Shown here one piece after another: positions 1-34,326 of a stretch of 34,326 nt of DNA (positions are counted from its first letter, which is position 1; every line of letters begins with the position of its first letter). A program made the translations under genes and the position numbers. Below the pieces are notes generated by a model. The model was not told the DNA's origin. It was given only the letters and a program-made list of their open reading frames with translations, and ran no database searches. The stretch is taken from contig JAGGXZ010000058.1 of the NCBI GenBank assembly GCA_021162805.1, positions 1 to 34,326 on the forward strand. Reading direction: 5' to 3'. This DNA comes from Candidatus Poribacteria bacterium (GTDB lineage: Bacteria > Poribacteria > WGA-4E > B28-G17).

Positions 1-57
1 CAGGATCGTCGAGATTATGACGATCGGAACCATCAATATGGCTATGATAAGCCGCAT
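1..57 (-). CDS. 5' end of a secreted or membrane protein (cut by window edge)
   Basis: Nineteen codons are visible, starting at an ATG at 55-57 and running off the window without a stop. A good ribosome binding site (GGGGAGGA) lies just upstream. The visible residues begin M-R-L-I-I-A-I and are almost all hydrophobic, as in a signal peptide or first membrane helix. The start lies 16 bases downstream of the stop of the crystallin-like gene on the same strand, so it is probably the next gene of that operon. Nothing can be said about function. Confidence 0.55.
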   Translation of the reverse strand, partial: MRLIIAILMVPIVIISTIL

Positions 58-73
58 CGTATCCTCCCCGTTT

Positions 74-1492
74 CTATATCACACCGGACAGGCTTTGAGA
101 AGAATAGCCGTAGCCGATTGAAATACCGCTCTGCCTTCTGGCAAGCCTTATCCTCTGTCTAGGTGAGGTCTGCCAGGCAAGGCTAATAAGGTAACAGAGC
201 ACATTCTCTATGAAGGGTTTCGCCGCCTCCGCCCTCTTGGCGTCACGGGTATCGAGGGCGAATCCGACGTAATATCCGTTGCCCCATTTAAGCCTGAAGG
301 AGACGGGCTCCTTCTTCTCATCATCCCTCCTGGCTAAAATCACATACCTCCAATCCCTCGTTATCCAGTGATCATCGGTATACAGGGCATTGAGATCCAC
401 CTGATTCGGCCATGAGAACATGCCCGTCTTCAATCCCTCGTCTGTCACCTTGACGTTTACGTCCTCCGAGTTGACGACCGTTATGGGATGACGGTGCACC
501 GGGAGCCATCCGCCTCTCCACCCCTGCCCTTCAACGATGTTGTCGTCCATGGCCGAACTCCATACGATCCCACCTCTGGCGACGAAATCCTGTATCATCT
601 GCTCGGCGTCCTCCAGGAAGTATTCCCTATCGTGTCCGGACGCATTCCATGTGAGCCATATGATATCGAAATTGTCCAGATTGATGGTCGAAAGGCTGAT
701 CGCCCTATTAGGATCGCCATGGTTCTCCCTATTTGGGTTGACCATCACGAAGGTGTAATCGATCTTGCTTCCCTGGACCTCCTTCAGGGAAGCCAGGATG
801 CCGGGCTCCTGCGAGCGGGTATCCCCTTCCACGACCAGAACGTTGAACTGCCCTTCGGGCAATATCTTCACCGAAGAGATCACATCGCCGAACCGCTCCG
901 GTATCATATGGAGGTTCATGATCTCCTTATAAAACTCGCGCGGGTTGAGCTCGATCGTCATATATCTGCCCTGAAAATACTGCCTCTCGAAGAACAGGAC
1001 TCTACATCCTTTAAAGGGGAAGTTCGGTCCTCTCTGTATCCTCAGGGAGGATATGGCGTTATTGAGCCCGATATCTCTGGCATCGCCGACGTCTCGCAGG
1101 ATGATGTTCCTGGGACCTCTGTATTCCGAATCCCTGTAAACCTCAACTATAACCGGTATCAGGCCGTAATCGGGAGCTGTCGGCGGCATGGAAGGGGAGA
1201 AGGAAACGGAGGAGATACGGTTGCCGAAATTATATGGGGTGGTATGTATATCGGGATAAAAGCCCGGCGGGAGCACTATGTAGCGGCCCTGATAGTTGGG
1301 ATGCTCGTAAAAGACCGCCTTGAAGTTCGGCGCTGTGGCGAAGCTCGGTCCCCTGTAGATCCTAACCGAGGATATTATGTTATCTGCTCCCAGCTCGGCG
1401 AGATGCGGTACAGAATCGACTATCGTGACCTTCTTCCCCCTGAAGAAGGGATGTTCATATGCCTCGACTATCAGCCTCGGTGAAAGCGGCAT
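74..1492 (-). CDS. Beta/gamma-crystallin-like protein with C-terminal ThuA/GATase-like domain
   Basis: A 472-aa protein. Residues 1-212 hold four Greek-key motifs of beta/gamma-crystallin type: aromatic-rich strands (YEHPFFRG, YEHPNYQG, YRDSEYRG, FERQYFQG), each followed by an ISS corner. Motifs 1 and 3 have the full Ca-binding signature [DN][DN]xxSS (DNIISS, NNAISS). Motifs 2 and 4 have G in the first position. Residues about 215-445 form an alpha/beta domain (NVLVVEGD, FDIIWLTW, FVARGGIVWSS, GYYVGFALDT) resembling ThuA / class-I amidotransferase-like folds; I see no obvious catalytic Cys-His pair. There is no signal peptide. Its GAGGTGA binding site overlaps the stop region of the upstream paralogue 13 bases away, so the two are probably translationally coupled. 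The crystallin call is firm; the biological role is unknown. Confidence 0.8.
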   Translation of the reverse strand: MPLSPRLIVEAYEHPFFRGKKVTIVDSVPHLAELGADNIISSVRIYRGPSFATAPNFKAVFYEHPNYQGRYIVLPPGFYPDIHTTPYNFGNRISSVSFSPSMPPTAPDYGLIPVIVEVYRDSEYRGPRNIILRDVGDARDIGLNNAISSLRIQRGPNFPFKGCRVLFFERQYFQGRYMTIELNPREFYKEIMNLHMIPERFGDVISSVKILPEGQFNVLVVEGDTRSQEPGILASLKEVQGSKIDYTFVMVNPNRENHGDPNRAISLSTINLDNFDIIWLTWNASGHDREYFLEDAEQMIQDFVARGGIVWSSAMDDNIVEGQGWRGGWLPVHRHPITVVNSEDVNVKVTDEGLKTGMFSWPNQVDLNALYTDDHWITRDWRYVILARRDDEKKEPVSFRLKWGNGYYVGFALDTRDAKRAEAAKPFIENVLCYLISLAWQTSPRQRIRLARRQSGISIGYGYSSQSLSGVI

Positions 1493-1505
1493 ACCGTATC
1501 ACCTC

Positions 1506-2969
1506 TCACATAAGCTGTCTGAGGCTCTGGAACCTCTGAAGCTCTCTCTGCGACCTCTGCAACGGCGACATGGCGGCTGCTTGAGTGGGTTGAGCCACCA
1601 TCGGCTGTTGCATTGTGGCCCCGTATATGCCCGTGCCGGCCTCGGTCTTTCTGCGGAAGATCCTGAAGTAGTCGAACCGCGTGACCGTCGGGGGGATATT
1701 ACCCGGGGCAAGGGCATGCAGTCCGACCCATATCGGGTTGCCCATACCCACATTGGTGGTGCCACACATCATCCAGTTCACCCCGTCGGCGCTAGCATAG
1801 CCAGTGAACTGATTGCCCGAACGCTCTATCCTCAGGTAAACCTGCTTGGCCCTTCGCAGTCCCGGAGCTCGGCCGACGAGCTGGTAGATCCTGTTGATGT
1901 GGCGCTCGAACCTCACGTCTCCTCTGAAAGCGTGAGGCCCGGAGGTCTTCTCCAACCGGAGAAAAGCGTTCTCATCCTTCCAGACTAACAGCCCTCCGTG
2001 CTCGCGTAGCTGAGGTGTGACCGGTATCCTCGTCTCGATGGCGAAATCACCTGAGATGCGCTGTATGAGCCTCGGCGCAGACATATCCCCTCCGCGCCCG
2101 TTCGGCCCCCACCACAGATCTTGACCGGGCTCGGCCCTCATGACTAGATAACCCTGTCTCGCCGACCACGATCCTCCGCCGTTCGGATCGACCCATCTCC
2201 ACACGGGGTTCATCTGCTCGCCGTCGAACTCATCCTGGAAGACCAGCGTATCGAACTGAGAGGAGGAGGTCCAACCTTCGATCCTGATCGAGGATATCAG
2301 GTTGCCGAAGCTCTGAGGCAACAGGGACAGATCCGGTATCTCCTTACGGAAATCGGTCGGACGCATTACTATCGGCAGCTCCGCCCCCTCGAAATCTATA
2401 TGCTCGTAAAGTATGACCTTGGCACCCTGAGGTGGGAAATTCGGGCCTTTGTAGATCCGGATTGAGGAGATGTTATCCTGCATCCCGATATCCCGCGTGA
2501 ACCTGATGTCCCTCAGAACCAAAGCTCGTCTGCCCTGGAAATTCGGGGCGGTAAAGACCTCGACTATGAGCGGGATCGTGCCGAACTCCGGTCCCGCCGT
2601 GTCAAGGGCAGGCCCGAAGCTTATCGATGAGATCCTATCCCCGAAGTTATACGCCACATCATGAAGGTTCGGGTAATACCCGGGGCCGAGTATCAGCCTA
2701 CGTCCCTGAAAGTTTATGTGTTCATGGAAGATGACCTTATAGTTAGGACTTTGCCTGAAGTTGGGGCCTTTGTAGACTATGCAGGAGGAGATGTTATCCT
2801 GGAAGCCTATATCGCCCGTGAATCTGACGGGCGCCACCACCCAGCCCCGTCTCCCCTGAAAGTTAACATGTTCGAATATCTCAACTACCAACCTCGGAAC
2901 GGTTGGAATCGTTGGCGGCGGTGTGCTTATATATCTCGGCGTATATCCCTGTTGTCTTTGAACATACAT
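1506..2969 (-). CDS. Beta/gamma-crystallin-like protein with C-terminal ConA-lectin-like (DUF1349-type) domain
   Basis: A 487-aa protein. After a short Pro-rich N-terminus, residues about 25-232 carry four crystallin Greek keys (FEHVNFQGRR, FHEHINFQGRR, FTAPNFQGRR, YEHIDFEGAE) with QDNISS or GDRISS-type corners. Residues about 243-440 form a jelly-roll domain (DTLVFQDEFDG, GGLLVWKDENAFLRLEK, YASADGVNWMMCG, TRFDYFRIF), the pattern of DUF1349 / beta-xylosidase C-terminal lectin-like domains, suggesting carbohydrate or surface binding. A Gln/Met-rich tail follows. No signal peptide is visible. It is clearly paralogous to the next gene over the crystallin part (shared PRL[IV]VE..EH start), but the C-terminal domain differs. 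It is first in the operon, behind two promoter candidates, with a GGGAG binding site before the ATG. Confidence 0.8.
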   Translation of the reverse strand: MYVQRQQGYTPRYISTPPPTIPTVPRLVVEIFEHVNFQGRRGWVVAPVRFTGDIGFQDNISSCIVYKGPNFRQSPNYKVIFHEHINFQGRRLILGPGYYPNLHDVAYNFGDRISSISFGPALDTAGPEFGTIPLIVEVFTAPNFQGRRALVLRDIRFTRDIGMQDNISSIRIYKGPNFPPQGAKVILYEHIDFEGAELPIVMRPTDFRKEIPDLSLLPQSFGNLISSIRIEGWTSSSQFDTLVFQDEFDGEQMNPVWRWVDPNGGGSWSARQGYLVMRAEPGQDLWWGPNGRGGDMSAPRLIQRISGDFAIETRIPVTPQLREHGGLLVWKDENAFLRLEKTSGPHAFRGDVRFERHINRIYQLVGRAPGLRRAKQVYLRIERSGNQFTGYASADGVNWMMCGTTNVGMGNPIWVGLHALAPGNIPPTVTRFDYFRIFRRKTEAGTGIYGATMQQPMVAQPTQAAAMSPLQRSQRELQRFQSLRQLM

Positions 2970-3006
2970 CTCCCATCTCTCCCTTGCTTTGATCTCTTCA
3001 AACGAT

Positions 3007-3035
3007 ACTATACCATCCAGGATATACTATGTCAA
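3007..3035 (-). promoter_or_regulatory. Sigma-70-type promoter (proximal) for the crystallin operon
   Basis: On the minus strand TTGACA (3035-3030) is followed after 17 bases by TATAGT (3012-3007), one mismatch from full consensus. The predicted start is about 30 bases before the ATG at 2969. Confidence 0.6.
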
Positions 3036-3089
3036 ACCCGAAAATCCCTGCGATCTGATCCCCCGCGCATTATAGTTAAAGCCACTTTA

Positions 3090-3117
3090 ATTATACGATA
3101 CCAGGTGATTTTGTCAA
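3090..3117 (-). promoter_or_regulatory. Sigma-70-type promoter (distal) for the crystallin operon
   Basis: Minus strand TTGACA (3117-3112), 16-base spacer, TATAAT (3095-3090): both hexamers are perfect consensus. It would give a leader of about 115 bases before the crystallin-lectin gene and lies back to back with the plus-strand promoter at 3165. Confidence 0.6.
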
Positions 3118-3164
3118 GTCTAAGCCCAACAGCAGACGTTCGCTCACCCGAGACGTGGATATAA

Positions 3165-3193
3165 TTGACAATTGTCCGCTCAAGAGATATAAT
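3165..3193 (+). promoter_or_regulatory. Perfect consensus sigma-70 promoter for the amidohydrolase
   Basis: TTGACA (3165-3170), 17-base spacer, TATAAT (3188-3193). The predicted start near 3200 gives a short leader to the ATG at 3226. Confidence 0.7.
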
Positions 3194-3225
3194 GAAAGCT
3201 CAGACTTCAATGAATCAGAGGTGTC

Positions 3226-4065
3226 ATGATGGGAGACCTGATAGATATTCACACCCATCTGGGAGAGGTCATATACGGCGATCCGAGAAGGAGACCTCTG
3301 ACTGCCCAGCAATTGGTCGATACGATGAACAGGATTGGTATCGATAAGTCCGTGCTTCTGCCCTTAGATAGCCCTGAGGCGAGCGACGCCTATTTCACCG
3401 TCGATGCCGCCCTCAGAGCGAGAGATATGTTCCCTGAAAGGCTGATACCGTTCTGCTGCGTCGATCCGAGGAGATCGAATCCCAAGAGGAGAATTGAGCG
3501 ATACAAGGAGATGGGATGTGTGGGATTCGGCGAGCATAAGGTCGGCATGCCGATAGATGATCCCCGAAACGTCGAGATATATAGGATATGCGGCGAACTC
3601 GGCCTGCCGGTGTTGATCCACATGGATCATCTCATCAAGCCGAGATTAAACTGGGATGAGCCGGGACTACCGAGATTGCGCAGGTTGGCCGAGGAACTCC
3701 CTGACACCATCTTCATCATGCACGGGCCGGGATGGTGGAGCGAGATATCCGCCGAGGTGGAGGAGGGCGTCGGATATCCTAAAGGTCCCGTCAAACGGGG
3801 CGGAGCTGCCGATCTGATCCTTCAAGAGTGCCCGAACGTCTACGCCGATCTGTCGGCAGGTTCCGGATATAACGCCCTCACCAGAGATCCCGAATTCACC
3901 AAGGAGTTCCTGGAGCGAAACTGGAACAAGCTTCTCTTCGGCACCGATTATCTACACGCGGGCCAACCCCTTCCAATCGTCGATCTCATTCATAAGCTCC
4001 CGATCGATGAGGAGAAAGCGAGGGCGATAAGGTGCGAAAACGCTAAAAAGCTCTTAAAGCTCTAA
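3226..4065 (+). CDS. Amidohydrolase_2-type TIM-barrel metal-dependent hydrolase
   Basis: A 279-aa protein of the amidohydrolase-related (PF04909-like) family, which hydrolyses or decarboxylates small cyclic or lactone-type substrates. The N-terminal D-I-H-T-H gives the metal-binding HxH (H9, H11). H132 (LIHMDH), H166 (MHGPGWW) and D241 (FGTDYLH) sit where the family's remaining metal and catalytic residues are expected. Length and the lack of a signal peptide fit a cytoplasmic enzyme. The start is ATG-ATG after an AGAGGTG binding site; the second ATG at 3229 is equally possible. It is a single gene behind a consensus promoter and ends two bases from the convergent dehydrogenase. The substrate cannot be predicted. 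Confidence 0.8.
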   Translation: MMGDLIDIHTHLGEVIYGDPRRRPLTAQQLVDTMNRIGIDKSVLLPLDSPEASDAYFTVDAALRARDMFPERLIPFCCVDPRRSNPKRRIERYKEMGCVGFGEHKVGMPIDDPRNVEIYRICGELGLPVLIHMDHLIKPRLNWDEPGLPRLRRLAEELPDTIFIMHGPGWWSEISAEVEEGVGYPKGPVKRGGAADLILQECPNVYADLSAGSGYNALTRDPEFTKEFLERNWNKLLFGTDYLHAGQPLPIVDLIHKLPIDEEKARAIRCENAKKLLKL

Positions 4066-4067
4066 CT

Positions 4068-5075
4068 TCACCACTCAAATATCACACCCATCGCCTGTGA
4101 CCTGTCCTCCAGGAGCATGGCGTATATCTCAGGCGCCCGCGAGAAGGAGACGGTATGCGAGATAAGCGGTCTCACGTCGATCTCACCATCCAAGATCAGG
4201 TCGAAAAAGAGTTCTGCATGTCGTTTCTGTGTCCATTGATTATATGGCGTTTCATATCGGGGATGAGATGAGTTATGGGCGCCGATGATGGTATAGCTGG
4301 GGGCGTTACATAGGTCGTGGAAGTCGAACTCCCTCGTAGATCCCCTGGGACTGCTCAGTATCACAAGCCTCCCCTGTCTTTTCAGAAGGTCGAACTCCTT
4401 GGGTATAACCTCCGGATTGCCCGTCACCTCGAAGACCACATCCACCATCCTTCCCCTCGTCATCTCATCGGCTACATCGATAGGATTCTCCACCTCGGGA
4501 TTAACCCCTCTGATCTTTGGTTTTTGAGGCAGCAGCTTCAGCCGACTCTCAGCGATGTCGATTCCAATGACCGGTCTGGCGCCGGCCAGATGGGAGAACC
4601 TAACGGTCAACTGTCCCAGCAGTCCCAGGCCGTATACGGCCACCGACTCGCCCCATTGAACCCCTCCGCGCCGGACGCCGTTCATGACGATCTCAGCTAT
4701 TGTGAAAAAGGCCGCCTCCTCGTCCGGGACGTCTTCAGGAACAGTACGGACGCTTTCGGGCCTGACGATCACATATGAGGCGTGCGGTGCATAGCTCGCC
4801 ACCTTTACCCCCACCCATTTCTCCTCGACGCCCTCACCTACGGCTATCACCCTGCCTATGTTATCATAGCCCGGGGTGAAGGGAAACCTGCCGTATTGGG
4901 CCCATCTGGAGTGAGGTGGGAATTGGCCGCTGAGGATGGTTAATTCCGTACCTGTGCTCACAAGCGTTCGGCTGGTCTTGACCAGCATCTCCCCCATTCC
5001 CGGCTTAGGGACGGGGCGTTCCTCTATAACCACCTTTCCAGGTTCTACAAAGAGAACAGTCGGATTTCCCTCCAT
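4068..5075 (-). CDS. Zinc-independent medium-chain dehydrogenase/reductase
   Basis: A 335-aa MDR-superfamily oxidoreductase: GroES-like N-terminal half (PGYDNIGRVIAVGEGV near 68-83) and a Rossmann half with the dinucleotide motif VYGLGLLG (G149, G151, G154) followed by an acidic strand end (GIDIAESRL). Catalytic zinc ligands are absent: the usual Cys region reads VSTGTELT and the usual GHE reads GYD (69-71). The four-Cys structural zinc lobe is also missing. This pattern matches the bacteriochlorophyllide-dehydrogenase-like (BchC-type, cd08255-like) subgroup, in which sugar or polyol substrates are often guessed. A strong AAGGAGGAG binding site precedes the ATG. It is monocistronic and convergent with the amidohydrolase. 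Confidence 0.78.
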   Translation of the reverse strand: MEGNPTVLFVEPGKVVIEERPVPKPGMGEMLVKTSRTLVSTGTELTILSGQFPPHSRWAQYGRFPFTPGYDNIGRVIAVGEGVEEKWVGVKVASYAPHASYVIVRPESVRTVPEDVPDEEAAFFTIAEIVMNGVRRGGVQWGESVAVYGLGLLGQLTVRFSHLAGARPVIGIDIAESRLKLLPQKPKIRGVNPEVENPIDVADEMTRGRMVDVVFEVTGNPEVIPKEFDLLKRQGRLVILSSPRGSTREFDFHDLCNAPSYTIIGAHNSSHPRYETPYNQWTQKRHAELFFDLILDGEIDVRPLISHTVSFSRAPEIYAMLLEDRSQAMGVIFEW

Positions 5076-5118
5076 CGGAGCTCCTCCTTTATAAAAGGGT
5101 CATTTATCGTCATCGCTC

Positions 5119-5147
5119 ATATTATCGCTGAGTGTAATGAGATGCAA
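5119..5147 (-). promoter_or_regulatory. Candidate promoter for the dehydrogenase
   Basis: Minus strand TTGCAT (5147-5142), 17-base spacer, TAATAT (5124-5119), about 45 bases before the ATG at 5075. Two mismatches in each hexamer, so less certain than the promoters near 3100. Confidence 0.4.
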
Positions 5148-5163
5148 AAACAGGTTAAGGTTT

Positions 5164-5256
5164 AGGCTGAGGTTAAGATGGTCGAGAGTTAAGAGTCGAG
5201 AGACAAAAAAGGACTCTGGACTCCAGACTCTCGTCTCTCGACCTTAACCTTAGCCT
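5164..5256. repeat. Imperfect low-complexity palindrome
   Basis: Part of the 353-base gene-free stretch 5076-5428. The left arm (5164-5188, AGGCTGAGGTTAAG...GTCGAGAG) pairs with the right arm (5235-5256, CTCTCGACCTTAACCTTAGCCT) with two extra bases and one mismatch. The interior is made of GAGTCGAGAG-like words and a smaller TCTGGA/TCCAGA hairpin. As RNA it would fold into a long rod. No coding potential is seen. Confidence 0.6.
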
Positions 5257-5291
5257 CTGATCGTGAAAGGGATAGGACGTTGATTGCTACC

Positions 5292-5319
5292 GTACGGGCG
5301 AAAAATCTTTCGCCCCTAC
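5292..5319. repeat. Short palindromic hairpin repeat (GTAGGGGC...GATT family)
   Basis: A 12-bp stem with one mismatch around a 4-base loop. On the minus strand it reads GTAGGGGCGAAA-GATT-TTTCGCCCGTAC. The same frame and loop with a different core occur at 23464. There is no T-run directly after it in either direction, so it is not a typical terminator. Confidence 0.65.
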
Positions 5320-5344
5320 CTACACTCAAGGGAAACAAGAGCGA
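5320..5344 (+). repeat. 25-base dispersed repeat, copy 1
   Basis: The 25 bases starting CTACACTCAAGGGAAA match the reverse complement of 34199-34223 at 24 of 25 positions. Both copies lie beside a long low-complexity palindrome. The rest of the stretch, 5345-5428, shows nothing recognisable. Confidence 0.6.
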
Positions 5345-5428
5345 TTCGAAATACAGCGACTACTATTCACCTGACGAGGAGGAATAGAGGCGGACTTACG
5401 CAATCCGGATGCTCATATCTCCGCTGCT

Positions 5429-6130
5429 CTATTCAGCTTCCGTCCTGTTTTCTTTCAGCGCAGCCCATGTGAGGGGAAGTTCTCCATCGAGCTCCACGGG
5501 CAGGTTTATTCGAAACTGGCGTATGTTTTCCCCTTCGACCTTTATCTCTTCGAAGTGAATCGGGTGCTGACATGCCACGACTCCCAATCCCACTTTCCCC
5601 TCTTTGAACCCTTTCCTCTCGAAGTCAGCATCACCCACCCTCATACGTAATACCCCGTTCAGGTGGACCCAGATCCACATCCCGTCCAGCTTAACCTTGA
5701 TATGATCCTCCGGGAATTTCACCTCCGATGGCTCCATCCTTATTGTGTTGAAGCTTCCATTTATGAGCTTATATACGGTCAATCCGTCAGCGTTCAGCTT
5801 TAGCGCGTAACCGTTCAGCTCATCCACCATTCTGAAAAGAAGCAACGCCTGATCGCTCTCCTCCGCCCCTTCCTCAAATCTGACCGTAAGCTCTATGGTG
5901 CCGTTCGCTATATTCCATGGGCTTTGTAAAAGGGTGTAGAAGGCGCCGGAGAGGTTCCTGGCTTCCATCGGCAGATCCTGACTCTGGACGTAGGCACCCC
6001 CTTCAACTTTCCACTCACCCGATATGACCTTCCATCCGTAGTTATCGCCGTCCTCGAAATCGTCTATGAAGATCCCACCGAAGGCCGGGGTTAGGGAAAG
6101 AAGAAGCAAAGGTAACACCAGGCTTTTCAT
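5429..6130 (-). CDS. Secreted beta-sandwich (ConA-like) protein with TWAxLK C-terminal tail
   Basis: A 233-aa protein. Residues 1-18 are a clear signal peptide (MKSLVLPLLLLSLTPAFGG). The body (DDFEDGDNYGWKVISGEW, GGAYVQ, ALLLFRMVDELNGYALKLN, IKVKLDGMWIWVHLNGVL, GKVGLGVVACQ, HFEEIKVEG) is the strand pattern of a concanavalin-like / DUF1080-like laminin-G fold, often used to bind polysaccharide. No catalytic acid pair is evident. The C-terminus GELPLTWAALK followed by a short polar extension matches the tails of three other secreted proteins in this window. It lies 12 bases after the CBM9-like gene on the same strand, probably co-transcribed, with an AAGGAA binding site. Confidence 0.75.
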   Translation of the reverse strand: MKSLVLPLLLLSLTPAFGGIFIDDFEDGDNYGWKVISGEWKVEGGAYVQSQDLPMEARNLSGAFYTLLQSPWNIANGTIELTVRFEEGAEESDQALLLFRMVDELNGYALKLNADGLTVYKLINGSFNTIRMEPSEVKFPEDHIKVKLDGMWIWVHLNGVLRMRVGDADFERKGFKEGKVGLGVVACQHPIHFEEIKVEGENIRQFRINLPVELDGELPLTWAALKENRTEAE

Positions 6131-6142
6131 GGGAAGTTCCTT

Positions 6143-6937
6143 CTATCTGACCTTTACCGAAGCCCAGACAGTGGTAAGCTTTCCCCCAGGTGAAACAGCC
6201 AGGTTGACTTTTACAAACTTCAACTCACCGAAAACTGATGGATCGGTCCAGCTTCTATCAGCCACGTCTTTAACGCTCCATATCAGCTTGTGATCCCTTG
6301 GTCCCTTGTCATCGTCATCGTTTAAGTGGGTGTTAAACCCGATAACCAAGCCATCGCTCAGTTTGATCCCCCATGTCTCAAGCGGTAGAGCAGCTTCCAC
6401 AGCCCATCCATAATCGGTGTCCACTACGAAAGCTTTCGTCTTGGTGTTAGGCCCTTGAAGCTGCCCCACACATCCTCCCAGCTTGGGGTTATCCGGATCT
6501 CCTCCCACGTTATCCCTTCCTATCGTCACCTGCGAGTCGTTCCCGTCATAGGCCCCAGCTTTCTCATTGCCGCCGTCTATATATATCTCCACTGAATCAT
6601 CCTTCCACACATTGCATCCCGTATCTTCATCCACCACCTTCTTATCGTCGTAAACCTTGAAAGCGACGTAGAGGAACTGTTCATCGGCGAGACAGGCGAA
6701 CTCATATGAGGCGTCCTTATCGTCCTGAGCCGGCTGCGTTCCCATATCATGGGGCACTTTATGCCAGGGAACAGCTTTGGGCCAGTCGTTAAACTTGCCG
6801 TCAAGTTTCACGGTATAGGGGAAAGCACAGTTATATATGACACCGAGCTTCCCCGGATCTACCCCCGCCGAAAACACAAGCGGATTAACAAGGAACATAA
6901 CGATTGAGATGGCTGTGAACATAGATCTTATTTTCAT
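6143..6937 (-). CDS. Secreted CBM9-like sugar-binding protein with TVWASVK tail
   Basis: A 264-aa protein with a signal peptide (about 1-24, ending VFSA). The body matches the carbohydrate-binding module family 9 pattern (PF06452-like): LDGKFNDWPKA near 45, LYVAFKVYDDK, VWKDDSVEIYIDGG, then YGWAVEAALPLETWG and GFNTHLNDDDDKGPRDHKLIWS. Such modules bind reducing ends of sugars, alone or as parts of larger enzymes; here there is only the module. Asp-rich loops may bind calcium. The last 13 residues, GKLTTVWASVKVR, match the shared tail. A GGAGG binding site and a TTGACA/TATATT promoter precede it, and the lectin-like gene follows. Confidence 0.78.
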   Translation of the reverse strand: MKIRSMFTAISIVMFLVNPLVFSAGVDPGKLGVIYNCAFPYTVKLDGKFNDWPKAVPWHKVPHDMGTQPAQDDKDASYEFACLADEQFLYVAFKVYDDKKVVDEDTGCNVWKDDSVEIYIDGGNEKAGAYDGNDSQVTIGRDNVGGDPDNPKLGGCVGQLQGPNTKTKAFVVDTDYGWAVEAALPLETWGIKLSDGLVIGFNTHLNDDDDKGPRDHKLIWSVKDVADRSWTDPSVFGELKFVKVNLAVSPGGKLTTVWASVKVR

Positions 6938-6971
6938 CGTTAAGCCTCCATCCCGACTTTAACTGAAAACA

Positions 6972-7000
6972 AATATATCATACTATTCAACATCTGTCAA
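6972..7000 (-). promoter_or_regulatory. Sigma-70-type promoter for the CBM9/lectin gene pair
   Basis: Minus strand TTGACA (7000-6995), 17-base spacer, TATATT (6977-6972), about 35 bases before the ATG at 6937. Perfect -35, one mismatch in the -10. Confidence 0.6.
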
Positions 7001-7125
7001 GAATATCCTATTTATTTCCTAGAGGTAATCCAAAAACGACCTGCTGTCAGCCAGTTTGAAAACGCCCACCATCGGCTGCACGCCGACCACCGTAACTGAA
7101 AGCTAAAGCAGCTATGCTATGAGCG

Positions 7126-7154
7126 TTGCATTTTACCATAAGGAGTTGTATCAT
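7126..7154 (+). promoter_or_regulatory. Candidate promoter for the five-gene sugar operon
   Basis: TTGCAT (7126-7131), 17-base spacer, TATCAT (7149-7154); the predicted start near 7161 gives a leader of about 25 bases containing the AGGAGGAA binding site. The hexamers are imperfect. Confidence 0.45.
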
Positions 7155-7184
7155 TGATGATGAACCTCATCAGGAGGAACAGAT

Positions 7185-8165
7185 ATGAAGTTGAAAACCT
7201 GCTTGATCGGATGTGGAACGATCGCTCGTGAGCATGCAAGAGCATATGCTGAGCTTAAAGACGAGGTGGACGTCTTCGCCTTTGACATCGACGCCGACAA
7301 GGCTCGAGAGCTATGCGAGGAGTTTGGATTTGCTGGCACGTTCGCCTCCCTCGATGAAGCCCTCAGCTCACCTGATGTGAAGGCCGTCGATATATGCCTC
7401 CCCCATGATCTTCACCTTCCGGTTGCGCGCATGTGCGCCGATGCCGGCAAACATATCCTGATGGAGAAACCGATAGCCAGGACGCTCCAGGAGGCTGACC
7501 AAGTGATATCTGCAGTCCGATCCGCGGGGGTGATACTTATGATCGCGGAGAACATGCGGTTTCACCCGCCTGTTGTAGAGGCCAGGAAGCTCATCGATAA
7601 AGGTGCCATAGGAAAGCTTAACATGGTTCAAGCCAACTCATGGCAGTTCCACATCCCACCGGGCTGGAGACGATCGAAGGAAAGGACCGGCGGTGGAACG
7701 CTTATCGACCGAGGAATCCACTTCTTAGATATACCCCTCAACCTCGCCGGACCCGTGGAGACGGTCTACGCCCTGAAACCTCCCCAGACGGTGAAGGAGA
7801 TGGAAGGGGAGGACGGAGCGCTGGTGCTGATGAAGCACAGAAACGGAGTGATAAGTGAGGTCAACGTGACATGGGGCACCCCAGGAGCACCTCAAGGGCC
7901 CTGGTTCATCGCATGTGGGACCGATGGAAGCATTTACGAACAGAACGGCCTCTGGATCGAAAAGATGGGCGGGGAGAAAAGTTTAATTCCCACAGATCCT
8001 CCGGATAGGGCGATGTTCTTGGAGATAGAGCATTTCGTCAGGTGTGTTAAAGAGGGGAGAGAACCTATTGTAACCGGCGAGGTGGGAAGGGAGGATTTAG
8101 CTCTGGTAATAGCGGCGTATAAATCCATGGAAACCGGGAAACCGGTGGAGGTGAGTGAATTATGA
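7185..8165 (+). CDS. Gfo/Idh/MocA-family NAD(P)-dependent oxidoreductase
   Basis: A 326-aa cytoplasmic dehydrogenase of the inositol dehydrogenase / glucose-fructose oxidoreductase family, which oxidises or reduces sugars and cyclitols. The Rossmann domain opens with LIGCGTIAREHA (8-18). The family's EKP motif is intact at 94-96 (MEKPIA), with K95 the expected catalytic lysine. The second domain has GGGTLIDRGIHFLD (169-182) supplying the usual Asp (D175) and His (H179). Length is typical. It starts after a strong AGGAGGAA site and overlaps the next gene by ATGA, so the two are translationally coupled. The substrate is not predictable. Confidence 0.9.
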   Translation: MKLKTCLIGCGTIAREHARAYAELKDEVDVFAFDIDADKARELCEEFGFAGTFASLDEALSSPDVKAVDICLPHDLHLPVARMCADAGKHILMEKPIARTLQEADQVISAVRSAGVILMIAENMRFHPPVVEARKLIDKGAIGKLNMVQANSWQFHIPPGWRRSKERTGGGTLIDRGIHFLDIPLNLAGPVETVYALKPPQTVKEMEGEDGALVLMKHRNGVISEVNVTWGTPGAPQGPWFIACGTDGSIYEQNGLWIEKMGGEKSLIPTDPPDRAMFLEIEHFVRCVKEGREPIVTGEVGREDLALVIAAYKSMETGKPVEVSEL

Positions 8166-8998
8166 AGGTGGGATTTCTAACCGCTGTTTTGAATGATCGT
8201 CCCCTAGAAGAGGTATTGGACCTCGCTAAAGAGACGGGCTATGATGCCGTGGAGGTAGCGGCATGGCCGTGGAGCAGGCATATCTCGCCCAGAGAGACGG
8301 CAGAGGGGAAGGCCGAGGAGATACTCGGTAAGGTTCACGAGAAAGGGCTGACTATCTCAGCTTTAACCTGTCATGTCAACCATATTCACCCCGATAGCTC
8401 GGAGAGGGAAAACCTCAACGAGCATTTCAGGTGGGTTATACGGGCGGCGGGGGCGATGAAAGTTCCCGTGGTAACGGCGGTCAGCGGCGTTCCTCTATCC
8501 GATCTGGATGAGACGCAGAACTGGGAATTGTTCAAAGGGATCATGGGCGAGCATCTTAAAGCAGCGGAGGAGGTGGGAGTCAAGATCGCGATCGAGACCT
8601 TCCCTCCGTTTATGGTCCACAATATCCCCACGATCGAACGCATGTTCAACGAACTCCCTCAGGAGAACCTCGGTTTGAACTTCGATCCCTCGCATTTCGT
8701 CTGGCAAGGAGTTGACTATCTTGAAGCTGTGCGCCGTTTCGGAGGTAGGATCTTCCACTCACACGCGAAGGACACGGAGATTCTAGATCATATCCTCAGG
8801 CTTGAGGGGGTGATGGGTAAGGGATGGTGGAGGTTCAGAATACCCGGCTTCGGTCAGGTAAACTGGAAGGCGCTTATCAGCACCTATAAGGAGGTGGGTT
8901 ACGACTACGTGATCTCCTTCGAGCACGAAGATCCGCTCTTCGGCCCCGAAGAGGGTGTGAGGAAAACGGCTAGGTTTTTAAGGGAACTGGTGAAATAG
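8162..8998 (+). CDS. Sugar phosphate isomerase/epimerase (xylose-isomerase-like TIM barrel)
   Basis: A 278-aa protein of the AP-endonuclease-2 / xylose-isomerase-like superfamily (IolE/IolI/tagatose-epimerase type), which interconverts ketoses or inosose-like intermediates using a divalent metal. Metal ligands expected in the family are visible: E145 (IAIETFPP), D175 and H178 (NFDPSH), H201 (FHSHAKD) and E254 (ISFEHED). It begins inside the stop of the upstream oxidoreductase (ATGA overlap), the classic dehydrogenase-isomerase pairing for oxidised sugars, and is followed 29 bases later by the dipeptidase gene. Cytoplasmic, with no signal peptide. The exact reaction is unknown. Confidence 0.88.
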   Translation: MKVGFLTAVLNDRPLEEVLDLAKETGYDAVEVAAWPWSRHISPRETAEGKAEEILGKVHEKGLTISALTCHVNHIHPDSSERENLNEHFRWVIRAAGAMKVPVVTAVSGVPLSDLDETQNWELFKGIMGEHLKAAEEVGVKIAIETFPPFMVHNIPTIERMFNELPQENLGLNFDPSHFVWQGVDYLEAVRRFGGRIFHSHAKDTEILDHILRLEGVMGKGWWRFRIPGFGQVNWKALISTYKEVGYDYVISFEHEDPLFGPEEGVRKTARFLRELVK

Positions 8999-9027
8999 AA
9001 AATCCGATCGATTAGGAGAGGGGAAGG

Positions 9028-10842
9028 ATGGGCCTTAAAGCAGGAGCATGTAATGGAGACGATGCGGTGAGGAATGCAGTGATGTTATATCTCATCCTCC
9101 TATGGTTGGTCATATCGGCTGTGTCGGTGATAGCTCCTCCGGCTTTTGGATGTTATGCTGTTGTCGTCGGGAAGGAGGCATCGGCGGACGGTTCCGTTAT
9201 ATTCGGCCACAACGAGCAAAACGGGGGAAGGAGAATCATAAACCTCAGGGTCATACCGAGGATCAAGCACAAACCGGGAGATGTGGTGAAACTCCTCAGA
9301 GGAGGGAGCCTGCCCGAAGTTGATGAGACCTTCTCGTTTATATGGTCTGAAAACCCGGGGCTTGAATTCAGCGACACATATATCAACGAATGGGGCGTTG
9401 CCGTCGCCAGCGATTGCTGCAGAACCCGTGAGGACTCCTACGGAGAGCTTGTAGCTCGGGGGGAGATAGTGGACGGCGGAATAGGATATATGCTGAGGAG
9501 GTTGATCGTACAGAGGGCGAGAACAGCGAGGGAAGGGGTACGGATCGCCGGAAAGCTGATAGATAGGTTCGGATATGTCGCCTCAGGACGCACGCTCGTT
9601 ATAGCCGATCCGAATGAAGCTTGGCTGCTTTCCATGGTCAGAGGGAGACATTGGGTGGCTAGAAGGGTTCCGGACGATGAGGTAGCTTTCCTGCCCAACG
9701 TCCATATCATAACAGAGGTTAACCTGAAAGACACGGAGAACTTCATGGGTTCCCCGGATATCATAGAGTATGCGATTACGAGAGGGTGGTTCAACCCTAA
9801 AGGGGGAAAGCCGTTCAGCTTCAGGGCTGCATACAATCCCCCGCCGGATAGGAAGGACCCGCGTCAGTGGGTAGGCCAGTCGCTTGTGACGAGGCGAGTC
9901 CACGATCTGCCGCCTTCGGAGCAGCTTCCCTTCTCCGTCAAGCCCGATCACAAGCTCACCGTGAAGGATGTGATAGATATACTGAGATACCACGGCCCCG
10001 GAGGGTCGATCTGCACCTCCTATACGCAGGAGGCGGCGGTGTTTCAGCTTAGAAACTGGCTTCCCCCGGAGATCGGATGTATCTATTGGCGCGCCTCCGC
10101 CGAGCCCTGCTGCAGCGTACTCATCCCCTGGTATCTGGGGATCATCGAAACCCCTGAGAGCTACTACAGGCCCGCGGATATCAAGGAACAGTTGAGATTG
10201 TCTCATCACTTCAATCCACCCTCGGGGACGTTCGATTATGACCCAAAACTGGCCTGGTGGACGTTCAGGAGGTTACAGAGCCTCGTGAACGAAAATCGCA
10301 AGGCACGCATAAAGAGAGTTCGAGAGGTCTGGGACAGCTTCGAGGCTAAGGAGTTCGTCGATCAACCCTCCATTGAGGAGGAGGCGCTCAGGTTATATTC
10401 TAAGGATAAAGATCTGGCGAGGAAATTCCTGACCGACTATTCGAAGGGCCTCGCTTTGAAAGCCGTCGAGGTGGCAAACGATCTGATATGTGAGCTGACA
10501 ACTGGACCTCAGACGGGGATTGAGGGCTTGGGCGTCGAACCTGAGAGGAACTCTGAAAGAGCTAAGCATCTCCGTCCATTCCGAAGCTATCCCAACCCCT
10601 TCAGCTCAGAGACGACGATCACCTATGAGGTGCTCCGGACCTGTAAGGTTCGAATCTCCATCTACACTCCGACCGGTCAACTCGTTCGAACCCTTGTGGA
10701 GGGGGAGTATCCCCCGGGCAGCTATTCGGTGGTATGGGACGGGAGAGATGATAAGGGTCAGAAGTTGGCAAGCGGCTTGTATCTCTGCCGCGTGTCAGCG
10801 GGAGATTATAGAGCTGTGTGGAAAATGACCTTAATCCGATGA
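9028..10842 (+). CDS. Secreted C69-family dipeptidase with FlgD-like C-terminal sorting domain
   Basis: A 604-aa protein. An N-terminal hydrophobic stretch (about 19-40) ends PPAFG, placing C42 (GCYAVVVGKEASADGS) as the likely Ntn-hydrolase nucleophile of peptidase family C69 (PF03577). Other family blocks follow: FGHNEQNGGRR, INEWGVAVASD, IADPNEAWLL, and SICTSYTQEAAVFQLRNWLP with CIYWRASAEPCCSV near 345-375. From about residue 525 a FlgD/Por-type domain follows: SYPNPFSSETTITYEV, ISIYTPTGQLVRTL, VWDGRDDKGQKLASGLYLCRV. It is exported and probably surface-attached. The ATG at 9028 follows AGGAGAGGGGAAGG; an internal ATG 18 codons later would give a more standard signal peptide. It is the third gene of the sugar operon. 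Confidence 0.85.
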   Translation: MGLKAGACNGDDAVRNAVMLYLILLWLVISAVSVIAPPAFGCYAVVVGKEASADGSVIFGHNEQNGGRRIINLRVIPRIKHKPGDVVKLLRGGSLPEVDETFSFIWSENPGLEFSDTYINEWGVAVASDCCRTREDSYGELVARGEIVDGGIGYMLRRLIVQRARTAREGVRIAGKLIDRFGYVASGRTLVIADPNEAWLLSMVRGRHWVARRVPDDEVAFLPNVHIITEVNLKDTENFMGSPDIIEYAITRGWFNPKGGKPFSFRAAYNPPPDRKDPRQWVGQSLVTRRVHDLPPSEQLPFSVKPDHKLTVKDVIDILRYHGPGGSICTSYTQEAAVFQLRNWLPPEIGCIYWRASAEPCCSVLIPWYLGIIETPESYYRPADIKEQLRLSHHFNPPSGTFDYDPKLAWWTFRRLQSLVNENRKARIKRVREVWDSFEAKEFVDQPSIEEEALRLYSKDKDLARKFLTDYSKGLALKAVEVANDLICELTTGPQTGIEGLGVEPERNSERAKHLRPFRSYPNPFSSETTITYEVLRTCKVRISIYTPTGQLVRTLVEGEYPPGSYSVVWDGRDDKGQKLASGLYLCRVSAGDYRAVWKMTLIR

Positions 10843-10860
10843 AATCCGAGGGGGTGCGAC

Positions 10861-11922
10861 ATGGCCAAAGGCGATAGATTCCCCTCCGAAAGGAAATCCC
10901 TCAGGGATCCCAGGACGGGAGCATCCATACTGCAGTTAACCGATCACCCCTCGATCAACCACAACCTCTACTTCCTGAATCCATCCTGCACGCCCGACGG
11001 GAGGAAAATCATTTTCACCTCATACCGCACGGGGGAACCCAACCTGTTCATGGCGGATGAGGAGACGGGCCAGATCGTCCAACTCACCCAGCTTGACGAT
11101 CTGAACCCGTATTCGGCCGTCCCTGCAAACGATAACCGACGCCTCTTCTTCTCGACGAGGGAGGAGGTCAGGGCGGTCGATCTGGAGACGTTCGATGAGG
11201 AGGTGCTTGCCTCGTTCCCAGGCTGTAGGGTTGGGAACTGTAATCTGAGCGGAGACGGCTCCCTGATCGTCACGGTCGTAAGGTCTGAGGGTAAAAACGG
11301 AATAGCGGTCGTCGAGACGGATGGGTCAGGGGCAAGAGTGGTGTTTGAGACCGAACGTGCCGTCGGACACGTGCAGTTCTGCCGCGCCGAGGGAAACCTG
11401 ATCCTCTACTCAAGCGATATAACCCAGAGGATGTGGCTCGTCAGGCTGGATGGGACCGAGAACAGGCCGCTTTACCTACATGACGAGAACGAATGGATCA
11501 CCCATGAATCCTGGCTGGGGCGGAGCTATGAGGTGATGTTCGTTCACTGGCCCTATGCGCTTAAGGGGATAGATGTCAGGACCGAGGAGGTTAGGGTCAT
11601 AAGCGATTTCAACTGCTGGCACCCCTCCTCTCGTCTCGACGGATCGCTCATAGTCTGTGATACCGTCCATCCGGATATAGGGTTGAGGCTCATCGACCCG
11701 AAGACGGGCGAGCATCGCCCGCTCTGTTATCCGGAAAGCTCCTGTCGAGGAAGACAATGGACAAAGACCGTCCCGGCCAGGGGGAAGGTAGATGAGGGGA
11801 CATATGGGCCGCAATGGACCCATCCGCATCCCTCCTTCAGCCCTGATGGTCGGAAGGTGATCTATACGTCGGACAGGACGGGGCATCCACAGGTCTATCT
11901 GGTTTATCTAGAGGAGGTGTGA
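10861..11922 (+). CDS. Oligogalacturonate-lyase-like (PL22) seven-bladed beta-propeller
   Basis: A 353-aa protein with PD40/TolB-like blades (CTPDGRKIIFTSYRTGEPNLF, SFSPDGRKVIYTSDRTG) and no signal peptide. It resembles the oligogalacturonate lyase family (PF14583, PL22), cytoplasmic enzymes that split unsaturated galacturonate dimers. The metal-site pattern of characterised members, one His plus Q-x-x-H-x-H, is kept: H254 (NCWHPSS) and Q318, H321, H323 (QWTHPH). H215 in EWITHESW and H170 in GHVQF are further conserved-looking positions. It follows the dipeptidase by 18 bases behind GAGGGGGTG, and its own GAGGAGGTG tail serves the next gene. PL22-like proteins are common in organisms without pectin catabolism, so the true substrate may differ. 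Confidence 0.8.
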   Translation: MAKGDRFPSERKSLRDPRTGASILQLTDHPSINHNLYFLNPSCTPDGRKIIFTSYRTGEPNLFMADEETGQIVQLTQLDDLNPYSAVPANDNRRLFFSTREEVRAVDLETFDEEVLASFPGCRVGNCNLSGDGSLIVTVVRSEGKNGIAVVETDGSGARVVFETERAVGHVQFCRAEGNLILYSSDITQRMWLVRLDGTENRPLYLHDENEWITHESWLGRSYEVMFVHWPYALKGIDVRTEEVRVISDFNCWHPSSRLDGSLIVCDTVHPDIGLRLIDPKTGEHRPLCYPESSCRGRQWTKTVPARGKVDEGTYGPQWTHPHPSFSPDGRKVIYTSDRTGHPQVYLVYLEEV

Positions 11923-11925
11923 GGG

Positions 11926-13074
11926 ATGGAGAAGCTAAGGATGGCCGTGATAGGGGTGGGAAGACGTGCGAATGCGCATCTTCCCGTTATAGCGGTCATG
12001 GAGGATATCTTCGAATTGGTGGGCGTCTGCGACATAGACGCTGAAAGGGCCAGGGAGGTGGCCGAGAGGTATAAGACGGCCTGGTTCAGCTCCGTTTACG
12101 ATCTTTTCGAAAAGGCCAAGCCGGATGTGGTCGACATAATCGTCCCGGCGGACGGACATCACGCCGTAGCCAAAGCCGCGGCCGAAGCCAAGGTCCACAT
12201 GCTGGTCGAGACGCCGATAGCGATCACGCTGCCGTGTGCCGATCTGATGATCCAGGCTGCTCAGGAAGCCGGGGTGAAACTGGAGGTGGCCGAGAACGTC
12301 TGGAGGTTCCCCCAGCAGCGGATGCATAAGGTCATAGCCGATTCGGGAGTCATCGGAGATGTCGTCCGCACATATTGCGTCTACACAACGGGTGGATACC
12401 ATGCGATGAACATAATCAGAGTGCTGGCAGGGGCTGAAGCGGTGGAGGCGATGGGTAAGACAGGTTATTGGGAGATACCGCTCGTCACGGATCACGCCGG
12501 TAGGAGGATCACCTCTGAGTCCTGGATCATGGGGATCATCACCTTTGAAAACGGCGTCATAGGGATACACGAGGGTTCGAACACCTACTCCAGCGTGCTG
12601 AGACGCAACGCGCCCAGGTTCTATAGGGTCGATGGAGCTAAAGGATTCGCTGTGAACGACGATCTGTTCCTGGCGGAGGGAGGCGAGGTTAAGCGATATC
12701 AGATGAGGTACCTGACAACCGACTCCGCTCCGGATAGGATCGTGGTCGATACCGATCCTCCTCTGGAGTGGGAGAACCCTTTCAAGAGATACAGCCTCTC
12801 ATGGGGCCATCTCGCCGTGGCGTCGGAGCTTTACAGCATCTACAGGGCGGTGGTGGAGGATAAGGAGCCGGAATACGGGGCGATACAGGCCGGGAAGGAT
12901 CAGGAACTCTCGATAGCGATCCGCGAGTCCGCCGGGAAAGGTTCCCCTGTAAAACTGCCGCTTACAGAGATGACGGAAGTGGAAAGGGGGATACATGAAT
13001 CGTTCGCCAGGAGATACGGATGTGATCCGCTTGAGGTCGAAAAACTTATCCTGAAACCATATCCCAGGGTTTGA
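11926..13074 (+). CDS. Atypical Gfo/Idh/MocA-family protein (ETP in place of EKP)
   Basis: A 382-aa protein, last of the operon, 3 bases after the lyase-like gene. The Rossmann start VIGVGRRANAHLP (8-20) and the acidic turn VCDIDAERA (34-42) are standard. The motif that normally reads EKP is E95-T96-P97 (LVETPIAIT), so the expected catalytic lysine is missing. The Asp of the usual DxGxH segment is also not visible: the region reads TTGGYHAMN and keeps only the His. Either the active site is rebuilt or the protein has a non-redox or binding role. It is longer than the first family member, with a C-terminal extension. It is not a close paralogue of the first gene. Confidence 0.85.
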   Translation: MEKLRMAVIGVGRRANAHLPVIAVMEDIFELVGVCDIDAERAREVAERYKTAWFSSVYDLFEKAKPDVVDIIVPADGHHAVAKAAAEAKVHMLVETPIAITLPCADLMIQAAQEAGVKLEVAENVWRFPQQRMHKVIADSGVIGDVVRTYCVYTTGGYHAMNIIRVLAGAEAVEAMGKTGYWEIPLVTDHAGRRITSESWIMGIITFENGVIGIHEGSNTYSSVLRRNAPRFYRVDGAKGFAVNDDLFLAEGGEVKRYQMRYLTTDSAPDRIVVDTDPPLEWENPFKRYSLSWGHLAVASELYSIYRAVVEDKEPEYGAIQAGKDQELSIAIRESAGKGSPVKLPLTEMTEVERGIHESFARRYGCDPLEVEKLILKPYPRV

Positions 13075-13219
13075 AAAAAGGAGGATGTTTCTAATTGAAC
13101 CAGGTGGTTTACCAAAGTGAAACATAAAGCCGAGGTGGTTAATCCCTTTTAAGGGGAACGGCGGGAAAAGGTCTGAAAAATAGGGGCTTTCTTGGGATGG
13201 GCCGAGATGAAAAAAAGAC

Positions 13220-13249
13220 TTGACATTTGGTATGCAAATTGCTTATAAT
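13220..13249 (+). promoter_or_regulatory. Consensus promoter of an intergenic small RNA
   Basis: TTGACA (13220-13225), 18-base spacer, TATAAT (13244-13249). Both hexamers are perfect. The only thing downstream on this strand before the convergent PorV gene is a 95-base non-coding stretch ending in a terminator. Confidence 0.65.
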
Positions 13250-13255
13250 ATTAGT

Positions 13256-13350
13256 GATCCGCTTCTAACCTGTCTCCTCACCGCCCAAACCTGGGGAGGC
13301 AGGTATCACGCTCTTTGCCCCCATGGCTCGACCATGGGGGCTTTAATTTT
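13256..13350 (+). ncRNA. Candidate small RNA, about 95 nt, unknown family
   Basis: Bounded by the consensus promoter ending at 13249 and an intrinsic terminator at 13317-13350. Inside, CCTGTCTCC (13269-13277) can pair with GGAGGCAGG (13295-13303) to give a 9-bp stem with one G-U pair and a 17-base loop containing CACCGCCCAAACC. The 5' arm and loop edge contain CTCCTCACC, which could in principle pair with Shine-Dalgarno sequences. It does not resemble 6S, 4.5S/SRP or tmRNA, and the short open frame it contains has no binding site. The upstream gap 13075-13219 has only short hairpins of unknown meaning. Confidence 0.55.
13317..13350 (+). terminator. Rho-independent terminator
   Basis: A perfect 10-bp stem GCCCCCATGG (13317-13326) / CCATGGGGGC (13332-13341) with loop CTCGA, followed by TTTAATTTT. 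There is no T-run on the opposite strand, so it works only in the plus direction. It ends 3 bases before the end of the convergent PorV-like gene. Confidence 0.85.
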
Positions 13351-13352
13351 AT

Positions 13353-14324
13353 CTACATCCTTATGCTCACCAAGTGGCTTGCAGATAACCCTTTCATCTG
13401 TAGGGCATAATCCAGCGTTAAACCTTTGACCTTAAACCCCACCCCAAACGAGGGCTCCAGGTTAGCCAGGCCTGCCCGAAGGAAAAGCGCATCTTTTATT
13501 CCTATCTCCGATCCTAAGCTGAAGATGGTCGAGTATCGGGTTTTGATGGCACCCAGCAGGGTTAAGGTCCCCCATTTGCCGATGCGCCTTTCGCCTGAGA
13601 TCCCTATCCTGAAATCGGCGGGGATGGTGTCGCTCGTGCTGTTATTCCAGTGAATCCTGCTCGTAAACAGATCCGATATCATGCCGCCTATCCTTATGTC
13701 CCATCCTTCCATTCCCGGGAGGATCACCATCATACCGAGGTCCCAGCCGACCCCTTTGCCCCGCATCTTACCCATTCTCTGAGCGAAGATCTTCATGCTG
13801 GCGCCGAGGGCTATCACCTTCTCCCCTCGATAATACCTGAAATACCTCACAGGGGCTTGAGAGTATGAGAGGACGAAAGCTGTTTCGACGTCATCGAGAT
13901 ATCCTATGGGGGTGAAATCGGATCGCATATATGGGTTAACGAGCCTCTCGTCGTGTGATCCGGGAAGCTCGGGGTAGAGGGGTATATCTCCCACCCCTAA
14001 TCTTATCCATCCGATCCCAATGGAGCCGTATCGCGGGAGGGTATAAGCGGTCGAGATGAAGTCATAGGTTTCAAGTCCTAGAATCGCCTTATGGCTCATA
14101 CCGAAGCCCACCCCATTGGTCTGGAGCTCTAAAACGGCCGGGTTCCAGAAAATAGCGAAAGTGCCTTTACAGTTGGAAACCCCTCCTCCGCCTAAGGCGG
14201 CCTCCCTTGCGCTGGGAGCTATATCCATGAAATCCCTGGCATAATCAGCCCTGCAGTTCAGGGCGATCAGAAGCGGAATCAGGGTTAAAGACAGCCTCCT
14301 CAGAATGTTCAACGTCCCCTCCAT
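13353..14324 (-). CDS. PorV/PorQ-like outer-membrane beta-barrel protein
   Basis: A 323-aa protein with an N-terminal signal (about 1-26, LTLIPLLIALNCRA) and the family opening SAREAALGGGGVSN...FAIFWNPAVLEL near residues 37-67, the hallmark of the PorV/PorQ (UPF0164-type) outer-membrane family. The rest is alternating amphipathic strands (GYLDDVETAFVLSYSQAP, ALGASMKIFAQRMG, WDLGMMVILPG, GTLTLLGAIKTRY) ending in a strand-like IRM. In the type IX system PorV is the outer-membrane shuttle that hands cargo to the sortase PorU. Here it overlaps the 3' end of a C25/PorU-like gene by 16 bases and is the last gene of the minus-strand run, which strengthens that reading. Confidence 0.8.
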   Translation of the reverse strand: MEGTLNILRRLSLTLIPLLIALNCRADYARDFMDIAPSAREAALGGGGVSNCKGTFAIFWNPAVLELQTNGVGFGMSHKAILGLETYDFISTAYTLPRYGSIGIGWIRLGVGDIPLYPELPGSHDERLVNPYMRSDFTPIGYLDDVETAFVLSYSQAPVRYFRYYRGEKVIALGASMKIFAQRMGKMRGKGVGWDLGMMVILPGMEGWDIRIGGMISDLFTSRIHWNNSTSDTIPADFRIGISGERRIGKWGTLTLLGAIKTRYSTIFSLGSEIGIKDALFLRAGLANLEPSFGVGFKVKGLTLDYALQMKGLSASHLVSIRM

Positions 14325-17300
14325 ACGATCATCTTCCCCGTTTTAGAGGTTCTCCTTCCTCCGGATAAGACCACCACCCTATAGAAATACACCCCATTTG
14401 AGGCCGGGTTGCCCTCTTCGTCACGTCCATCCCATTTAACCTCGTTATAACCGGCCTTCGCGGGAAGATATCTCAGCCTTCTTATCAGCCTTCCGGATGT
14501 GGTGTATATTTTTATCTCGGCCCTATCGCCATCCCTTGTTAGGAGATATGCGATCCACGTCTCATGTGAGAAGGGATTGGGATGATTAGCGATCGCCTTG
14601 ATCCTCAACTCGCCGCCGACGTTGAGATCTATGGCTGCCTCCGAGCTGTTCAGGCTGGTATCATAAGCTATGACCTTAACCCTGTGTTTCCCCTCCCTCA
14701 GATCCGGCTCCCAGGTCAAGGTCGCCTCCCACGGACGTTTCTCCATTCTGCTGAAAACGTAATTCTCATCCTGTATCGGATTGCCATCCAGGTAGATATC
14801 AGCCCTCTGTATTCCGTTTTCATCCATGATCAGAGCTGAGATGGTGGGATTCTCGGAGCAGTAGGTTCCATCTATCTCGAGCTGACGATCGATCACACTC
14901 AAAGATATCTTGGGCGGCACCTTGTCCTCCGATCGACAGAGGGCATAGATCCCAAACTTTTCCACTTCCCCTTCAGCACCCTCTAAGGCCCTGATCCACA
15001 TCCCGGGCGACTCCTCCCATCGATACACCCCTATTTCACCTTCTGCCTTGACGTTAAAGGATATCTTGAACTTCGCTTTCGCCAGAGGTGGATCGGAGCT
15101 GATCTCATAAGCTTCCGTGAGGGGGTGGATCGAGGGCTGAGGGGAATTAAGCAGGCCGGTCAGCTTCACGGAGATCGAAACGGTCGTCGGCTCAATGACC
15201 GATCCGGGCGGGAATTCACACGTGACCCTGCCATCGGGGCTCCGCACCTTTCCCCCGGCGCTAGGGGTGACGTTAGAAGAGAAAGGCGTCAACCTCTTCT
15301 CCACCATGTTGTTTCCCTCATTCGCCTCCTTAATTTCGTCCTGTGGATCGACCACCACCACGATCTTGGTCTCGCCGGATATCCGGGGCAGCTTGACCAG
15401 AGTCGTTACCGATCGATGGGCCTTGACGGCTGGGATCAATGTCGTCAACACCTTATCTCCGACGTAAACCCTCACCTCGAACTTCCCCGAGCTTCTGCCG
15501 CCGAGGTTATCCACCTTGATGGACAGGAACATCTCACCCTGATCCTCGACGAGTCTCACCGAATCAGGCGAGATGGATAGATCCACCTCATCTTCACCGG
15601 GCATTCTGAAGTGAGTCGCCCCGATGGCATCCTCGCTTTCGTTTCTAAGGTAGGCGGTGATCGAAAGATCGACGCCGTCCGGAAGCCCTCTCAGATCGGA
15701 TCGGAACGTCCCGTTTTCGGAGGAGACCCTGATATCCCTTAACGGTCCGTTCTCCCCCGCAATCATGAGTTCACCGGCTCCATCTATCGGCGGAGTGGTT
15801 CTTCCTATCACCTCGATCGATTCCCCGTTTGGTATGATCTGTAGCTCGATTTGTCCCTCGGGCAACGGCACGTCCGAAAAGGGATCGCCGAGCAGATTAT
15901 AGAGATTAAGGATATCATAGATCAGCATATAATTCGGCATCAGGAACTTGGCCGCGACGACGACCGGCCCTAGTTTTCTGAAACCATGTTCAAACACTGC
16001 CCTGAAAAGCCCCTGTTCTAGCAGGTAATCCCCTTTAACCCATCCAAGTCCCGTGCTCCCCAGAACACCTATGGCTCCACCGTTCGGATGCATCAGCAGT
16101 TTTTCACCCAGCCCTCCGGACATAGCCGTAAAGCAGGTGAAACTGACCACGAATGGGAGTGCAGTGGCGTTATGAAGTTTGGGGACGTGCTCCATGGTCA
16201 AGACCTTCTCGTCGCTCCATATCCTGCCTCCGCCGTGGCCTTTGAAGTGCACCAAGGCGCATCCTTCGTTTATCGCCCCAATCAGATCTGATGAAGTCCC
16301 ATGAAAAGGCGATTTCTCATCCGTGTAGATCCTTTTAATCTCATAGCAAGACGGGATGAAATCGGAGATCAACCTCTCACTGCTCGACTCAAACCAGCCA
16401 GGGGCGGCGACGAAAACCAATCTACGTCTCCAATCGCCCGGATTCATCTCTTTTTCCTGTCTGATTATCTTCTCGGTGACCTTCTCCACCTCTTGAGGCG
16501 TTTTGGCTGGTATCCTTCCGATGAACATATCGGGGAGAGAATCGTCGCCGTTGACACAAACCAACAGGTTATCTGTGGAAGCGAAGCCGAACTTGAACGA
16601 GTTGAAGCGATACGCGGGGACGGAACCCACCAGAAGCACATATGAGGGGGCAGGTCGTTTCCAGTGGAAGTAGGCGTATCTCAGGAAATCCCTGATGGCC
16701 TTTGGGGAGAGGATACCGTAGTTGAATTCATCATAGATATCGCTCACCTTAGCCACATAGACCTTGAGCCGGCGCGATCTGTAAAGGGCGAGTCTTTTAA
16801 CCGCATCGGTTAGATTGTCGCTCGTGATTATCAGATAATCCGCCGAATTAGAGGCGTTTCTTAAGGAAGAAGCGGTGTCCATCTCGATCCTTACAGGCTT
16901 AAGCTTACGATCGGAGCTCAGGGCGATATATTGAGATCCCCCGGGGACATCGGTGAACTCCAAGGTGTATCCCGATCCATCCCTTCTGGGTTTCAGATTT
17001 GTGAATTTCACCCATCCGTCTCTGTAAACCTCAACACCTTTTCCTGAGAACCCCGACAGCCTGAAGGTTACCTCCTCCTTCAGATCGGGCGATTTGAAGG
17101 AGAGAAGATCGTCATGAGCAGTTAATCTTCTTGTGTATTCCACATCGATCCAATCGAGCACGCTCTGATCCACGTCGGCAGATTGAGCGTCGAGGAGACA
17201 TCTCATCGTCAGAAAGTTCACCCCGTTTCTGAGGATACCGGCCGGGAAAGCGGTTTCAAAGTCCATCTTGGTCTGCCCGCTCCATCGCAGATCGCCGATG

Positions 17301-18331
17301 GGCACGCCGTTCAGGTAAAGTTTCAGGTGATGATGGGTGAGCGATCTGCCGTAGAAGAGCACCCTGAGCTTTGCCATGCCGTTCGGGATCACCCCATATA
17401 GATCGAGCCGCACCCTTTTAGCCTCACCCAGGTTGATGTCCGTCCAGAACAGAGAGGACTTGAGCCCTGATATGTATCCCAGGCCGATCCGCCGTGCGTT
17501 CCGTTCAAAATGTTCCGTCACCACACACCTATCCACGATCTTCCCCGTTTTACCTCCTCCATCCTTGAGCGCCATCCTCTCGCCTCGTTTCGATCCCCAT
17601 GTCAGCCAGTAAACGTTCAAATCGGTGTAATCATCTCGATATGATTCACCCCAGAACTCGATATAGTCGTCGGGATCGAAGTGCCCGTCGCTTTCCCCGG
17701 CGACGAACAGCGGCACCACCCTACCCATGTTGAACATCCTGAAGGTTCTGGGATCTATATCCTCGATCGGAACCCCGGCCGATTTCAGATCTGAGAGGTT
17801 GATGTGATAGATACCATCCTCCCGCACGTATACCTTACAGGCAGGGCTTGGAGGGATCCAGCCCTTACCGGTCGGAGCGGGACGAGGTTGGGGCGATGAG
17901 ATGGGGGTAAAATTGGGAAGGAGGGAGGCTAGGAAATCGTCGAAGGGCCTTCCATATGAGGCGAGAGGATTTGAACCTGAACGGGAGATCCCCGTTTCGA
18001 TTTTCACCCTGATATGCTTATACCTCGGCTGAACGGTCAGCAGGGCCACGCGGGCGTCGCCCATGTATCCCGTTTCGTCCACCTTCACCAGATCTTCCTG
18101 AGCATCATCGGGTTCCAGGATTATAAACTTCGGGTCGAAGTTCGGTGAGATCTGAATGGGAAAACTCAGGGGAGAATCGTCCTCCTTGAACTTTATGTCA
18201 ACGATGAGAGAGTGAGGAACGGGGAGAAACTCGATCTCACCCCCTATTGCGGGGAATATGCAACCTATCATGAGTTGAAGCAAGGGCATGAGCGGTTGTA
18301 GGGTCCATCTCATGCCCTTGATCATCCTCAT
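14309..18331 (-). CDS. PorU-like C25 (gingipain-type) cysteine peptidase / sortase with CARDB and FlgD-like domains
   Basis: A 1340-aa exported protein. The signal-like N-terminus is at about 8-30; LMIGC could also be a weak lipobox. Residues 165-230 match the PorU/C25 N-terminal pattern (VREDGIYHINLSDLKSAG, DIDPRTFRMFNMG, DDYIEFWGES). The C25 catalytic domain spans about 495-825 (ADYLIITSDNL, YVLLVGSVPAYR, PDMFIGRIPAKT) with catalytic H699 (FKGHGG) and C733 (SFTCFT), 34 residues apart as in gingipains. A CARDB-like domain follows (about 915-1012), then Ig-like segments, and a FlgD/Por-type domain at about 1249-1337 (PNPFSHETWIAY, GVYFYRVVVL). It starts by ATGA overlap with the upstream gene and overlaps PorV. 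It could be the sortase or a surface protease. Confidence 0.82.
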   Translation of the reverse strand: MRMIKGMRWTLQPLMPLLQLMIGCIFPAIGGEIEFLPVPHSLIVDIKFKEDDSPLSFPIQISPNFDPKFIILEPDDAQEDLVKVDETGYMGDARVALLTVQPRYKHIRVKIETGISRSGSNPLASYGRPFDDFLASLLPNFTPISSPQPRPAPTGKGWIPPSPACKVYVREDGIYHINLSDLKSAGVPIEDIDPRTFRMFNMGRVVPLFVAGESDGHFDPDDYIEFWGESYRDDYTDLNVYWLTWGSKRGERMALKDGGGKTGKIVDRCVVTEHFERNARRIGLGYISGLKSSLFWTDINLGEAKRVRLDLYGVIPNGMAKLRVLFYGRSLTHHHLKLYLNGVPIGDLRWSGQTKMDFETAFPAGILRNGVNFLTMRCLLDAQSADVDQSVLDWIDVEYTRRLTAHDDLLSFKSPDLKEEVTFRLSGFSGKGVEVYRDGWVKFTNLKPRRDGSGYTLEFTDVPGGSQYIALSSDRKLKPVRIEMDTASSLRNASNSADYLIITSDNLTDAVKRLALYRSRRLKVYVAKVSDIYDEFNYGILSPKAIRDFLRYAYFHWKRPAPSYVLLVGSVPAYRFNSFKFGFASTDNLLVCVNGDDSLPDMFIGRIPAKTPQEVEKVTEKIIRQEKEMNPGDWRRRLVFVAAPGWFESSSERLISDFIPSCYEIKRIYTDEKSPFHGTSSDLIGAINEGCALVHFKGHGGGRIWSDEKVLTMEHVPKLHNATALPFVVSFTCFTAMSGGLGEKLLMHPNGGAIGVLGSTGLGWVKGDYLLEQGLFRAVFEHGFRKLGPVVVAAKFLMPNYMLIYDILNLYNLLGDPFSDVPLPEGQIELQIIPNGESIEVIGRTTPPIDGAGELMIAGENGPLRDIRVSSENGTFRSDLRGLPDGVDLSITAYLRNESEDAIGATHFRMPGEDEVDLSISPDSVRLVEDQGEMFLSIKVDNLGGRSSGKFEVRVYVGDKVLTTLIPAVKAHRSVTTLVKLPRISGETKIVVVVDPQDEIKEANEGNNMVEKRLTPFSSNVTPSAGGKVRSPDGRVTCEFPPGSVIEPTTVSISVKLTGLLNSPQPSIHPLTEAYEISSDPPLAKAKFKISFNVKAEGEIGVYRWEESPGMWIRALEGAEGEVEKFGIYALCRSEDKVPPKISLSVIDRQLEIDGTYCSENPTISALIMDENGIQRADIYLDGNPIQDENYVFSRMEKRPWEATLTWEPDLREGKHRVKVIAYDTSLNSSEAAIDLNVGGELRIKAIANHPNPFSHETWIAYLLTRDGDRAEIKIYTTSGRLIRRLRYLPAKAGYNEVKWDGRDEEGNPASNGVYFYRVVVLSGGRRTSKTGKMIVWRGR

Positions 18332-19533
18332 TTGGTTTTTACCTCAGCCCATGTGATAGCCTTTAACCTCCCGGATCGACCAAGCGTTATCGGTTCAGAT
18401 CTCTCCCGCTCGCCTTTGAGATTCACCCATTCGATCACATATCGGCGAGGGTTATCCGATGGTTTCGGATCGAGGAATTCGTATCTCCCGCCCATCTCCC
18501 CCTTAGATGGGATCAATTTGGAATTGATTTTAACCCAGCCGTCTTTCGACTTCCTATAGACGTTCCATCCGACGATGTCCACCTCCGATTCGGTGCTCCA
18601 GCGGATGATCACCCTATCACCTTTTTTCTCGGCACTGTGTAAGCTAAGGATTACTGGCAGGGAGATATCCTTATTTCCCTCTTCTAGATCCTTCGTTTTC
18701 GAATCACCCGTTACCCAGAAGTATCCTTTTTCAGATTTCGTATCTACATCGAAGATCTCAGGTTCTCCATTATAGTTACTATCGATTCGTTCATAGGACA
18801 CGAACTTCTCAATAGTTGTATTGCGAGGAAGTGCGAGACGGAAATAACCTATCCCGAACTTAGCATAATCAGGGTCATCAGTGCCAGGAGGATAAGGCGG
18901 GTCAGTTCCTACACTTTCATCTACACCGTTATCTTCGATTGCGTATGTTCCAAGGGGTTGCTGACTCGGCGGTGAATCATCCTCTTTTGCGTAAGCCGCT
19001 ATGACTTTCCCCGACGCTGGTGAATCAGCTTTGGCATAGCATACGGCTATTGGATCTTGCCCAGAACCACCGAGAAGAGTTACAGCATGCGTTTCGCTTT
19101 CTTCAAAGGCTTTGTACCAATTTCCGGCCTGCGTTTCGTAAGCGGCAAAAGCTTTAAAAGGACCAGATTTCCCCCGGGATTTCAGAAAGATCCAACCTTC
19201 CCAATTCCCATTGCTATCGAGTTCGTCTTTAATCGAAAAGCAATCCTCCGTGTAAGCAAGGTTCCATTGCTGTCCGTCCCATATGTGGTAGTACCCGCTT
19301 TCAGGATTAGCTCCTACTGTTATATCCTTCCAATCACCACTATCCAGCTTTGATTTAGCCGTTGTCCACCCAGTTATCCGGACGAAAACGGCGAACGGGT
19401 TGCCGTCTTTCCCGTCGTATTTCCTTCCGTCCACATATTGTGGATACACAACCGTCTCAATAGTTGCCCCAAAAGCGAAATAGGCATAAATGATAAACAA
19501 GGGGGTCAGAAGAAGAGTCAGTTTAACCTTCAT
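18328..19533 (-). CDS. Secreted protein with FN3-like domain and ITWAEVK tail
   Basis: A 401-aa protein with a signal peptide (about 1-22, ending AFG). The first 280 residues are not recognised: Gly/Asp/Tyr-rich, with GNWEGWIFLKSRGKSGPFKAF, WYKAF and repeated YAKAD/YAKED/YAIED motifs near 165-200. Residues about 293-385 form a fibronectin-III-like sandwich (ILSLHSAEKKGDRVIIRWST, VDIVGWNVYRKS, YVIEWVNLKGE) of the type placed before sorting tails in secreted proteins of this kind. The last 14 residues, GRLKAITWAEVKTK, share the W-[AG]-x-[VIL]-[KR] tail. A GGAGGGC binding site precedes the ATG. The stop overlaps the PorU-like start by ATGA, so it is expressed together with the putative sortase. 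Confidence 0.7.
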   Translation of the reverse strand: MKVKLTLLLTPLFIIYAYFAFGATIETVVYPQYVDGRKYDGKDGNPFAVFVRITGWTTAKSKLDSGDWKDITVGANPESGYYHIWDGQQWNLAYTEDCFSIKDELDSNGNWEGWIFLKSRGKSGPFKAFAAYETQAGNWYKAFEESETHAVTLLGGSGQDPIAVCYAKADSPASGKVIAAYAKEDDSPPSQQPLGTYAIEDNGVDESVGTDPPYPPGTDDPDYAKFGIGYFRLALPRNTTIEKFVSYERIDSNYNGEPEIFDVDTKSEKGYFWVTGDSKTKDLEEGNKDISLPVILSLHSAEKKGDRVIIRWSTESEVDIVGWNVYRKSKDGWVKINSKLIPSKGEMGGRYEFLDPKPSDNPRRYVIEWVNLKGERERSEPITLGRSGRLKAITWAEVKTK

Positions 19534-19602
19534 CTTTGCCCTCCTTTATTTGGTTTTAATCTGACCCGCGTGCGATCGCGGATCGAAGCACGATCCGGGG
19601 AA

Positions 19603-20493
19603 TCACCTATGTCTCCGAATCGCTCCCCAAGTGGTGATCGCCATTCCATGCCGCGACACGCCTGTTACGCTTACAGGGCGGAAGAGATTTCCCAGTGGAT
19701 CCATCGCCTCAAGCAGATATTCATGTCTTCCGTTCCCCGGCACGAAATCCGAAAACTCATATCGGTCTCTTCCTCCGCCGAGGGGTGAAGAGGTTAGGAG
19801 GGTGAGATCTCCTCCTTCATCCTGACGATAAACCCGCCATTTGAACTCCCGTGCCCCGATATCGACGGACCAGAGCAGCTTCACGTTATTCCCCTTTCGA
19901 AGGATCTGAAGCGATCTCACCGGTTTTGGAAGCGGTGAAAGTGAATTACAGGGAGTGGGGTCATCGCGGAGGATGAAGTCCCGGCCGTTATCATCGGTAT
20001 CCATCGCCGGGCCGCAGAGGCCGTTCCTTAGAACCACCAGTTTACGCTCGACGCTTTTACCGGGATCGGGATTAAGCGTGGGTGATCCCTCCGGATCGCT
20101 TGCATCGCCCATTCCCACGAGATCCACGATATCCCCATTCGAATTGTAAAGCAAAACGGTGTTATTCGCCGCCACGCTGTAACTGGACGAGCTGTAATTG
20201 AGATCCCTTTCGACTTCGCCTTTATACTCTTTATGGGCGATAAGAAGGAAGGAGAAAGGTGGCATGGTTATATCGGGGAACTTCGTGAGGAGGTTGGATT
20301 CCCTGCCGGAAGAGGTCATCTTCCGGAGACGCCATCCGGAGAGATTCACCGGCGAGGGGGAAGGGTTAAAGAGCTCTATGAACTCATCACGGGCGGTCTC
20401 ACCGGCCAGTTGAATCTCGCTAATCAGAACGGTCCCAGAACCACCGTATCCGCTGAATATTACGAGAACTACTATGGTGAAAATAAAAATCAT
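19603..20493 (-). CDS. Secreted lamin-tail-domain protein with FN3-like domain and TTWGAIR tail
   Basis: A 296-aa protein. Signal peptide about 1-20 (MIFIFTIVVLVIFSGYGGSG), then a lamin tail domain (PF00932-like) at about 21-160: VLISEIQLAGETARDEFIELFNPS, VNLSGWRLRK, NNTVLLYNSNGDIVDLVGMGD, GKSVERKL. A second sandwich at about 190-280 (VRSLQILRKGNNVKLLWSV, FKWRVYRQD, HEYLLEAMDPLGN) resembles FN3. The end, GMAITTWGAIRRHR, matches the shared tail. LTD modules occur in cell-surface proteins and nucleases; no nuclease motif is present. It starts 35 bases after the ABC ATPase gene with a weak AAGG site. Confidence 0.8.
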   Translation of the reverse strand: MIFIFTIVVLVIFSGYGGSGTVLISEIQLAGETARDEFIELFNPSPSPVNLSGWRLRKMTSSGRESNLLTKFPDITMPPFSFLLIAHKEYKGEVERDLNYSSSSYSVAANNTVLLYNSNGDIVDLVGMGDASDPEGSPTLNPDPGKSVERKLVVLRNGLCGPAMDTDDNGRDFILRDDPTPCNSLSPLPKPVRSLQILRKGNNVKLLWSVDIGAREFKWRVYRQDEGGDLTLLTSSPLGGGRDRYEFSDFVPGNGRHEYLLEAMDPLGNLFRPVSVTGVSRHGMAITTWGAIRRHR

Positions 20494-20528
20494 GAAACCT
20501 TATACCCTCAACGCTAAGCTTCCGGTTA

Positions 20529-21308
20529 TCAACCGACCTCCTGCCCATCAAGCATTCCGACACGCAATTTGATCTCAGCCCTGGTCTCAATCTTGGCGAT
20601 CTTCCCATCCTGGATATGGAAGATCCTATCGGACACATCGAGCATTTTCGTGTCGTGTGTGGCCGTTATGACGGTAACGCCTTTCTCCTCATTCATCTGC
20701 TTGAGCAGATAGATGATCTCCAATCCGGTGTGGGTGTCCAGGTTTCCCGTGGGCTCATCGGCCAGTATCAGGGCGGGATCGTTAGCTAAGGCCCTTGCTA
20801 TGGCAACCCTCTGCTGCTGTCCTCCGGAGAGCTCCCTGGGCTTATGCTGAATTCTATCGCCCAACCCGACAAGCGTCAGCAGCTCTATCCCTTTCTGTAT
20901 GCTCTCATCGGGGGTCTTTCCGGCGAAGATCATAGGTAGGGTGACGTTTTCCAGGGCGGTCATAACGGGGATCAGGTTGAAGGTCTGGAAGATATAGCCG
21001 ATCTTTCTACATCTCAGCCACGCTAGCTCATATGCGTCGAGCTGGGCGATATCGACCTCATCGATGTAGACCCTGCCTTCTGTGGGCTTATCCAGACCGC
21101 CGATCATATTGAACAGCGTCGTTTTCCCCGATCCGGAAGGACCCATGATCGAGACGTATTCGCCCCGTTTGACCTCCATATTTATCCCGCGCAACGCCTC
21201 CACGATTACCTTTCCCATCTGATATTTCTTCACCACGTTTCTCACGCGGACGGCGTTTTCCTCGGGAAGCTGTCTGAGTTTTATCACCTTCCCATTTCCA
21301 TCTTTCAT
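20529..21308 (-). CDS. ABC transporter ATPase of LolD/MacB type
   Basis: A 259-aa nucleotide-binding subunit. Walker [10 protein letters not shown] (56-64), Q-loop FQTFNLIP (108-115), signature LSGGQQQR (160-167), Walker [13 protein letters not shown] (180-191) and H-loop THD (217-219) are all intact. The spacing and the EPTGNLD sequence are characteristic of the LolD/MacB/FtsE branch that drives FtsX-type permeases in mechanotransmission rather than substrate import. The only FtsX-type permease in the window is the giant protein encoded upstream on the same strand, making it the likely partner. It overlaps the PqqD-like gene by ATGA. The extra N-terminal 20 residues and a C-terminal extension after the H-loop are slightly longer than usual. 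Confidence 0.93.
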
Positions 21309-21727
21309 CTTGACTCTCTCCTTTCCGTTGACTTCCTGTCCACGGCAAATCCCAGAAAACCGCGTTTACCCAGTTGTCTGAAAAAGGCCAGAAGCGATGC
21401 CTCTGCCTCTTTTCGGGTAAGGTTATATCTTTTGCATAAACTTTTAACGATATCCTCCACTTTGTTCTTACCGTCGCATAGGCTCCACACGAAGGAGCCC
21501 ACCTCATCGAGCACGACCACCCGCTTCGGAGGGATCATGAAGATCCTGGATACGATTTTGACCCAAAGCTTATCCTTTTGAGGCACGACGAGGGAGACCT
21601 CGCCTTTTTCATCCATCTCCCATTTTATGGCCGTATTCCTCAGCGGGATCGCCCTCAATACCTCCTCCCTGGAAACCTTGAGCCCAGGGCGCTTCTTCAA
21701 TCTAAGGGCATAAAGCAACTTCCTCAT
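21305..21727 (-). CDS. PqqD-like small winged-helix protein
   Basis: A 140-aa protein. The C-terminal 70 residues have the PqqD-family pattern (PF05402): VVVLDEVGSFVWSLCDGKNKVEDIVKSL, then an Arg/Lys-rich helix and LGKRGFLGF. PqqD domains bind precursor peptides (RRE fold) in PQQ and other RiPP pathways, but many stand-alone copies sit beside transporters with no known peptide. Here there is no radical-SAM gene and no obvious precursor; the gene is instead translationally coupled (ATGA) to the LolD/MacB-type ATPase. The basic N-terminus and RAIPLRNTAIKWEMDEKGEVSLVVP (46-70 region) recur in ABC-linked PqqD proteins as I recall them. A GGGGAAG site precedes the ATG. Confidence 0.75.
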   Translation of the reverse strand: MRKLLYALRLKKRPGLKVSREEVLRAIPLRNTAIKWEMDEKGEVSLVVPQKDKLWVKIVSRIFMIPPKRVVVLDEVGSFVWSLCDGKNKVEDIVKSLCKRYNLTRKEAEASLLAFFRQLGKRGFLGFAVDRKSTERRESR

Positions 21728-21803
21728 TTTGTCTTCCCCGTCCTTGCCTACGAGGCATTATAACAGGATTAGGAAACTGCTGTCAAGCATCTTCAGGAGC
21801 CTT

Positions 21804-22151
21804 TCAACGTTTAAAGATAACCTTCCCCTCCTCCAACACCCTCGTGATGAAAGGGTTTCCTTCGGTTTTCATCCTCTCAAGCTCCTCTCGGGTGTAGCCT
21901 ATAGGTTCAAGGGGAAGATGAACGGTGTTAAGTCTGAGAAGAATTCCTATCCTATCGAGGAAGCACTCTTTCCAATCGGCGATCACCAGGATATCTACAT
22001 CACTGCCCTCATTGAAATCCCCTCTCGCAAAGGAGCCGAAAAGGATTATCTCCTCCGGATTCAACTCCTTAACCACTTCCCCCTTGTATTTTTCTATCCT
22101 TTCAAAAATTTCTCCACTTCTTCCAATATCGACGTTGCATATCCTATACAT
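21804..22151 (-). CDS. MNT-type minimal nucleotidyltransferase (antitoxin candidate)
   Basis: A 115-aa protein with the NTP_transferase_2 signature G39-S40-F-A-R-G then S50-D51-V-D53 (GSFARGDFNEGSDVDILV), the metal-binding core of minimal nucleotidyltransferases. In HEPN/MNT modules this partner restrains the HEPN protein, in characterised cases by AMPylation. A GGAG site lies about 11 bases before the ATG. The gene overlaps the HEPN gene by 58 bases, longer than usual, so a later non-ATG start is possible. It is followed by a 76-base gap before PqqD. Confidence 0.85.
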   Translation of the reverse strand: MYRICNVDIGRSGEIFERIEKYKGEVVKELNPEEIILFGSFARGDFNEGSDVDILVIADWKECFLDRIGILLRLNTVHLPLEPIGYTREELERMKTEGNPFITRVLEEGKVIFKR

Positions 22152-22495
22152 CTTTCCGCCATCTCCCCGGTGTAGTACTTATATGCCGGTCCCTCGGGAT
22201 AAAAATTCGGATACCTTGAGCCGATATAATGCCTATCTAACTCCCTCGCCTCCTCGAGGAGGCAGGGGAAATTTTCAAATTTAGAACATTCCTCCATCAA
22301 CCTGGTTACCGAATGCGTCAGTATCGCCCTCAAACCCTTGGAGTAAAGGAAACCTTTCAGAGCCTTCTCGGCAGCTTGTTGGCAGTGAAAACAAGCGCTG
22401 GCATAGGAACCCGCCTCGGCTAAGATCCTGGCATCCTCCAGATCTCTCATCCCCTGCTCAAGCCATCTCATCCCCTCGGCTGAATTTCTATTCAT
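22094..22495 (-). CDS. HEPN-domain protein (toxin candidate of HEPN/MNT module)
   Basis: A 133-aa helical protein from the ATG at 22495; an ATG four codons upstream at 22507 is possible but lacks a binding site. The HEPN domain (PF05168-like) shows WLEQGMRDLEDARIL, the SYASACFHCQQAAEKALKGFL helix, and R-A-I-L-T-H (residues 56-61 from this start), an RX4H motif typical of HEPN ribonucleases. The following residues are S-V rather than x-Y, so the tyrosine modified in HepT-type toxins (RX4HXY) is missing. It starts one base after the stop of the upstream gene and overlaps the MNT partner. It could be a toxin-antitoxin or defence module or a non-toxic regulatory pair. Confidence 0.85.
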   Translation of the reverse strand: MNRNSAEGMRWLEQGMRDLEDARILAEAGSYASACFHCQQAAEKALKGFLYSKGLRAILTHSVTRLMEECSKFENFPCLLEEARELDRHYIGSRYPNFYPEGPAYKYYTGEMAERCIGYATSILEEVEKFLKG

Positions 22496-22496
22496 C

Positions 22497-23441
22497 TTAT
22501 CCTTCATGACATCTTATGCTCGAGGCGATGTCCTGGACGATTTTGGATGTATCGACTTTGGCTACGGATCTGACGACGAATATGCGGTTAGATTCCCTGC
22601 ATCTCCAAATCCTCGCCGACATCCGCCTTCGCCTGACGATCAGATCCAAAACCCCTAGGATGGAGAGAGGTATCCTATCGATGAACCTGAGTTTGTATCC
22701 TTCCAGCGATATCTCCTCGTGTATCCCGTCGGCGGAGACAGGATATATCTGGAAGCCGTATCCCTTCATATCCTTGGCATATGTCCTTCGGAACCACTCC
22801 TCCAGCGAGATCGATCTGAGCAGGGTATCGGCAAGGCCGTATCGCTCGATGGCTATCCTCCTGCTGCCGTCGGCAAAGGATAAAAGCAGATAGGCCGACA
22901 TCATCTTATGCTTCTCCAACCTATATCTCCGCGGCACCTCGACTTCCAGGCCATAGGCGGTCCAGAGGTTAGAAGGGCCGGTGGGATGATCCTCGATGGA
23001 GGTGAATATATCGATCGCCCTGCTACGGATGTTCTCGCCGGAGAATCCGTTCATCTGGGCGATAAGCGTCCTACGGCAATCCACGCAGAACCAGATCATG
23101 CCGAATGCTCTTACCCTGGTTGATTTCCAACTGAAGAAGATCAAATCCTTGTTCTGAAAACCTGATGTGTCTTTGACCAAACTTATACCCCGTTTGATCC
23201 TGATCTGCGCTCCCTTTTTCCCATACTCTTTCCTGAGACCCTTGAAGTATTCATCCAACAGAGCATTTAGATCCGGTTTCCTCCTATGCGATGCCCACTT
23301 CAACTCCAATCGGGGCATCACGTGGTCATCCAACCTCAAGTATCCGCTCTTATGATCTCCCGATATAGCGCCTATCTCCCAATCGGATGGTATACGTGCT
23401 CGGATGCCTTGCCATCCGAGCACGCGCCATCTTTCCTCCAT
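22497..23441 (-). CDS. Unknown protein with internally duplicated domain
   Basis: A 314-aa protein from the ATG at 23441, preceded by AGGGGTGAT; a GTG at 23453 is the longer alternative. I do not recognise a named family. The sequence is two copies of one domain. Copy 1 has W-x-x-x-G-W-Q-G-I-R-A-R-I-P, GYLRLDD, PRLELKW, IWFCVDCRR and a FTSIEDH end. Copy 2 has NLWTAYGLEVEVP, SAYLLLSFADG, RRIAIERY, IWRCRESNR and an ASSIRCH end. The strand pattern with an early conserved P and W recalls PsbP/DcrB-like folds, but that is a guess. No signal peptide. It sits between the OPT-like transporter and the HEPN/MNT and PqqD genes, so it may belong to the transporter cluster. Confidence 0.65.
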   Translation of the reverse strand: MEERWRVLGWQGIRARIPSDWEIGAISGDHKSGYLRLDDHVMPRLELKWASHRRKPDLNALLDEYFKGLRKEYGKKGAQIRIKRGISLVKDTSGFQNKDLIFFSWKSTRVRAFGMIWFCVDCRRTLIAQMNGFSGENIRSRAIDIFTSIEDHPTGPSNLWTAYGLEVEVPRRYRLEKHKMMSAYLLLSFADGSRRIAIERYGLADTLLRSISLEEWFRRTYAKDMKGYGFQIYPVSADGIHEEISLEGYKLRFIDRIPLSILGVLDLIVRRRRMSARIWRCRESNRIFVVRSVAKVDTSKIVQDIASSIRCHEG

Positions 23442-23463
23442 AAGGCCTATCACCCCTGGAAAA

Positions 23464-23512
23464 GTAGGGGCATAAGATTTTATGCCCTTAGGCTAAGATT
23501 TTATGCCCCTAC
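23464..23512. repeat. Tandem hairpin repeat (GTAGGGGC...GATT family)
   Basis: GTAGGGGCATAA (23464-23475), GATT, TTATGCCC (23480-23487) forms one hairpin. A second partial unit ends TAAGATTTTATGCCCCTAC (23494-23512). The outer arms GTAGGGGCATAA and TTATGCCCCTAC are perfect inverted repeats. It fills the intercistronic gap and its last base is the first base of the OPT-like stop codon. It shares its frame and loop with 5292-5319. Confidence 0.7.
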
Positions 23513-25506
23513 TAGAACGGTTTAACGATAACCGATTTCGATACGAGGGCGAGGGAGACTATCGCCATGGCGGTTAGTCCTGTTCCGCAGGAGAATCCCG
23601 CTGCAAGGACGGGGTTGAACATATACCACCGTTTCAGGCCGAACCTCTTGATCATGTAAACTCTGCCCACGACGGCTCCTAGAAGCAGAGGTATCATCGA
23701 GCCCGGATCCGCGCCTATACCGCCTATCAGCCCGTAAAACCACATGCTCGGCATTTTCATCATCCACATCAATCCATAGAGGGCCAGTGAGGAGCCGAAC
23801 CCGGCGGCGACATATGTCCCTCTGATCGCCTGTAACATCTGGCTCTGTCCGTCCCTCAGGGCTGTGATCCAGAGACACCTTCTCGTGGCGTTTATCGGCC
23901 ACCAGGTTTGGACAAAGGGATACTGCGAGGAAGGTATCGGCGCCAGCTTCCAGATGAAGTGCCACACCAGTATGCCGGATATGAGAAGTATGGGCAGCGT
24001 GATGAGGTTGGCAGCGATGTTGCTGGTGAAGGTCGTGCCTGTGAGCTCCAGCACCCGCCAGTGCTGTGTTCCTCGTCCGTAATCCTCCATCGGGAACGGG
24101 GCGAACCAGATATCTATGTCCTCATATCGGCTCAATATGATCGTGGCCTCTCTGATGAAGGGGATCTCGAACAGGTCTCTGCTTAAGATCCCGAAGGTTC
24201 TAGCTGTGATATAGGAGTTAATGGGCGTATAGACGAAGGCAAATCCCAAGAGGAAGAGAAGCGGGAAGTTGGGCACCATCCAATGGACCAGATACACGTA
24301 GCCGATCATCCCTGCGAGCCACATCCCACCGGCTATCCATATGGGGAAATCGCCTCTCCCTGGCGGGGTGCGCAACGATCCCCTCTCGCCCACCTCCTTC
24401 CTTCTGGCCTCCTGATATTTAAGCAGCATCGGCAACGCCACGGCCAGCCCGATGAAGGCAAAGCTGAAGCTCTTGCCCAATCCGAAGCTGAACCAGAAGT
24501 CAAGCCAGTTCTGCAGACCCGTGGCACGGACATCCAGGCCGGGATGCCAGCTATGGAGTATTTCGAACCTGTAGAGGATCTGTGGGTTGAGGATGAACTG
24601 GGTGAACAAAGCCGCTACGAACTGGGAGATTATGACCGGAAAGGGCATAACGAATCCCGAGAGCATCGCCCCGAAATTCGTGACCAGCGCGAACACGCCC
24701 GTCGGTGCGAACCCCTCAATGCTCGTGGTGAAATCTATGAAGGGGATAGGCAGGATCTGTATCGGTTTGGACATCATAACGCCTGTGATCGATGGGACGC
24801 CGATGTATAGGGCTCCCCAGAAGAGGCCCGCCATCGCGCCGATGCTGAAGACCCTCCATCTCCAGGTTTCTCTCTTACCGGTCGTCTCAGCCAGGGCTGT
24901 GGCGCCCTGCGCGGCAACAGGAGCCATCGGGAAGGGGAGTCTTTCGAGATCGGCCGTCAACCTGAAGAGCACATACGGCCCGCCGATCCACCTGAGCTGA
25001 GACAGGGCGAGTCTGACCAACATGATCGTTATGGGCAAGGCCCAATCGGGATGCAATAGGCTTCGTTGGGCTATGGCGATCGAGTCTCTAGGGGGCACAA
25101 CCCATCTCGGTATTTTGTCCGCTATCTCGAACGCCTCTGCCTGGGGTGTCTGTATGAAATAGGCCTCCCATATGTATCCGGTATATCGTCCACCTGCTCC
25201 GACGGCAGCTCCGGCCAATCCCAGAAGTATATAGAGTTCTTGGCGTCTGACGGTTGTGAAGGATCTCCTGGCCAGTTCCGTAAAGAGTATGACGGCGACC
25301 CATGGGGCGGCGCCCGCTCCGGACTGACCTGAGACGAGCTGCATGTAGATCGAGCCGGGCATCATCAAAAGGCCCACGAAAAGGGCGCCTAAGATAACCT
25401 TGACGCTTAGGCCCGACTCGAACGTCCTTACACCTCCATCTATATCATATCTCTTGGCCCATGCCTGCCATTCCTCTGCTTGGGTTATTCTCTTCCTTCT
25501 GGCCAA
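23512..25506 (-). CDS. OPT-like multi-pass transporter (DUF6785-type)
   Basis: A 664-aa integral membrane protein with at least 12 hydrophobic segments, resembling the oligopeptide-transporter (OPT) superfamily branch annotated as DUF6785/DUF6784 in planctomycete- and Poribacteria-like genomes. Typical stretches: GLLMMPGSIYMQLVSGQSGAGAAPW (45-70), FAFVYTPINSYITARTFGI, GTTFTSNIAANLITLPILL and the Gly-rich FYGLIGGIGADPGSMIPLLLGAVVGR near the C-terminus. OPT members import peptides or metal chelates; the substrate of this branch is unknown. No ATG is available before the first membrane segment; the TTG at 25506 after AGGGGGTAGAGGG is the credible start. It lies 15 bases after the small membrane protein. 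Confidence 0.8.
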   Translation of the reverse strand: MARRKRITQAEEWQAWAKRYDIDGGVRTFESGLSVKVILGALFVGLLMMPGSIYMQLVSGQSGAGAAPWVAVILFTELARRSFTTVRRQELYILLGLAGAAVGAGGRYTGYIWEAYFIQTPQAEAFEIADKIPRWVVPPRDSIAIAQRSLLHPDWALPITIMLVRLALSQLRWIGGPYVLFRLTADLERLPFPMAPVAAQGATALAETTGKRETWRWRVFSIGAMAGLFWGALYIGVPSITGVMMSKPIQILPIPFIDFTTSIEGFAPTGVFALVTNFGAMLSGFVMPFPVIISQFVAALFTQFILNPQILYRFEILHSWHPGLDVRATGLQNWLDFWFSFGLGKSFSFAFIGLAVALPMLLKYQEARRKEVGERGSLRTPPGRGDFPIWIAGGMWLAGMIGYVYLVHWMVPNFPLLFLLGFAFVYTPINSYITARTFGILSRDLFEIPFIREATIILSRYEDIDIWFAPFPMEDYGRGTQHWRVLELTGTTFTSNIAANLITLPILLISGILVWHFIWKLAPIPSSQYPFVQTWWPINATRRCLWITALRDGQSQMLQAIRGTYVAAGFGSSLALYGLMWMMKMPSMWFYGLIGGIGADPGSMIPLLLGAVVGRVYMIKRFGLKRWYMFNPVLAAGFSCGTGLTAMAIVSLALVSKSVIVKPF

Positions 25507-25521
25507 CCCTCTACCCCCTGA

Positions 25522-25698
25522 TCACTTTTTGTAGAATATCTCCTCCCAGAAATGAGCACAGAATATCCCCAAACCTATTATGAGGATAGACACCAGTTGA
25601 TACCTTATATCTCCCTTATAGACGAGGATCGAGAAGATCCAGCCGATCGATCCGACGGAGATAAAGAGATAGGCGATTTTATCCAGCACCTTTCCCAT
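25522..25698 (-). CDS. Small two-helix membrane protein
   Basis: A 58-aa protein. The open frame extends upstream, but the ATG at 25698 directly follows a strong CGAGGAGGAA site, and the upstream extension would overlap the giant permease gene with a low-complexity Arg/Gly-rich sequence. Two hydrophobic helices are visible: IAYLFISVGSIGWIFSILV (8-26) and YQLVSILIIGLGIFCAHFW (33-51), joined by a short polar loop (YKGDIR), with a lysine-ended tail. No known family is recognised. Its position between the FtsX-type permease and the OPT-like transporter suggests an accessory subunit. Confidence 0.65.
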   Translation of the reverse strand: MGKVLDKIAYLFISVGSIGWIFSILVYKGDIRYQLVSILIIGLGIFCAHFWEEIFYKK

Positions 25699-25724
25699 TT
25701 TTCCTCCTCGAAGAGATTCGGTGA

Positions 25725-25743
25725 CGAGGGGAGTTTCCCCTCG
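25725..25743. other. Intercistronic hairpin
   Basis: CGAGGGGA / TCCCCTCG, an 8-bp perfect stem with loop GTT, in the 53-base gap after the giant permease gene. There is no T-run after it on the minus strand, so it is more likely an mRNA-stability or processing element than a terminator. Confidence 0.4.
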
Positions 25744-25751
25744 CCGCCGGA

Positions 25752-28700
25752 TTAATCGTCGTCCGCGGGTTGCAGTTGAGGCACGAGACCCTCCAGGGTT
25801 TCCCGCCTGCCGCGCTCGTGGAATTCGGCTCTCACCTCCACTCCCAGTGTCCTCCAGATCAGCAGTTGCTTGCGCAGCAGGTTGAGAAATCTCCTGTTGA
25901 CCCTCTTCCACGAGGCCACCTCGCCGCTTTCGCGGTGCACATGCAGGAAGATCTTATAGATATCCCTCTCTTCACCGCCCGATGGGGTGGTTTGAAGATC
26001 TATCGTCTGGCTGACGCCAAGATCGTACGGGGCGAGCCAGACCATCATGCTGATAACATACTCCTCCTGCCCGTCCTCCAGCTTCCTTCTGGCAAAGGTG
26101 ACCTGATCGGTATAAAAGTCGCTCGCGGACTCATCGGCGTGTGCCTCGAAGTAGTCTCGCATGAAGATGTTCAATCCCAAAGCCTCCTCGGCCAGAACGG
26201 TGAACGGCAGATCGAAATGCCATTCATCCCCCTCAGGCTCGGGAAGCTTCCATTTTCTCTCTATGTCGGGAACGGCCATTCTGGAGGCCTTCACCGACGG
26301 ATATATCGTGGAACCCAAGACCACGGCCATGACGATTATGGTCGCTACGACCGTTGACGTGGAGGAGTAATTCAACGTCAGCCCCACGAGCAGATTCCAC
26401 TTAACCAAGGCCCATGCCGTCGCCTGGCCCAACAGATACCCCAGAACGGCCCCGATGATGGCGTAGACCACCGATTCGGCCATGAACAGGAAGGCTATGT
26501 GGGTTGGCGCCAACCCGACGGAGCTGTAGATCCCGATCTCCCTGACCCTCTCATAAACGGCTCCCAACATCGTGTTGAGAACTATCAGGGCGGCGATCAA
26601 TATCGGGACGAACAGGTTGGACATGCCTGAGAACGATGTCATACCTATGGAGCTATACAGGTATGTCTCTCTGCCACGGCCGACGAAGAAATCGAGGGCG
26701 ATACGACTCATCAACGGGCCCATGATGGCGTCAAGCTTCTCTATCGGATTCAGGTCCGGCGGATCTCCGGGTACCCCGCCCATCCTGATAGCTACCGATT
26801 GGAGAGTACCTCCTTGATTCATCACGACGCTGAACGGCAGGATGGCGACGCTGTCTGGCGGCAGGTGAATGTATTTCTGAAGCTCTCCCTCGGAAGCCTG
26901 CTGGCCCTGAAGTCCGCGCGCCCTCTGCTGCTCCATGATCTGATAGTCGACCGGCGTCAACTCCTCGCCGTCCAGATCCTTCATGTCCTTGAACCCAAGT
27001 CCGAGCACGCCCACGACGGTAAAATCAGCTCCATAGATTCTCACCTTCGCCTTCCCAACATCATTGGCCCCAATCCCAAGATAACTTGCCACACCGCTTG
27101 GCAGCACGCATACGTAAGTCTCTCCGGGCTTGAACCACCTTCCGTAACGGAGATATCTGTCGATCCGTGTGACGCCCGGCTCATCGGGGCTCATGCCGAC
27201 GAGCATGTTCGCCGTGTAGGTCTTCTCCTCCTCGGTATCGACCCTCGTGAGCTGAATGAAGGACTGGTTTCCGAGTCCGGACGACCGATACCAGGCCCTG
27301 GGGGCGATGATGTTATGCACCCGATAGGTCTTTCCGCTTCTGGTCGTGATCGTGGTCTCCCTGAGATCATTCATGATGCTGGTCAGGACCGGCTCCTCAA
27401 GCGCTCGCCAGTACTGATCCCTGATCAACACACCCGTATAGGGCGGTGTCAGAGATGGCAGATGGGTTCTGTTCGGTCTGATGAAGGTCTTGACCGAGGT
27501 GAAGGATATAACGGTGAAGGTGAGGATAACCAGCGTTGCGCAGGTGAGGATGGTTCTGCCCTTGCGCTTACGCATGTTGGAAACCCCCAGTGAGAAAGCG
27601 GCAGCGCTTGCCGAAAGCCTGCCTACATCGGCCTTATATACCTTGGAGGTCTCCCGCTTCATCATCTCGAGCTGTTCCTCGAATTTGCGCACGATGATGG
27701 TGATGACTATCACCGAAAGCGCCAGCACGACGAAGGCCAGGAGGATTATAAGCGGGGTGATCGTTATCCGGAAGGCCGGATGAACCTGTGCCAAAAGGAT
27801 AAAGACCAATATGAATATCCCGAAGGCTGTAGCGACCTGTTTATGCACGTTCGGGAAGGCGAAGAGAAGCCGCTCCAGGAAGTAGGCGAACGGCAGTAGG
27901 ATGGCCAGATAGAACATGACGCCTTTGACCACATCGTTACCGGTGCTCTTCACGTCCGGATATGCCCTCGATTCATATCCCCAGGCGGCATGGGCGAGCT
28001 TGAGCGCCTGATCGTAGTTCTTGCACCTGAGCTGATCCTCCGCCGATTTGAGATACTCCCAGGCGGTTTTATGAAGCAGATCCAATCTGTTGCTTGATAT
28101 CCCGTAACGTTTGTAAAGCTCATTGCGGTTCTCATCCAATATCCACATATCCCTGACGACGACGTAAGGGGTGAGCCTGACCGAGCCGTTCTCACGGACG
28201 ATGAACCCCTCACCGGTGTAGAGCGTCGGGTTTTTAACTCCCAGCTTCGTGGCCTTTATCAGAAGCAGCCGTTTGCCCATCAGTCCGTAGGACATTCCGA
28301 CCTTTATCTTCTGTCCCGGCTCCGAGTATACGAGGGCTATCGGCTCGACTGCCGAGATACCCTGCTGATACCACGGTTTGGACATGCCGTATCTGCGCGG
28401 CTCGCTGTCGGTTTCAGCATCATACACGCTCATCTCACGCAGCGTCCTGAGATACCTCGGGTCGACGAGATCATAGATCGTGGTGCTGACACATGGAAAG
28501 ACGACCACGCGACAGCCTCTACGGCGGGTGTTGATCCTGACCTTGTTGCTGAAGATCTTGGCGCCGTAGGAGCCCAGATCGGGGGCGTAGACGATATCGC
28601 CCGAATCCGGATCGAGCTTGTAAGCCTCCACCTCCTGAACGCCGCCGGGTCTGTATGTCGCCCTGCCCTCCATGGCCAATCCGGAGATCTCGAAGTCCCC

Positions 28701-31700
28701 CTTCAGGTCGCCGGTGGTGTAGAGGTCTCCCCTGACACCCATCATCGATTTATGCCTACGTCGTATGGCGAGTATCGGATAGGGCACCGGCTTTTCAGGG
28801 ATGGAGCTCTCACGGGCATCGAATTCGACCACATCTCCGAATAGCACGCAGTAATAGTTTCCGACCCTCGCCGCCGTGGGCATCTCAGGGTCTTTCAACG
28901 CCTGGACCAGCACCGAAGCCAGCGTCTTGACCTGGGCGTCCAGATTATCGAAGTTAACCCTGGAGATGGTGTCCAGAGGAGTGTCACAAAGGACTCTAGC
29001 ATCATCTATCGTGGCGAACGCAATCCCGGTCTTGCCCGCCAGAGTTGCCACCTCGCTGTCGAAAGCGATCTTACCGGGGATATAGGTGCGCCAGGTTTTG
29101 CCTCCCGTCGCGCTTATCGCGTTGACGAAGTTGGAGCTTCCCCCCAGCCCGACGATACCGAGCAGGGTCTGTATATCGGAGACCTCGTCATCGGTCAGCT
29201 CCTTAGTGTTGATCCCTCTCAGGGCGAGCATCTGATCCAGTTTCGCAAAAAGCCTCATCTGAGCCTTACGGCTTCTACGGGCGGCGCGTATGTCGTTCCG
29301 GATGAACCGCTCGACCTCCTTACGGATATACTCCATATCCTTGAGCATGCTCTCGGAGGGTTCTCCTTTGTTCTTCATGTTCTCGAACTCCAGCTTCATC
29401 AGACGGCTGACGCCGCCGAGGCTGATGAGCGTGTCGTAGTAGTCCTCGACAAGGGTTTCCAGCGTCTTGCCCTCGACCTCCTTCTTCGAGATGTATGAGG
29501 AGGCGATCCCCCATTGACTTGAAAGCACCGCCTGGCGTATCTCATCATCTGTGAACTGCCAGAGCTTATTGACCCTGACGGCGAAGTCGGCGTCGTTTGC
29601 GTAATTGGCGAGTTTATTTCCTATGGAGGCGAACTCCCTGCGCAGCACGAACTCCGGCTGCTGGTCGTAGAACCACCCCTTACAGAACACACCGAACTGA
29701 TCCGTTTGAGTGGAGAGATCCAGCGAGATGAAAAGGGAGGTGTAGTACCGGTTCATGGTATATTGCAGCTCTATCGCCTGAAGCATGGCGGCGATCTTGC
29801 GTTCATACTCCCGCCTGTTCATCCTCGAGAGGACCTCAACCTTCTTCTGGATGTTTCTGATCCTGGAGTTCCTCAGCGTCAGGAGGTTATCGCGCAGGAG
29901 CGCCTTTTGATCGTTTGTGAAGGAGGTTATGGAATCTATCTGGTTGTATAGGTTCTGCAGCTCGATGATATCGTTTTTGGCCCTGGATCGGACCAGATCG
30001 AGCAATCTGTTTTCCTCATATCTGGAAAACAGCTGGGCGTGAGCGGCGATGAGATCGGCATAATCTTTTTGGCTCAGGTAATGTCCCAGCGCCCTCTTCT
30101 CATCATCCGTGAACTCCCGATTTATCCTGGTAGCGTTTTCGGCCAGCAGCTTCAACCTGGGGAGCTCCAGCTCGGCATTTCTCTCCGCTATCTTCATCAG
30201 CCTTCCAAGCTCACCTATCAGTCTCTCCTCAGAGCCCTCGCCTTTGATGAGCGACTTTTTGGTGGAGAGAAGCGATGTGAAGTCCTCGTTGCTCAGATAA
30301 ACCTTCAACGTCCTCAGTTCATCGCCGGAGAACCGCTTTTTGGGCGGCAGAGAGGCTATCCGAGATACCTTCTGAATGATGGACTCCGGTTTTGAGGCCT
30401 TCGCCGTCTTATAGGCTTTCTGAAGCAGCTCCCTCTCCTCATCCTCATAATTCTTCCCCTTCTCAGCGCCGGCAAGCGTGTCTCTGGCCTTTTTTAACCG
30501 GATCAGTTCGTTCGGCGATAGGTGTCTATCCAGGAGCTTTTCATATGAGTACTGCCGCACCATCTTGCTCACTTCCCAATCCTCCAGCTTCAGTCCCAGT
30601 TTGCGGATCTCATCCTCGCTGTACAGATAGCTATATCTATCATAATGTTTGATCTTCCCGGATCTGACGCCTTCGATCAGCTTCTCAACGGCCTTCACAT
30701 CGAGCTGGGCCATTGGTATAGCGATCTCCTCTATGATCTGCCTTTCAGTCTTTCGACACTCCGATATCGCCTGGGTTTTTAACTGATCCAGCTTTTCGAC
30801 GACGTCCTCGAAGAAATGTAACGTTTGGATGCCATCCTTTCTGAATTTCGCCAGTGATGTTTCCAGCCTTGCCTGTTCCTCAGGGGTAAACTCCTGTTTC
30901 TCGCGCTTACGCGTTGTTCCCCTTTTCTCCTTTCTCCTCTCTATCTCATTTCGTTTCGCTCTGACCAACCAGTTGATCTCGCTTTGCGTGCTGGAGAGGT
31001 CGCTCAGGGCGGCGGCAAGCGATCCCATACTATCCGTCAGCTCGTTCACCTTTTGGAAGAAGCTGGGAGGCAGGTCAACCAGCAACCGTCTGTCCAATGA
31101 CAGGGCGATTTTTCTTCCGAGCTCCTGGAACTGCCTGAGATCCTCATATATATCTCGCCTCATCTGGGCCATATCCCCCGGCACATCCCTGCTTATACCT
31201 TCCATGAAAGCACGCATTCCCGCCAATCCCTGGAAATGTCCGTCAGTCGCCAGGAACATCACCGATCGTCCGGGGCGATATTCGGGCTTGGATAAGACTC
31301 GAGCCAACTCCAAGAGGGCGGCTATGCCGGAGGTCGTATCGGCGCCGGGAGCCAGATACGGGACGACGGACATAGAGTCATAATAGGCCTCGATAACGAC
31401 CAGCTCGTCCTTCAGCTCCGGATCGCTTCCCTCCAGTATCCCGCGGATGTTTTGTCCGGTCTTGTTCTCCCATGTGACGGTAGCGGTTATCCGCCCTTCG
31501 ATATCCTTCGTAGCACCGCCGTCGGACCCGAGAATGGAGAGCAGATCTTGGGCATCCTCCTTGGAGATCCAGAACCTAGGGATGTTGGCCGGGACAGTCA
31601 GGAATTTGGTCTCGGCCTCACCTCTGATCGTCACGTCCGGCTCTATGAAGATGACGGCCTGGGCGCCGAGCATAGCGGCGTTTATCCACCGGGTGCTGCT

Positions 31701-32753
31701 GTTGAAATCCACCAATGCGATGCCGCCTTTAGGTATGAATATAGCGGATTCGGATGCTTCCACGAACTCCTCCGGTTCGTCCACCTGACCATCCCTGTCG
31801 TTATCTATACCGTCCTTATCATCCCCCGGTATCTCATCTACTATCCCATCTCCGTCATTGTCCGATCCGTCGTGCGCCCACTTCGCCACATCGCTTAAGA
31901 GCGCCATCTCGTCCTCTTCGTCTATAATGCCGTCCTTATCGTTATCCACACCATCATCCGATCGCTGCAGGTGAACGTTCAGAATATCATCCGCTATGCT
32001 ACTCGTGGTGACTCTGAATTTATGGGCCACCTTGGAGATCGTGTCATCCGGCTTGACCTCATACCAGAAACCTCCGATATCCTTGCCGTTGAAATCCCTC
32101 AGGTTTCCCTTGCCGCAGTAGAATATCCTGCCTTCCAATCCTCCGGTGGGGATGAAGATCTTGTCTCCGGGAACGACCGCCACCTCGCCTTTCTCATCCA
32201 CGAGTCCGTCCCCATCGTTATCACGACCATCATGGGCCTGCTTGGCGAGGAAGGAATTACGGGGATCGTTGATGATCTTGTCCATCGGCACGCCGAACTC
32301 TCGGGCGAGTTGATCCAGGCTCTCCCCTTCCTGAACGGTATATTTCAGACCGTCGGGGACGAAAGAGAGCCTCACGAGGTTCGGCCAGATGGTGTATATC
32401 CTGATCTTTTTCACCAGTTTGCCGTTCTCAAACACCTCAAGCGTGCCATCGCCGTGATCCACAGGAACGGTAACGGTGAAAGAACGACTGTCGACATCCT
32501 TGAGCCCCAGCTCCTGAAACCGATCGAATATGTATTTACTGGCGCTTTGGGCGGTATCGTAGCCTGTGACCCTCGTTCGGATCGCTGAGAGACGGGCTAT
32601 ATCCTTCTTCATGTTGTCCAGGTTGATCTCATCCCTTATGTTGACGGCTTTCTCGGAGAGGTCTATCTTAGCCGCGTAAAGGACGGCGGGCAGGAAGAAA
32701 ATCACGGCCAAGAGCACAAGTAAGATAAGGCGGTTAGGATTTCCTCCATGCAT
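25752..32753 (-). CDS. Giant FtsX/MacB-type permease with LysM, Ca-binding and split M28-like domains
   Basis: About 2,333 aa. Start: ATG at 32753 or TTG at 32756, after GGAGGAGGG. Numbering here counts from the TTG. N-terminal membrane anchor 9-28; LysM-like segments at about 138-165 and 231-262; four D-N-D-x-D-G-x-[VI]-D-E calcium-type repeats at 179, 271, 299 and 318. An M28-peptidase-like fold begins at 450 (ELVVIEAYYDS, PGADTTSGIAALLELAR, FLATDGHFQGLAG). A helical, charged region follows (about 526-1000), and the M28 fold appears to resume (LFISLDLS at 1009; DTPLDTISRVNFDNL at 1258). A beta-rich region leads to membrane helices near 1613-1690. The FtsX core has helices at about 1734-1752, 2046-2066, 2085-2110 and 2135-2150 (MLGAVYERVREIGIYSSVGLAP), then a 180-aa cytoplasmic tail. 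The likely partner is the ATPase at 20529. Confidence 0.82.
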   Translation of the reverse strand: MHGGNPNRLILLVLLAVIFFLPAVLYAAKIDLSEKAVNIRDEINLDNMKKDIARLSAIRTRVTGYDTAQSASKYIFDRFQELGLKDVDSRSFTVTVPVDHGDGTLEVFENGKLVKKIRIYTIWPNLVRLSFVPDGLKYTVQEGESLDQLAREFGVPMDKIINDPRNSFLAKQAHDGRDNDGDGLVDEKGEVAVVPGDKIFIPTGGLEGRIFYCGKGNLRDFNGKDIGGFWYEVKPDDTISKVAHKFRVTTSSIADDILNVHLQRSDDGVDNDKDGIIDEEDEMALLSDVAKWAHDGSDNDGDGIVDEIPGDDKDGIDNDRDGQVDEPEEFVEASESAIFIPKGGIALVDFNSSTRWINAAMLGAQAVIFIEPDVTIRGEAETKFLTVPANIPRFWISKEDAQDLLSILGSDGGATKDIEGRITATVTWENKTGQNIRGILEGSDPELKDELVVIEAYYDSMSVVPYLAPGADTTSGIAALLELARVLSKPEYRPGRSVMFLATDGHFQGLAGMRAFMEGISRDVPGDMAQMRRDIYEDLRQFQELGRKIALSLDRRLLVDLPPSFFQKVNELTDSMGSLAAALSDLSSTQSEINWLVRAKRNEIERRKEKRGTTRKREKQEFTPEEQARLETSLAKFRKDGIQTLHFFEDVVEKLDQLKTQAISECRKTERQIIEEIAIPMAQLDVKAVEKLIEGVRSGKIKHYDRYSYLYSEDEIRKLGLKLEDWEVSKMVRQYSYEKLLDRHLSPNELIRLKKARDTLAGAEKGKNYEDEERELLQKAYKTAKASKPESIIQKVSRIASLPPKKRFSGDELRTLKVYLSNEDFTSLLSTKKSLIKGEGSEERLIGELGRLMKIAERNAELELPRLKLLAENATRINREFTDDEKRALGHYLSQKDYADLIAAHAQLFSRYEENRLLDLVRSRAKNDIIELQNLYNQIDSITSFTNDQKALLRDNLLTLRNSRIRNIQKKVEVLSRMNRREYERKIAAMLQAIELQYTMNRYYTSLFISLDLSTQTDQFGVFCKGWFYDQQPEFVLRREFASIGNKLANYANDADFAVRVNKLWQFTDDEIRQAVLSSQWGIASSYISKKEVEGKTLETLVEDYYDTLISLGGVSRLMKLEFENMKNKGEPSESMLKDMEYIRKEVERFIRNDIRAARRSRKAQMRLFAKLDQMLALRGINTKELTDDEVSDIQTLLGIVGLGGSSNFVNAISATGGKTWRTYIPGKIAFDSEVATLAGKTGIAFATIDDARVLCDTPLDTISRVNFDNLDAQVKTLASVLVQALKDPEMPTAARVGNYYCVLFGDVVEFDARESSIPEKPVPYPILAIRRRHKSMMGVRGDLYTTGDLKGDFEISGLAMEGRATYRPGGVQEVEAYKLDPDSGDIVYAPDLGSYGAKIFSNKVRINTRRRGCRVVVFPCVSTTIYDLVDPRYLRTLREMSVYDAETDSEPRRYGMSKPWYQQGISAVEPIALVYSEPGQKIKVGMSYGLMGKRLLLIKATKLGVKNPTLYTGEGFIVRENGSVRLTPYVVVRDMWILDENRNELYKRYGISSNRLDLLHKTAWEYLKSAEDQLRCKNYDQALKLAHAAWGYESRAYPDVKSTGNDVVKGVMFYLAILLPFAYFLERLLFAFPNVHKQVATAFGIFILVFILLAQVHPAFRITITPLIILLAFVVLALSVIVITIIVRKFEEQLEMMKRETSKVYKADVGRLSASAAAFSLGVSNMRKRKGRTILTCATLVILTFTVISFTSVKTFIRPNRTHLPSLTPPYTGVLIRDQYWRALEEPVLTSIMNDLRETTITTRSGKTYRVHNIIAPRAWYRSSGLGNQSFIQLTRVDTEEEKTYTANMLVGMSPDEPGVTRIDRYLRYGRWFKPGETYVCVLPSGVASYLGIGANDVGKAKVRIYGADFTVVGVLGLGFKDMKDLDGEELTPVDYQIMEQQRARGLQGQQASEGELQKYIHLPPDSVAILPFSVVMNQGGTLQSVAIRMGGVPGDPPDLNPIEKLDAIMGPLMSRIALDFFVGRGRETYLYSSIGMTSFSGMSNLFVPILIAALIVLNTMLGAVYERVREIGIYSSVGLAPTHIAFLFMAESVVYAIIGAVLGYLLGQATAWALVKWNLLVGLTLNYSSTSTVVATIIVMAVVLGSTIYPSVKASRMAVPDIERKWKLPEPEGDEWHFDLPFTVLAEEALGLNIFMRDYFEAHADESASDFYTDQVTFARRKLEDGQEEYVISMMVWLAPYDLGVSQTIDLQTTPSGGEERDIYKIFLHVHRESGEVASWKRVNRRFLNLLRKQLLIWRTLGVEVRAEFHERGRRETLEGLVPQLQPADDD

Positions 32754-32853
32754 CAATTCTCGTCCCTCCTCCGATCACTCCGTCCTGGTGGACGAAGATC
32801 ATAATTTCAGGATCATACCAAGACCCTTCTGTGACCCTGCGGGTTCGGGAAAT

Positions 32854-32882
32854 ATCATACCAGAACATCCATCGAAATTCAA
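32854..32882 (-). promoter_or_regulatory. Candidate promoter (proximal) for the giant permease operon
   Basis: Minus strand TTGAAT (32882-32877), 17-base spacer, TATGAT (32859-32854), about 100 bases before the start codon. Confidence 0.45.
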
Positions 32883-32911
32883 GTTAAGGCATCAGAACCC
32901 CGCGCCAGGAG

Positions 32912-32941
32912 ATGATATCATTGGGATGAAGGATGTGTCAA
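32912..32941 (-). promoter_or_regulatory. Candidate promoter (distal) for the giant permease operon
   Basis: Minus strand TTGACA (32941-32936, overlapping the stop of the PlsY-like gene), 18-base spacer, TATCAT (32917-32912). With the proximal site it suggests that the long minus-strand run begins here rather than upstream of PlsY. Confidence 0.5.
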
Positions 32942-34152
32942 TGGAAAATCGCCGATCCCTTCTTGAAAGTCCATAAGGCCGCCGATCCTATGAGAGCAAC
33001 GCTCAGATTATCGTCTATACCGGTCGGAACGGCCTCCGCCAAAGAGGCCACACCCGAGCTGAGCAATACATCGGCCGGTGTGATCGGTATATATCTCATC
33101 AGGATGGCGCCCGCGACGACACAACCGGCGAAATAGGCCGCCGATCCCTCCGCCGTCTTATGGAAAAACCTTCTCCGTCCGTATCTCAAGCCGAAGAACT
33201 TGGCGAACATATCCCCGAAGATCAAATAGGTGATAATCGTAAAAGCTATAGGCTTGTCGAAGACGAGAAGGGTTATCGATGCCCCAAGCAGGAAGAGGGT
33301 CATAGAGGAAAAACGCCTCCTCTCCTCGGTCCTGAAAAGGGAGACAAGGTTTTTGAACACGAAGATGTTAACCCGATCGTGAGCGAGCCTGGCTAGATCC
33401 AGGGTTAAAAAGGCTAGTGTAACGGCGCCGAGCAGCGTGACGGCGAAAGGCTTGCCCAGAAACGCATAGAATATCAGAAACAACACGGCAAGCGGCCTCA
33501 GAACGAACCTCCACATCTTCATAGCGCTTCTGATCTCCCCCTCGAGGGCGAACTCCCTCTCTCTGATGAGGTTGGTTAGATCCCTGAAGAGTATGTAAAG
33601 CACAATCGCCGCCGTGAAAAGCGGTAAGCTCTTAAGACCGTGATGAACGATCAGGAAGTAAGTCAGAAGCGGCAGCACAAGCACTCCTATGACCTCCCCC
33701 TTGCGCGATATCCACAGCAGGGTCAGGACGAGCAGGAGCATGGCGGCGAAATCGAAGTAGACCCTCCTCAGGATAACCGGATCGCGATAGAGCAAAACCA
33801 AATTATGCAACATCAACCCCACCGACGTGGCAACCCCCTCCCCTCCCCTGAACCCCATATAGAATGGAAATATATGCCCGACTATAGCGGCGACTCCGCT
33901 GGCATAGGCAAATGGAGGCGGAACCTTAAGCAGCTTAAGCGATAGATACACGGCCAGGATACCTTTCAACGTATCGTATATGGCGGTGGGAACGGCCGGC
34001 CAAAAGCCCAGAACCTTGCCGGTGTTCATCGTTCCGGCGTTTCCCGTGCCGTGTTCCCTTATATCGATCCCCCGCAGCGCCTTACCGAGGATGTAGGAGG
34101 GCATGATCGCCCCCAGGAGATAACCTAGAATAAGAGAAGCGGTTTCTATCAT
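32938..34152 (-). CDS. plsY: PlsY-like glycerol-3-phosphate acyltransferase fused to a dolichol/phytol-kinase-like domain
   Basis: A 404-aa membrane protein. Residues 1-205 follow PlsY, which transfers acyl from acyl-phosphate to glycerol-3-phosphate: GAIMPSYILGKALRGIDIREHGTGNAGTMN (14-43), IYDTLKGILA, and VGHIFPFYMGFRGGEGVATS (91-110). The lysine of the usual GGKG is glutamate here (E105). Residues about 278-404 resemble the dolichol kinase / phytol kinase / CTP-transferase-like family: FGDMFAKFFGLRYG, KTAEGSAAYF (332-341), and AEAVPTGIDDNLSVAL (372-387) with the acidic DDN. Each half has its own set of membrane helices. The fusion suggests acylation coupled to CTP- or lipid-alcohol-linked phosphorylation, but that is inference. 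The gene starts with an ATG after GGGAAAGGGAG. Confidence 0.78.
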   Translation of the reverse strand: MIETASLILGYLLGAIMPSYILGKALRGIDIREHGTGNAGTMNTGKVLGFWPAVPTAIYDTLKGILAVYLSLKLLKVPPPFAYASGVAAIVGHIFPFYMGFRGGEGVATSVGLMLHNLVLLYRDPVILRRVYFDFAAMLLLVLTLLWISRKGEVIGVLVLPLLTYFLIVHHGLKSLPLFTAAIVLYILFRDLTNLIREREFALEGEIRSAMKMWRFVLRPLAVLFLIFYAFLGKPFAVTLLGAVTLAFLTLDLARLAHDRVNIFVFKNLVSLFRTEERRRFSSMTLFLLGASITLLVFDKPIAFTIITYLIFGDMFAKFFGLRYGRRRFFHKTAEGSAAYFAGCVVAGAILMRYIPITPADVLLSSGVASLAEAVPTGIDDNLSVALIGSAALWTFKKGSAIFH

Positions 34153-34198
34153 CTCCCTTTCCCACCATATTAAAGTATAGCGTCTTTAGGAATACCAT

Positions 34199-34223
34199 TC
34201 GCTCTTATTTCCCTTGAGTGTAG
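34199..34223 (-). repeat. 25-base dispersed repeat, copy 2
   Basis: Reverse complement of the 25-mer at 5320-5344 with one mismatch. Again it sits next to a long low-complexity palindrome (34238-34311). Confidence 0.6.
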
Positions 34224-34237
34224 CGGTTATCCATCAA

Positions 34238-34311
34238 GCGTAGTGCGCAAGGCGTAGAGAGTAGGGCGTAGAGCGTAAGGCGCTTTACGCCGCACGCATT
34301 ACGCACTACGC
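34238..34311. repeat. Low-complexity palindrome of GCGTAG-like words
   Basis: The outer arms GCGTAGTGCG (34238-34247) and CGCACTACGC (34302-34311) are perfect inverted repeats. The interior is degenerate GCGTAGAG/GCGTAAGG words, closed by an inner GCGTAA/TTTACGC hairpin (34273-34290). No coding sequence is seen from 34153 to the window end. Confidence 0.6.
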
Positions 34312-34326
34312 AAATCAGCTCTCTGC

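Follow-up and report, generated by a model that had tools for sequence, protein, structure and literature searches.

The closest described counterpart of the C-terminal tag reported here is the T9SS type A CTD (TIGR04183/PF18962) or FlgD-like CTD, which is likewise a C-terminal address on Sec-exported proteins, occurs in the same genomes and replaces the tag on an FN3 protein encoded near PorU. Secretion can be directed by as little as the final 22 residues of such a CTD; in HBP35 these are sufficient for GFP, with the terminal lysines playing a part (PMC10202324). The type A/FlgD CTD differs from the tag in that it comprises 70-100 aa, folds as an Ig-like domain, contains motifs A-E and is carried by large proteins. 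The type B (TIGR04131/CHU_C) and type C CTDs are alternative T9SS signals, as the tag would be if it were read by a T9SS. Different shuttles read different T9SS CTDs, with type B CTDs being read by dedicated PorP/SprF shuttles (PMC12618676). Unlike the tag, the type B and type C CTDs are about 100-235 aa in length, and no match to them was present among the families listed for the tagged proteins (i.e. the carriers).

Short C-terminal motifs on varied exported proteins are also known from the PEP-CTERM/exosortase, GlyGly-CTERM/rhombosortase and LPXTG/sortase systems, in all of which the motif must be followed by a TM helix (PMC11980579). MYXO-CTERM/myxosortase resembles the tag in being phylum-wide and present on dozens of proteins per genome (PMC11980579), but is tripartite, consisting of a motif with Cys, a TM helix and an Arg cluster. 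The TM helix that follows the motif in these four systems was not found with the tag, as a TM-like stretch within 60 residues of the C-terminus was present in none of 271 carriers (0/271). Neither Pfam nor NCBIfam has a model of the tag, no PDB sequence match was significant and the tails alone gave no match to NCBIfam. The type A CTD model (TIGR04183/PF18962) matched neither the four carriers described below nor the listed families of 104 carriers from the same genome. No description of the tag was found in the open-licence PMC papers searched. It appears to be a new class of C-terminal sorting signal, ~15 residues long, lacking both a TM helix and a CTD fold and present on ~100 proteins per genome.

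Four exported proteins with a common ending

The window (i.e. the whole 34,326-nucleotide stretch analysed, contig JAGGXZ010000058.1 of the Candidatus Poribacteria assembly GCA_021162805.1) contains four ORFs that an earlier note had singled out for a shared ending on unrelated secreted proteins (Table 1). All four were found where the note had placed them, on the reverse strand, with the endings that it had written (i.e. ...VELDGELPLTWAALKENRTEAE, ...AVSPGGKLTTVWASVKVR, ...ITLGRSGRLKAITWAEVKTK and ...VSRHGMAITTWGAIRRHR). Inspection of the window also bore out the claims that codons vary among the four tail copies and that each protein has a signal peptide, as called by a simple rule and not by SignalP. 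The bodies differed as described: carrier 1 is ConA-like/CBM66-like (top PDB match CBM66, E 4.9e-12), carrier 2 has a CBM9_1 domain (E 3.6e-31), carrier 4 has a lamin tail domain (LTD, E 2.5e-15) and carrier 3 joins an unknown part to an FN3-like stretch, which was assigned solely because it matches an FN3 protein of the T9SS type and gave no Pfam hit.

Table 1. Carriers, tags and neighbouring T9SS-related genes in the window
Feature	Position	Strand	Description
Carrier 1	5429..6130	-	233 aa, signal peptide, ConA-like (CBM66-like) domain, tag at C-terminus
Tag of carrier 1	5432..5497	-	VELDGELPLTWAALKENRTEAE
Carrier 2	6143..6937	-	264 aa, signal peptide, CBM9_1 domain (residues 46-242)
Tag of carrier 2	6146..6196	-	VSPGGKLTTVWASVKVR; tail-profile match E 1.3e-8
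C69 dipeptidase	9028..10842	+	Non-carrier contrast; FlgD/type-A-like CTD, the other tail type of this genome
PorV-family outer-membrane protein	13353..14324	-	323 aa; PorV_fam 83.8 bits (cut-off 90), PorVQ2 E 7.8e-25
PorU-like C25 peptidase	14309..18331	-	1340 aa; Peptidase_C25 E 9.2e-75; own C-terminus a FlgD/type-A-like CTD, FlgD_ig E 3.6e-10
Carrier 3	18328..19533	-	401 aa, signal peptide, unknown N-terminal part and FN3-like stretch
Tag of carrier 3	18331..18390	-	ITLGRSGRLKAITWAEVKTK; one extra residue before TW; profile match E 8.1e-6
Carrier 4	19603..20493	-	296 aa, signal peptide, lamin tail domain (residues 19-129)
Tag of carrier 4	19606..19659	-	VSRHGMAITTWGAIRRHR; profile match E 5.7e-8

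Carrier 3 and the start of the PorU-like gene overlap by 4 bases. The PorU-like protein scored 332.9 bits against T9SS_sortase, under the cut-off of 420, and is a candidate tag-processing enzyme, while the PorV-family protein is a candidate shuttle. The earlier note had suggested that the PorU/PorV pair encoded beside two of the carriers might read the tag. In the window this pair does share an overlapping operon with the two carriers; the adjacency was not conserved at 20 orthologous PorU loci of other Poribacteria or beside the PorV paralogues that were looked at, and operon position was dropped as an argument for this pair being the reader.

Two further regions of the window were recorded. 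The adjoining ORFs at 74-1492 and 1506-2969 (both on the reverse strand) have neither an obvious signal peptide nor a tag; the latter contains beta/gamma-crystallin repeats by Pfam and the former is similar in look. A 2,334-aa ORF at 25752-32756 (reverse strand) seems to combine a peptidase-like front with LysM-like and calcium-loop-like stretches and permease-like membrane parts, and lies in one gene run with an ABC ATPase (20529-21308).

Occurrence and placement of the tag

A profile HMM was built from 15 tails and run against the 4.35-Mb genome from which the window derives. Matches numbered 126 at E<=10 and 85 at E<=1e-3, and about 104 distinct carriers were extracted from the fetched loci. 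A DNA pattern of the motif near a stop codon gave 620 matches as compared to 216 with the reversed pattern. The tag is linear and C-terminal, with the consensus [AP]VxPx[GD]KL[APTS]T[TILV]W[GA]x[ILV]K-x(1-16)-stop, and ends 4 to 20 residues past the W, often in R or K. When the 104 carriers were anchored on the W (104/104), G or A at +1 and K or R at +4 were each found in 104/104, V at -10 in 92/104, K at -5 and L at -4 each in 91/104 and P at -8 in 80/104. These carriers were small (median 260 aa, n=104) and matched 58 Pfam families, among them Laminin_G_3 (37 carriers), 3keto-disac_hyd (9) and CBM9 (7) as well as beta-propellers, PKD and cohesin. On contigs picked regardless of the tag, 7/221 ORFs of at least 100 aa (~3%) were tagged. 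Tandem arrangement was common, with 59 pairs of neighbouring carriers. In several sponge Poribacteria (L300, L303, L307, L308, L311 and L314), tandem tagged pairs were seen a few kb downstream of a PorU orthologue, near a nucleoside-diphosphate-kinase-like gene.

Placement was strictly C-terminal. Across 1,205 distinct ORFs, 251 copies of the strict motif were C-terminal and 0 internal; many of these loci were chosen for holding the tag, so that 251 is a count and not a frequency. A signal-peptide-like start was detected by the simple rule, and not by SignalP, on 228/238 carriers (96%) as compared to 73/205 untagged ORFs from random contigs (36%); the Sec signal peptide of a T9SS substrate is thus present on nearly all carriers. 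The window ORF at 74-1492, with no apparent signal peptide, was untagged, whereas two exported proteins sharing its domain (L078) were tagged. An equal occurrence of the motif at internal positions or in cytoplasmic proteins, which the earlier note had named as counting against its proposal, was therefore looked for and not found, and its description of the tag as modular, confined to the C-termini of exported proteins and different from the known CTERM signals is supported.

The possibilities that the four tails are the last strand of one shared domain or resemble one another by chance were considered. Many carriers are beta-sandwich proteins (Laminin_G_3 in 37/104), as a shared strand would lead one to expect, but the tag occurs on unrelated folds. 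An AlphaFold2 (AF2) model of carrier 1 with 27 relatives (mean pLDDT 83) has a high-confidence domain ending at about residue 201, pLDDT values of <50 for residues 213-219 and an isolated low-confidence helix at 222-232. As the model places the tail outside the fold, the tag is predicted to be a flexible appendage of the folded domain. The CBM9 domain of carrier 2 ends at residue 242 of 264, before the tag; the AF2 model of this carrier (4 sequences, mean pLDDT 41) was left out of the structural reading. An Ig-like CTD is absent from the tag, which spans ~17-25 residues as compared to the 70-100 aa beta-sandwich of type A. The shared strand was ruled out by the unrelated folds together with the model of carrier 1. 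As for chance, the ending W[AG]x[VIL][KR] within ~10 residues of the stop has a probability of 7.9e-4 per protein at the composition of the window, and its presence on 4/20 window proteins (>200 aa) corresponds to p ~2e-9, with internal copies of the same 5-mer at 1 observed versus 0.8 expected. This value, together with the presence of the tag in 85/85 genomes, ruled out chance resemblance. Taken jointly, these two explanations are hardly credible, and the tail is almost certainly a genuine short C-terminal sorting tag.

A scan of related genomes with a tail profile, as the earlier note had proposed, showed the tag to be phylum-wide, C-terminal and linked to signal peptides. All 85 Poribacteria genomes (10 families, 22 genera) contained the tag in 16 to at least 98 copies (HMM, E<=1e-3); gene starts were mechanical calls and the per-genome copy counts are lower bounds. 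An exact DNA pattern for KLxTTWGxIK was matched against 84,980 species genomes and, among the matches listed, 76 of 80 loci were named Poribacteria and 83/85 matches ended <=12 residues from a stop. The two exceptions among the matches listed (in Sphingobacteriales and Hydrogenispora genomes) look like chance. No tag was found in Bacteroidota (0/198 genomes). A 'Deltaproteobacteria' hit was the only tagged genome in the sample of its phylum (1/198) and is likely to reflect misbinning or transfer. On this 3.7-kb contig (L178, reverse strand, ~1093) the tag follows the stop of an esterase-like ORF but is in a different reading frame, as in a frameshift or a chimeric contig.

A second home of the tag was found in the family of 'Pseudomonadota bacterium RHO2_bin_21' (G085) and its relative G483, a sponge-MAG lineage labelled Pseudomonadota. 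The G483 genome is a single contig of 2.84 Mb with at least 8 tagged proteins and, given the length of this contig, the tag there is not a binning error; misbinning was accordingly dropped as the explanation of all non-Poribacteria hits, that of G085 included. In these two genomes the tags lie on paralogous protease-like exported proteins and an apparent second family, often in tandem pairs (L319-L321, L326 and L333 in G483; L322-L324 in G085).

Two tail types and a putative T9SS of Poribacteria

Tails of the Por secretion type were noted in Poribacteria by Kamke et al. 2014, who found no Por structural genes (PMC3909097), and the T9SS is still called exclusive to Bacteroidota in recent papers (PMC12618676). 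Similarity to SprA_N was detected in 79/85 Poribacteria genomes, typically in one protein of ~2,150-2,300 aa; the copy in the genome of the window matched TIGR04189 with E 1.8e-47 and 161.5 bits, under the 200-bit cut-off. PorU-like proteins were present in 85/85 genomes, none above the curated cut-off, and most SprA matches likewise scored under curated cut-offs. PorV-family matches numbered 8-24 per genome, with 85/85 genomes having one above the cut-off. Judged by sequence similarity, a divergent T9SS outer-membrane set (i.e. SprA, PorU and PorV-like proteins) is present in Poribacteria, and the translocon SprA/Sov, PorV and PorU on which T9SS substrates depend are thus represented by divergent matches. 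As these marks are phylum-wide, their presence or absence gives no contrast inside Poribacteria. The occurrence of SprA/Sov-, PorU- and PorV-like proteins in nearly all Poribacteria stands against the published restriction of the T9SS to Bacteroidota; one of the divergent SprA/Sov-like proteins, which are ~2,000-2,300 aa in length, is encoded at L284:5368-11397 (reverse strand).

The genome of the window contained 33 matches to CTDs of the Por_Secre_tail/FlgD type. The two tails were never found on one ORF (0 among 271 tagged and 47 FlgD-tailed ORFs) and, in the same set, differed in the size of their carriers, with medians of 261 aa for tagged ORFs and 1042 aa for those with a FlgD/type-A CTD, while some domain families were decorated by both. 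In another Poribacterial family (G002), a protein encoded a short distance (a few genes) away from the PorU orthologue has a C-terminal FlgD CTD together with an FN3 that matches the FN3 stretch of carrier 3 with 33% identity over 101 aa (E 3e-10), a pair that would represent a natural tail swap at a corresponding place near PorU. The tag has no sequence similarity to the FlgD CTD, and hhalign against the FlgD/type-A tail gave 0.2% probability; this profile comparison ruled out the tag as a degenerate remnant of a FlgD/type-A CTD, both of which have a GKL/GQL stretch.

Candidate readers of the tag

It is probable that this short linear tag, on ~100 proteins per genome in Poribacteria and at least one other lineage, is read either by a T9SS outside Bacteroidota or by a wholly new machine. 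A T9SS acting through the PorV-family/SprA route would be the first choice because of the divergent T9SS set, the putative tail swap, the mutually exclusive tails and the precedents of HBP35 and of shuttles with different CTDs. The tag has a short basic end and is predicted to follow a flexible linker on Sec-exported proteins that are mostly small (~260 aa). After Sec export, the exposed tag would present W, L and I on one face and K on the other. In the periplasm, the tag might then be bound by a shuttle of the PorV family or by a SprA-like translocon belonging to a Poribacterial T9SS, either of which would take the protein to the surface. The tag would in that case serve small cargo in the way that the Ig-like type A/FlgD CTD serves large cargo. 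Cleavage in the linker by a PorU-like C25 protease may follow and is the least certain step. Several findings speak against a T9SS reader: the tag and the FlgD CTD are dissimilar in sequence, the tag is absent from the Bacteroidota, where the T9SS is best known, and the PorU/PorV adjacency is not conserved. The main counter-evidence is that the tag-bearing G483 genome showed no SprA, PorU, PorV or FlgD tail in the 0.90 of 2.84 Mb (32%) sampled; about 3 PorV genes would be expected in this sample at Poribacterial density, and the absence is therefore suggestive and not conclusive. The whole statement, of a modular C-terminal sorting tag with the T9SS as its reader, has a little under an even chance of being correct.

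The tags of G085 and G483, outside Poribacteria, and the lack of a T9SS gene in the sampled part of G483 would fit with the tag having its own receptor or sorting enzyme, independent of the T9SS and common to Poribacteria and at least one other lineage, as would a tag that is unlike any known CTD and absent from Bacteroidota. No candidate gene for such a reader was found beside the carriers in G483 or in Poribacteria, however, and the FlgD/tag swap near PorU and the strict exclusivity of the tails would be left unexplained. A dedicated reader of this kind is a tentative possibility.

Encapsulins and microcompartments load cargo through short terminal amphipathic peptides that dock it, as the tag might, but their cargo is cytosolic whereas tag carriers have signal peptides. 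The short amphipathic tail could act as a docking peptide that keeps proteins attached to an envelope scaffold in the periplasm or on the surface, and neither translocation nor cleavage would take place. The terminal amphipathic helix predicted with low confidence, the many carriers that are binding modules (LamG, CBM9 and CBM66-like) and their frequent tandem arrangement are consistent with docking; no scaffold candidate was found and the swap with a T9SS CTD suggests a role in transport, which makes docking unlikely. Instead of acting in sorting, the short exposed hydrophobic C-terminus might serve an envelope protease as a mark of stability or quality control. This is very improbable given that some ten positions are strongly conserved over unrelated proteins of a whole phylum, and that the homologue lacking a signal peptide is untagged while its exported L078 relatives are tagged.

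Sorting tags lead to sorting machines, as PEP-CTERM, GlyGly-CTERM and MYXO-CTERM each yielded a new enzyme. The tag, for which there is no database model, is among the commonest protein features of an uncultured phylum that is prominent in marine sponges. It provides a handle on the proteins that Poribacteria display on their surface, and the compactness of the motif makes the question of its reader directly testable.
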